Origin: an uncultured Opitutaceae bacterium | GTDB lineage: Bacteria; Verrucomicrobiota; Verrucomicrobiia; Opitutales; Opitutaceae | DNA length: 45,720 nucleotides | Direction: 5' to 3' | NCBI GenBank assembly: GCA_937942145.1 | Contig: CALDFV010000028.1 | Span: 1-45,720, forward strand | Part shown: positions 1 to 45,720 of the stretch, piece after piece | Layout: each line of letters starts with the position of its first letter | Numbering within the stretch: position 1 is the first letter of the stretch | Translations under genes and position numbers: made by a program | Notes under the pieces: model-generated | The model's input: the letters and a program-made list of their open reading frames with translations, nothing else | Database searches by the model: none | Told to the model about the DNA's origin: nothing

Positions 1-167
1 TAAAGTGCAGCATTACGTGAGATTTATGCGTGGGAGAGTTGGGTCTAGAGTTTAGGCGCGAGGGGGAGGGGTGATATTTTGTCTTTGTAAGACTGCGCGT
101 CGACAGTTGACTCGGTGTGGAATGATTGGGGCCCGCTTTTCAGTCGGCGGCTCTTTGAGGGGGTAGG

Positions 168-225
168 GAGGACCGGCTCGGTCCTCCGTGTAAGGTCACC
201 ACCCTCTGAGGACCGAGCCGGCCTC
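168..225. repeat. inverted repeat (REP-like hairpin) in the leading gap
   Basis: The left arm at 168-186 and the right arm at 208-225 are near-perfect reverse complements, with one base missing from the right arm, separated by about 21 nt. The left arm is itself palindromic, with 7-bp ends (GAGGACC/GGTCCTC), so it can also fold alone. It lies in the gene-free stretch 1-336, downstream of a sulfatase gene that ends at 337 on the opposite strand. A REP-like intergenic palindrome or a transcription terminator would both fit. I see no coding signal in the rest of 1-336. Confidence 0.6.
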
Positions 226-336
226 TCTGCCTTGTTCTCCGGGTCGACCTGGTAGTTGGCAAGTTGTGTTTCCTGGATCAGTCGATGCAGTGGTATGGGG
301 GCCTTTTTAGGATTCGATAAATAGAAAATAGATGCG

Positions 337-1758
337 CTACTTGTTTTTGAATCGCTTTTCGATTTTTGCTTTGAGTTGGGCGACTACTTCTGGTTGCTGG
401 TCGGCGACGTTGCGGGTTTCACCTTCGAGGGTGCGGTGATCGTAGAGTTCGATGTAGCCATCAGTATGAGCGATCATGCGATGAGTCTCGGTGCGAATGG
501 TATGGCCATAGCCTTTGCTAAAATAACCGAAGGCATCGTGCCCAGGCGCGTTTGGCGATTCGAGTATAGGTTTCAAGGATACGCCATCGGCGTGCTTGGC
601 TTTCGCAATGCCAGAGAGTTCGACAAGAGTCGGAAAAATATCCACTGTCTCGACCATGGCATGGCTTAACTTGCCGGGATTAGGTATGCCTGGATAACTG
701 ATGATGAGTGGTGAGCGGAGGGATTCCTCGAATAGGGAGTGTTTGCCCCATATGGAATGTTCTCCCAGGTGCCATCCGTGGTCGCCCCAAAGGACAACAA
801 TAGTGTTTTCGCGGATACCGAGGGAGTCGAGCTTGTCGAGGGCGCGTCCCACCTGGGCATCGGCATAGCTGACACAGGCCGCGTAGTGTTTGCGGACTTG
901 CAAGGAGTAGTCGGCATTGGTGTTGGGGTCCATGCCATCACGCTTGTACTTGTAAAATTCTCCGGACTTGTGCCAGGTTGTACGACCTTTCGGTTTCTTA
1001 GGGTGAGGTACTTCCGGGAGTTCAGCGTCTGCGTAGAGATCCAGATATTTCTTAGGAGCGCCGAAGGGCAGATGGGGTCGCAGGATTCCGAATGCCAGGA
1101 AGAAAGGCTTGTCGTCTTCCTTGGTTGCGAGGGATTCAAGCTGCTCGATGGCCTGGTCAGAGCTGATGCCATCCGGGTAGATCTGGTCGGGACCTTCATA
1201 AGCTTGAAGGAGATCCATCTGGCTGGCGTCACCGCGAATTTCGCCATGGGCTTGGCCGTGCATCCAGCCTCTGGGGTGTTGCCAGGCGCCCGCTCGAAGC
1301 AGGTGTCGATCCCAGGAATGGGGCATTTCCGGAATGGTTTGATCGTCCCAATCGGGACCGCCGCGGCCACCGGGGTGATGGGACACTTTGCCTACCGAGA
1401 CGGTGCGGTAGCCATTTTGCCGAAACCAAGCGGGCATGCTGGGCGGAGAGGCTTTTGCATTTCTGGCTAGACCCTCTGCCCGATCAAACAAGGCCGCGTT
1501 GCTAGGACCGCCGTAGGTTCCGGTTAATAATGTGTAGCGCGACGCGCCGCAGGTGGGGGCTTGGACGTAATGCTTGTAGAAGGCGCGACCTTCCGCGGCG
1601 AGCCTATCGATATTTGGAGAGTGGATGTAATCGACCCCGTAGCAGTTTAATTCCGGTCGTAAGTCGTCTACGCAAATAAGGAGAACGTTTGGCCTCTTAT
1701 CGGCGGCGAACAGACTAAGCGACGCGATTGCGACTAGTAGGGATAGCAGGTTCTTCAT
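337..1758 (-). CDS. exported sulfatase, iduronate-2-sulfatase-like
   Basis: This is a secreted sulfatase expected to hydrolyse sulfate esters on a glycan. The ATG at 1758 begins a clean signal peptide ([19 protein letters not shown]), giving 473 aa. The open frame reaches back to 1845, but that extension has no signal character and overlaps a gene remnant. Metal-binding acidic residues lie in VDDLRPE (about residues 31-32). The formylglycine site is Cys70 in C-G-A-S-R, a variant of CxPSR typical of iduronate-2-sulfatase-like members. [16 protein letters not shown] near residue 330 is the family's C-terminal active-site loop. The usual length for this group is 450-500 aa. Activation needs a formylglycine-generating enzyme, which is not in the window. 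Substrate is inferred only from the subfamily. No Shine-Dalgarno sequence is obvious before the chosen start. Confidence 0.9.
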
Positions 1759-1783
1759 TGAAAAGGAGCATTTGGAAGTGGAA

Positions 1784-2104
1784 TCACATTTCAAGCCTGT
1801 ATGCCGGACGTACTCGTTTTGGGTGAATCGTGATGAACGGAACACTAGCCGATAAATATCGATTTTGCTGGATTCGCTTCCCGCGACGGTCTTTGCCGAC
1901 TTTGGTTCGCTTGGATACTCCGGCTACGGAGACTTTGACGGAGGCTCCCGGCTCGCCCCAGCCCCATACTGGGACCGGCATCTCGCGTTGCAAAACCATG
2001 TGCTCGGAAAACGGGGAGGCCAGCTCTAGCTGTGACGTTTCAGCTTGGACCTGAAGAGCCAATAACAGAGTGGTTAGGGCCCTGCAGAAATTCTTTAGTA
2101 GCAT
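1784..2104 (-). pseudogene. N-terminal remnant of a sialate O-acetylesterase-like gene
   Basis: From the ATG at 2104 the frame gives a signal peptide (MLLKNFCRALTTLLLALQVQA) and then LASPFSEHMVLQRE followed by [19 protein letters not shown]. That is the characteristic beginning of bacterial sialate (9-O) acetylesterases. After about 75 residues the similarity stops in a basic stretch and the frame ends at 1784. A whole family member is about 450-650 aa, so the SGNH hydrolase domain is missing. The sequence then runs straight into the start region of the sulfatase at 1758. This looks like a deletion that left the first sixth of the gene. A short stand-alone protein is unlikely. The family identification is from memory of the N-terminal motif. 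Confidence 0.7.
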
Positions 2105-2282
2105 TTCGGTACTCTTTGGTAATGAAGAGAAATTGCAAGTAACTCCCCGTTCTGACTGCCGCTCTGCCAAGAACTAGTTTGTGACATTAGAATTGGTTCT
2201 GACCGCGATTGTAAAGGATTGGAGGATACGATAAGCTTGCCCATTGACCCCAGTGAATGTTGTGCCATAGAGTTCCGTTCCA

Positions 2283-3614
2283 GTGAAGAAATTGACCATT
2301 CCACTAATAGTCCTCGTCGCAAATCTGGTTTTTGCTGAGCCGACGGATTTTGATCGGCGGTCGTTTCACGCTCCGCCCAAGCCCCTCTCGCCTGAGGCGG
2401 TGACTGAAGACTGGCCGCGGTTTTTGGGTCCGCGGCATGATCTGCACTCCAGGGAAACCAAGCTGCTTAAGTCCTGGCCGGCGGACGGGCCTAATCGCGT
2501 CTGGGAAGTAGAGCGAGGAAACGGGCATGCGCCCGCGGTCGTCTCGGGCAACTACTTGGTCATGATCCATGAGTTGAATGGGCGTGAGACGATTGAATGC
2601 CTAGAGCCAGAAACGGGGAAGCGGCATTGGATACACGACTATCCAGTTGAATTGGGTTCCAGTTACGGAATTGCGGACGCGCCGCGTTCTGGACCGGTTA
2701 TCCATGGAGAGCTCGTTTTCACAGTTGGAGTGAGGGGTGACCTGATCTGTTTTGACTTGGAGACAGGTGATGTGGTTTGGAGCAGGAATCTAGACGAAGC
2801 GTATGGACCGGCTCCGCTCTTTTTTGGTCGAGGAAGCTGTCCGGTGGTCCATAGGGAACAGCTGATCGTCAATGTTGGGGGTCAGATGTGTGTCGCCAGT
2901 TTTCACATAAGAACCGGAAAGTTGCTCTGGAAAATGGAGCATGAATGGCATGCGAGTTATGCGTCGCCTGTTCCAGCGATGCTTCACGGTGAGGATCGGG
3001 TTCTCGTATTTGCGGGGGGGATGGTTCGTCCTCCCACAGGGGGACTGTTGAGTATCGATCCGGATACGGGGGCCCTAGACTCCGATTTTCCTTGGAGAGC
3101 TCGAATGTATGCCTCGGTCAATGCCGCCTCACCCGTGGTCGTGGGTAACTCGGTCTTCATTACGGAGGGATACTCCGAAGGCGGGGCGCTAATCGATTTT
3201 GCACCGGATGGTTCTTCAACCCTTCGCTGGAAGGCGGATCGCTTTGGGGGTCAATTCACAACACCGATTGCCCATGAAGGTTATCTTTATGGTGTCGACG
3301 GTACTGCTGGCACGGAAGTGGTATGCTATGAGATAGCGTCAGGTCGCGAGATGTGGCGTGACGGGATTGATCTCAAGGACGCGCGGCTGGGAAGGGCCAG
3401 CCTGCTTCGGGTCGATGGCGCATTCCTTTGTATTGGCGGGCAGGGTACGTTGCTTTGGCTTGACCTGAATTCTACAGGGGCCAAAATTTTGGCGGAAGCG
3501 CAGTTGTTTCAGGCCCCGGAGACATGGGGAGTTCCGACCGTGAATCGCGGCTTGCTCTTTGTGAACCAGAACGCCACGGGGTCGCGTCTGATTTGCTACG
3601 ACTTGCGAAAGTAA
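2283..3614 (+). CDS. exported PQQ-like beta-propeller protein
   Basis: The protein has 443 aa and starts at a GTG codon. It has a short signal peptide (MKKLTIPLIVLVANLVFA) followed by WPRFLGP, the usual opening of this family, with repeated blades. Blade motifs of the type 'xLDPxTGxxxW' recur: ECLEPETGKRHW, CFDLETGDVVW, SFHIRTGKLLW and CYEIASGREMW. These match the PQQ/BamB-like WD-type fold. There is no haem CxxCH motif and no disulphide Cys-Cys of true quinoprotein alcohol dehydrogenases, so PQQ binding is doubtful. It is more likely a structural, scaffold or binding propeller. Three similar genes and one remnant lie elsewhere in the window. It converges with the arylsulfatase gene ending at 3686. 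The exact role is unknown. Confidence 0.85.
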   Translation: MKKLTIPLIVLVANLVFAEPTDFDRRSFHAPPKPLSPEAVTEDWPRFLGPRHDLHSRETKLLKSWPADGPNRVWEVERGNGHAPAVVSGNYLVMIHELNGRETIECLEPETGKRHWIHDYPVELGSSYGIADAPRSGPVIHGELVFTVGVRGDLICFDLETGDVVWSRNLDEAYGPAPLFFGRGSCPVVHREQLIVNVGGQMCVASFHIRTGKLLWKMEHEWHASYASPVPAMLHGEDRVLVFAGGMVRPPTGGLLSIDPDTGALDSDFPWRARMYASVNAASPVVVGNSVFITEGYSEGGALIDFAPDGSSTLRWKADRFGGQFTTPIAHEGYLYGVDGTAGTEVVCYEIASGREMWRDGIDLKDARLGRASLLRVDGAFLCIGGQGTLLWLDLNSTGAKILAEAQLFQAPETWGVPTVNRGLLFVNQNATGSRLICYDLRK

Positions 3615-3685
3615 AAGGGCATCACTCACCACAAGGGCAACATTTCCCGTTGGCGCCTAAATAGTAATCCTGAATTTCTTAAAAC

Positions 3686-5044
3686 TTAGTTGGATTGCCC
3701 ATGCCCAACACTTCCCGGCCCCCAAAGAGGTGTGACCAGCTCCGATTCCCAAGCTTCCATTTTAGCCAAGAGTTGCTTGAGGACCTTTGGGTTTTTTGAG
3801 GCCAAATTTTGGGTCTCTCCAATGTCGGTGCTTAAATCGTAGAGCTCAGGCGTATTGTCCGAGGTATTACGCGCGAGCAATTTCCATTTTCCTTCTTGCA
3901 ACGCGATAGGACCGTTGAGGCCACTTCTGCGCCAATATAACGTACGCTTGGGAAAACGGCTTTCCAATTTATTAAACAAAGGCAAGAGGCTGGCGCCGTC
4001 TAAGGCCCATTCGGGATCAACCTTTTCACCTCCTGCTTCAAATATCGTCGGCAATATGTCCATTGTGATAACGGGGGTTGTGATAACTGATCCCGGTTCA
4101 ATGACTCCGGGCCATGACATCGCCCAAGGAACACGGATACCGCCTTCGTAGAGACTCCCCTTGTGTCCTCGTAATGGGTAATTGCTTGTGGAGTCCTTGC
4201 CGCCAGGACCTCCATTGTCATTCGTGAAAATCACGATAGTATTATCGTTCAAGCCATTGTTTTGAATCGTTGCTAAAACTTTTCCCACATTGTGGTCCAT
4301 CGCCACAATCAGGCCAGCGTAGTTCCTGCGCGCGTCATGCTTGATATGCGCTATGCGTTCTGCATCGTAGCTCCCTTTGCGAGGCTCGAGCGGTCCATGT
4401 GGAGCCGTGAACGATACAAAGAGATAAAAAGGGTCTTGTTTGTTCTGCTCGATGAAGTCGCATGCGGCATCTCCAAGTCGATCTGTCACGTATCCTGATT
4501 CTGGGGTCGCCATACCATCGATTTGCAGGACTCTATCGCGATGTGGTTTAGCATAGGGGTAATAGCTCCGCGAACCCTGAAGGAGTCCGAAAAAGTGGTC
4601 GTACCCACGGCGATTGGGATGGAATTCAACGGGATAGCCTAAGTGCCATTTACCGATGAGGGCGGTTTTGTAGCCAATTTTTTGCAGTCGTTTGACTCCA
4701 AAAGTCTCTTTCAATGGAAGCCCTGATTGGGTGCCCGGAGGTAAATTGGTCTCATGACCAAACCGCTCCTGATAGCGCCCCGTCATCATTCCTGCTCTAG
4801 AAGGGGAGCATACGGCACCCGTTACATAAGCTTGCGTAAAACGCGCTCCCGCTTTCGCAATACTATCAATATGAGGGGTTAGCTGAGCCATATCGGGTTG
4901 GACGCTTTCTTGAAATCCAAAGTCGGCGTATCCGGAATCATCAGCGAAGAGAACTACCACATTGGGTTTTTCAGCGGCATTGCCGACAACGGCATAAATG
5001 GGAATTCCGAAAAAATGGAATAGCTTTTTGTAGAATGAGCTCAT
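3686..5044 (-). CDS. exported arylsulfatase (sulfatase family S1)
   Basis: This 452-aa protein has a hydrophobic leader ending near NAA and then EKPNVVVLFADD, the first metal-binding block (Asp35, Asp36). Cys79 in C-S-P-S-R is the residue converted to formylglycine. GKWHLGYPVEFHPNRRGYDHFFG and FTNDNGGPGG follow in the expected order. These are the substrate and metal loops of arylsulfatase A-like enzymes. The length is normal and nothing is missing. It should remove sulfate from a sugar or aromatic ester in the periplasm or outside the cell. It points toward the propeller gene at 2283-3614 and is divergent from the amidohydrolase operon at 5281, with 236 nt between them that could hold both promoters. 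The exact substrate cannot be read from the sequence. Confidence 0.92.
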   Translation of the reverse strand: MSSFYKKLFHFFGIPIYAVVGNAAEKPNVVVLFADDSGYADFGFQESVQPDMAQLTPHIDSIAKAGARFTQAYVTGAVCSPSRAGMMTGRYQERFGHETNLPPGTQSGLPLKETFGVKRLQKIGYKTALIGKWHLGYPVEFHPNRRGYDHFFGLLQGSRSYYPYAKPHRDRVLQIDGMATPESGYVTDRLGDAACDFIEQNKQDPFYLFVSFTAPHGPLEPRKGSYDAERIAHIKHDARRNYAGLIVAMDHNVGKVLATIQNNGLNDNTIVIFTNDNGGPGGKDSTSNYPLRGHKGSLYEGGIRVPWAMSWPGVIEPGSVITTPVITMDILPTIFEAGGEKVDPEWALDGASLLPLFNKLESRFPKRTLYWRRSGLNGPIALQEGKWKLLARNTSDNTPELYDLSTDIGETQNLASKNPKVLKQLLAKMEAWESELVTPLWGPGSVGHGQSN

Positions 5045-5280
5045 GGTTAGGGTTTGGGCGATGGGCTATTTGTGTTCGAAGGAGAAAGGGTAGAGGGGAC
5101 TCGATCGACTTTCTGCCAGAATGCCGAACTCTCGTTTGATCAGATCACGGCGGTGGGGTCGAGCGGTAAACACGTTCTTGGGGAAATTCTAGAGAGTAGA
5201 CATAGGCCTAGTTTTCGTCTGGATTAGCGAAGCCTTGCAAATTGAGGGGAAACAGGATTAATAGATGATTCTTCTTTCTT

Positions 5281-6630
5281 ATGCATTGCCTTAGTCCTCC
5301 TGAAAAAGTCCTTTCCACGTGGCTTAGTCTCCGAAGCGTTTGCCTTCTGGTTTTAATGTCGTTAGGTTTTTCACTCGCTTGTAACGCTCAGAGTTACGAC
5401 CTCTTGCTTAAAGGGGGCCACGTGATTGATCCGAAAAGTGGTCGTAGCGCGTCACTCGATGTAGCGATTCAAGGAGATCGTATCGCCGCGGTTGCTGAGT
5501 CAATTTCAGCCAGCGACGCGCGAAGCGTCGTTGATGCGACTGGTCTGTATGTGACACCCGGTTTGATCGATTTACATGCCCATCTGTACTGGGGCACGAA
5601 TAATGGGACTGCATGGGCAAACAGCTTCAGCGCGCTGCCACCCGATGGATTTACGCTTCAGTACGGGGTGACAACCGCGGTGGATGCCGGTGGCTCTGGT
5701 TGGAGGGATTTTGAAACGTTCAAGGAGCAGACAATTGACAATTCCAAGACGCGGGTGAAAGCCTTTCTCAATATCGTGGGAGGAGGAATGAGGGGAGACC
5801 CTGAAGAACAGGACTTGGCGGACATGGACGCCAAGCTCGCGGCCATGAAGGTTTACGAATTCCCAGAGTATATTGTGGGAATAAAGGTGGCTCACTACAA
5901 AGGGCCCGACTGGACTCCGGTTCGTCGCGCAGTGGAGGCGGGCCAATGGGCGAAGGTGCCGGTTATGGTAGACTTTGGGCGGTCGCAGCCGACTCTGTCG
6001 ATCGAGCAGCTGTTTCTGAAAGAACTTAATCCGGGTGACATTTTTACCCATTGTTTTGCGGATGCGCTGGGACGGGAATCCCTTGTCGATCGATCTGGGC
6101 TGCTGAAGCCTTTCGTCATGAAGGCGATTGATCGAGGCATCATCATGGATGTGGGGCATGGTGGCGGAAGTTTTCGCTGGAACGTGGCCGTAGCCGCCTT
6201 GGAACAAGGAATGCGTCCCCAGACTATTAGTACGGACTTACATGCGGGTAGTATGAATCGAGGCATGAAGAACCAGCTCAATGTCATGTCCAAGCTTCTG
6301 AACCTTGGCATGAACCTAGATGAAGTGATTGAGGCCTCAAGTTGGAAGCCAGCCCAAGTTATCAGCATCGATGAGGATCTCGGTCACTTGAGCGTTGGAG
6401 CTTTGGCGGATGTCGCTGTTTTGCGGAGACAAGAGGGCGATTTCGGGTTTGTTGATGTGGCGGGAACGCGTTATGATGGAAAATACAATCTAGAATGCGA
6501 GCTGACGATTCTTGGCGGTGAAGTCGTGTGGGACCGGAACGGTCTCGCCAGTCCGGCTTGGGATGAAGTGAAACTGCCGCCTTCACCAGGGCGTCCCGAA
6601 GTGCAACCTTTTATTAATCCACCCAAATGA
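5281..6630 (+). CDS. exported amidohydrolase/deacetylase-family metallohydrolase
   Basis: This protein of 449 aa has a signal peptide (hydrophobic core about 20-33, possible cleavage after CNAQ). The amidohydrolase body starts at YDLLLKGGHVIDPKSGR. Metal ligands are visible as H99-x-H101 in DLHAH, then THCF, DVGHGGG and STDLHAG. The C-terminal small domain carries LGHLSVGALADVAVL, as in dihydroorotase-like enzymes. It resembles the amidohydrolase family that, in D-glucosaminate-type loci, accompanies a SelA/DgaE-like PLP enzyme, and that is what lies two genes downstream. Its last codons overlap the next gene by 4 nt (ATGA), indicating translational coupling. Expected role: hydrolysis of a cyclic or N-acyl amide in the periplasm. 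The substrate is unknown. Confidence 0.85.
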   Translation: MHCLSPPEKVLSTWLSLRSVCLLVLMSLGFSLACNAQSYDLLLKGGHVIDPKSGRSASLDVAIQGDRIAAVAESISASDARSVVDATGLYVTPGLIDLHAHLYWGTNNGTAWANSFSALPPDGFTLQYGVTTAVDAGGSGWRDFETFKEQTIDNSKTRVKAFLNIVGGGMRGDPEEQDLADMDAKLAAMKVYEFPEYIVGIKVAHYKGPDWTPVRRAVEAGQWAKVPVMVDFGRSQPTLSIEQLFLKELNPGDIFTHCFADALGRESLVDRSGLLKPFVMKAIDRGIIMDVGHGGGSFRWNVAVAALEQGMRPQTISTDLHAGSMNRGMKNQLNVMSKLLNLGMNLDEVIEASSWKPAQVISIDEDLGHLSVGALADVAVLRRQEGDFGFVDVAGTRYDGKYNLECELTILGGEVVWDRNGLASPAWDEVKLPPSPGRPEVQPFINPPK

Positions 6631-7190
6631 AATACAAACGAATCGATTCTCTCATTGGTTTAATCTGCCTTTATCTTGTTTCTACGCTTGGCATTGCCCA
6701 GAGCTTGATCGCAGCGCAGAATCCTGGATACGAGGCGAAAGCGAGAAGCCTCGGCATAGAATTCAATACGGCAGCCAAGCCGAACGATCACTTTGTTCCG
6801 GCCGTGACGACTGGGAACCTCGTTTTCCTTTCCGGACATGGACCTCGGAAACCGGAGGGGGGAGCCGTCCAGGGAAAAGTGGGCCGAGACTTGACGATCG
6901 AAGAAGGGAAGGAGGCGGCTCGTTTGACGATGATTGCTCTCTTGTCATCGCTGCGGAACGAGATTGGAAGCCTCGACCGTATCCGCCGCATCGTGAAGGT
7001 TCACGGGATGGTAAACTGTCCGACAGAGTTCACCCAGCAGCCAGCAGTGATGAATGGGGCCACCGCGGTGCTGACTTCGATCTTTGGAGATGCGGGAAAA
7101 CCAGCCCGGGCTGCGGTTGGAATGGGATCGCTGCCCAACAACATAGCGGTTGAAATTGAGATGATTGTGGAAATTTCGCCGGAGCAATAA
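6627..7190 (+). CDS. exported RidA-family (YjgF/YER057c/UK114) protein
   Basis: The 187-aa protein starts inside the ATGA overlap with the amidohydrolase. The first 30 residues form a signal peptide (hydrophobic core about 9-22). The remainder is a RidA-type chorismate-mutase-like fold: NLVFLSGHGPR, GKVGRDLTIEEGKEAARLT, VKVHGMVNC, and PARAAVGMGSLPNNIAVEIEMIVEI at the end. The Arg in PAR corresponds to the catalytic arginine of RidA, and the closing EIE is conserved. RidA proteins hydrolyse reactive enamine/imine intermediates released by PLP enzymes. The next gene, 3 nt downstream, is a PLP enzyme, which fits. Classical RidA is cytosolic and about 128 aa, so the extra length is the leader plus an N-terminal extension. 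Confidence 0.9.
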   Translation: MKYKRIDSLIGLICLYLVSTLGIAQSLIAAQNPGYEAKARSLGIEFNTAAKPNDHFVPAVTTGNLVFLSGHGPRKPEGGAVQGKVGRDLTIEEGKEAARLTMIALLSSLRNEIGSLDRIRRIVKVHGMVNCPTEFTQQPAVMNGATAVLTSIFGDAGKPARAAVGMGSLPNNIAVEIEMIVEISPEQ

Positions 7191-7193
7191 TCT

Positions 7194-8417
7194 ATGCTGA
7201 GCCGAAGGAAACTGATTAAACGCCTTTCGAGTCTCCCGCTTGTGGGTGGTTTTGTCTCGGGAGGGTTCCTGGCGACTGGATCGGCTCGAGCGGCGGAGAC
7301 CGCTGTACGCGACTATTTCGGAGAACTCGGAGTCCGGCCAGTGATTAATGCGGCCGGTGCCTACACGACTCTCACCGCAAGTATAATGCCGGATGAAGTG
7401 CTGGACGCCTATCGTCAAACCGCTGGGGAGTACGTATCCTATAATGAGTTACACGATGCAGTGGGAGAGAAGATCGCAGAACTGGTCGGCTGTGAAGCCG
7501 CGATGGTAACGGCCGGAGCGGCATCGGCTATGACCCTGGCGACCGCTGGAGTTTTGACCGGTTTAGACGAAGGAAAAGCCAAACGAATTCCGATCGATTT
7601 GAGCGGAATGAAGCAAGAAGTCATTGTTCAGAAAGCCCATATCGTGGGGTATACCCATGCCATTATCAATTGCGGGGTAAAATTAATAGTCGTGGAAAGT
7701 GAGCAGGCGTTGAGAGATGCGATCAGTGATCGTACGGCCATGTTGTATTTCACCGATGAGCATAGTCTGGATGGACCGGTCGGGCACGAGGCGTTCGTCG
7801 CTTTGGGGAAGGAACATGGAATCCCCACTTTTATCGACGCGGCGGCTTCGATTCCGCCTAAAGAAAACATTTCGAAATTCACCAATATGGGATTTGATCT
7901 GGTTGCCATCTCGGGCGGTAAGGCGATTCGAGGGCCTCAAAGCGCCGGTCTTCTGATGGGAAGAAAAGACCTGGTAGCGGCAGCCCGTTTCAACGGCCCC
8001 CCAACGTCTGACCGGATAGGTCGAGGGATGAAGGTGAACAAGGAGGAGCTCGTGGCAATGTGGATAGCGGTAGAGCGATTCATGAAGTCGGATTACGACA
8101 AGGAATACGAAACTTGGAAGACGCAAGTGGATTGGCTCAAAGATCAGCTGTCCCCAATTGAGGGCCTAGCGGCTGAAAGCATCATTCCCCAGAGTCCGAA
8201 TACGGTGCCGACCTTGCAGTTGACGCTTCAATCGGGCAGATTTTCTACGACGGGATATGAGATCCAAAAAGCGCTTCTTGAGGGCTCGCCTTCGGTTGCG
8301 GTGGCGCGGCCACGAGAAGATGGCTTTAATCTAACCACTTGGATGATGAAGCCCCAGTACTTAGCGACCGTTGCGATACGCGTAAAAGAGGAGTTGTTGA
8401 AAGCTAGGATAAGCTAG
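7194..8417 (+). CDS. Tat-exported SelA/DgaE-like PLP-dependent enzyme
   Basis: This is a 407-aa fold-type I PLP enzyme of the SelA-like/D-glucosaminate-6-phosphate ammonia-lyase group. It begins MLSRRKLIKR with a hydrophobic stretch and ARAAE, a good twin-arginine signal that suits a cofactor-loaded protein. GVRPVINAAGAYTTL is the family's N-terminal signature. Asp215 in FIDAAAS should pair with the pyridine ring, and Lys243 in ISGGKAIRGPQ is the Schiff-base lysine. A GGAG box lies about 11 nt before the ATG. True SelA is longer and works on tRNA in the cytoplasm, so selenium transfer is ruled out by the export signal. Likely chemistry is beta-elimination of an amino sugar acid or amino acid, releasing an enamine for the RidA partner. 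This is inferred from the family and operon. Confidence 0.85.
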   Translation: MLSRRKLIKRLSSLPLVGGFVSGGFLATGSARAAETAVRDYFGELGVRPVINAAGAYTTLTASIMPDEVLDAYRQTAGEYVSYNELHDAVGEKIAELVGCEAAMVTAGAASAMTLATAGVLTGLDEGKAKRIPIDLSGMKQEVIVQKAHIVGYTHAIINCGVKLIVVESEQALRDAISDRTAMLYFTDEHSLDGPVGHEAFVALGKEHGIPTFIDAAASIPPKENISKFTNMGFDLVAISGGKAIRGPQSAGLLMGRKDLVAAARFNGPPTSDRIGRGMKVNKEELVAMWIAVERFMKSDYDKEYETWKTQVDWLKDQLSPIEGLAAESIIPQSPNTVPTLQLTLQSGRFSTTGYEIQKALLEGSPSVAVARPREDGFNLTTWMMKPQYLATVAIRVKEELLKARIS

Positions 8418-8502
8418 TCGATTCAGGCGGGGAAGCGACGGCCCCACACGTACTCAAAAGGGAAGCAGTTCCGCTTCTCGATCGCCAATCGAAATACCTT
8501 GA

Positions 8503-9000
8503 GCTGAGAAGTATTGGCGTGTAACCGCTTCCGCTGCTATCGCGAATGACATTGCAGTGATTCCCTATGCTCGTGGAAACTCGATTGCCGGCATTAAGCT
8601 TGATAGCGGTACTTCCAGTGAGAGCTGGCTCTGGAAACGGGATGGATTGGGAAGCGACTCCTCAACGCCGATCATCAGTGACGGGCGAGTAATTATCCTT
8701 AAATACAGTGGACCGACGAGTGGCCGTGTCACTTGTTTGGACATACACAGTGGCGAGACCATCTGGGAATCGAATTTGCCCAAGTCCGCTAAGATTTTTT
8801 ATGCCTCTCCTGTTCTCGCGAACGATATAATGCGCGTTGCTCGCGAAGACGGAAATATTTTCACCGTTCGTGTTACTGATAAAGGTCTCGCCGATGTAAA
8901 AGAGTATCCACTACTTGAATCCATGATCGCTTCACCCATTGCGGTGAATGGAAAACTGCTCGTCCGCAGTGATCAGCATTTGTATTGCCTCGCTGATTGA
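8503..9000 (+). pseudogene. C-terminal remnant of a PQQ-like beta-propeller gene
   Basis: An open frame follows a stop at 8500-8502. It encodes KYWRVTASAAIANDIAVIPYARG and then blade-like segments (LDSGTSSESWLWKRDG, CLDIHSGETIWESNLP, YASPVLANDIMRVAREDGNIF), ending HLYCLAD. This matches the last two to three blades of the propeller proteins found intact at 13695 and 31240. The only internal start is a GTG at 8557 inside a blade, and there is no signal peptide. The first two thirds of the gene are gone, and the preceding sequence (8418-8500) has no recognisable propeller reading. A truncated dead gene is the simplest view. Confidence 0.75.
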
Positions 9001-9096
9001 GAACTCGGTCGGGTAGGACGAGATCCTTCAGCGACGGAGCGCATGGGCGTCAACTTATCAGAAAATCGTCTTACGGAGAGGAGATTACAAAGCAAT

Positions 9097-9130
9097 ACCA
9101 CGCCGCCTTGCGTCGTAGCTACGACGAGAC
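9097..9130 (-). repeat. intergenic repeat, family D, copy 1
   Basis: A 34-nt segment beginning ACCACGCCGCCTTGCG closely matches, in reverse complement, the segment at 10905-10937, with about three mismatches. The repeat contains the palindromic core GTCGTAGCTACGAC. The two copies flank the sulfatase gene 9300-10685 in opposite orientation. A further short palindrome (ACGACG/CGTCGT) follows at 9121-9138. It is probably a REP-like element. Confidence 0.6.
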
Positions 9131-9182
9131 ATCGTCGTGGAACCTGCAATAAATCCCAAAACTAGAGTTAAGTTGACGCCTA

Positions 9183-9245
9183 TGGGCGGAGCGGGACCAG
9201 TGTTCGCCTTGCAGGTTGCGCCCGGCAGGCGCTTTCGCCCTACCT
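9183..9245 (-). repeat. intergenic repeat, family A, copy 1
   Basis: A 63-nt element that, read on the minus strand, starts AGGTAGGGCGAAAGCGCC and ends near GGTCCCGCTCCGCCCA. It is about 80% identical by eye to 27898-27962, with complementary blocks inside that can pair. It sits 55 nt before the sulfatase start at 9300, so it could affect transcription or be a plain REP-like element. Confidence 0.65.
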
Positions 9246-9299
9246 GAACGATCGTTGTTATTTTTTGAATAGTCGCTTTGGTTAGACAAATGTATCTTT

Positions 9300-10685
9300 A
9301 TGATTAAGGTTCGTGTCGTGAAATTCGTTTTCATCGCTTTTTTGCTTCTCTTTCCTTTTTTGCAGGGAGCTGAACGCCCGAACATCGTCTTTATCATAGC
9401 GGACGATCTCACTTACAGCGACATCGGTTGCTATGGGGGTGTGAATGTCGCAACACCGCATATCGATTCAATCGCGAGCGATGGGATGAAGATTACACGT
9501 TGTTTCCAGGCGTCGGCCATGTGCTCACCTACACGTCACAATATTTATACGGGTTTATATCCCATAAAGTCGGGAGCCTATCCAAATTCTACCTTAGCAA
9601 AGGAAGGTACCAAAAGCGTGGTGCACTTCTTGGGAGATCTGGGCTATCGAGTGGCCTTGACTGGGAAAAGGCACATTCAGCCCGAAAGCGTTTTTCCTTT
9701 TGAATATTTGAACGAGAAAGGAGATCCTGACCTGCAGGCTCTAGAGAGGTTCTGGTCGCAAGAGAGCGGACAACCCAGCTGTGCCTTTATCTGTTTTAAC
9801 GAGCCGCATACTCCCTGGACAAAAGGCGATGCATCGGAGTTCGATCCGGATAAGCTTGTTCTGCCTCCTTATTTTGTGGATACGGATGAAACTCGTAGAC
9901 AGCTGGTGAACTATTACGCAGAAGTGCAAGACCTGGACCAATCAGTTGGAAAAGTCATTGCCTTGCTAGACCGATTGGAGATGCGGGAAAAAACCTTGCT
10001 GATATTTGTCAGCGAACAAGGAATTGCCATGCCGTTTGCCAAGTGGACTTGTTATGAAAGCGGACTGCAATCTGCTTTTCTAGCCCGTTGGCCAGGAAAG
10101 ATTGCACCTGGAAGTGTTTCCAATGCGATGATCGAGTATGTCGATATCCTGCCCACTTTTATTGAGGTAGCCGGTGGGGCCTCCATTGAGGTGCTGGAAG
10201 GGGAGAGCTTTATGCCCGTACTTCTGGGTCAAAGGGAGCATCACAAGGATTATGCCTTCGCCTTGCAAACGACGCGTGGGATCAGCAATGGGTCGGAACA
10301 TTACGGTGTGCGTTCCATTCGTTCCCACCGCTACAAGTATTTGATTAACCTGACTCCAGAAACCAGGTTCCAAAACAATCTCACGGAGGATAAGGGAGGA
10401 TGGACCGCATTTTGGAAGACGTGGGTGGATGCGGCTAAAACAGACCCTTTTGCGGAAGAAACAGTTCACCGATACCAGTGGAGACCTGCAGAAGAGCTTT
10501 ACGACCTCGAGAGCGATCGCTACGAGTTCAACAATCTAGCGGGTCAAAAAGATCTAAAGGAGGTCCAGCACGATCTGCGTCGCCGCTTGCTCGAATGGAT
10601 GGATCAGCAAGGTGACTTAGGCCAGGAAACAGAAATGGCTGCCCTCAGCCGTACGTTCAAGCCCGGTGGAACGGCGGGTAAGTGA
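9300..10685 (+). CDS. exported sulfatase, N-sulfoglucosamine-sulfohydrolase-like
   Basis: A 461-aa protein with a signal peptide (hydrophobic core 9-23), then ERPNIVFIIADD (Asp35, Asp36) and Cys75 in AMCSPTRHNIYTGLYP. This CSPTRHN-type active site, followed by a short catalytic domain without the usual GKWH block, is typical of the heparan N-sulfatase (SGSH)-like group. GKRHIQPES at about 115 takes the place of the GKWH loop. Further conserved pieces are FNEPHTPW, YYAEVQDLDQSVGKVIALLD and SEQGIAMPFAKW. The C-terminal part, with its RPAEELYDLESDRYEFNNLA, is the family subdomain. It probably removes N- or O-sulfate from glycans outside the cytoplasm. Flanking repeats of families A and D lie in the gaps on both sides. 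A substrate assignment would need biochemistry. Confidence 0.9.
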   Translation: MIKVRVVKFVFIAFLLLFPFLQGAERPNIVFIIADDLTYSDIGCYGGVNVATPHIDSIASDGMKITRCFQASAMCSPTRHNIYTGLYPIKSGAYPNSTLAKEGTKSVVHFLGDLGYRVALTGKRHIQPESVFPFEYLNEKGDPDLQALERFWSQESGQPSCAFICFNEPHTPWTKGDASEFDPDKLVLPPYFVDTDETRRQLVNYYAEVQDLDQSVGKVIALLDRLEMREKTLLIFVSEQGIAMPFAKWTCYESGLQSAFLARWPGKIAPGSVSNAMIEYVDILPTFIEVAGGASIEVLEGESFMPVLLGQREHHKDYAFALQTTRGISNGSEHYGVRSIRSHRYKYLINLTPETRFQNNLTEDKGGWTAFWKTWVDAAKTDPFAEETVHRYQWRPAEELYDLESDRYEFNNLAGQKDLKEVQHDLRRRLLEWMDQQGDLGQETEMAALSRTFKPGGTAGK

Positions 10686-10904
10686 GATTGCCGGTAATCT
10701 GAAGTGATAACTTGTCTCACAACAGGCAGGATGCCCGCGCTACTTTCCGAATAGGCAACCGGCCTGTACTGACATAGCTGAAGCAAAGGAGTGAGATTCT
10801 CCCCCGCCCTGACCAATCCACTCCCCGTAATCAAGTGGGACAGCTGCGTCCTTACGCTTCACCTGAACGCCATTATTCGGAACGCGGCAGACTCCAAAGC
10901 GAAG

Positions 10905-10937
10905 GCTCGTCGTAGCCACGTCGCAAGGCGGCGTGGT
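10905..10937 (+). repeat. intergenic repeat, family D, copy 2
   Basis: Reverse complement of the element at 9097-9130, with only a few mismatches. Starts GCTCGTCGTAGCCACG and ends GGCGGCGTGGT. The two copies bracket the sulfatase gene at 9300-10685 as a distant inverted pair. Confidence 0.6.
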
Positions 10938-11233
10938 TTGGCTTCGGCCATCTCCGATCACCTCGACAAACGATATAGGCACCCCCTTTACGGCTGCTTA
11001 GGGATAAGCAGCCCTACCTTTGTCGATTTTGTGAAACGGGCACTGCAGGTAGGGCAGGACTGTGCCCAGTCCGCCGCACAAGTAGCCACATTCGCCCTAC
11101 CCATGGCGAGTTACCCTCCAATTCGCACAACGTAGCGGGGGTATAAGCCGGGTGCCCACAAGCAAAGGAAGTGCAGGCTTCCAGCCTGTTTCAGTCAGCA
11201 AGAAACAGGCAGGATGTCTGTTCAACTTTAAAT

Positions 11234-11260
11234 GGGCGCTCGGAGATCGCCCGCTACCTT
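11234..11260 (+). repeat. intergenic repeat, family C, copy 1
   Basis: The element GGGCGCTCGGAGATCGCCCG plus CTACCTT recurs, with one to three changes, at 27995-28020 (opposite strand), 28040-28065 and 45400-45424. Its GGGCG...CGCCC ends can pair around GATC-containing sequence. It lies just 3' of the DUF1080 gene ending at 11271. Confidence 0.65.
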
Positions 11261-11270
11261 GTGTTGGTCC

Positions 11271-12059
11271 TTACTTGGAAGTTCGCTGTATGGGACCGGT
11301 GCCTTGAGGGTTTACGGTGCGCGGTTTCTCAATCTTGCGAGCGGTTTTGGCAAGTTCGGATGGGTTGAACGGGAGGATTTTACCGTCGTTCAAATTTCTG
11401 ATTTGGATGTTCTTGATTTCAACACGGTTCGGATTTCCGCGGTGGAGTTGAATCGCCAGAAGTCCTTCCAGCGCTCGCCCTTTTTTATCATGATCGATGA
11501 GCTCTGAAGTCGTTTGCCCATTGACTTTGTGTATTAGATGATTTCCTCGAGCGATGATTGTGTATTCGTTCCAATCGGTTACGTCTACCTTAACAGGTGG
11601 GTGTTCGGAGTCTAGCCATCGATTGGCGTGATCATCTAGTATGACGTTTTTTCCATTGAGCCCGAAGATGCCCCGTCCTTTCTCCTCGTAAGTCATGCCA
11701 GTATGCTCGATCGCGGGATGGATGTCGCACTGGTATCCGGAAATCACCCACGGACCGATATCGGTCCGTTCTCGACTACGGTATTGAATGCCTGAGTTGT
11801 TGTCGCCCACCATGCGAACTGTTGCCTGAAGCTCGAAGTCTTGGACTGTGCCATCTCGCCAGATAAGAAACGTATTATGGTCCAAGTCATTGGGGCCGGT
11901 GCAGGTTCCGATAACGACCCCGTTTTCAACAGTCCAGTGATCGGGAGATCCTTCCCATCCTGTGAGATCGCGGCCATTGAAGAGCGACCGAAATCCCTCT
12001 TCGGCGAGGAGGATATTGGAAAGGCCGCACAGGATGATGAGAGAGCATAGGGGTTTCAT
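11271..12059 (-). CDS. exported DUF1080 (3-keto-disaccharide hydrolase-like) protein
   Basis: A 262-aa protein from the ATG at 12059 (MKPLCSLIILCGLSNILLA signal peptide). An upstream in-frame ATG at 12074 adds only MQFHT. FRSLFNGRDLTGWEG right after the leader is the hallmark start of DUF1080, a concanavalin/LamG-like jelly-roll. It is followed by VENGVVIG, NNSGIQYRSR and WNEYTIIARGNHLIHKVNG. Members bind or hydrolyse sugars, some acting on 3-keto-glucosides, and are abundant in Verrucomicrobiota and Planctomycetota. The tail after about residue 235 is a low-complexity basic extension. It is divergent from the esterase gene at 12145, whose N-terminal half is a related jelly-roll, so the 85-nt gap may hold a shared control region. 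Confidence 0.88.
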   Translation of the reverse strand: MKPLCSLIILCGLSNILLAEEGFRSLFNGRDLTGWEGSPDHWTVENGVVIGTCTGPNDLDHNTFLIWRDGTVQDFELQATVRMVGDNNSGIQYRSRERTDIGPWVISGYQCDIHPAIEHTGMTYEEKGRGIFGLNGKNVILDDHANRWLDSEHPPVKVDVTDWNEYTIIARGNHLIHKVNGQTTSELIDHDKKGRALEGLLAIQLHRGNPNRVEIKNIQIRNLNDGKILPFNPSELAKTARKIEKPRTVNPQGTGPIQRTSK

Positions 12060-12144
12060 AGTGTGAAATTGCATTTGTAGAGATTAGGAGGCAAGGTCGG
12101 AAATGGACTCTTGCAATAGGGGAGACGAGGGAAGAGAAATAATT

Positions 12145-13554
12145 ATGAGACTATCCCCAAGATTTCTGTTTGTGTGGGCGGTTGCGGCGCTACGATTTAC
12201 TACAATTGCCGATGCTGGACCTTTGGCGGAGAAGGGCGAATTGATTCTATCGAATCCTTTTGAAGGCTCGCTTGAGAAAAAGGAGCTCGTTGAGATCGGA
12301 AATGGGTGGCAGCGGAGAATCAGTTTCGGTGAGTGGAGGCTTCAGGAGGATGGTTCGCTTGTGGCGGAGAACGTTCCCGAAGATGGTCACGGTCCTGTCC
12401 TAACCTATATCGCGCCGATCGGGGATATGGTCATTGAGTGTGAATTCAAAATTCCCTCTGAGCCAAAGGCCAACCGCCACTTTCGCATTTTCCTCGATCA
12501 TCAAGACTATAGGGGTCACACGATCCAGTCTACGGCCAACGTGAGCTCGGGGTTCCGTCCGGTCGGGTTGACACTGCAGCATATCAGCAAGAGCGCCGAC
12601 GATTCCAAAAAGACGATCCAGGACATCGAGTTTGGGCCCACAGACATTGAACTAAAGCCAGACACTTGGTACAAGATGCGGCTTGATGTTGTTGGCGACA
12701 AAGCCTGGACGTCGGTAAATGGCGTCACTTTATTTGGTCGAAACAAGGTGCTCGATGTGGTGAAGTCCAAAATTGGTCTCAACCCCGGGATAGCGGGTGG
12801 AAGTATCCGGAATTTCAATGCATGGTCGGCTAAAGGAGAGAATGACGATGTGGGAGTGAGTGAGGCGCTCCAGGAAATTAACGATCGATTTCAGAAGGTT
12901 GAAGTAGAGGTCATTAGCTGGCCGGAAGAAGAGCGCGGGAATTTTGGGGATCTCAAGCGTCTCGCTTTTATGGCCTATCCAAAAATTCGCCCATCTGGCA
13001 AATTGCCATTGCTGATAGCCTTGCACGGCGCGGGCGGCAAGCAAATGACTCTACAAGAGCAGTTGCTTCGGTCGGCAAGAGTGAAGGGGCTTGCACTGGC
13101 TGATTTGGCGGGGAAGGACCTGATTTTGCTCGAACCGAATTCAGCAGATAGTTGGGATCCGAATACGCTAGACAAAATGCTGGACTATGTACTTGAGGCC
13201 TACAGTGAGATCGACCCAAGCAGGGTGTACGTCATGGGACATAGCATGGGTGGAACAGGTACGTGGAATTGGATTCACCAGTCTAGAAGCCGATTTGCGG
13301 CTGCTGCCCCTTGTGGGTTTAGCTCGGGTGGGAACCCAGAGGGAGTCGAGAAGCTGGTGGACCTTCCCGTATGGGGCATGGTGGGCGGAGACGATGGCAA
13401 CAATGTCATCGCAGTCCAGAAGATGGTGGACAATTTACGGGCGGCGGGCAGTACGAAAGTCCGGCACACAGTCTTTCCGGGCGCCAAGCACGCTCAAGGC
13501 AACGCCGCGGTTTTCAGTTCCGTGGAATTGATTGAGTGGATGCTGAGTCACTGA
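12145..13554 (+). CDS. exported esterase with N-terminal jelly-roll domain
   Basis: From the ATG at 12145 the protein is 469 aa. This start follows GAGGGAAGAGAAATAATT and begins the signal peptide MRLSPRFLFVWAVAAL. Residues of about 27-226 form a DUF1080/LamG-like domain (GEWRLQEDGSLVAENV, NRHFRIFLDHQDYRGH, WYKMRLDVVGDKAWTSVNG). The remainder is an alpha/beta hydrolase of the prolyl-oligopeptidase/PHB-depolymerase type. It has the oxyanion motif HGAGG at about 294-298, the nucleophile Ser367 in GHSMGG and the likely catalytic His in PGAKHAQGN near the end. It should release acyl or aryl groups from a polymer, with the N-terminal domain binding the sugar. The fusion is unusual beside a free DUF1080 gene in divergent orientation. 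Confidence 0.85.
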   Translation: MRLSPRFLFVWAVAALRFTTIADAGPLAEKGELILSNPFEGSLEKKELVEIGNGWQRRISFGEWRLQEDGSLVAENVPEDGHGPVLTYIAPIGDMVIECEFKIPSEPKANRHFRIFLDHQDYRGHTIQSTANVSSGFRPVGLTLQHISKSADDSKKTIQDIEFGPTDIELKPDTWYKMRLDVVGDKAWTSVNGVTLFGRNKVLDVVKSKIGLNPGIAGGSIRNFNAWSAKGENDDVGVSEALQEINDRFQKVEVEVISWPEEERGNFGDLKRLAFMAYPKIRPSGKLPLLIALHGAGGKQMTLQEQLLRSARVKGLALADLAGKDLILLEPNSADSWDPNTLDKMLDYVLEAYSEIDPSRVYVMGHSMGGTGTWNWIHQSRSRFAAAAPCGFSSGGNPEGVEKLVDLPVWGMVGGDDGNNVIAVQKMVDNLRAAGSTKVRHTVFPGAKHAQGNAAVFSSVELIEWMLSH

Positions 13555-13694
13555 GCGAGGTATGGGATTCGGCTTCCTCTTTTGCGTTTTAGAAGGAATC
13601 GATATGGCTGGTTTCGTGGAGTTCGGCTCCAACCAGTGGGTTTTTCGTGACAAGACTGGGAATCACTTTAAATCTTAGAGTAGTCACAGCTCCG

Positions 13695-14960
13695 ATGAAA
13701 GATTGCCTATTTCGATTAATCCGCGGCGCGAGTGCGCTGGTCCTTTGTTCCTTCACTTTTTCCGTTTCTGCGAGTGACGGTAATTGGTTATCCTGGCGGG
13801 GTCCGAGTGGAGATGGCGTTGCCGCGATGGGTCAGAACATTCCGACTAAGTGGTCTGAAATGCAGCATCTTAAGTGGAAGGCTCCGATACCGGGAAGGGG
13901 GCACTCCACTCCCATTGTCGTTGGCGATCGCATTTTCCTGACCACGGCCCGCGAAGAGGAGGGATCACAATCCGTTCTCTGCTATTCCTTTTCGACGGGA
14001 GACTTGATCTGGGAAAAAGTTCTTTTGGAGGGGCTTTTGCCGGAAAAGATTCATCGAAAGAATACCCATGCCTCGCCTAGCGTGGCGAGCGATGGAGAGA
14101 AAATATTCGCCGTGTTCTTTGTGGCGGGAGATCGGCTTCGGCTCTTCTCACTGGATTTGAATGGGAATGAATTGTGGCAGCTCGACGTGGGACGATTCTA
14201 TCCCGAGGAGTCATTTGGTTATGGAACAACTCCTCTTTTGGCCGCAGGCAATGTCATTGTTGCGGCTGAAAGCCAAGGCGAGGGATACATTGCCGCGTTC
14301 GAAGCGAACTCAGGCAAAGAAGTGTGGCGAACCATGCGTACGGCAATACGATCGTCTCATGGATCACCTGTTCTCGCCAACTTTGGAGGTGAAGATCAAA
14401 TTGTCCTCAATGGAGCCGACCGGGTTGCGAGTTATGATCCGCAAACGGGACGCGAGCTTTGGTCCGTGGAAGGCGGGGACCCCTTGGTAGCGAATTCGGT
14501 GGTTTGGAAAGACGGGGTAGTCTTTGCGTCGGGAGGTTATCCGGGAAGAGAAACCTGGGCCATTGATGTAGCCAGCCGGAAAGCCATTTGGAGTTCGCAA
14601 GTAAAGTGTTACGAGCAGTCGATGCTCGTGGTTGGCGAATATTTGTATGGAGTTGCGGAAGGGGGACTGGTTCATTGCTGGGATCCCAATTCAGGGGAGA
14701 TCCTTTGGCGTGAACGATTGCCCAAAGGTCCTGAGTGCGCCTCTCCGGTATTGGCAAACGGATACATCTTTCACGCTAACGAGGAGGGCAAGGTGTTCGT
14801 GATCAAACCGAATCCGGAGAAGCTCGAATTGGTTGCGGAAAACCAACTGGGGGAAGAAATATTCGCGTCTCCCGTTGTCTGCCGTGACCGGATTTTAATT
14901 CGTTCCGCCAGTTACAATGGCGAAGCCCGCAGCGAGACGCTGTATTCAATCGGTTTTTGA
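13695..14960 (+). CDS. exported PQQ-like beta-propeller protein
   Basis: The chosen ATG at 13695 starts MKDCLFRLIRGASALVLCSFTFSVSA, a signal peptide, giving 421 aa. The frame extends to 13647 without leader features. WLSWRGPSGDGVA opens the mature protein, as in the family. Blades show SFSTGDLIWEK, SLDLNGNELWQLD, EANSGKEVWRT, DPQTGRELWSVEG, DVASRKAIWSS and DPNSGEILWRE. There are no haem motifs. The remnant at 8503-9000 resembles its C-terminal third. It is a secreted propeller of unknown ligand, perhaps a scaffold or sensor. It lies downstream of the esterase in the same direction, with 140 nt between. Confidence 0.87.
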   Translation: MKDCLFRLIRGASALVLCSFTFSVSASDGNWLSWRGPSGDGVAAMGQNIPTKWSEMQHLKWKAPIPGRGHSTPIVVGDRIFLTTAREEEGSQSVLCYSFSTGDLIWEKVLLEGLLPEKIHRKNTHASPSVASDGEKIFAVFFVAGDRLRLFSLDLNGNELWQLDVGRFYPEESFGYGTTPLLAAGNVIVAAESQGEGYIAAFEANSGKEVWRTMRTAIRSSHGSPVLANFGGEDQIVLNGADRVASYDPQTGRELWSVEGGDPLVANSVVWKDGVVFASGGYPGRETWAIDVASRKAIWSSQVKCYEQSMLVVGEYLYGVAEGGLVHCWDPNSGEILWRERLPKGPECASPVLANGYIFHANEEGKVFVIKPNPEKLELVAENQLGEEIFASPVVCRDRILIRSASYNGEARSETLYSIGF

Positions 14961-15143
14961 ATACGGTATTGTCTGTTTGGTCGCTGAAAAGAATTGGGAG
15001 TTGAATTACCCGCTACCTTGAAAACCTTGGAGAGCGGCTATGCCCTGATATTGTGAAATAAGCGTACTACGAAGCTTGTGTTTCAATCTAAAACATGAGA
15101 GATTCGACGGTATTGGTTAACCCCGTACGAATCTAAAAATACA

Positions 15144-16334
15144 ATGACTTGGCGAATTCCTATATCTTTTCTCTCGTTCTTTCTGCCTCTTGCCGCTCTC
15201 GGCCATGGATTGGCTCCCCAGCCACCAGCGGACGAAGACCGGAAGATTGTTTTCCCCGATGTAGAGGGTTACTTGACACTCGTATTCGACCCCCATACGC
15301 ACTCGGTGTTTTCAGACGGACATGTGTGGCCGAAGATTCGGGTGGGCGAAGCGAATCGTGACGGACTGGACGCCATGGCGGTTACCGAGCATTTGGAGTA
15401 TCAGCCTCACCTCGAGGATCTGCCGCACGAGGATCGGAATCGCTCCTTCGAAGAGGCCGCTAACGCGGCCCGGTATTCGGATTTAATTGTTATCCCAGGA
15501 GCGGAGATAACGCGCAAGGCGCCAGCGAGCCATATGAATGCGATCTTCATCCAAGACGCGAACAAGCTCTACCACGTGCCAGAATCGGAAGCGCCGTACA
15601 GTCCGAACGATTTTCGTGATACTGCCAGAGAATGGCCCGCCCAAAATGCGATCAATGCTGCCAATGAGCAGGGCGCATTCGTATTCTGGAACCACTCTTG
15701 GTGGGCTTCGGACTTCCCCAACGGCATCCCTGTACTTTCCGACTTCCATCGGGAAAATGTTGAAAAAGGGCGGTTGCACGGCATCGAGATCGCAAATGGA
15801 AAGAACTACTCCGAAGACGCATTCCAAATCGCGCTCGACAACAACCTTGCGCTGATCGGAGTCTCCGATGTCCACGACCTCATCGACTGGGACTACGAGC
15901 CACACAAGGGAGGACACCGTCCCGTGACATTGGTGTTCGCCCATGAGCGATCTGCGAGCTCCATGAAGGAAGCGCTATTTGATCGGCGTACGGTGGTGTG
16001 GTACAAGAATTGGCTCATGGGCCGAGAGCCCCACCTCCGGCCGCTTCTGGAAGCCTCGCTTTCGTTCAGCGACGCGGCTTACCAAGATGCCCAAATTTTG
16101 AGCGTGACGATTCACAATCGTTCCGATGCAGATTTCCATTTGCGGAGCCTGAGCCCGTTTGGTCTGCACAGGCATGCATCGACGTTTATCGTACCCCAGC
16201 ACAGCTCAGAGAGGATTATGGTGCGAACGGGTGAGTTAGTAGGCACCATTTCGATGGAATTTGAGGTGCTGAATGCCTATGTTGCGCCTAACGAAACGAT
16301 CCGTATTGAGATGGAAGCTGAAGTTCAGCAATAG
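15144..16334 (+). CDS. exported PHP-domain phosphodiesterase-like protein
   Basis: A 396-aa protein with a signal peptide (MTWRIPISFLSFFLPLAALG) and a PHP metallo-hydrolase domain. FDPHTHSVFSDG supplies Asp49, His51 and His53, followed by TEHLEY (Glu82, His83), PGAEITR, FWNHSWW and GVSDVHDLIDWD. The layout resembles the Sb-PDE family of secreted phosphodiesterases, which act on organophosphate diesters. The last roughly 100 residues (from LSFSDAAYQDAQILSVTIHN) form a beta-rich domain. With the PhoD-like gene directly downstream on the opposite strand, a phosphate-scavenging role is reasonable. The substrate is inferred from the family, not shown. Confidence 0.83.
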   Translation: MTWRIPISFLSFFLPLAALGHGLAPQPPADEDRKIVFPDVEGYLTLVFDPHTHSVFSDGHVWPKIRVGEANRDGLDAMAVTEHLEYQPHLEDLPHEDRNRSFEEAANAARYSDLIVIPGAEITRKAPASHMNAIFIQDANKLYHVPESEAPYSPNDFRDTAREWPAQNAINAANEQGAFVFWNHSWWASDFPNGIPVLSDFHRENVEKGRLHGIEIANGKNYSEDAFQIALDNNLALIGVSDVHDLIDWDYEPHKGGHRPVTLVFAHERSASSMKEALFDRRTVVWYKNWLMGREPHLRPLLEASLSFSDAAYQDAQILSVTIHNRSDADFHLRSLSPFGLHRHASTFIVPQHSSERIMVRTGELVGTISMEFEVLNAYVAPNETIRIEMEAEVQQ

Positions 16335-16480
16335 TCGTTCCCAAATATACCAAAGCGTTTCTTTGTCCTGTTTTTTGGTATCGTCTTTTCGTACTTAGCG
16401 GGGGCAGTGCCTAAAAAGGATGTATCCGTGCTCGCTTTACGCGGAGGAGATTCCTATGACGCGCCCAATTTTAGCAGGCT

Positions 16481-17989
16481 CTATTTTCCACTTGTCCGCA
16501 CATCCTCATTGAGCAGATCACCCCGTACTCCGTGATGCCGCATGAAGGCGGTGGGAACGTCGTTGATCCGATCGATGGTAACAGAGAGAAAGCCTCCTTT
16601 GTTTTCACCGTAGTAAAGATGCATAGAGCGATTGGGATTTTGCAAAGGAGTCGCATGCTCGTCCGTGGCCGCGCCGCAACCGTATTCGAGGATTCCCGTC
16701 TCGGGATGCCTTGAAATATATTGCCAATGCCTGTCGCCGCAAATCACATACATATTATCGTGTTGGCCGATAAAGCTACGAAGCAGGTCTCCCTCGTAGG
16801 TCCATCCTGGGTCTACGTGATTGTCGCTTTTCTCCGCTTTCCACAAATGGTCAGGTCCGATGAGCGGCGTCGGACTTATTAGAAACTTGAAGGTAGCGTC
16901 CGAAGCGTGGACCGTTTGTCTAAACCAATCCAGTTGCTCCTTCCCCCAAATGGACTTATCCGGTCCATCGGGATGAAAGTTCGGGTCACGAAAATCCCGG
17001 ACTTCAACGAGCCAAATCTGAAGGTCCTTTCCCCAACGGAAAGTCCGGTAGTGTCGCGGGTCGCTCATTGGAACCTGCTCGTCATAGACTTTCCGCCCAT
17101 CCTCATAGGTGAACGCTCCCATTCGCGAGGTCATCGTAGGCCAGCTGTCGTTGTCCCAAGAGTCATGATCATCCTTCATGAAATAGGCGGGAACGCTTTG
17201 CAGAAAAGTTCGTGTATAGGAAAGACTGTAGGTTCGATTCCAAAAGTACCGAGCTAAATCTATATGCGTGGCGAAAGGCTGAAAATGGTCGTAGTAGACA
17301 TTGTCACCCGCATGGACGAAAAATGTGGGATTCACCGTCAGCATGGAATCGAAAATCTGGTAGCCCCTTTTGCCCGCGTCACGTGTATTGAATTTGGTGC
17401 AGGTGGCGACGGTAAAGGTCACTTTTTGGATTTTGTCCTTTCTGGCGGCGGTGGTGAATCCGCCATGGAGGATAGCCGTTGGATGAACTGAACCGCTTTT
17501 TCGAGCCTCGATGGTGACGGTGTATTTGGTTTCTGGATTGAGTTTATCGAGTGAAAAGCGGTGAGTGTGATCCCGATTTGGATCGACCCGTTGCCAGTCG
17601 GTCGTTATCTTCATCGCTTCCTCTCCTGTTTTAAAATAGGTCAGCCGCACGTCCCCCGAAGCTCCCGGGAGGGCTCCTATCGCATCACCAAGAGGGAAGC
17701 CTTCAGGAAGTTGATATCCGAAACGTCCCTCCGGTCCGAGCTCCCGCGCGTCCATTTTTTGAAACTGGTTGACCTCGCTTCGGCCCTTGAGAGTGAATCC
17801 AATTCCCGGATATGCGGGTTCAGGCGATTGAGTCACCCGTACCCAAACAATGGCACTGTGATGGCTCACCTCTCCCACTTTGATCCCATTGCCGAGAAAA
17901 ACGGATTCCTCCCCACTGAGACTATTTGGAGTGTAGAGAATTAATGCTGCACCGATAAAGCGCTGTATCCAGCTAAACCTCAATCGCAC
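16481..17989 (-). CDS. exported PhoD-like alkaline phosphatase/phosphodiesterase
   Basis: The protein is 502 aa and starts at a GTG. The leader is MRLRFSWIQRFIGAALILYT and beyond. The N-terminal third is the Ig/fibronectin-like domain usual in PhoD (GNGIKVGEVSHHSAIVWVRVT, LNPETKYTVTIEARKSG). The catalytic domain contains VATC, HAGDNVYYD (Asp229, Asn230, Tyr232-Tyr233), KDDHDSWDND (Asp273-Asp276) and CGDRHWQY. These are ligands for the Fe/Ca centre of PhoD-type enzymes. It should release phosphate from mono- or diesters in the periplasm. It converges with the PHP phosphodiesterase gene (147-nt gap). Length and motifs are complete. Confidence 0.9.
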   Translation of the reverse strand: MRLRFSWIQRFIGAALILYTPNSLSGEESVFLGNGIKVGEVSHHSAIVWVRVTQSPEPAYPGIGFTLKGRSEVNQFQKMDARELGPEGRFGYQLPEGFPLGDAIGALPGASGDVRLTYFKTGEEAMKITTDWQRVDPNRDHTHRFSLDKLNPETKYTVTIEARKSGSVHPTAILHGGFTTAARKDKIQKVTFTVATCTKFNTRDAGKRGYQIFDSMLTVNPTFFVHAGDNVYYDHFQPFATHIDLARYFWNRTYSLSYTRTFLQSVPAYFMKDDHDSWDNDSWPTMTSRMGAFTYEDGRKVYDEQVPMSDPRHYRTFRWGKDLQIWLVEVRDFRDPNFHPDGPDKSIWGKEQLDWFRQTVHASDATFKFLISPTPLIGPDHLWKAEKSDNHVDPGWTYEGDLLRSFIGQHDNMYVICGDRHWQYISRHPETGILEYGCGAATDEHATPLQNPNRSMHLYYGENKGGFLSVTIDRINDVPTAFMRHHGVRGDLLNEDVRTSGK

Positions 17990-18091
17990 GGAAGTGTTTT
18001 AGGCTCACCGCTATTCAACTCGCAAACTCCCCTGAGGGTCTCGTACGAGCCAGCTTCGCCATTACTATATTTTCGACTTTGAAATAAGCTT

Positions 18092-19045
18092 CTAAAGCTT
18101 AAGGAACGCCAATCCGTTGTTGGGATTCATGGGGATGACGAGCTGGTGTTGTACAGAGTCGTAGCACATGGAAGCGGCGCTTGGTATGCCGGAGGCGATA
18201 AGCTCAGCTTTCTTTCCGGGTCGAATACGGGAGACGCTGCCGTGTCTAACGCTGCAAACATACTTGGTGCCGTCATCTAAAATTACAATACCGTCACTGC
18301 CTTTTTCAGCGGCCTGTTCCACTCGGACCACTTTACCTTTTGGGTTATAGGTGATGACATCGCGGTTGCCTATGTTGACTACTACGATGTTTCCATCCGG
18401 GTCAATCGCGACACCATTGGGAGTATTCAGCTTACCGTCTGCAGCGAACACGGATGATTTTCCGCCTGCGGTGATCTTATAGACCTTCCAGTCAGGCCGT
18501 GTGTTTGAGGAGTAGATAGTCCCGTCATCAGTTACGGCGATGCCGTTTAGGAGCGATGAGCCAGGGACGTGGATCGAACGAAGCGGCTTGCCTGATTTCA
18601 GGTCGAACAGGCGTACGGTGTCCGTGTCGACTGTGTAGAGAACACCATCCTTGATCACGCTCCCGAGGGGATTGTACAGCTCCAGCCCGTCGCGGGTCTC
18701 TCCAATCCACTTGGCAGTGTGAACGCTGCCGTCAGGGTTGATGAGTGATACGAAGCCGTCGTTTTTTGAGGCGTCGACACGGTCGCCGGAGTTCATGGCG
18801 AGGATAAGGTTTCGGGCGGGGTCAAAGGTCGCGCTTTCACAAAAGTGAAAACTTCCAAAGACTTTGACGTTGCCCGACATTTCCACCCAGTCCCCGGCTT
18901 CGTTTGTCGCTCCTAAGGGTTTGCCAGCGGAAAAATCCTGGGCGTGGGTTTGAAGTAAAGCGCTTAACACAGCCATTATGAGAATCGTGATTGAGGCGCA
19001 TTTAGCTGGAATCAGAGGGCGAAAATTCGAAAATGGATATTGCAT
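18092..19045 (-). CDS. exported SMP-30/gluconolactonase-like beta-propeller
   Basis: A 317-aa protein with a signal peptide (hydrophobic core about 17-31, then HAQ). Repeats of NHL/SMP-30 type follow: DGFVSLINPDGSVHTAKWIG, LFDLKSGKPLRSIHVPG, NGIAVTDDGTIYSSNTRPDWKVYKI, TPNGVAIDPDGNIVVVNIGNRDVITY. Family members include calcium-dependent lactonases and strictosidine-synthase-like hydrolases. The catalytic metal residues are not clearly all in place, so a binding role is possible. It shares direction with the PhoD-like gene downstream, with a 102-nt gap, and is divergent from the PLP gene at 19288. Confidence 0.75.
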   Translation of the reverse strand: MQYPFSNFRPLIPAKCASITILIMAVLSALLQTHAQDFSAGKPLGATNEAGDWVEMSGNVKVFGSFHFCESATFDPARNLILAMNSGDRVDASKNDGFVSLINPDGSVHTAKWIGETRDGLELYNPLGSVIKDGVLYTVDTDTVRLFDLKSGKPLRSIHVPGSSLLNGIAVTDDGTIYSSNTRPDWKVYKITAGGKSSVFAADGKLNTPNGVAIDPDGNIVVVNIGNRDVITYNPKGKVVRVEQAAEKGSDGIVILDDGTKYVCSVRHGSVSRIRPGKKAELIASGIPSAASMCYDSVQHQLVIPMNPNNGLAFLKL

Positions 19046-19287
19046 GATATGAGTCCTTGTTGGGTTGGAAGTTTATCGAATGGGGCGTTTTCGTGCCAGA
19101 TTCTATTTACGCCAAAAAAGTTTCTGAAAGTCAATTGATAGAGGGATGCGAAAAACGAGTAATGCGGGGATTGTTTGATTGAGCTCTGGAAGGGCCCACC
19201 GAGTTTTGAGGGATTCTTTTTTAGAGGCTTGGTCGAGAATCGCTCGCAATTTTCGAACGATGCGAATAAGTCTTTTTTTCACCATAA

Positions 19288-20544
19288 ATGAATAAGCGAG
19301 AATTCATAAAACAAATCGCAATGGTGGGTTTAGTGACCCCCGTTTTTTCCCGGCTGGAGGGAATCCTGCAGGCAGCGGAGCATTTGAGTCCGCTCGAATT
19401 GGCAAAGGATCATGAATTTTGGGCAAAGATCCGAGGCACCTACAAACTAAAGCCAGACTACATCAATTTGGAAAACGGTTTCTACTGCATTCAGCCCGAA
19501 GAAACGCTGGAACACTTTATTCAGCATGTTAGAGAGGTCAACTATCAGGGATCCTTTTACATGCGAAATTATCGGTTGGACAATAAGCAGCGTATTACCG
19601 AAAAGCTGGCGGAAATGATCGGCTGTGCTGGCGATGAACTGATCATTACAAGAAACACTACGGAATCACTGGATACGGTTATTGGTGGTCTCGATTGGAA
19701 TTCAGGCGACGAGGCAGTCTTGGCCAATCAGGATTATGGAGCGATGCGAAATATGTTCGAGCTCGTTGAAAATCGGTACGGAGTCGTTCGGAAGATCATA
19801 GATGTTCCCATGCATCCAAAATCCGATGACGAAATTGTTGAGATCTATGCATCGGCGATTACTTCGAAGACTCGATTACTGATGGTGTCACACATCGTGA
19901 ACATCACGGGTCACATCCTTCCCGTCCGCAAAATTTGCGACATGGCTCATTCCAAAGGAGTCGATGTTCTCGTCGACGGCGCGCATGCCTTCGGACACTT
20001 CAACTTCTCGATCGCCGACTTGGACTGTGACTATTATGGAAGCAGTCTCCATAAGTGGCTCAGCGTTCCGCTCGGGGCGGGCCTCCTGTATGCTAAGAAA
20101 AAGAATGTTCACAAAGTTTGGCCTCTATTTGCGGATGCTGCTCGAGAGGCGGACGACATTCAGAAATTGAATCACACGGGCACGCATCCCGTTCACACGG
20201 ACTTGGCTATCGCAAATGCGATCGACTATCACAATCGAATTGGGGGAGATCGGAAGGAAGCGCGGTTGCGCTACATTCAAAACTACTGGACGGATCAAGC
20301 CCGAAAGATGGAACATTTGGCGCTATACACTCCAAAAGAGCGGCATCGCTCCTGTGCTATTGCAACCGTGGGAATCAAGGGAATGGAACCTGCGGAAATG
20401 GCGAAAACCTTGCTGGACACCTATGGGATCTTTACGGTCGCTATCAATGGGGGCGGGGTCCGGGGTTGCCGCGTTTCCCCTAACGTTTTTACCAGCATTG
20501 AGGAAATGGATACGTTTGTAGAGGCGCTTAGATCCATGGGCTGA
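19288..20544 (+). CDS. exported class V PLP-dependent enzyme (isopenicillin-N-epimerase-like)
   Basis: A 418-aa fold-type I enzyme. The N-terminus MNKREFIKQIAMVGLVTPVFS has a KREFIK motif and a hydrophobic stretch, a weakened Tat-type signal (one arginine of the pair is lysine). LENGFYCIQPEE, TRNTTESLDTVI, VSHIVNITG and VDGAHAFGH (Asp230) are cofactor-site blocks. Lys256 in GSSLHKWL is the Schiff-base lysine. This matches the isopenicillin-N-epimerase/cysteine-desulfurase-like class V group. The gene converges with an exported RidA gene only 25 nt away, so enamine release by this enzyme and clean-up by RidA is the obvious pairing. The substrate is unknown. Confidence 0.85.
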   Translation: MNKREFIKQIAMVGLVTPVFSRLEGILQAAEHLSPLELAKDHEFWAKIRGTYKLKPDYINLENGFYCIQPEETLEHFIQHVREVNYQGSFYMRNYRLDNKQRITEKLAEMIGCAGDELIITRNTTESLDTVIGGLDWNSGDEAVLANQDYGAMRNMFELVENRYGVVRKIIDVPMHPKSDDEIVEIYASAITSKTRLLMVSHIVNITGHILPVRKICDMAHSKGVDVLVDGAHAFGHFNFSIADLDCDYYGSSLHKWLSVPLGAGLLYAKKKNVHKVWPLFADAAREADDIQKLNHTGTHPVHTDLAIANAIDYHNRIGGDRKEARLRYIQNYWTDQARKMEHLALYTPKERHRSCAIATVGIKGMEPAEMAKTLLDTYGIFTVAINGGGVRGCRVSPNVFTSIEEMDTFVEALRSMG

Positions 20545-20569
20545 GCCGGTTGGATGAAAACGCGACCGA

Positions 20570-21136
20570 CTATTCTTCCACTTCTACAATCATCTCAATC
20601 TCCACCGCAGCGCCCAGGGGCAGGGAGCTGAAACCGCTGGCGGCCCGAGCGTGTCTACCTTTGTCGCCGAATACTTCAACCATGAGATCGGAGCATCCGT
20701 TGATGACTTTTGAGTGATCGGTGAAAGTGTCGGTGGCGTTGACCATGCCGAAGACTTTGGCGATTCCTTTCACCTTAGAGAGGTCTCCGACTTCAGCCTT
20801 TAGCGTGGCGAGCAAGGCGATCGCTGAGAGGCGTGCTGCTTGATATCCTTCTTCGACGGTAAGGTCTTTTCCCAGCTTGCCGATGACAACGGATTTATCT
20901 TTTCGGAGTGGCAGGTGTCCCGAAAGAAAGATGGTGTTGCCAATGCGTCTAGCGCCCACGTAGTTGGCGATCGATTTGCTGGGCGTTGGAAGGTCGATGC
21001 CTAGTTTTTCTAAGTTAGCCTCTGGATTGGAGCCAGCGTGGTGAGCAGCGAAGCAGGATTGAGAAAGAAAAGGGAGTCCGATGGCAAGAAGGCCAGCGGC
21101 ATAGAACGAGTAGAATGAAGTTTTCATCTTTTGCAT
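20570..21136 (-). CDS. exported RidA-family protein, second copy
   Basis: A 188-aa protein with a leader of about 30 residues (core AAGLLAIGLPFLSQSCFA, also possible to start at 21127). The mature part is RidA-like: NTIFLSGHLPL, GKLGKDLTVEEGYQAARLSAIALLATLKAEVGDLSK, VKGIAKVFGMVN, HARAASGFSSLPLGAAVEIEMIVEV. The HAR arginine and EIE glutamate are conserved. It closely resembles the RidA at 6627-7190 in length, leader and shared blocks, so the two are probably paralogues or members of one exported subfamily. It is convergent with the class V PLP gene at 19288. It likely hydrolyses enamine/imine products made in the periplasm. Confidence 0.9.
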   Translation of the reverse strand: MQKMKTSFYSFYAAGLLAIGLPFLSQSCFAAHHAGSNPEANLEKLGIDLPTPSKSIANYVGARRIGNTIFLSGHLPLRKDKSVVIGKLGKDLTVEEGYQAARLSAIALLATLKAEVGDLSKVKGIAKVFGMVNATDTFTDHSKVINGCSDLMVEVFGDKGRHARAASGFSSLPLGAAVEIEMIVEVEE

Positions 21137-21308
21137 ATATCCGGAGATATTGGGTTCTCCCGAACTCGCAAGCCTCTTACTTTTAACACCAAAAAAACCT
21201 CAGGATTGGGGTGAGTGCCTTGCGATTCTCCCAAGAGTACCCAATCGTGGCAAACTAGCTGCGAAGCCTATGCTTGCCATGGTCGATTAAGCCGACTATT
21301 TCTATCGC

Positions 21309-22379
21309 ATGATTATTCGGCTACCCCTGATGTTCGCCTTTTTTCTGGCGCCCCACTGGCTCGTTTTCAGTCAACCCGACGGGCAAATCGATCGTTACCT
21401 CAAGCAGTACCCGGAGGCGGATCTAAACGGGGATGGCACGTTGACTCGCGATGAAGCGAAAACCCACCGACAAAAGTCCCGTGAACCGCAGCAGCGAAAT
21501 ACTCGAGACCAATCCGATCCCTCCGATGGCGACAACCAGAAGTCCCAGTCACATATTGCGGGGGTTGCCATTTCCGAATCGATTTCACCGATAAGGGAAG
21601 TGAAACTGAAATCGCAGGATGGAGTTGATTTGAGTTTTGTCTATCGAAGCCCGGTGGGCAAAGGACCACACCCGACCATTCTGTTTTTCCATGGCGGAGG
21701 AGGAAAATCGAATCTGCAGGCCTTGAAAAGCAATTTGTTGAATCAACCCATACAAACCCGATTTTTGGAGAAAGGATATTTAACAATCGCATCCACCCGA
21801 AGGCCGTATTGGAAAACGAAAGACGGAAGTCCCTCAGGCTTTTACGATGCCATTGATGATGCGGCGATGATCGTAGAAAAAGCGAAGACGCTTCCCAGAG
21901 TGGATCCGGATAGGGTTGTTCTCTATGGCGGTAGTGGGGGAGCGATTCTGGCGATCGCCACCGCGTCAAAGGTGGACCTCGCCTGCGTCGTTGCGGGCGA
22001 ACCCGCAACGGTCGTTCCTCTTGACCCCAAAAAAGGTCAGGTAGCGAGTCCTGCTGATTACCGAGGGATCATGGAGAACCCGGCTAAGAGCTATACGCCG
22101 GAAATAAAAAAGGAAATGCATGGCTGGATGAAGAAAATCGATTGCCCCGTGCTGGTTCTACAAGGCAAGCATGTCGGACTCTATAAGACCAACTTTGAGA
22201 TCTTCATTCCGGAAATGAAGAAGCTAAGAAAAGATATTTCGAGTATCCACTATCCAGGGGTCACGCATGGCTTTTACTGGGGAACGGTAAAGACGGGTGC
22301 GACATTTGAAACCGTGGAGACGATTATGAAAGACGTTATCGATTATATTGAAAAAGCAAAACAGGAAAGGGGAAGCTGA
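21309..22379 (+). CDS. exported alpha/beta hydrolase with an EF-hand
   Basis: A 356-aa protein with a signal peptide (MIIRLPLMFAFFLAPHWLVFS). Residues 38-49 form a textbook EF-hand calcium loop, DLNGDGTLTRDE, with Asp, Asn, Asp, Thr, Thr and Glu at positions 1, 3, 5, 7, 9 and 12. A charged, repeat-like linker (52-80) follows. The alpha/beta hydrolase domain has HGGGG at 128-132, Ser209 in YGGSGG, and the probable His in PGVTHGFYWG. The acid residue is not obvious. The architecture matches secreted esterases/prolyl-oligopeptidase-like hydrolases of Verrucomicrobiota. The next gene starts 1 nt after its stop, so they form an operon. Calcium may stabilise it or anchor it at the surface. Confidence 0.84.
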   Translation: MIIRLPLMFAFFLAPHWLVFSQPDGQIDRYLKQYPEADLNGDGTLTRDEAKTHRQKSREPQQRNTRDQSDPSDGDNQKSQSHIAGVAISESISPIREVKLKSQDGVDLSFVYRSPVGKGPHPTILFFHGGGGKSNLQALKSNLLNQPIQTRFLEKGYLTIASTRRPYWKTKDGSPSGFYDAIDDAAMIVEKAKTLPRVDPDRVVLYGGSGGAILAIATASKVDLACVVAGEPATVVPLDPKKGQVASPADYRGIMENPAKSYTPEIKKEMHGWMKKIDCPVLVLQGKHVGLYKTNFEIFIPEMKKLRKDISSIHYPGVTHGFYWGTVKTGATFETVETIMKDVIDYIEKAKQERGS

Positions 22380-22380
22380 T

Positions 22381-22749
22381 ATGAATGAATTGGAAATTCT
22401 ACAGGTTCGGGCCGTGTCTTTGGCGGTAGCGGATGCGGCGCGGGCGAGACATTTTTATGCGGAAACGCTTGGTTTGGAAGCGGATGACAATATTGACATG
22501 GCTTTCAAGATTGGTGAGGTGCTCCTTCTATTGAAGCCTGAAGAAGAGTGGTATGGAAAGCCCACGGATGAACTGAATGCCCGAGTGACGATAAGGGTGC
22601 GGGATTCCTACGTGGCGGAGAGCATCTTGCGAGAGCGAGGAGTTTCTATCTCTGATCCCGTGACGGTGTATGGCAAAAACCCAATTGGTGCCTTCCTCGA
22701 CAGCGAGGGCAACAAGCTATGGTTTTGTTCTGACGCCAAGCTCGATTAG
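22381..22749 (+). CDS. VOC-family (glyoxalase/bleomycin-resistance-like) protein
   Basis: A 122-aa cytoplasmic protein. The ATG at 22381 is preceded by AGGAAAGGGGAAG, a good ribosome site, and follows the upstream stop by 1 nt. The opening LQVRAVSLAVADAARARHFYAETLGLE and the closing GAFLDSEGNKLWFCS are typical of the vicinal-oxygen-chelate fold. A canonical metal triad is not evident, since the expected first His is missing (VSLAV rather than xxHxx). It may therefore be a binding protein or use other ligands. It is probably co-transcribed with the alpha/beta hydrolase. An open frame extends upstream to 22348, inside the hydrolase gene, but that start is unlikely. Confidence 0.82.
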   Translation: MNELEILQVRAVSLAVADAARARHFYAETLGLEADDNIDMAFKIGEVLLLLKPEEEWYGKPTDELNARVTIRVRDSYVAESILRERGVSISDPVTVYGKNPIGAFLDSEGNKLWFCSDAKLD

Positions 22750-22784
22750 GACAGATTTTCTAAGGCGCTTATAGTCGAGGGCGG

Positions 22785-23672
22785 TCATGGACTGCACTCT
22801 GCAGCGCTAGCTGCTTTAGGAGGGGGACCGGCGATGGTGGTTCTCAACACCACGCGGCGCTGGCCAGGGTAGTCGTTGATGGCGGCATGCATGAGGCACT
22901 GATTAGACCACATCGCGAGCGTGCCAGGTTCCCATCGAAGCCGGCAGGTGTATTCGACTCGTTGGGCATGTGACATTAATAAGTTTATTATCGGCATGCT
23001 CTCGGCTTCGGTCATACCGGTGAAACGGCAAAGCGCAGCACTGAGGAGAAGGTGGCGTCGTCCTGTGGTCGGGTGGACGCATACGAGCGGATGCTCCGTT
23101 TCGATATCGTCAATCGCTTGTGCGTTCGACTTCACGGATAAGGCGCGGTGAGAGGCGTTGAGAGCAAATACGCCCTTGCCGGAGTGAATCCCCATCAAAT
23201 CGTTGATAATTGACCGCATGGTTTCGGACAATCCTTCGTAGGCGGCAGAAAGACTCGTAAAGAGTGTGTCTCCTCCTACGGGCGGTATCTCCTCGCCATA
23301 TAGCATGGTGGTTGCCGGAGGAATTTCCATCCAAGGCATGTCCATGTGCAGATCCTCACCCACCACAGGACCCCTATCTGCGGCGCTTCTGGTGAAGCGA
23401 ACGATGTCATCAAAGCCATCGAGCGGAATGTGAACAGGATTTCCGGTAAAGGGCCCGAAGCGGCGCGCCACTTCATGTAAAGAGGCGGGATCCAGGTTTT
23501 GATTACGAACCGCGATGACATGATAGTGGTCGAGGGCTAGCTGAACTTGGGCAATGAGCTCTTCATCAACCGCATTGAGATTGATGCCAACAATGTCTGC
23601 ACCGAGGCTGCCGGTAAGCGGACGCAACTTCAAACGAGTAAACTGAGATTCCAAATCGGGGACGGTTTTCAT
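22785..23672 (-). CDS. TauD/TfdA-family Fe(II)/2-oxoglutarate dioxygenase
   Basis: A 295-aa protein from the ATG at 23672 (MKTVPDLESQ). The frame reaches back to 23702, but the extra MKHYPARTCT lacks support. The iron triad is His109-x-Asp111 in DLHMDMPW and His262 in LMHAAINDYPGQRR. Arg273 or Arg277 should bind 2-oxoglutarate. GSLGADIVGINL and HYHVIAVRNQNL are family N-terminal signatures. Members hydroxylate taurine, sulfonates, alkyl sulfates, phenoxyacetates or carnitine-like substrates. In a sulfatase-rich window a sulfonate or alkyl-sulfate substrate is attractive but unproven. No signal peptide is present. It converges with the VOC gene. Confidence 0.9.
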   Translation of the reverse strand: MKTVPDLESQFTRLKLRPLTGSLGADIVGINLNAVDEELIAQVQLALDHYHVIAVRNQNLDPASLHEVARRFGPFTGNPVHIPLDGFDDIVRFTRSAADRGPVVGEDLHMDMPWMEIPPATTMLYGEEIPPVGGDTLFTSLSAAYEGLSETMRSIINDLMGIHSGKGVFALNASHRALSVKSNAQAIDDIETEHPLVCVHPTTGRRHLLLSAALCRFTGMTEAESMPIINLLMSHAQRVEYTCRLRWEPGTLAMWSNQCLMHAAINDYPGQRRVVLRTTIAGPPPKAASAAECSP

Positions 23673-23861
23673 GGTACAAGTTCGCGCGGGGTAGTGTTTC
23701 ACAAAACATTATCTTGGCCTAGGAAGTCAATTGTTCGGGACTCTTTAAAGAGTCAAACGTTGACCGATTGATCCACCATGAGGGCTTTTAATTGGACCTA
23801 GAGGCATTGTTCCTTAGCTTGGGGTTGGTTTTAGATGAGAAAAGGCGACGAGTGAACGATT

Positions 23862-24830
23862 ATGGAAATTAAGAACTTAAGAGGAACAGGGGCCAGCGTG
23901 TCGCGAATTTGTTTGGGAACGATGACCTTTGGTGATCAATTAGATGAGGCAGCGAGTAAGCGGGTCGTTGATGAATCGATCGACTTGGGTGTCAACTTTA
24001 TCGATACGGCAGATGCCTACACAGAAGGGCAGTCAGAAATTATTACGGGAAAGGCCCTGAAAGGGAAACGCGATCGCGTCTTTTTGGCCACGAAGGTCGC
24101 CAATCCGGTAGGGCCAGATCCGATCAAAGATGCTGGTCTCAATCGCTGGCACATCATTCATGGGGTTGAGGATTCCCTCAGGCGGTTGCAAACGGATTGC
24201 ATTGATCTGTACTACCTTCATCGTCCCGACCGATCTACTCCGATTGAAGAAACCATGGCCGCTATGGACCATTTGGTGATGCAAGGGAAAATCAACTACG
24301 TGGGTATGTCAAACTTCGCGTCTTGGCAAGTCTGCGAAGCCTTGTGGAAAAGCGATGCTAATCGTTGGGCGAAACCGGTCGCCCTACAGCTGCCCTACAA
24401 TCTCATTACGCGAAGTATCGATGAGGAATGCGTAGAGTTTTCCGAAAAGATGAATCTCGGTATGGTCGTATACAATCCCATCGCAGCGGGAATGCTGACG
24501 GGAAAACACACCCGGAAGGCCGCAGTCGAAGGCTCGCGAATGTCCGACAGCCAGATGTACATCGAACGCTATTGGCACGAATCCATGTTCGATGCGGTCG
24601 AATCCCTGCAGAAGATCGCAAAAGAAGCAGGAGTGACCCTGGTCGAACTCGCCTATCGCTGGCTGATGTCTAAAGACGTGGTAGACTCCATCATAATGGG
24701 AGTCAGCAAAATCGAGCAAGTGATGGCCAACATCGCCGCCGCGGACGGCCGACTCAGCGAGGACACGCTGGTCGCCTGCGACGAAGTCTGGAGCGAATTG
24801 CGAGGCCCACATTTTAAATACAACCGATAG
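23862..24830 (+). CDS. aldo/keto reductase
   Basis: A 322-aa cytosolic NAD(P)H-dependent reductase. The catalytic tetrad is visible: Asp48 (FIDTADAYTEG), Tyr53, Lys78 (FLATKVAN) and His120 (YYLHRPD). The NADP-binding end, with SKIEQVMANIAAADGRLSEDTL, is in the usual position. The length is normal for the family. It should reduce sugar aldehydes or ketones. It is transcribed alone, divergent from the dioxygenase gene with about 190 nt between the two starts. Reading upstream, no strong Shine-Dalgarno sequence is seen. Confidence 0.92.
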   Translation: MEIKNLRGTGASVSRICLGTMTFGDQLDEAASKRVVDESIDLGVNFIDTADAYTEGQSEIITGKALKGKRDRVFLATKVANPVGPDPIKDAGLNRWHIIHGVEDSLRRLQTDCIDLYYLHRPDRSTPIEETMAAMDHLVMQGKINYVGMSNFASWQVCEALWKSDANRWAKPVALQLPYNLITRSIDEECVEFSEKMNLGMVVYNPIAAGMLTGKHTRKAAVEGSRMSDSQMYIERYWHESMFDAVESLQKIAKEAGVTLVELAYRWLMSKDVVDSIIMGVSKIEQVMANIAAADGRLSEDTLVACDEVWSELRGPHFKYNR

Positions 24831-25009
24831 GTTGCACAGATTGGTATCTAGTCAATTTTGGCCTATCGCTAGCCCTTGTCTCTAGAATCGTGAGCGGCTC
24901 GAATGAGCCCATGCCTCAGGCGAGAGATTAGGACCCAAGATTGTTGGCAGTCCGTTACATGAAATCTATACCAACCTGTTCAACGAAACTACCACCCAGC
25001 CATGCTAGA

Positions 25010-25051
25010 AGGGCCAAAAAACTTTAGAAGGTTCTAAATTTTTTTGGCCTT
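25010..25051. terminator. long T-rich hairpin, terminator-like
   Basis: The arms 25010-25029 and 25032-25051 are near-perfect reverse complements (18 of 20) with a 2-nt loop. The right arm contains a run of seven T before GGCC. It lies 180 nt past the aldo/keto reductase stop and 178 nt before the MFS start. A factor-independent terminator is possible, though the T-run is inside the stem rather than after it, so a REP- or MITE-like remnant is also possible. The rest of the 24831-25228 gap shows no gene. Confidence 0.5.
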
Positions 25052-25228
25052 ATAGAAATGGCGAAATTTGGAAATGATGGGGTGTTTAGTCGTGTTTGGC
25101 TAATTCGGTTGGTTTTGGACCCTTAGCGGTAGGGGTGGTTGGGGTTTGGGTTTCAGTGACCGCTTTTGAATTGGGCAAGCAGGGGAGATGGGGGTTGTAT
25201 CAGGGTGGGATGCTGTTTGCTTGTTGGG

Positions 25229-26434
25229 ATGAGCAATCGGGTAACGTTTAAGCCTTTGGACTACGCCTCCATGGTGGGGTTTCTGGCTTACTCGTCCTCA
25301 GTGACAGCGACGCCAATATGTTTAGTGGCAATTTCAAGGGAGCTGAATTTGTCGCTTTCGCAGGCGGGAGGACTGGAGGCGACACGGAGCATTCTGGTAA
25401 TTATCGTGTTACTGATCAGTGGATATGTAGGAGCGCGTTTGGGAAAAGCTCGAGCTCTGGGGATCAGCTGTCTTGTTTTAGGGATCGCGATGGTCTGCTA
25501 CAGTTTCGCTCCGGGGTACGGGGCCCTGCTCCTCGCATTGGCCCTAGTAGGTTTAGGAGGCGGCGTGGTTGCGGCCTTGATCAATCCATTGGTGCAAGAG
25601 CTCCATCCAGAGGATTCGGGAAAGTATTTGAATATCACGAACGCGTTTTGGTCGATCGGAGTTCTGCTGACTATGCTGGGAACGGGCGAGCTTCTGGACC
25701 GCGAGGTTTCCTGGCGTTACATCGTGGGCGGTCTGGGTGCGGTGAGCTTAATTGCGGGAATCTTGTTTTTGAGCTTGAGGCGGCAGGGTCGACAGCATCA
25801 GGGCGAAAGCCTGTCTTCAGTGATGCGGGAGAAGTGGTCAATCTTGCAGTCGGGAAAATTCTGGGTATTTACCGTGATGATGTTTCTAGGTGGCGCGGCG
25901 GAAGGGGCGTTTACCTTTTGGACGGCCAGTTTTATTCAGCTGAGTCATGGCGCGGGAGCCCGTGCCGCCGGTTTGGGAGTGGCTCTGTTTGCGGGCGGAA
26001 TGATTGCGGCTCGTTTTGCTTTTGGGGCCTGGGTGCCGCAGTGGAGGCTTTGGTATTTGCTGTTTTACTCGGCGACCTTTGGAGTTGCGGCGAGCGTAGC
26101 CATTCCGCTACTGGAGAGTTTGTTTGCCGTTTACGTCGGACTCTTTCTAGCAGGCGTTTCGGTGGCCTGCTTTTGGCCGACCTTGCAGGCTTATGCTGTG
26201 GATCGGATGCGCTTCGATCCGACAGGAGTATTCATTCTCTTGTCCTGCGGAGGTATCGGGGGATTCGCCATGGTTTCCTGGGTGATGGGAATCGTGGGCG
26301 ACCATTATGGACTCGTATCTAGCTTTTGGATTATTCCCGGTTGCCTGGGGGGATTGGCGGCGACATTACTGTGGGAGCGGAGAGGTGTGCCCAGGGGGCG
26401 AACGAGTGAAAAGTGTGCGGTGAAGTCATACTGA
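25229..26434 (+). CDS. MFS transporter
   Basis: About 401 aa from the ATG at 25229 (MSNRVTFKPLDYAS). The frame begins at 25166, but those 21 residues are not family-like. There are about 12 hydrophobic segments. The loop between segments 2 and 3 carries GARLGKARALG, a degenerate MFS motif A. A charged cytoplasmic loop in the middle (LSLRRQGRQHQGESLSSVMREKW) separates the two halves. It should be a secondary transporter in the inner membrane, perhaps for a sugar or sugar acid. No substrate can be read. It is followed on the same strand by the propeller gene at 26552 (117-nt gap). Confidence 0.88.
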   Translation: MSNRVTFKPLDYASMVGFLAYSSSVTATPICLVAISRELNLSLSQAGGLEATRSILVIIVLLISGYVGARLGKARALGISCLVLGIAMVCYSFAPGYGALLLALALVGLGGGVVAALINPLVQELHPEDSGKYLNITNAFWSIGVLLTMLGTGELLDREVSWRYIVGGLGAVSLIAGILFLSLRRQGRQHQGESLSSVMREKWSILQSGKFWVFTVMMFLGGAAEGAFTFWTASFIQLSHGAGARAAGLGVALFAGGMIAARFAFGAWVPQWRLWYLLFYSATFGVAASVAIPLLESLFAVYVGLFLAGVSVACFWPTLQAYAVDRMRFDPTGVFILLSCGGIGGFAMVSWVMGIVGDHYGLVSSFWIIPGCLGGLAATLLWERRGVPRGRTSEKCAVKSY

Positions 26435-26551
26435 GGCGAAGACAAAACAATCGTCCTTTTTGATTTTCGACCTGTTTGGTTTGCATATTCGCTCTTAATT
26501 GGATTATCGGGAGAGTAGCTTTAAAGAAAACTCTTTCTGAATTGGGAACCT

Positions 26552-27889
26552 ATGATTTATATAACTAGATTAGCCTTTTTTCTCTGTCTCGCAGCCCCAT
26601 TAGGCCTTTTCGCGGAACATGACTGGCCTCAGTGGCGTGGGCCAGAGCGGGATGGGGTCTGGCGCGAGACTGGCCTTCGCACAGAACTGGAAATGGATGC
26701 GGAAGGCTGGATCCAGCTCAATTGGTCAGCCGAGGTGGCGGCGGGCTATTCCCAGCCCACGGTTGCGGACGGCCGCGTTTATTTAAGCGATCGGCTGGAT
26801 GACCCCGACGAGATCGAGCGGGTGCATTGCTTTGATTTTGAGACCGGCGAAACGATTTGGTCGCATCAATATCCAGCGGTGTATACGATCGCCTACAAGT
26901 CGGGTCCGCGAGCTGCCGTGCTGATAGACGCATCCACGACCGGTCCCTCGCGGGCCTACAGTCTCGGCGGTGTCGGGCACTTGCACTGCTTGGACGCCCA
27001 AACGGGCGAAGTCATTTGGAAGCGCGACCTGGCGACCGAGTATCAGATTGAGATGCCGCGTTGGGGTATCGCGGCGTCACCGCTGATCGAGGGCGATTTG
27101 CTTTTCCTGCAAATTGGCGGGCAGCCAGATGCCTGCGTCATTGCTCTCGATAAGCGTACCGGCGAGGAACGCTGGCGGGCCATCGACGACGACGCCAGTT
27201 ATGTCGCTACCCTTATGATTGATCAGGCCCATCGGCGGGTGCTCGTGGTCTACACAGCGGACGAACTGTTCGGTCTCAATCCTGAAACGGGCAAGGCCTA
27301 CTGGTCCTACGCAATGCCTGGTAGCAAGTGGCCTATCGGCATCTCGACACCCATTCATACTACATACAAAGGCAAGCAGTACTTGTTCACTACGAACGCC
27401 CACGTTGGATCCGCATTGCTTCTCCTTGATGAAGAGCGGCCCGGGATTTCCGAAGTCTGGCGCAAAAACGATACTCGCTCCTCCGACAATCTGCACAGCC
27501 TCATCCCTACACCGTATATAAAGGATGGTTACATCTACGGCACTCATCAGAAAGGCGAGTTGCGTTGTCTCGAGCTGCTGACGGGCAAGCTCATTTGGGA
27601 ATCGACGGAGGCCGTAGAGCCAGACCGATTCGCTACGCTCCACATCGTCGCCCAAGGCGACACCGGCAAACGGGTTTGGATTTTCAACGAACACGGCGAG
27701 CTCATTATTGCCGATCTCTCTCCGGCAGGATATAAGCAAATCAGTCGTGGCAAGCTTGTGCCACGCACGCCGCTAGGTATGCCTGCTCGCATTGGCGGTG
27801 TCACGTGGGCCCACCCGGCCTTTGCCTATAAACACGTGATTGCCCGCAATGACAAGCGACTGGTTAGCGCGGACTTGAGTGCGGAGTGA
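26552..27889 (+). CDS. exported PQQ-like beta-propeller protein
   Basis: A 445-aa protein with the leader MIYITRLAFFLCLAAPLGLFA, then HDWPQWRGPERDGVW, the standard family opening. The blades include CFDFETGETIWSH, CLDAQTGEVIWKR, ALDKRTGEERWRA, GLNPETGKAYWSY and CLELLTGKLIWES. No haem-binding or dehydrogenase motif is present. It belongs to the same family as the genes at 2283, 13695 and 31240. It is downstream of the MFS gene in the same direction, though the spacing does not prove co-transcription. Function unknown; binding or scaffold roles are typical. Confidence 0.87.
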   Translation: MIYITRLAFFLCLAAPLGLFAEHDWPQWRGPERDGVWRETGLRTELEMDAEGWIQLNWSAEVAAGYSQPTVADGRVYLSDRLDDPDEIERVHCFDFETGETIWSHQYPAVYTIAYKSGPRAAVLIDASTTGPSRAYSLGGVGHLHCLDAQTGEVIWKRDLATEYQIEMPRWGIAASPLIEGDLLFLQIGGQPDACVIALDKRTGEERWRAIDDDASYVATLMIDQAHRRVLVVYTADELFGLNPETGKAYWSYAMPGSKWPIGISTPIHTTYKGKQYLFTTNAHVGSALLLLDEERPGISEVWRKNDTRSSDNLHSLIPTPYIKDGYIYGTHQKGELRCLELLTGKLIWESTEAVEPDRFATLHIVAQGDTGKRVWIFNEHGELIIADLSPAGYKQISRGKLVPRTPLGMPARIGGVTWAHPAFAYKHVIARNDKRLVSADLSAE

Positions 27890-27897
27890 GGTCGACT

Positions 27898-27962
27898 AGG
27901 TAGGGCGAGAGCGCGTGGCGGGCGTAGCCTGCAAGGGGAAAACTGGTCCCGTTCCCAAATGG
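27898..27962 (+). repeat. intergenic repeat, family A, copy 2
   Basis: Starts AGGTAGGGCGAGAGCGCG and ends near CTGGTCCCGTTCCC. It is about 80% identical by eye to the reverse complement of 9183-9245. It begins 9 nt after the propeller stop at 27889. Internal complementary blocks fit a REP-like element. Confidence 0.65.
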
Positions 27963-27994
27963 TGAAAAGTCGATTGGATAGGCTATGGACATCC

Positions 27995-28065
27995 AGGTAG
28001 CGGGTGATCTCCGAGCACTCGTACGTTTATGTTTCTGTCGGCGCTACGGAGATCGCCCGCTGCCT
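27995..28065. repeat. inverted pair of family C repeats
   Basis: The left member (27995-28020) and the right member (28040-28065) are reverse complements with about four mismatches and a 19-nt spacer, and can form a large hairpin. Each matches the single copies at 11234-11260 and 45400-45424. The pair lies between two convergent genes (propeller ending 27889, sulfatase ending 28088), so it could act as a bidirectional terminator. Confidence 0.65.
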
Positions 28066-28087
28066 AAGTCACCCCGGGATTATTGTT

Positions 28088-29536
28088 TCACCCTGCCTGA
28101 TCTAGCAGGTAGCTGGGTTCAATGTAGGGGTAGTCCGAGTCAAACTCAGTCAAGGGATGGGGGTTTCCCTCAATTGCATGAGGCCGCCTTTCGCTTCCAA
28201 GCTTGTTGCGCAACCCGTCTCCGATCCGGTCACCCATGTCCTCCATGCGTTTTTTGAGGTCCTTCACGATGTCGGGATGTTGGGCGGCGACATTGTTCTG
28301 CTCCGAAAGGTCTTTTGACAAATTGAATAGTTCGGGCTTGGACGTATCGACATCTCGTCCTTCAGCGGTGGCGAATCGCAATTTCCAATCCCCTACACGA
28401 ACTGCTTGAAGCTGATCGACGAGATAGTAGAAAAAGGCATCGTAGGGGTTTTGGGCTCCGGGTTCCCCTCTCCAAATCGGGCTGACATCATGACCGTCGC
28501 GGATCGGATCGTCGCCGAGCGGTTGTCCTAGGATAGCGGCGATAGTGGGGTAGAAGTCCATCGCAGTGACGAGCTCTTTGGAAACCGATCCCGCCTCGAC
28601 TTGCCCGGGCCATTTAACGATACAGGGAACGCGCATGCCGCCTTCCCACGTTTGGCCTTTGGTGCCACGCAAGGTACCGTTGCTGCCTCCGTGCTGGTCT
28701 ACCCGGCTGCCGTTGTCGGAAGTGAAAATAACGATAGTGTTGTCCTCGAGGCCGAGGCGTTTCAATTCGGCAACTATGACCCCCGTGCTCCAGTCCACCG
28801 CGGCTACCGCGGCACCGTAAATGCCATTGCGGGAAGCCTGGAGAAACGGGTCCATCACATAGTGCGGCAGGTGGACATGCATGTGAGCAAAATAAAGGAA
28901 GAAAGGATTCTCTTTGTTCTCCCGAATAAAAGTCACGGCCTCCTCGGTATAGCTTTGAATCAAGGGGGCCTGCTTGGGCTGCTCGGCGATGACCTCCTCA
29001 TTGCGCAAAAGGGGCAGAGGCGGGCTTTTCGGACGGCGAGGCATGATCGCCATATCATTACTGTAGGGGATTCCGTAATACGAATCGAATCCGTGCCGGG
29101 TGGGCAGGTGTTCCACTTGGTCTCCCAAATGCCATTTCCCCACATGACTGGTCGCGTATCCCTGCCACTTCAAGTACTCTGGTAGCAAGAGCTCATTTGG
29201 ATGGAGACCTTCGGCGAAGCCCGGAAACAGTACCCAGCTCGTGCGGCTTTCCTTGAAGGCGTCAAATCCGACCCGACCCGGATACCCACCCGTCAGCAGG
29301 GCGGCCCGCGACGGTGTACAGACGGGGCTGGCGGAATAATAGTCGGTAAAGCGCATGCCGTCCACGGCTAACTGATCCACGTGAGGCGTGTCGTTCTCAT
29401 CCGAACCGTAGCACCCGAGGTCCCCGTATCCTAGATCGTCCACGTAGATCAAGACAATGCTGGGCTTGCGCTCGCCTGCAGAATAAAGGGACGAGGGAGC
29501 AAACAAAGCTAGAAGAATCAAGATGGCGTATGGCAT
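28088..29536 (-). CDS. exported arylsulfatase
   Basis: The ATG at 29536 starts MPYAILILLALFAPSSLYSA, a signal peptide, and gives 482 aa. The frame extends to 29662 with unrelated sequence. KPSIVLIYVDDLGYGDLGCYG supplies Asp33 and Asp34. Cys73 is the formylglycine residue in C-T-P-S-R. GKWHLGDQVEHLPTRHGFDSYYGIPYSNDM is close to mammalian arylsulfatase A and galactosamine-6-sulfatase. FTSDNGSRVDQHGGSNG and LRGTKGQTWEGGMRVP follow. It should desulfate galactose- or N-acetylgalactosamine-type sugars. This is inferred from the subfamily loop only. No sugar-uptake genes are beside it. Confidence 0.92.
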   Translation of the reverse strand: MPYAILILLALFAPSSLYSAGERKPSIVLIYVDDLGYGDLGCYGSDENDTPHVDQLAVDGMRFTDYYSASPVCTPSRAALLTGGYPGRVGFDAFKESRTSWVLFPGFAEGLHPNELLLPEYLKWQGYATSHVGKWHLGDQVEHLPTRHGFDSYYGIPYSNDMAIMPRRPKSPPLPLLRNEEVIAEQPKQAPLIQSYTEEAVTFIRENKENPFFLYFAHMHVHLPHYVMDPFLQASRNGIYGAAVAAVDWSTGVIVAELKRLGLEDNTIVIFTSDNGSRVDQHGGSNGTLRGTKGQTWEGGMRVPCIVKWPGQVEAGSVSKELVTAMDFYPTIAAILGQPLGDDPIRDGHDVSPIWRGEPGAQNPYDAFFYYLVDQLQAVRVGDWKLRFATAEGRDVDTSKPELFNLSKDLSEQNNVAAQHPDIVKDLKKRMEDMGDRIGDGLRNKLGSERRPHAIEGNPHPLTEFDSDYPYIEPSYLLDQAG

Positions 29537-30159
29537 GGGCGTAAACTCACGCTTTTCCCGAGAATCGGCAAGTGTGCTTTTCCGGTAGCCTCGATAAACT
29601 AATATGGACGACTTGGGACATTCAAGTTGGCCCTGGCTGGACGAATTGCCAGATGCCCTCAAACTCTACTTAGTTTAACAATCGGACAAAAAAGTACCTT
29701 ACTCGCTTCAGCTTGAGCCACCTAGGAATTATGGTATAAGACTAGGGGAGCGACTAACAAATAGGGTTTCATTGATGTTAGGCCTACTTGTCCGTTCTGC
29801 TGAGATCGCGGCCCAAGCCCTAAGGATCCACAGCTGTTCGTTGATCCGCAACTGACTAAGGATAGCCAGCCTTACCTTAGAGACCAATCTGTGGTGTTCC
29901 TTTCATTGCATACCATTCAAACTTTCTTCTGCTTTCATTCGATCGCGGTGTTGTATGGGAACATGAAATTGGGAATGGTGAGGAGTGAAAAGGGGGTTCT
30001 CGTTGACAGGTTAGCAAGTGGAGGCGCAATGTGCTTTTTTTGACTGGCATGGGAATTTGGACGCATGGGAAGGTTATTGATGAGATAGTCTTTTAAAACC
30101 GCGATCGAAGAGCACCGACCACAAGAAGGTTAAGACTGTGCCTGGGCAACGATCTACTC
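29537..30159. other. gene-free gap between divergent sulfatase and DoxX-like genes
   Basis: No frame with a signal peptide, family motif or plausible start was recognised in these 623 nt. Around 29840-29880 a segment (GACTAAGGATAGCCAGCCTTACC) is loosely like 10990-11025, so decayed repeats may be present. The gap should contain promoters for both flanking genes, but I cannot single out a confident -35/-10 pair. Confidence 0.5.
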
Positions 30160-30510
30160 ATGACGAACGCTTTACTCTATTCCTGCAGCACACTCTCGGC
30201 CGTGTCCTTTTTGTGGTACGCGATCGACTGCCTGACTACCGTACGAATGAAACTCGAATTTGAGCGGTATGGCCTGGGTCGATACAGAATGCTGACCGGC
30301 ATCCTTCAAATTTGTGGAGTAATCGGCCTTTGGATTGGATACGCGGTTCCTGTAATCGGTGTTTTAGCTGCCTCAGGTCTGGCGATCCAGATGGTTCTAG
30401 CACTGGGCGTACGGATAAGGATCAAGGATGGGTTTCTGAGCTCGCTCCCAGCGGTGTTCTATCTAATTCTCAACTCAGGGTTGGTCTACCTATATTTGCA
30501 GGGTGTTTGA
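30160..30510 (+). CDS. small DoxX-like integral membrane protein
   Basis: A 116-aa protein with four predicted membrane segments (about 5-25, 45-64, 66-84, 92-113). The layout and the FERYGLGRYRMLTGILQICGVIGLWIGY block match DoxX-like proteins, in which a conserved glycine-rich second helix follows a charged loop. Family members are linked to quinone or thiosulfate chemistry and stress response, but most are uncharacterised. Its 3' end overlaps the convergent DoxX-like gene at 30490-30870 by 21 nt. Confidence 0.78.
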   Translation: MTNALLYSCSTLSAVSFLWYAIDCLTTVRMKLEFERYGLGRYRMLTGILQICGVIGLWIGYAVPVIGVLAASGLAIQMVLALGVRIRIKDGFLSSLPAVFYLILNSGLVYLYLQGV

Positions 30511-30870
30511 GTAGTAGGCTAGGAACGCAGTGAGCAGCAAGATGGTGGCGGCAGGCATGGACTTTGCGGGCGGATCTTTAATTTTTACGTGCCAAGCAAC
30601 CGCTCCGAGCATCAGTAAGGCCAGTACGAGCGAGGAGGGAAATACGGCTTGGGGAATGAATAGGCCAACGAGAAGGCCGATCGCGGCACTCACCTTTATG
30701 ACACCCACCGAGGCAACCGACCACGCTGGCAGTCCGTATGCGGCAAATTCTTCCGTCATGTTCATTGCTTGGCCGCCTCGGTAGGGAGAAGGTTTTCTAA
30801 ACCTTAGCACCCAAACATTGAGGATCCCTAGTCCCACTATTATTTGACACGCAATTGCTAAATATTCCAT
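30490..30870 (-). CDS. DoxX-like integral membrane protein
   Basis: A 126-aa protein starting at the ATG at 30870 (MEYLAIACQIIVGLGILNVWVLRF). It has four membrane segments and the internal EEFAAYGLPAWSVASVGVIKVSAAIGLLVGLF block of the DoxX-like family. HVKIKDPPAKSMPAATILLL forms the last loop and helix. It converges on and overlaps the neighbouring family member by 21 nt. The two differ in sequence, so they are not a recent tandem copy. The function is not known. Confidence 0.82.
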   Translation of the reverse strand: MEYLAIACQIIVGLGILNVWVLRFRKPSPYRGGQAMNMTEEFAAYGLPAWSVASVGVIKVSAAIGLLVGLFIPQAVFPSSLVLALLMLGAVAWHVKIKDPPAKSMPAATILLLTAFLAYYSNTLQI

Positions 30871-31239
30871 GGCGGTTAATTCCTTTTAAAAGGTATTCGA
30901 TGAGGTGAGTCGGGTTTTCCCGTCAGTCAGAGGAGTACTCCATTCACGCAAAATCCTGAAGGGTGCTCGCGAATAAGTCAAAGCTTTCAAAGTCCTTATA
31001 AAGATAGATTTTCAACGCTCGGGATTGAACAACGGGAGACCCATCAGCCGACGGTGCGTCAATACAATGCCCGCTTGATGGGCTAGCCATTCTTTTGGAG
31101 CGTTCCGGATGTTATCGAACCCTTCTCTTTCGGCAGCTTCTAGGCTTGTGCAGGGGCAATTGGGTCCTAGGGTTCCAGTCCGATGAGAATACACTCCGTT
31201 TGGCGAGTCGATTGCTTCTCGAGTTTGATCTGAATTTCG
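30871..31239. other. gap upstream of DoxX-like and propeller genes
   Basis: This 369-nt gap separates the divergent DoxX-like gene (start 30870) and propeller gene (start 31240). A 77-codon minus-strand frame (31012-31245) is open but overlaps the start of the propeller gene, has no signal peptide and matches nothing I recognise. Its end (KEWLAHQAGIVLTHRRLMG) looks protein-like, so a decayed gene fragment is possible. Otherwise only promoter functions are expected. Confidence 0.4.
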
Positions 31240-32493
31240 ATGCAAAGAGTTGTTATCCCCTTTTTGGTCCTGCTGACCGTTTGGACGAATAGTCTGGCCT
31301 CAAAGACGCCGGAGGTCTTTTGGCCGGGATGGTTGGGGCCGAATCGGGATGGGCAGGTAGACTATTTCGAAGCGCCCACTCAATGGCCGCAAGATTTGCA
31401 GAGGGTCTGGAGCAAGGAAGTGGGCGAGGGATCGAGTATGCCGATTGTGGTGGACGGTCGGGTCTATCAGCACGCTCGACAAAGTGGTGAAGAGGTGGTT
31501 TGGTGTTTAAGCTTGGATAGTGGCGAGGTGCTTTGGCGTAAAAGTGATCGTGTTCCGTATCATATTTCCCATTTCGGCGAGCGTCATGGAGACGGTCCGC
31601 TTTCCAATCCAACTTATGCCAATGGACGCCTCTTCACGCTAAGCGTTACGGGTATTCTCTCCGCATGGGAGGCGGAATCTGGCGAGCTGTTATGGCGGCG
31701 AGACTACGCAGACCGTTTTGTGCATACGCACCCGAAATGGGGGCATTCCACTTCGCCATTAGTGGATGGTGAGCAGGTTGTGTTGCATTTCGGGAGCGAT
31801 GACGCTGGGGTACTGGTAGCGCTGGACGTCGCTACGGGCGAGGAAGTTTGGACGGAAGGAGAGGACGGAGCCTGTCATGCTTCGCCCATCCTAGTCGAAA
31901 TCGACGGAGTGCGCCAAATTGTGGAATGGAATGACGAGTCGGTGGTCGGACTGGAGAGCCAGACGGGGCGTCGTTTGTGGTCTTACTTCTTGCCGCATCG
32001 CGGTTCTAACCAAAATTCCCCTACGCCGGTTCATTATCAGGGCTGCTTCATCGTCGGGGGCGAGAACCGGGGAATTCGCAGTCTGGAGCCGATTTTGGAA
32101 AACGGAAAATGGCGCGTAGAGGAAAAATGGCATCAGCGAAATGTCTCCCTCAACATGGCCAGCGCCATCCTAAGCGAGGGAAGCTTGTACGGATTGTCGC
32201 ATTTCCGGCAGGGGCAGTTTTTCCGGATGGATCCAATGACAGGGGAAGTCATCTGGACTAGTCCGTCACGAATGGGTGAATACGCGACCTTTCTGGCGAT
32301 CGCTGGGCATGTTGTTGTTCTCAGGGACGATGCTACTTTGGATGTTCTTATAGCCGGTGAAAACGAGTATCGGCCGGCCGCATCTTTCGAGGTAGGGGAA
32401 AGCCCGACTTGGACCGCACCGGTGTTGTTGCAGAATGGGATTCTGGTTAAGGATCGAAGGAAGCTTTATCGGTGGACGTTCGCTAAGGATTAA
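31240..32493 (+). CDS. exported PQQ-like beta-propeller protein
   Basis: A 417-aa protein with the leader MQRVVIPFLVLLTVWTNSLA and then FWPGWLGPNRDGQVDYFEAP. Blades: SLDSGEVLWRK, EAESGELLWRR, DVATGEEVWTE, ESQTGRRLWSY, DPMTGEVIWTS, ending RKLYRWTF. It is the fourth intact member of this family in the window. The central TPKWGHSTSPLVDGEQVVLHFGSDDAG-type segment (about 168-190) is shared with the family. Likely a secreted binding or scaffold propeller. No partner gene is coupled to it. Confidence 0.87.
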   Translation: MQRVVIPFLVLLTVWTNSLASKTPEVFWPGWLGPNRDGQVDYFEAPTQWPQDLQRVWSKEVGEGSSMPIVVDGRVYQHARQSGEEVVWCLSLDSGEVLWRKSDRVPYHISHFGERHGDGPLSNPTYANGRLFTLSVTGILSAWEAESGELLWRRDYADRFVHTHPKWGHSTSPLVDGEQVVLHFGSDDAGVLVALDVATGEEVWTEGEDGACHASPILVEIDGVRQIVEWNDESVVGLESQTGRRLWSYFLPHRGSNQNSPTPVHYQGCFIVGGENRGIRSLEPILENGKWRVEEKWHQRNVSLNMASAILSEGSLYGLSHFRQGQFFRMDPMTGEVIWTSPSRMGEYATFLAIAGHVVVLRDDATLDVLIAGENEYRPAASFEVGESPTWTAPVLLQNGILVKDRRKLYRWTFAKD

Positions 32494-32953
32494 GGCGTAA
32501 GGTTGGAGGTGTAACACTGAATATTGAATCAGGGATCGTCTGCCACCTTGAGGCTCGGATTACAGGAAAGGTTTGAAAAGCCAGCCTGCTGTAAGGGAGA
32601 GTCGCTTTGGAAGAGTGATGGGCAGTGGTAAGGCGGCGTTTCCAGATCTGACGCTACCGGTGGGAGACAATCGATAAAGATGGTGCCACAGCATTTCCGC
32701 GGACTTGTGGGGAGGTCCGGGCTAGGAGGTGGTTATCTACAATCCATGGGGCCGGCTTGTGGAAATTTACGTTAGTGGATGAAAACCAGAGCCTATGGTC
32801 TACAAACCGAGCGAACGTCGTATAAACGACCGACTAGTGGACTGTGCAATTAGGGTAAACGGATTGAGAGCTTTTTGGGAGTTTGATACCCCAAAGGTTT
32901 GTCCAAACCACCTAATAAACTGACTAACTAATTTGGCAAAAATCCTGAGGTAT
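32494..32953. other. gene-free gap
   Basis: 460 nt with no supported gene. Weak complementary pieces are present around 32690-32765 (CTTGTGG repeated, GGAC/GTCC arms). No family motif, tRNA cloverleaf or strong terminator was recognised. A 61-codon minus-strand frame at 32800-32985 overlaps the coiled-coil gene and looks spurious. Confidence 0.45.
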
Positions 32954-33160
32954 TTAGTCGCCGTCAGGTCTGGTCGCTCTTTCAAGCTCTTCTAGCTCGG
33001 CCTCTTCCGCGGCGATTCGGGCTTCCTCGGCGGCCTTCTCCTCGGCTTCCTTGGCCGCTCGGAGTTTTTCGGCTTTGGCTTCTTCGCGGGCCATCCGCTT
33101 TTCGCGTTTCTTCTGTTCACGCTCGAGGCGCTTGTAGTCTTTGCTAGGTGTCGATGCCAT
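32954..33160 (-). CDS. small charged coiled-coil protein of unknown function
   Basis: A 68-aa protein without a leader. After MASTPSKDYK nearly every residue is Lys, Arg, Glu or Ala in a continuous heptad-like pattern (about 10-60), which predicts one long cytosolic helix or coiled coil. The codon choice is consistent and the frame is clean, so it is probably real. Similar small Glu/Lys/Ala-rich proteins may act as linkers or nucleic-acid-associated proteins, but I recognise no family. It stands alone upstream of the 3' end of the sulfatase at 33369, on the same strand. Confidence 0.6.
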   Translation of the reverse strand: MASTPSKDYKRLEREQKKREKRMAREEAKAEKLRAAKEAEEKAAEEARIAAEEAELEELERATRPDGD

Positions 33161-33368
33161 TGTAACTAGGGTTGAGAATAATCGTTTGGTGGATTCGCCA
33201 ATTGGGTGAAATCAGGCCCAAAATCTAAGCGAATCATAGCTGTAAACTTCAAACCCATAGAGGAGGCGGGATGGGATCAAGTAAGAAAATGGTTCTTTAG
33301 CGCTTTCCAGTCTCGAATTTGCTCCAGCAAAAAAGGGGAACCGTTAACCGACTCGCCAAGTGATGTAA

Positions 33369-34817
33369 CTACCGCTCTGCCTGCCAATTTGGATTGGGTT
33401 TCGGCATCGAGGCGTTGACCTGCTTCCGCCAGTCGACGAGGGATTGCTGGAGTTTCTTGGCAATATGGGGCATGGAATCGGCTAGATTTTTGGTTTCCCC
33501 GATATCGGAATTAAGATCGTAGAGCTCAAGGCGGTTGTCCTCGAAGTACTCGAGCAACTTCCAGTTTCCCTGACGGATTGAGCTGACGGGTGTGGTGGTT
33601 CCGTAGTAGTGAGGGTAGTGCCAGAATAGGGTGTCTCGGTCGAGTTTGGACCGAGGGTCTTTCAAGAGAGGAGTCAGGCTCATGCCATCGAACTGACCTT
33701 CCATAGATAATCCTAAAATGCTGGCGATAGTAGGATAGAGGTCCATTGTGGCCACCGGCTCTTTCGATACGCTGCCTGCTTGGGTGACACCAGGCCAATA
33801 GACGATAAGAGGGACACGAACCCCTCCCTCGTAAAGGGAACCTTTACCTGACCTAAGGGGCGCGTTAGAAGTGACGACCTGGCCTTCTGACGAACCGATA
33901 AACCCGCCATTGTCGGACGTGAGAATAATGATGGTGCGATCTGCAATTCCCTCATTCTCTAGTTTTTCCAGAATGCGGCCCACGTTTTCGTCCAGGGTCT
34001 CGTGCATAGCGGCAAAGTGGGCATTCTGATGATCCATGCCTGGCTCGATGATTTCGGCGTAGCGGTCGGCGATTTCCGGCTTCCCTTCAATCGGCGTATG
34101 CACCGTGTAGTAGGACATGTAGAGAAAGAAAGGGTCCTCAGAAGCTCGCTCGATAAACCCCAATGCCTCATCGGTCAACCGATCGGTGAGATGCTCTCCC
34201 TCACGATCCTCGGTGGAGTCGATCCCAGGAATGTAGCGATAATGCCGATTGGAACCCCCTCCGTACATCCCTCGATAGGGAAAGTAGAAAGTGGCCGGAC
34301 AGCCCCAGAAACAGCCGCCGAAAGTGAAGTCGAACCCTTGTGTTTCGGGATAGTGGGAGGCTTCGCCGAGATGCCATTTTCCGACATGAGCGGTCTTGTA
34401 GCCCGCCCCTTTAAGGGTTTCGGCGATTGTGGTTTCGCTGTGCGGCAGATTGTTTTCCACGACTGGTGGGATGAGCTTCTTGTTCTGTTGAGGCCTCTTG
34501 GCCATTTCGTGCCAGATGGTCATGTCCAAGCGGGCTGGATACTTTCCCGTTAATAGAGCCGCCCTAGTTGGAGTGCATATTGAAGCGCTCGCGTAGGCGT
34601 TCGTGAATTTCATGGAGCGTTCGGCGAACTGGTCGATGTTTGGCGTGCGGTGCAAGTCCGAACCGTATCCACTCAGTCCTGTCCAGCCCATATCGTCGAC
34701 AAGGATGACAATGACGTTGAGCGGCTCTGCGTCTGTCTTGGCGTGGCAAACATTGTTCGATGGGGTTAGTCCGAAGGTAGCCAGACTAAGAGAGAGTAGG
34801 AACGGAAGGAATTTCAT
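33369..34817 (-). CDS. exported sulfatase, N-acetylgalactosamine-6-sulfatase-like
   Basis: A 482-aa protein with a signal peptide (MKFLPFLLSLSLATFGLTPSNNVCHA). The motifs are IVILVDDMGWTGLSGYG (Asp41, Asp42), Cys81 in C-T-P-T-R, GKYPARLDMTIWHE, VGKWHLGEASHYPETQGFDFTFGG, TSDNGGFIG and SGKGSLYEGGVRVPLIVYWPG. This composition is close to the GALNS/arylsulfatase A type. Everything needed for activity is present except the formylglycine enzyme. It should remove sulfate from polysaccharide sugars in the periplasm. It is divergent from the quinone-oxidoreductase-like gene at 35005. Confidence 0.92.
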   Translation of the reverse strand: MKFLPFLLSLSLATFGLTPSNNVCHAKTDAEPLNVIVILVDDMGWTGLSGYGSDLHRTPNIDQFAERSMKFTNAYASASICTPTRAALLTGKYPARLDMTIWHEMAKRPQQNKKLIPPVVENNLPHSETTIAETLKGAGYKTAHVGKWHLGEASHYPETQGFDFTFGGCFWGCPATFYFPYRGMYGGGSNRHYRYIPGIDSTEDREGEHLTDRLTDEALGFIERASEDPFFLYMSYYTVHTPIEGKPEIADRYAEIIEPGMDHQNAHFAAMHETLDENVGRILEKLENEGIADRTIIILTSDNGGFIGSSEGQVVTSNAPLRSGKGSLYEGGVRVPLIVYWPGVTQAGSVSKEPVATMDLYPTIASILGLSMEGQFDGMSLTPLLKDPRSKLDRDTLFWHYPHYYGTTTPVSSIRQGNWKLLEYFEDNRLELYDLNSDIGETKNLADSMPHIAKKLQQSLVDWRKQVNASMPKPNPNWQAER

Positions 34818-35004
34818 GGATAGTTGATCTGGTACTGATGATAATCTATGCGGCTCCGTAGGGAACTAGAGAATGGCCGACTTGTGTGTCAGGTCAATTA
34901 GAGAAGGCGCTTTGAAGTCCTCCCGCAATTTGGGAGCTCAACGATTTCTCGACTTATGGGATTCTTTCTAGGAGAAGAGCTGGAACGTCTCAGTAATTTG
35001 CAAT

Positions 35005-36015
35005 ATGAAAGCAGTTGGCTACCAAAAATCGCTTCCCGTAACAGATCCAAACGTCCTAGAGGACATCACTTTGGATAAACCGCAGGTTTCTGGAAAGGAC
35101 CTTCTCGTCAAAGTGGAAGCGATTTCGATGAATCCGGTAGACACCAAGGTTCGCATGCGAGCGGAACCCGAAGAGGGGGAATATAAGGTGCTCGGTTGGG
35201 ATGTCGCTGGCGTAGTTGAGGAGGTGGGCGAGGAGGTCCAGCTTTTCAAAAAAGGCGACAAAGTTTGGTATGCCGGAGCGATCGAGCGATCGGGGGCGAA
35301 CGCGGAATATCACTTGGTTGACGAGCGAGTTGTTTCTCGCATGCCGGAGTCACTTGGCTATGCGGACGCCGCGGCGCTCCCGCTGACCTCAATTACAGCC
35401 TGGGAGATGCTCTTTGATAGATTCAAAATCAACGCCGATACTCAAGGCACCCTACTGGTTATCGGGGGTGCAGGGGGTGTAGGATCAATCATGATACAGT
35501 TGGCAAAGAAACTGACCCAGCTGAAGGTGGTTGCTACGGCGTCTCGTCCGGATACGATTGCATGGGTCAAGCAAATGGGCGCCGATGCTGTGATCAACCA
35601 CAGAAAACCGCTTAGCGAAGAGTTGCAAAAGACTGAGTTTAAAAGCGCGGACTACGTTGCCAGTCTCACTCAAACCGATCAGCACTTAGCCGAAATAGAA
35701 AAGCTGCTCGCGGCACAGGGCCACATTGGCGTGATCGATGACCCGGAGACGCTGGATATTAAGCCATTCAAGATGAAGAGTATCAGTATCCACTGGGAAC
35801 TGATGTTTACAAGACACCTCTTTCAAACGCCTGACCTGATCGAGCAGCACAAGCTGTTAGCAAAAGTCGCCGAAGCCGTGGATCAGGGCCTTATCGTGAC
35901 GACTAAGCAGAGGGATCTAGGAACCATTAACGCGGAGAACTTGGTCAAGGCGCACACGTTGCAGGAGTCGGGTACGGCAATCGGAAAAACGGTCCTGACA
36001 GGATTCGGGGACTAG
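35005..36015 (+). CDS. zinc-type alcohol dehydrogenase-like / quinone oxidoreductase (MDR family)
   Basis: A 336-aa cytosolic medium-chain dehydrogenase/reductase. The N-terminal GroES-like domain has VSGKDLLVKVEAISMNPVDTKVR and LGWDVAGVVEEVG. The Rossmann fingerprint GGAGGVG is at 154-160. There are no zinc-binding cysteine clusters, so it is the quinone-oxidoreductase (zinc-independent) branch, annotated in many genomes as 'zinc-binding alcohol dehydrogenase family'. It should reduce quinones or alpha,beta-unsaturated carbonyls with NADPH. Length and motifs are complete. It is directly followed by a SnoaL-like pseudogene. Confidence 0.88.
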   Translation: MKAVGYQKSLPVTDPNVLEDITLDKPQVSGKDLLVKVEAISMNPVDTKVRMRAEPEEGEYKVLGWDVAGVVEEVGEEVQLFKKGDKVWYAGAIERSGANAEYHLVDERVVSRMPESLGYADAAALPLTSITAWEMLFDRFKINADTQGTLLVIGGAGGVGSIMIQLAKKLTQLKVVATASRPDTIAWVKQMGADAVINHRKPLSEELQKTEFKSADYVASLTQTDQHLAEIEKLLAAQGHIGVIDDPETLDIKPFKMKSISIHWELMFTRHLFQTPDLIEQHKLLAKVAEAVDQGLIVTTKQRDLGTINAENLVKAHTLQESGTAIGKTVLTGFGD

Positions 36016-36062
36016 CGAAATTTTATGCAGAAATGTCGTTGGATGGATTTTCAGTGACTTGA

Positions 36063-36323
36063 AGCTACTGCCAAGCTTGCTTTAGCGGCCAAGAAGGCGA
36101 GCTACGGGAATTGATTATCGACTATGCACGGACCGTCAATCGGCTGGATCTAGATACGGCTCGGGGTGATTTTTACTGGGACTTCGACGCCATTTTCAAA
36201 GACGGAACGAAGATCCACACCAAAGGCCGGAAAACCTAGATTTTGAAGAAGGAGCAATGCACCTGGAAGATCGTCCATGTCCACGATTCAGGAGTGCCGG
36301 TAACGGATGAAAGAGAGGGCTTT
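36063..36323 (+). pseudogene. SnoaL-like (NTF2-fold) gene, decayed
   Basis: An open frame from 36063 encodes ELRELIIDYARTVNRLDLDTAR, then jumps to GDFYWDFDAIFKDGTKIHTKGRKT, meets a TAG stop at 36237-36239, and continues ILKKEQCTWKIVHVHDSGVPVTDEREGF. Those pieces are the first helix, then the C-terminal strands of a SnoaL-like/ketosteroid-isomerase-type domain. The middle portion is missing (family members are about 130-150 aa and only about 87 codons remain), and no ATG or GTG start fits. Internal deletion plus nonsense mutation means the gene is dead. It is newly seen from the translation and was not assigned by database search. Confidence 0.75.
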
Positions 36324-36347
36324 TTAACGGTTGCGGCAAATGGCTGC

Positions 36348-37139
36348 CTACCGATCCGACCGCTTTTGGCTAAAGAGCCATTTCAGGAAATCTGTTTCTG
36401 GATCGCAATGGTCACTGCTGAATTGAGTCGTTCCATTGTCGGCGCCTGGAATAATCTTTCCGGGAATGTTGTGTCTGTCGCCTTTGAATGTAGTGAACTT
36501 CATGTTCCCACCTAGTTGTTTCATTTCATTAAACAAATTGAGGTTTCGATCGTAGGGACAGGTGGGGTCTTGGTCCCCGTGAAAGGCCCAGATTGGGACG
36601 TTCTTAATCAGGGTGGCATCGATAAACGGTGCTGTATCCGGTAGGCCGGTACCAGCGGAAGGGGCTATGGCCGCGAAATAGTCGGGGTCAAACTGAACAA
36701 GGATATTCGTGCCATGGCCACCCATGGAATGGCCCATCATGTAGATGCGAGCGGTATCCACGGAGGGTAGTCCTGAGATGATCTGCTGTATCTTTTCAAG
36801 GTCTGACTTCTGATAAAGTTCGGTAACCTGCGGGGCGAGCACATAGCAAGGATAGTTTCTGCGAACATCCTCATCTGCCAAATGCTGATTCCAGATCTTG
36901 AGCTGCTTCCGATTGTCGGTACCTCTGCCTCCTCCGCCGTGCAGAGAAACGATAACGGGATATTTTTGAGCAGGGTTGTATTCCAGTGGCTTCATCAGCC
37001 TATGAACCATGATGGTGTCATCTTGTGGCTCATACAGGTCGATCCAGTCGTTTTGGGTAGGCGAATTGCTGTTCTGGCCGATAAGAGAGGCAGTGACAAC
37101 TAACGGAAGTAGGTAAGGGGTGAATCTGAGGAAGATCAT
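36348..37139 (-). CDS. exported esterase (prolyl-oligopeptidase / PHB-depolymerase-like)
   Basis: A 263-aa protein with a signal peptide (MIFLRFTPYLLPLVVTASLIGQ). LHGGGGRG at about 66-73 is the oxyanion region. Ser138 in GHSMGG is the nucleophile. Asp199 or Asp201 in HGDQDP and His in GDRHNIPG complete the triad. It resembles secreted feruloyl/acetylxylan-type esterases common beside sugar-degrading genes. The catalytic part matches the C-terminal domain of the gene at 12145, without its jelly-roll. It is convergent with the SnoaL-like remnant and transcribed alone. Confidence 0.87.
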   Translation of the reverse strand: MIFLRFTPYLLPLVVTASLIGQNSNSPTQNDWIDLYEPQDDTIMVHRLMKPLEYNPAQKYPVIVSLHGGGGRGTDNRKQLKIWNQHLADEDVRRNYPCYVLAPQVTELYQKSDLEKIQQIISGLPSVDTARIYMMGHSMGGHGTNILVQFDPDYFAAIAPSAGTGLPDTAPFIDATLIKNVPIWAFHGDQDPTCPYDRNLNLFNEMKQLGGNMKFTTFKGDRHNIPGKIIPGADNGTTQFSSDHCDPETDFLKWLFSQKRSDR

Positions 37140-37296
37140 CTATTTTACAGTGATGGAGTGGTTATAATTTGGAATAGTAGGACTGGGTGTAGACCATTCT
37201 GCAAGGCGGTATTTTTTTCGCGGTCGCTGCTTTTGGTTGCTCTTGAATTGAGGAGTGTCTAACTGAATCGAAATGAGTAACTATTCTCTCGGAAAT

Positions 37297-37665
37297 ATGC
37301 ATAGTAAACTGCTTCTTGCCCTAGGGTTTGCGGTGTTCATCCTCGGCTGTTCCACGCTAGATGAAAAAGTGGATCCCTTAGTGGGCGTTTGGGACTATGA
37401 AATCTTCAATCTGCCAAGAGGCGAGCCGGTAGGGTACTTTACCTTGTCGAAAGTCGACGACCAATACAACCTAGTGCTGACGAGTCCCAAGAGGCAAATG
37501 GAGGTGAAGGATGTATCCATTGAGGGTGAGCGCATAGCAGACGGTCGATTTGTTTCCGAAGGGTATACGATCGATTTGAGAGGCGCGTTTGATGGAAACG
37601 CATTCGAAGGTAGTATCAATGCCGAAGGTAACGTGTTTCGAATGGCGGCGTTTAAGCGGGAGTAG
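37297..37665 (+). CDS. small lipoprotein of unknown function
   Basis: The ATG at 37297 starts MHSKLLLALGFAVFILGC, a lipoprotein signal with lipobox ILGC (Cys18), giving 122 aa. An upstream in-frame ATG at 37273 would put the hydrophobic core too far in. After the cysteine, VDPLVGVWDYEIFNLPRGE and further beta-strand-like segments ending IDLRGAFDGNAFEGSINAEGNVFRMAAFKRE resemble small lipocalin-like barrels, but the family is not assigned. It should sit in a membrane facing the periplasm or at the surface. No operon partner is evident. Confidence 0.7.
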   Translation: MHSKLLLALGFAVFILGCSTLDEKVDPLVGVWDYEIFNLPRGEPVGYFTLSKVDDQYNLVLTSPKRQMEVKDVSIEGERIADGRFVSEGYTIDLRGAFDGNAFEGSINAEGNVFRMAAFKRE

Positions 37666-37813
37666 TTAAATAGTCGGGAGATTCTGCGGCCTAGGATGTC
37701 GAAATTTCAGCTGGGCGGAAATCGTACCTTTTAGTTAAGCGAAAATCCGTCGAAATCGTACCGATCGGATAACCTAGGTTGACGTAAGGCCACACACCTT
37801 ACTATTTTGAAGT

Positions 37814-38842
37814 ATGAAGTATTACCTCGCTCTTCCTGCAGTTCTTTCGTTTGTTATGCTAGCCCATGGGCAGCCTTACCCCAACCCTTACCGAGCGGTA
37901 GACGATTGGGCCAAGCTCCCCGTGGGAAGAGTGATGGGTGCTGTGGGGGATGTTCAGGTCGACCCGGATGGGGTCCATATCTGGGCGGTCATTCGTTGCG
38001 ATGCCACCGAACCCGAACGCTTTGGTAACGAGTGTCTTGATTCTGACTTGGATCCAATCCTGAAATTCGATGCGGATGGGAATGTGGTGGAGAGTTTTGG
38101 CGGTGGGATGTTTATCTGGCCGCATGGAATCTTTGTGGACGAAGACAAAAATGTTTGGGTGACGGATGCGGTAAGGCCGGATCGGACCCCTAAGGGACTC
38201 CGGGGCCAAAAAGTAGTTAAGTTTAGCCCGTCTGGCGAGGTTTTGATGACCCTAGGCGTACCGGGCAAAGCGGGAAAAGGGAATTATCAGTTTAACGCGC
38301 CGGCGGACGTTGTCATCGGGAATAATGGGGATATCTTTATTGCGGATGGACATAACGCAGACGGTAACAATCGAGTGATGGTGTATTCAAAAGACGGAAC
38401 CTATCTCAGGGAGTGGGGGACGAGCGGCTATGGGCCGGGAGAATTTCACGCGTTGCATGCCCTAGCGATTGACAAGCGCGGACGGCTGTTTGTAGCGGAT
38501 CGATTCAACAATCGGCTGCAAATCTTCGAGCAGGACGGGACGTATGTTGCCCAATGGACCCAGTTTGGAAGGCCCAGTGGGGTGTTCTTTGATGAACACG
38601 ATAAGATCTACGTTTCCGATTCGGAGTCGGACGATGTGCAGAATCCGGGTTGGGAAATGGGTATTCGTATTGGTGATGCCAAGACCGGTTGGGTCGACTA
38701 TTTCATCCTGCTGCCAACAGGAGACCCACGATTCACCAAGGGCAATGGGGCGGAGTTTGTCACTGCGGATGCGGCCGGAAATCTCTATGGAGGCGAGCCC
38801 AGCACTCGGAAATTACAGAAGTACGTCCGGGTGAGGCCGTGA
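37814..38842 (+). CDS. exported NHL-repeat beta-propeller, PAL-lyase-like
   Basis: A 342-aa protein with the leader MKYYLALPAVLSFVMLAHG. NHL repeats: PHGIFVDEDKNVWVTDAV, APADVVIGNNGDIFIADGH, LHALAIDKRGRLFVADRFNNRLQIF, and a last one at KIYVSDSESDD. The composition resembles peptidylglycine alpha-hydroxylating/amidating lyase-like propellers widespread in secreted proteins. It may be only a binding protein. It converges with the di-haem fusion gene at 38851, with 8 nt between their stops. A link with the copper-type operon is possible but not shown. Confidence 0.8.
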   Translation: MKYYLALPAVLSFVMLAHGQPYPNPYRAVDDWAKLPVGRVMGAVGDVQVDPDGVHIWAVIRCDATEPERFGNECLDSDLDPILKFDADGNVVESFGGGMFIWPHGIFVDEDKNVWVTDAVRPDRTPKGLRGQKVVKFSPSGEVLMTLGVPGKAGKGNYQFNAPADVVIGNNGDIFIADGHNADGNNRVMVYSKDGTYLREWGTSGYGPGEFHALHALAIDKRGRLFVADRFNNRLQIFEQDGTYVAQWTQFGRPSGVFFDEHDKIYVSDSESDDVQNPGWEMGIRIGDAKTGWVDYFILLPTGDPRFTKGNGAEFVTADAAGNLYGGEPSTRKLQKYVRVRP

Positions 38843-38850
38843 GATTCGGG

Positions 38851-40593
38851 TTAGGGTGAATGTTCTAGGTATTGAGGATCTGTGAGGCTTTTCAGAAAGG
38901 CCACAAGAGCGCGTTGATCTGCTTCAGAAAGTTGAATGCCTTCTGGTGGATGCTTCGCCAGATTTGGATCTAATGTTTCACTATTGTGGATCCCGCTATT
39001 GTAGTGGGCAACCACATCCTCAAGTGTTGCTAGGCTTCCATCGTGCATGTACGGTGCGGTTAGTTCAATGTTGCGTAGCGAAGGGGTGGCGAACTTGAAT
39101 CGGTCTGAAACTTTGGCGGTGTATTCATATTTTCCCAAGTCTTTGGAGGGGAAAAGACCGTTGTTATGAAATTGGTTGTCGGTAAAAAGGGCTCCTCCGT
39201 GGCAGTGAAAGCAATCCGCGCCAAAACGGTTGGATCGAGGCTCGTACTCCGTCATGAAGAGTTCAAATCCACGTTTTTCCTCTTGGGTCAATTCGGTCTT
39301 TCCGGACATGGCTTCATCAAATCTGGAATGGTAGGAGACAAGTGTTAGAAGATAGTTCTCTAGGGCTAGTCCAATGTGTTCCTGGGTGATTGTTCCAGGG
39401 TTGAACGCCTTTGCAAAAAGTTCCTTGTAGCGAGGCTCCGCTTGTAGTTTTTCGATCACCTGGTCGACACTCGACCCCATCTCGTTCGGATCGAGGATAG
39501 GATGAAAGACCTGTTCGCGCAGGGAAGTTGCCCGACCATCCCAGAAGAACGCTTCCTTCCATGCCAGATTGAAGAGAGGCATAGAATGGCGCCTTGTCTT
39601 CGCGCTGTTCGTGCCCGTGCTTTGGATGCGACTATCGGAAAACGCGTTCTTCGGATTATGGCAGGTAACGCAGGAAAGGGTATTGTTCGTCGACAAGATG
39701 GGATCGAAGAACAGCTCTTTTCCCAGTTCTACTCGTTCGGTGAAAATCGGATTGTCAGTGGGGAGATCGGGCATTGGAAAATGCCGGCTCATTTTAAATT
39801 CACAAGGTGTGTAGAGATCGGGCAGGTCGATTGGCACTGCAGGAGTGGATTCCTTTTTTGGACGAAACTCTTGCATGCGATTGAGCTGCAACGAAACTGG
39901 CAGGTTTTGTTTTAGCGTGAGCGCAATGGCGTCTCCTTTGTGGGAATGTGTGGAGTAACCGTCACTTTGAAATGACAGTGATTGCGGGCTTCCAAGCGCC
40001 TTATTTAGATCAAACCCTAGCTCAATCAGGGTATGTTCGACGTGAGAGAGGTTGAGCGGCAAGTGGATCGAAACAAGATTATCGTCATTGGCCAAATGAT
40101 ACACGAAGCCACCGATTTTACCCTCGGGAAGTCTAACGCGTCCTTCTAGGGCCATGAAGATGTAGCCAGTAGCCCAGGTCCAGTGAAGGTTGTTGTAATC
40201 CGGATTGAGAGCGTGCCGAATCGGGTATTGGCTAGGGTCGGAGTGATTCAGATCTTCCGGTAATCCAATGTTGAATCGGATCGAGCGATAGGTATTGGGA
40301 GGTAGCGGAAAATCAATGCTTGTTAGGCCCCTGGCCGCATCGATGTATCCAATTGTGTCAACTTCAACCCAATTGCCACTATTGGTTTCAAGGGCAATTT
40401 CGCTGATGAGATAGCTGACGCGAGAAAGAGAATAAGTTTCGTCGCTTGTGGATTTGTACCGTAGTGAGTCGAGAAAAAGTGGTGCCCCGTCGAATTCGTG
40501 TGTGAACACCAGTCGCAAAGTGGGATCGTCCACTGCCTTTAAAAAGTGAAAAAGAGGACATAGGACCAATATTGATAGGACCCTGATTTTCAC
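38851..40593 (-). CDS. fusion of an MbnP-like copper domain and an MbnH/MauG-like di-haem domain
   Basis: A 580-aa exported protein (leader 1-20) starting at GTG inside the stop of the gene before it (GTGA overlap). Residues about 25-230 resemble MbnP: DEFDGAPL-type start, SRVSYLISEIAL, YRSIRFNIGLP, and LHWTWATGYIFMALEGR at 136-152 with Trp138 and Trp140. Residues about 280-575 are a MauG/cytochrome-c-peroxidase domain: ELGKELFFDPILS, haem sites C308-x-x-C311-H and C461-x-x-C464-H, FFWDGRATSL, PYMHDGSLATL. In known pairs the two parts are separate proteins, and the di-haem enzyme makes kynurenine from a tryptophan of MbnP. Here the substrate and enzyme would be one chain. Tyr531 (AHYNSG) may be the distal haem ligand, as in MauG; this is uncertain. 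No methanobactin peptide gene is near. Confidence 0.8.
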   Translation of the reverse strand: MKIRVLSILVLCPLFHFLKAVDDPTLRLVFTHEFDGAPLFLDSLRYKSTSDETYSLSRVSYLISEIALETNSGNWVEVDTIGYIDAARGLTSIDFPLPPNTYRSIRFNIGLPEDLNHSDPSQYPIRHALNPDYNNLHWTWATGYIFMALEGRVRLPEGKIGGFVYHLANDDNLVSIHLPLNLSHVEHTLIELGFDLNKALGSPQSLSFQSDGYSTHSHKGDAIALTLKQNLPVSLQLNRMQEFRPKKESTPAVPIDLPDLYTPCEFKMSRHFPMPDLPTDNPIFTERVELGKELFFDPILSTNNTLSCVTCHNPKNAFSDSRIQSTGTNSAKTRRHSMPLFNLAWKEAFFWDGRATSLREQVFHPILDPNEMGSSVDQVIEKLQAEPRYKELFAKAFNPGTITQEHIGLALENYLLTLVSYHSRFDEAMSGKTELTQEEKRGFELFMTEYEPRSNRFGADCFHCHGGALFTDNQFHNNGLFPSKDLGKYEYTAKVSDRFKFATPSLRNIELTAPYMHDGSLATLEDVVAHYNSGIHNSETLDPNLAKHPPEGIQLSEADQRALVAFLKSLTDPQYLEHSP

Positions 40594-43500
40594 TGAGGCA
40601 AATCGCTGTATCCGCCCCCGAGTTCGCTGTCTTTGGCAAGACAGGCATTGTAGGCTGCCAAAGCGGTTCCCTCAAGCGTCTGAATACTTAGGGGACTTTG
40701 TTCATTGAGATCAAATGCCGGGGATCCTACGTTGTAGAATTCGAAAGTTGGAGTGTCGGTGTTCGACGTGGGGTCGCCAAAGATGATTAGTTTGTAATCC
40801 GGATAGTCCCCAACTATGATTGCCCTTCCGTTCGTTGTTCCGGTACGCTCGGCGACAACAAATCGATCTTCGATATCAGTTCCTTTAAGGATGGGAACGA
40901 TGCTTTGTGAGCGGACACTTTGTGATGACAGGCTGGGAACTGCCGTCTCATCAATTCCAGCCAGCTCTAGGATCGTGGAAAACAAGTCGATACAGTGGAC
41001 TAGTTTTTCCGTTGAACTGCCCGCTTCCACATCCACCCATGGTCCTTTAGCGATCATGGGAACATGGATACCACCATTGTAGAGATCCCCTTTAGAGTTG
41101 CCTTCTCCAAAGGGTGCTTGGACAACTTGGTTAGGCGTTCCGTTGTCGCCTAGAAGAATGACTTGAGTGCGGGCAGGGTTGACGGCTTTCAGTAGTCGCC
41201 CGATCTCGGTGTCGAGCGCTTCCAGAGCTTTGCGATATCGGAACTGATTGTTTGATTCTCCTGGTTCTTGGATCGAGTACCCGCTGTCCGGAGCCAACTC
41301 AGAGGGCGGATCGTGAAAAGGGGTGTGGGGCGCGTTAAAGGCGACCCAAGCAAACCAGGGCGTTCCGTTGGCCTCGTTTTCTTCAATGAAAGTCGTCGCG
41401 TGGTTTACCTGATCGGTTGTCGAGTAGACTGTGGTATCAGCGGTTGTTCCGTTACTATTCTTGGTCCAATTGAAGTAGTCTTGCACACCACCGCTGTCTA
41501 TTCCGTAAAACTCCGGCCAGCCTCCACGCGAATTGTAGCCGTTATTCTGCCCGCCGAGGTGCCACTTGCCTACTGACAGAAGGCTGTGGGGGGCGTTCAT
41601 AGAAGTGAATATTTCAGGTAAGGTGATTTCGTCCTGACCATTTGAAAATAGGCCGCTGTCCTGGGGGGTACCGACATTATGTTGGAAGGGCTGTCTACCA
41701 GTAAGTATCGTTGCCCGTGTGGGTGAGCAAAGGGGTTGCGAGTAGGCACGCGTAAATCGCAGACCTTCCTCCGACAGTTGGCGCAGATTGGGCATAGACG
41801 CCAACAAGACGTCGGGCAGATCGTTATCTAGGGGACTCGCGTCCACTCCCCAGTCGTCCACGATCATTAGGAGAATGTTGGTGTGGACTGTGTAGGTCCC
41901 GCTCTGCGAAGTCTCGCCTGTATAAGTGGCAGTCAGGTTAAATTCGCCGATTCCCAGACTGTCTAGTGGAAAATCGAAAGTGATCTCGTTTTGTGTCGGT
42001 CGGGATACATTGGCATTCGCAATATTGATTGCGTGCCCCGCAAAGGTGAGCGTCGAGGGAAGTGTGCTCAGATTGGTGGGACCTCTTGACATCGAGATCG
42101 TAATTGACGAGAGTTCGCCGTTCAAGTCCGGTGGATTCATTGGCTCGTAATCGAAGCCACTATCGTCAAAAGGAGCGACATTCAGAGTTTCGACGCGATA
42201 GAACTTTCGCTGACTGCGTTCGGCTTCAGACGAATAGTTGAAGTTGACCTCGCTTCCACTCGCAACCACCTGCGGTCCAATTTCCTTCCAGTCATCACTT
42301 CCCCCTAAATCGGAAGATGTCTGTACTTCGTAGGTGGCTCCTTCGACGCCTGACCAAACTAGGGAAATCTCGTCTTCGGTAGGGTCGGTGAACTCGATGT
42401 GTTTAACTACTAGAGGAGTTTCGGGGCCTCCCTCAAAATATGTCTTCACGACAGCATTAGACTCATCATTCCCGGGAACGTCGTTTACGTTATCTCCGAT
42501 GGGGTCACCAAAAAACGAACGACCAATGTTGTATGGAAATACAGCTGTGCCTAACTCATCAATACAAACGAAATATGCCCATGTGCCTTCAGGAAATTCG
42601 GGTGTAACGCAAAAACGTGTATTGTATTCATTGAGATCGAAATCGATTCCCAAGGTTTGTCCCAGATCTCCGAGGTAGTCATTGTCTTCCATGTAGCGAC
42701 CAATCGGATACTGATTACTGACATTGGGACCAGAGGCAAAGGTTCTTAATCCTGAATAGATCCGAGTAGCCCAAGCAGGCCAAGTGGTTCGAGGCGAACC
42801 GTTGCTGGAGATATCGGTTCGGATTTGAAATCCCGAACGCATGCGACGAATTTCGCTAGAGTCGTCTAGTGGATCAGAGAAGGCATAAGGTCCATATACG
42901 GGAAGTCCATCGCGTGCCCAAGCGAGGATGGGCGAGTGCTTCCCATTGAAGTTCTCAGTGTAGGTGTTTGTTTCAGGATTGTAGTCGACACTGTCTCCGA
43001 GCTGGTGTCGCAAGGCGGGTGGGTTGGCGTGGTAGTGGTAGCGTCCCATTGCCTGGTGCGCGTTGCCCGAGTCGAAAGTGACGCTTTCATTGACAAACGC
43101 ATCACGATTCCAAGTTCCGTCTCCTTGTGGTCCGTTTACTTCGCTACCGGTAGACGACCGATACGAAAAGGCATCTCGCGAATCGAACATAGAGACGCCA
43201 TTGACGAAATATCCAATCGGTCCTCCACCTGTCAGCGTCTTTTGAGCGACGGACTCGGGATCGATCGGGTTGCGAGGTAGACGGTACAAAACCGATTGGT
43301 TGCTGGGGTAGTTGGGAAACAGGTTGGTCTTCGCTTGGTTGAGGTACCAGGGACCCATTATGTGGCTAGCGAGATTTGTAGTGCGAATGTATACCCAGGC
43401 ATCGGTGTAGCTAATTTCGTGGATCCCGGCGTAGGTAGGGACCGATTGTACCCCGGCGCCACGACTCCATGTGGTGACGGTGCTCAAATTTCCCTCGTCA

Positions 43501-43628
43501 TTCAAGGTCTCATAGATCCGCGCATAGTTGCCAGAATAGTCCGTAAACCACGTGGATAGGCGAGGCTCGCTGTGGAGGCATTCCGTACAGACAAGAAGAA
43601 TCAATAAGCCTAAGTTGCGAATTCTCAT
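40590..43628 (-). CDS. YHYH-domain / sulfatase fusion, first gene of the operon
   Basis: A 1012-aa exported protein (leader MRIRNLGLLILLVCTECLHS). Residues about 20-385 carry a YHYH-protein domain: GRYHYHANPPALRH at 195-208, HSPILAWARDGLPVYGPYAF at 231-250. A fibronectin-III-like segment (about 405-480, with LVWSGVEGATYEVQTSSD) follows, then a linker and a sulfatase domain from about 582. That part has LLMIVDDWGVD (Asp591, Asp592), Cys634 in C-S-P-T-R, and GKWHLGG (687-693). The end overlaps the di-haem fusion gene by 4 nt, so the two are translationally coupled. YHYH proteins are poorly characterised. The His-rich signature may bind metal. The sulfatase should be active after formylglycine formation. 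Promoter unknown; the gap upstream is 336 nt. Confidence 0.82.
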   Translation of the reverse strand: MRIRNLGLLILLVCTECLHSEPRLSTWFTDYSGNYARIYETLNDEGNLSTVTTWSRGAGVQSVPTYAGIHEISYTDAWVYIRTTNLASHIMGPWYLNQAKTNLFPNYPSNQSVLYRLPRNPIDPESVAQKTLTGGGPIGYFVNGVSMFDSRDAFSYRSSTGSEVNGPQGDGTWNRDAFVNESVTFDSGNAHQAMGRYHYHANPPALRHQLGDSVDYNPETNTYTENFNGKHSPILAWARDGLPVYGPYAFSDPLDDSSEIRRMRSGFQIRTDISSNGSPRTTWPAWATRIYSGLRTFASGPNVSNQYPIGRYMEDNDYLGDLGQTLGIDFDLNEYNTRFCVTPEFPEGTWAYFVCIDELGTAVFPYNIGRSFFGDPIGDNVNDVPGNDESNAVVKTYFEGGPETPLVVKHIEFTDPTEDEISLVWSGVEGATYEVQTSSDLGGSDDWKEIGPQVVASGSEVNFNYSSEAERSQRKFYRVETLNVAPFDDSGFDYEPMNPPDLNGELSSITISMSRGPTNLSTLPSTLTFAGHAINIANANVSRPTQNEITFDFPLDSLGIGEFNLTATYTGETSQSGTYTVHTNILLMIVDDWGVDASPLDNDLPDVLLASMPNLRQLSEEGLRFTRAYSQPLCSPTRATILTGRQPFQHNVGTPQDSGLFSNGQDEITLPEIFTSMNAPHSLLSVGKWHLGGQNNGYNSRGGWPEFYGIDSGGVQDYFNWTKNSNGTTADTTVYSTTDQVNHATTFIEENEANGTPWFAWVAFNAPHTPFHDPPSELAPDSGYSIQEPGESNNQFRYRKALEALDTEIGRLLKAVNPARTQVILLGDNGTPNQVVQAPFGEGNSKGDLYNGGIHVPMIAKGPWVDVEAGSSTEKLVHCIDLFSTILELAGIDETAVPSLSSQSVRSQSIVPILKGTDIEDRFVVAERTGTTNGRAIIVGDYPDYKLIIFGDPTSNTDTPTFEFYNVGSPAFDLNEQSPLSIQTLEGTALAAYNACLAKDSELGGGYSDLPQ

Positions 43629-43964
43629 AAGTAGTCACCGCATCGGGCGATGCTGGATTCAAAGCCGACGTTTGATCGATCGGTTACTAGTCCTACAAAC
43701 TTGAAATCTTGTGCAGTGGTTACGGATTAATCCGAATTAGCTTTCCACCGAGCATCGCGAACCTTTGGAAGATCGAAATGGTTTGGAATTAGTTCTCGGT
43801 CTCTCGACGGTTCGAGAATTTGCGGAGAGGCCTCGGATTCCATCTTGATGCTGGTGCTCGGATGCGAGTGTTGCCCTTCCAGCAACATTGCCACTGGCAA
43901 GTCAGGATGAGAGAACAGCTTCGAGATATTTCCTCGAAAGTAATCGTCTGGGCAGTGGATCCGC
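43629..43964. other. gap upstream of the YHYH/di-haem operon
   Basis: 336 nt between the operon start (43628) and the stop of the TIM-barrel gene (43965), all on the minus strand. It must contain the operon promoter unless the operon reads through from the TIM-barrel gene. A minus-strand frame (about 43730-43960) is open without a good start until ATG codons near 43890 and gives a protein-like, unrecognised sequence. I saw no clear operator palindrome or copper-box. Confidence 0.45.
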
Positions 43965-45095
43965 TTAAGCTTTCAGGCCCAGCCCGATGGACTTACAGTA
44001 ACGGATGCTCTCCTCAATTTCACGTTTCTGATACTCTTGGGTGGCGAGGTCCTTGTTGTGGTCCGCGCGGTCGGCGTTGGGTCCCACTGGCGCCTTCCAC
44101 GGTTCCCGAGGGGTGCCCTGGCGGGCCCACTTCAGGTAACGAGAGAGAGTAGAGGCTTTCATGTCGGGAAACAGGTTCATAAAGCCTTCCTCCAAAAACG
44201 GAATCTCCCGATTGAATCCGGAAATGGTTTCGATGTGTACGGGAACGTTCGGACAAAGCTCCTTGAACCGGTCGAAATACTTTACCCAATCCACGTTGCC
44301 TTTACCCATGGCGGTCCACTGAACGGTGGTTCCTTTCTCCGATGTCCAGATAGCGGAATCCCGCAGACTGGTGGTGACCGCGTAGGGCCCCATGATCTCC
44401 AAGTTTTCTAAAGGGTCTTCCAAGGTCCAGGAGGCGTTGCCGGCATCAAGGTTGGCACCCATGTAGGAGGAGCCTCCCGCTTCTTCGATCAGAGTAACGA
44501 CTTCATGGGCCTGCATGTCACCGGCATGGTTTTCGACAGCAATCTTAATGCCTGCATCCATTGCTTGGGTACGGCAGGCACGACAGACTTTTGCGGTGTC
44601 TTTGATGCGTGCCATGATGCCGCCTTCTGTTCCCCGGTCGTCACGGTTCCCAAGGATGACTCTAACGACGGGGGATCCAGTCGCTTCGGCGACTCGAATG
44701 GACAGGCGCAAGTGTTCTTCCGCCGTTCCCCACTTGTCCTTGAAGGTGGTCGAGGTCGGGCAAATGCTCCAGGTGCCGATGTGAATATCGATTCCCATGT
44801 CATCCGCCTTTTTGCGGACATCACGAAGGTAGGGCATCTTGAGACTCTTGAAATGGTCGAGGTCCGACATGAACAGCGAGTCGATTCCCAGCTTCTCTGA
44901 AAATTTCAAGTGGTCTTCCACCATCCAGTTCATGGCGCGAACCGCGAAATTGTCGTATCCAAGCTTGACGCCAGTCTTCTTATGATGGGCCGCGAGAACT
45001 GAAAGTGGGCTAGCGGCGGCCGCCATTCCACCAGCGGCTAGGGTTTTGAGAAAGTCCCGACGTGGGTTAGGATGGGTTGGTTGCAATGTTGGCAT
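43965..45095 (-). CDS. Tat-exported xylose-isomerase-like TIM-barrel (sugar phosphate isomerase/epimerase family)
   Basis: A 376-aa protein. The N-terminus MPTLQPTHPNPRRDFLKTLAAGGMAAAASPLSVLAA carries the twin-arginine motif RRDFLK, so it should be exported folded, with its metal. The barrel has HIGTWSICPTSTTF, AVENHAGD (Glu), GANLDAGNAS (Asp) and HIETISG (Glu), which are metal-ligand positions in this AP-endonuclease-2-type family. Members isomerise or epimerise sugars, including 3-keto sugars acted on by DUF1080-type enzymes, which suits the neighbourhood. No other gene is coupled to it; the next gene, a sulfatase, starts 329 nt away on the opposite strand. Confidence 0.87.
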   Translation of the reverse strand: MPTLQPTHPNPRRDFLKTLAAGGMAAAASPLSVLAAHHKKTGVKLGYDNFAVRAMNWMVEDHLKFSEKLGIDSLFMSDLDHFKSLKMPYLRDVRKKADDMGIDIHIGTWSICPTSTTFKDKWGTAEEHLRLSIRVAEATGSPVVRVILGNRDDRGTEGGIMARIKDTAKVCRACRTQAMDAGIKIAVENHAGDMQAHEVVTLIEEAGGSSYMGANLDAGNASWTLEDPLENLEIMGPYAVTTSLRDSAIWTSEKGTTVQWTAMGKGNVDWVKYFDRFKELCPNVPVHIETISGFNREIPFLEEGFMNLFPDMKASTLSRYLKWARQGTPREPWKAPVGPNADRADHNKDLATQEYQKREIEESIRYCKSIGLGLKA

Positions 45096-45190
45096 AACGT
45101 AATTCAGTTAGTAAGGGAGCTCAATTTGTTGTTCGGTAACGGCAGCTATCGCAACCTTTTACTGAAAAAGCATTGCTGATTTTAGGTCTG

Positions 45191-45255
45191 GGGCCAGCGC
45201 TCGCGGCGACTGCGTAGTCTGATCTTCAATCGCGGCGCGGCACAAACGCTGGCCC
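45191..45255. repeat. inverted repeat, GGGCCAGCG...CGCTGGCCC
   Basis: Perfect 9-bp arms at 45191-45199 and 45247-45255, with a GC-rich spacer of 47 nt that itself has complementary pieces (CGCGGCG / GCGGCGCGG). A REP-like element in the gap 45096-45424. Confidence 0.6.
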
Positions 45256-45283
45256 TACGAAAGAATGGGTCGATAGATATTTC

Positions 45284-45346
45284 TGTAGGAGCGGTTTTAT
45301 ACCGCGATAGAAACTAAGAAAATCGCGGTATAAAACCGCTCCTACA
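45284..45346. repeat. perfect 25-bp inverted repeat
   Basis: Arms 45284-45308 and 45322-45346 are exact reverse complements, with a 13-nt A-rich loop. The stem starts TGTAGGAGCGGTTTTATACC. No decay is visible, unlike the other repeats here, so it is probably recent. It could be a mobile palindromic element (REP/MITE type) or a strong terminator-like structure, though no T-run follows it. Confidence 0.8.
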
Positions 45347-45399
45347 TTGGATCCGGTGAGATTGTCCGTTCTTCTGTGCGGTTTTCCTCAAAATTTGAT

Positions 45400-45424
45400 G
45401 GGCACTCGGAGATTGCCCGCTAAC
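45400..45424 (+). repeat. family C repeat abutting a sulfatase start
   Basis: GGGCACTCGGAGATTGCCCG plus CTAAC matches the family C copies at 11234, 27995 and 28040. It ends one base before the ATG at 45425, so the repeat occupies the ribosome-binding region of the last gene if that start is used. Confidence 0.65.
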
Positions 45425-45720
45425 ATGACAATTATGATACCCCATAAATCGATCATTTGCCTTGCCGCTTGTTTCTTTTGGATCGCTGCTGGATTTGCGG
45501 CCAAGCGTCCCAATGTAATCATTGTCATGACAGATGACCAAGGTTACGGTGAGCTTTCGGTGCACGGAAACCCGATTCTCAAAACGCCACACTTAGACCG
45601 TTTGCACAGCCAAAGCTTGCGCCTGACCGACTTTCACGTGGCTCCGATGTGCACGCCAACCCGTGGACAGTTGCTCACGGGAATCGACGCCGCTCGGAAC
45701 GCGGCCATCAATGTCAGCGC
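45425..45720 (+). CDS. exported sulfatase, 5' part, cut by the window end
   Basis: Only the first 98 codons are present (95 from the ATG at 45434). Two in-frame ATG codons, 45425 and 45434, are possible. The leader MIPHKSIICLAACFFWIAAGFA is followed by AKRPNVIIVMTDDQGYGELSVHGN (Asp34, Asp35, counting from 45434). Cys73 in MCTPTRGQLLTG is the formylglycine site. This is an arylsulfatase-type beginning with no defect visible. The rest lies beyond 45720. It is the seventh sulfatase domain in the window. A family C repeat sits immediately upstream. Confidence 0.88.
   Translation, partial: MTIMIPHKSIICLAACFFWIAAGFAAKRPNVIIVMTDDQGYGELSVHGNPILKTPHLDRLHSQSLRLTDFHVAPMCTPTRGQLLTGIDAARNAAINVS

Follow-up and report, generated by a model that had tools for sequence, protein, structure and literature searches.

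Three neighbouring genes on the plus strand of the window, the whole stretch of 45,720 nucleotides analysed from an uncultured Opitutaceae bacterium, encode an amidohydrolase (AH), a RidA family protein and a PLP enzyme (5281-8417, by open reading frame coordinates). All three proteins are predicted to be exported, by Sec, Sec and Tat, respectively, and with modest confidence we consider that they probably work outside the cytoplasm, as deacylase, PLP ammonia-lyase and imine hydrolase, on an N-acyl amino-sugar acid that bears no phosphate. What the sequences establish is the gene order, the leaders, the families, the key residues and the conserved linkage; from family membership, we infer the chemistry of the trio, with its substrate, its reactions and the action of RidA on the product of the PLP enzyme.

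Gene layout and export leaders

The first gene (5281..6630, + strand) encodes an amidohydrolase/deacetylase family metallohydrolase of 449 aa, a predicted exported N-acyl (or O-acyl) deacylase. It is followed by the gene of a 187-aa RidA family protein of the PF14588 type (6627..7190, +), a predicted exported imine/enamine hydrolase, and by that of a 407-aa SelA/DgaE-type fold I PLP enzyme (7194..8417, +), a predicted exported ammonia-lyase for an unphosphorylated beta-hydroxy amino acid. The AH and RidA genes overlap by 4 nt and a gap of 3 nt separates RidA from the PLP gene, so the coordinates confirm the tight spacing described in the sequence-only reading. Sulfatase-like genes surround the trio, and no amino-sugar signal comes from them.

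The N-terminus of the PLP enzyme, MLSRRKLIKRL..., is of the twin-arginine type, and its predicted Tat leader (residues 1-39, 7194..7310, +) contains the motif SRRKLIK, with the twin arginine followed by a hydrophobic stretch as in Tat substrates. A strict twin-arginine pattern was found in 82/84 PLP ORFs of 80 loci, the other two showing RR by eye, and had 0 matches elsewhere within the same proteins. R4 and R5 are the same in all 31 sequences of an alignment that contains the window protein, and the twin arginine is retained in the sister genomes. AH (residues 1-38, 5281..5394, +; hydrophobic stretch SVCLLVLMSLGFSLA) and RidA (residues 1-31, 6627..6719, +) carry predicted Sec leaders, in which a basic residue precedes a long uncharged hydrophobic stretch. 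The start codon of AH is not certain, as about 19 residues precede the hydrophobic core. Comparison with two sister genomes (L020 and L019, in this order) gave leader identities of 13/38 and 5/38 for AH against 85% and 80% in the mature part, and of 10/31 and 4/31 for RidA against 92% and 89%, indicating that both leaders change fast while their hydrophobicity is retained.

Leaders were judged by our own sequence rules and by comparison. A loose form of the leader rule gave internal false positives in 43/84 PLP, 24/73 AH, 5/36 GSDH (glucose/sorbosone dehydrogenase-cytochrome c) and 4/22 RraA proteins and its start-site patterns proved brittle, leading to its omission from the counts; because it fired inside mature parts, the export case is built on the strict twin-arginine pattern and on leader divergence, which together bear out the earlier claim of an export leader on each of the three genes. 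A second rule, run without a control, recognized leaders in 70/73 uncut AH, 35/38 PF14588-type RidA and 21/22 uncut RraA proteins; it could not place the hydrophobic core in the PLP, PF01042-type RidA and GSDH clusters, as these either have conserved leaders or an anchor deep in the protein. For GSDH, likewise without a control, all 34 scored proteins have a hydrophobic N-terminus, followed by Cys in 31, with 13 left unscored. Among PF01042-type RidA neighbours, 37/51 show the twin arginine by rule, and 14 do not; RR is visible in each of the 8 of these 14 that were inspected.

Families, folds and key residues

In a profile search, AH reached 423.4 bits against NF006689 (amidohydrolase/deacetylase family metallohydrolase; cut-off 371). 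The full motif set H99xH101, K202, H257, H293 and D319 is present in the window protein, and we take these residues to be the metal ligands of the amidohydrolase superfamily. Simple patterns over 76 AH ORFs, cut ORFs included, detected HxH in 75, S[TS]DxH in 74, K in 59, GHG in 54 and TH in 39. The nearest solved chain is 2ogj (E 3.5e-53), and the four closest solved relatives carry the labels dihydroorotase, amidase, adenine deaminase and dihydroorotase. A match to PpOngB (9kb1) is confined to residues 37-101 (E 3.1e-4), and judged by its sequence AH is not OngB-like. This, and the preference of an AH relative for acetyl-(R)-mandelate, tell against an amino-sugar acid as the substrate. A literature search on the biochemistry of the AH family (cog3964, Atu3266) yielded nothing useful.

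The RidA protein scored 54.5 bits against PF14588 (cut-off 35), 49.6 against PF01042 (cut-off 27.3) and 32.9 against TIGR00004, under its cut-off of 106.25, and its nearest solved chain is 3d01 (E 8.4e-30). A catalytic-type arginine, R161, lies within PARAAV, and the EIEMIVE motif is also present. By motif, R161 would be the equivalent of Arg105, which is essential in RidA (PMC4433059), and the protein is predicted to act as an imine/enamine hydrolase. The catalytic-type arginine sits within xAR in 37/38 PF14588-type neighbours and within PPVR in 51/51 PF01042-type neighbours, for which xAR had been tried as the arginine pattern and rejected (0/51).

The PLP enzyme is SelA-like (PF03841, 31.8 bits, cut-off 22.8); it scored 137.9 and 160 bits against two NCBIfam DgaE models, both under cut-off, the 160 bits against TIGR01437 falling short of 385.3. 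Its top match in both sequence and structure is the oxygen-dependent Cap15 (8t7j, E 5.5e-29), slightly ahead of DgaE (7lc0, E 9.4e-28). The predicted model (mean pLDDT 86.5) gave VIA Z values of 39.4 against Cap15, with an rmsd of 2.0 over 350 aligned residues at 29% identity, and 37.1 against DgaE, to which identity is 25-26% across the domain. The PLP lysine, K243 in the window, is retained in 84/84 exported ORFs, as is a carboxylate Arg/Lys (R in 45, K in 39; R257 in the window). The three phosphate-site arginines named for DgaE (PMC9529869) align to T340, A371 and W383, which fits an unphosphorylated substrate; for the window protein, the mismatch at Arg332 may reflect a shifted alignment, as an Arg is present one residue past A371. 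At the DgaE proton donor His163, 80/84 exported ORFs show a gap and 4/84 a W. H190 of the window enzyme aligns to DgaE His162, as does a histidine in 10/84 exported ORFs, and for these proteins a shifted loop is conceivable.

Distribution and gene neighbourhoods

A scan of 84,980 species, ranked by similarity, provided the best 80 relatives of the PLP enzyme (by title 73 Bacteroidota, 4 Acidobacteriota and 3 Verrucomicrobiota), all of which carry the twin-arginine leader. Linkage was expressed as raw counts, without a chance level. Among the 53 of these loci with full flanks, AH is present in 52, RidA in 50 and both in 49, with RidA within 150 bp of the PLP gene in 46/53, and AH shares a same-strand run with the PLP gene in 68/80 best loci; the proposed co-occurrence of the three homologues is thereby supported. 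The trio is complete in 65/80 best loci (49/53 full, 16/27 cut), mostly of Bacteroidota, and the combination is thus less unusual than the sequence-only reading had supposed. It is rare within Verrucomicrobiota, the phylum of the window: 3/11 genomes of the window's genus and one further assembly (L028) have it, and a sample of 387 Verrucomicrobiota genomes otherwise gave only relatives of 30-33%, aligning from residue 38 on.

Many clusters also encode a BASS/PanS-type carrier and, as exported proteins, GSDH (in a same-strand run with the PLP gene in 41/80 best loci) and lactonase-like and RraA-like members. Sugar-acid-type neighbours comprise GSDH, SMP-30/gluconolactonase, RraA, CBM9 and SusC/D, and the order in Granulicella is RraA-PLP-RidA-PLP-AH-lactonase. 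In the genome of the window, homologues of GSDH, RraA and GH20 lie on contigs other than that of the trio, so an extended pathway is visible only in the clusters of other species. The putative link to amino-sugar acids drawn in the earlier reading gains support from the relatives, namely DgaE, the ong system and the dehydrogenase, lactonase-like and aldolase neighbours.

Leaderless versions of the trio adjoin ABC importers in Alphaproteobacteria (Aminobacter, Salipiger and Sagittula plasmids). Leaderless relatives also adjoin a DHDPS-family gene (L012) and, in others, genes for glucose dehydrogenase and a PIG-L deacetylase, while haloarchaeal relatives adjoin glucose dehydrogenase and MR/MLE-type enzymes. 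In trees of sampled rows, the exported PLP enzymes cluster together: tree 1 left out 7 leaderless plasmid rows owing to a narrow motif, and tree 2 held all 24 leaderless-type rows and 46/86 exported rows, L132 being classed as exported by its twin-arginine N-terminus. This is compatible with a single origin of the exported clade and falls short of proof because the exported rows were drawn from a list ordered by similarity. The H163A mutant of DgaE releases the enamine (PMC9529869); loss of His163 as an explanation for the RidA neighbour failed as a general rule and was dropped as evidence. Among 14 leaderless-type plasmid relatives, 9 keep His163, 7 of them with RidA within 4 kb, and a Rid gene accompanies 2/5 of those without it (L130 and L133).

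Proposed route, alternatives and significance

In the proposed route, the Sec-exported AH would deacylate an N-acyl amino-sugar acid, for which N-acetylglucosaminate (GlcNAc1A) or an epimer is the best guess. The PLP enzyme would acquire PLP in the cytoplasm, leave folded via Tat and bind the freed 2-amino-3-hydroxy acid, with elimination of the C3 hydroxyl, and the exported RidA would then convert the enamine/imine into a 2-keto-3-deoxy acid and ammonia. In many Bacteroidota, the cluster also encodes proteins that may act upstream of these three steps, namely an exported dehydrogenase-cytochrome c and a lactonase-like protein, and others that may act downstream, namely an exported RraA-like aldolase and a BASS-type carrier. 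Tentatively, and with rather low confidence, such clusters may give Bacteroidota and their relatives a whole extracytoplasmic, non-phosphorylating Entner-Doudoroff-like catabolism of amino sugars. The dehydrogenase with its cytochrome c would oxidize the amino sugar, the lactonase open the product and AH deacylate it. Deamination would follow through the Tat-exported PLP lyase, assisted by one or two exported RidA proteins, and then the RraA-like aldolase would split the 2-keto-3-deoxy acid and the carrier take up pyruvate. On this reading, RidA chemistry would operate beyond the cytoplasm.

The same exported logic might instead serve an N-acylated D-beta-hydroxy amino acid of peptide or cell-wall origin, for example N-acetyl-D-serine or -threonine. 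The labels of the four nearest solved AH relatives, none of a sugar enzyme, point this way, and an AH relative hydrolyses N-acetyl-D-serine weakly. Moreover, OngC, a cytosolic analogue, deaminates D-serine and D-threonine too (PMC9537276). We nonetheless regard this substrate as unlikely, considering that the neighbours are sugar-oxidizing, lactonase-like, CBM9, RraA and SusC/D proteins, and that haloarchaeal relatives likewise lie beside glucose dehydrogenase and MR/MLE-type enzymes.

The slight lead of Cap15 over DgaE in E value and Z, together with the gap or W at His163 throughout the exported clade, raises another reading, namely that the PLP enzyme is an oxygen-dependent, Cap15-like protein and no ammonia-lyase, and that RidA hydrolyses the imine arising from oxidation. 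The RraA, DHDPS-family and BASS neighbours, as presumed users of 2-keto-3-deoxy acids, better fit elimination, and L126, whose active-site loop looks Cap15-like by eye, groups with DgaE apart from the exported clade in trees that did not include Cap15 itself, making this reading quite unlikely. That the leaders are non-functional and the three proteins stay cytoplasmic or membrane-bound seems very improbable: the Sec leaders were judged by our own rules, whose loose form gives many false positives, but the twin arginine occurs in every PLP ORF and in most PF01042-type RidA proteins, the leaders of AH and RidA stay hydrophobic despite their rapid divergence, and eight annotated leaderless plasmid relatives start just 2-11 codons ahead of the DgaE match.

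With other enzyme families and in another predicted compartment, the preferred amino-sugar-acid route follows the plan of the cytoplasmic ong pathway of Pseudoalteromonas prydzensis, which converts GlcNAc1A via glucosaminate to KDG with no phosphorylation beforehand and requires its RidA gene for growth on GlcNAc1A (PMC9537276). Both clusters (OngB-OngC-OngD in ong) combine deacetylase, PLP deaminase and RidA families. OngB and OngC are predicted to be cytoplasmic and served by an SSS-family importer, whereas export leaders are predicted on all three window proteins; OngB is D-aminoacylase-like and OngC of fold type III, whereas the window has an NF006689-type AH and a SelA-like PLP enzyme of fold type I. 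DgaE (PMC9529869) shares the fold, PLP lysine and carboxylate Arg with the window enzyme, which differs in its Tat leader, in scoring under the NCBIfam cut-offs and in not keeping the phosphate-site arginines and His163; the dga set has PTS genes and an aldolase, and the window operon a RidA. The alphaproteobacterial sets have the same three families in one neighbourhood; unlike the window, they possess no leaders but ABC transporter genes, IclR regulators in 2/3 and a PLP enzyme that retains His162/His163 and 2/3 phosphate-site arginines. Cap15 is likewise of the SelA-like family with the nearest fold; it is oxygen dependent by title, and its alignment starts at model residue 36 and hence covers no leader. 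PvdN and PtaA of pyoverdine maturation are loaded with PLP and folded in the cytoplasm before Tat export, as proposed here; they tailor siderophores and belong to other PLP families, and the part of the source consulted mentions no RidA or amidohydrolase partner (PMC6206403). Titles and abstracts searched, mostly outside subscription journals, contained no published exported AH-RidA-PLP trio.

RidA is understood to protect PLP enzymes of the cytoplasm from reactive enamines and imines. If the proposal is true, this hazard, or the need for fast imine hydrolysis, would extend beyond the cytoplasm, where PLP must travel in on the folded enzyme; the trio would be a second answer to the GlcNAc1A problem from families unrelated to the cytoplasmic ong enzymes, and genes annotated piecemeal would gain a joint role. 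Cultured hosts, including Arenibacter, Flagellimonas, Cyclobacterium and Larkinella, open the proposal to testing. Should the extended cluster function in the way outlined, certain Bacteroidota of sea and soil would take an amino sugar to pyruvate ahead of carbon import, with ammonia and acetate liberated outside the inner membrane.

Conservation and linkage of the trio

The trio is a real, conserved operon with predicted export, consisting of the genes for an amidohydrolase/deacetylase (AH; 5281-6630, +), a RidA protein (6627-7190, +), and a SelA/DgaE-type PLP enzyme (7194-8417, +). AH matched NF006689 at 423.4 bits (cut-off 371), RidA exceeded the cut-offs for both PF14588 and PF01042, and the PLP enzyme exceeded that for PF03841 (SelA). 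The 4-nt overlap and 3-nt gap described in the sequence-only reading were reproduced from the window coordinates. The source assembly comprises 3.51 Mb in 320 contigs and is 88% complete.

Within the genus, 11 genomes were searched and 3 carry the PLP gene of the trio: the window's own (G000) and the sister genomes G001 (77% identity) and G004 (90%), both of which keep the gene order. Across 387 genomes of the phylum, PLP relatives at E ≤1e-30 occurred in eight, the window's own and seven others with 30-33% identity whose alignments start only at residue 38 or later. A single scan covering 84,980 species genomes returned at least 532 PLP relatives; among the best 80 of them, which were analyzed, 79 align from residue 1 or 2 and L024 from residue 4. 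By record title, these comprise 73 Bacteroidota, four Acidobacteriota (L063, L079, L080, L092), and three Verrucomicrobiota (L019, L020, L028).

The co-occurrence of homologues, on which the sequence-only reading depended, was borne out by the neighborhoods. Among the 53 full loci (at least 4.5 kb on each side of the PLP gene), AH was shown in 52, RidA in 50, both in 49, and RidA within 150 bp of the PLP gene in 46; the corresponding numbers for the other 27, cut loci were 17, 22, 16, and 21. When gaps of up to 300 bp were allowed, the same-strand runs of the PLP gene in the 80 loci included AH (68), PF01042-type RidA (47), glucose/sorbosone dehydrogenase (GSDH)-cytochrome c (41), PF14588-type RidA (36), RraA (22), the carrier BASS (20), CBM9 (19), SMP-30-like (10), SusC (7), and SusD (6), most names coming from Pfam/NCBIfam matches of one representative per cluster and SusC being named by eye. 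GSDH-AH-BASS-RraA-RidA-PLP-RidA and AH-RidA-PLP were repeated gene orders.

Predicted export leaders and phylogeny

By sequence, the N-terminus of the PLP enzyme, MLSRRKLIKRLSSLPLVGGF, is a twin-arginine leader. The strict twin-Arg pattern was shown in 82 of the 84 PLP ORFs of the 80 loci and nowhere else in these proteins; RR is visible in the printed sequences of the two misses, L020 and L022. Both AH and RidA carry hydrophobic N-terminal leaders. Sec leaders commonly diverge in sequence yet stay hydrophobic. Measured against the sister loci (L020 and L019, in that order), the AH leader keeps 13/38 and 5/38 identical residues (mature AH 85% and 80%) and the RidA leader 10/31 and 4/31 (mature RidA 92% and 89%), hydrophobicity being retained despite the loss of identity. 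A looser leader rule gave many false positives. A separate rule, applied with no control, assigned leaders in the 80 loci to 70 of 73 uncut AH, 35 of 38 PF14588 RidA, and 21 of 22 uncut RraA proteins; under a third, likewise uncontrolled rule, all 34 scored GSDH proteins have a hydrophobic N-terminus, followed by Cys in 31 (13 unscored).

In a first tree, from which seven leaderless rows were dropped, 86 exported rows fell on one side of a branch (100/92), and a second tree split 46 exported rows from all 24 leaderless rows (100/99). A second, diverged PLP copy lies within the same locus in Sinomicrobium and Imperialibacter (L058, L068, L074, L076), and these four second copies form their own clade inside the exported group in the second tree.

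Genomic surroundings and counterparts

Downstream of the trio, a 147-aa remnant (8557-9000, +) corresponds to residues 271-417 of a 417-aa PQQ-type beta-propeller (73% identity), with similarity extending upstream as far as residue 251; in G004 the full-length gene follows the trio (L002:2928-4181). The window also contains a second exported-looking, convergent pair: an aminotransferase class V protein with a leader-like N-terminus (19288-20544, +; best NCBIfam PvdN, 140.5 versus 650 bits) and a RidA of PF14588 type whose leader is Sec-like (20570-21136, -). With 1.5-kb flanks, this RidA adjoins the PLP enzyme in two of six loci, the window's own and L149 (L148 is cut). Six sulfatase-like genes (337-1845, 3686-5044, 9300-10685, 28088-29662, 33369-34817, 40590-43628) and one more, truncated where the window stops (45311-45720), were found by cluster profile and named by eye; members of this protein cluster are also present in 6 of the 80 loci analyzed from the species scan. 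Leader-like N-termini are visible by eye in a protein with a 3-keto-disaccharide hydrolase domain (PF06439; 11271-12074, -) and in one resembling SMP-30/gluconolactonase (PF08450; 18092-19045, -). GH20 is present in one copy each in G000, G001, and G004. GSDH and RraA are not clustered with the trio in the window genome, which counts against the route proposed below; RraA-like proteins with N-termini leader-like by eye occur elsewhere in the three genomes, weakly compatible with an extended pathway.

Fifteen plasmid loci of PLP relatives, mostly leaderless counterparts, were examined, three of them unannotated (Niallia, Paraburkholderia, Ochrobactrum). ABC transporter genes adjoin leaderless AH, RidA, and PLP sets in Aminobacter, Salipiger, and Sagittula, and RidA accompanies PLP in Thalassospira, Ochrobactrum, Rhizobium beringeri, and Paraburkholderia. 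In Niallia, AH accompanies PLP with RidA absent within 4 kb; within the same distance, no RidA was found in Streptomyces, Haladaptatus, Natrononativus, or R. gallicum. The Halorussus PLP gene neighbors PIG-L deacetylase, glucose 1-dehydrogenase, MR/MLE enzyme, and Rid protein genes. Granulicella has the order RraA, twin-Arg-leader PLP, RidA, second PLP, AH, lactonase; L012 (Verrucomicrobiota) has PLP, RidA, DHDPS-family; and G040, from the window's taxonomic order, has leaderless RraA, PLP, and AH, with no RidA in the 4 kb examined. The counterpart neighborhoods point, we infer, to sugar-acid chemistry with a terminal 2-keto-3-deoxy acid aldolase.

The PLP enzyme and a proposed extracytoplasmic route

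The closest solved chains to the PLP enzyme by sequence are 8t7j (Cap15 in the Foldseek listing) and 7lc0 (DgaE). A model built from 31 aligned sequences (mean pLDDT 86.5; below 50 at leader residues 12-35) matched 8t7j (Z 39.4), 7lc0 (Z 37.1), and then SelA (Z 25.6). Cap15 rather than DgaE is the closest structure, which counts against the route proposed below; the protein scores far under both DgaE profile models (160 versus 385.3 and 137.9 versus 600 bits). Residues were mapped onto DgaE with the numbering of the PMC9529869 text available, which gives Lys-217 for the PLP-Lys whose motif stands at 213 in the 7lc0 chain. This Lys is conserved in all 84 exported ORFs. At the carboxylate-binding Arg226 position, 45 ORFs have R and 39 have K, and the Arg301, Arg332, and Arg346 positions are mostly S/T/Y, V/I/A, and W/F. 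At the His163 position, 80 ORFs show a gap and four a W; H190 of the window enzyme lies one column before it, as in 10 of the 84, a column with N, Q, or A in 64. A loop shift could conceal a His in this region of the exported enzymes. A rule that absence of His163 entails RidA failed, RidA being present in 7 of 9 cases with His163 and in 2 of 5 leaderless cases without it.

In the accessible part of PMC9529869, the authors propose that DgaE removes the C3 hydroxyl to give an enamine that is protonated and released as an imine; the H163A mutant sets the enamine free, and such enamines are connected with RidA. Imine hydrolysis by RidA requires an Arg (PMC4433059, available text), whose equivalent, judged by motif, is R161 in the window RidA and is kept in 51/51 PF01042-type and 37/38 PF14588-type neighbors; periplasm, signal peptide, glucosaminate, and amidohydrolase were all absent from that text in a term search. 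According to the available text of PMC9537276, in the ong pathway OngB deacetylates GlcNAc1A, OngC yields KDG and ammonia, and growth needs the RidA gene ongD, whose role was unknown to its authors; OngB and OngC are cytoplasmic by prediction. Term searching of the accessible text of a later OngB paper (PMC12017989) found periplasm and RidA unmentioned. In haloarchaeal GlcNAc use, a DgaE-type enzyme of Natrarchaeobius is predicted to act via a phosphorylated substrate (PMC12343721, in the part available).

The window trio shares the three ong roles by family, whereas its deacetylase and PLP families are unrelated to those of ong and it is predicted to be in export form. An extracytoplasmic route, with substrate and reactions that we infer, is therefore proposed: outside the cytoplasm, deacylation would come first, elimination second, and imine hydrolysis third. 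What the sequences themselves show are the location signals, the gene linkage, and the residues. No published exported form of the trio was found in the literature searched on RidA, glucosaminate, and GlcNAc1A. The exported form is a variation on the known deacylase-PLP-RidA logic for oxidized amino sugars.
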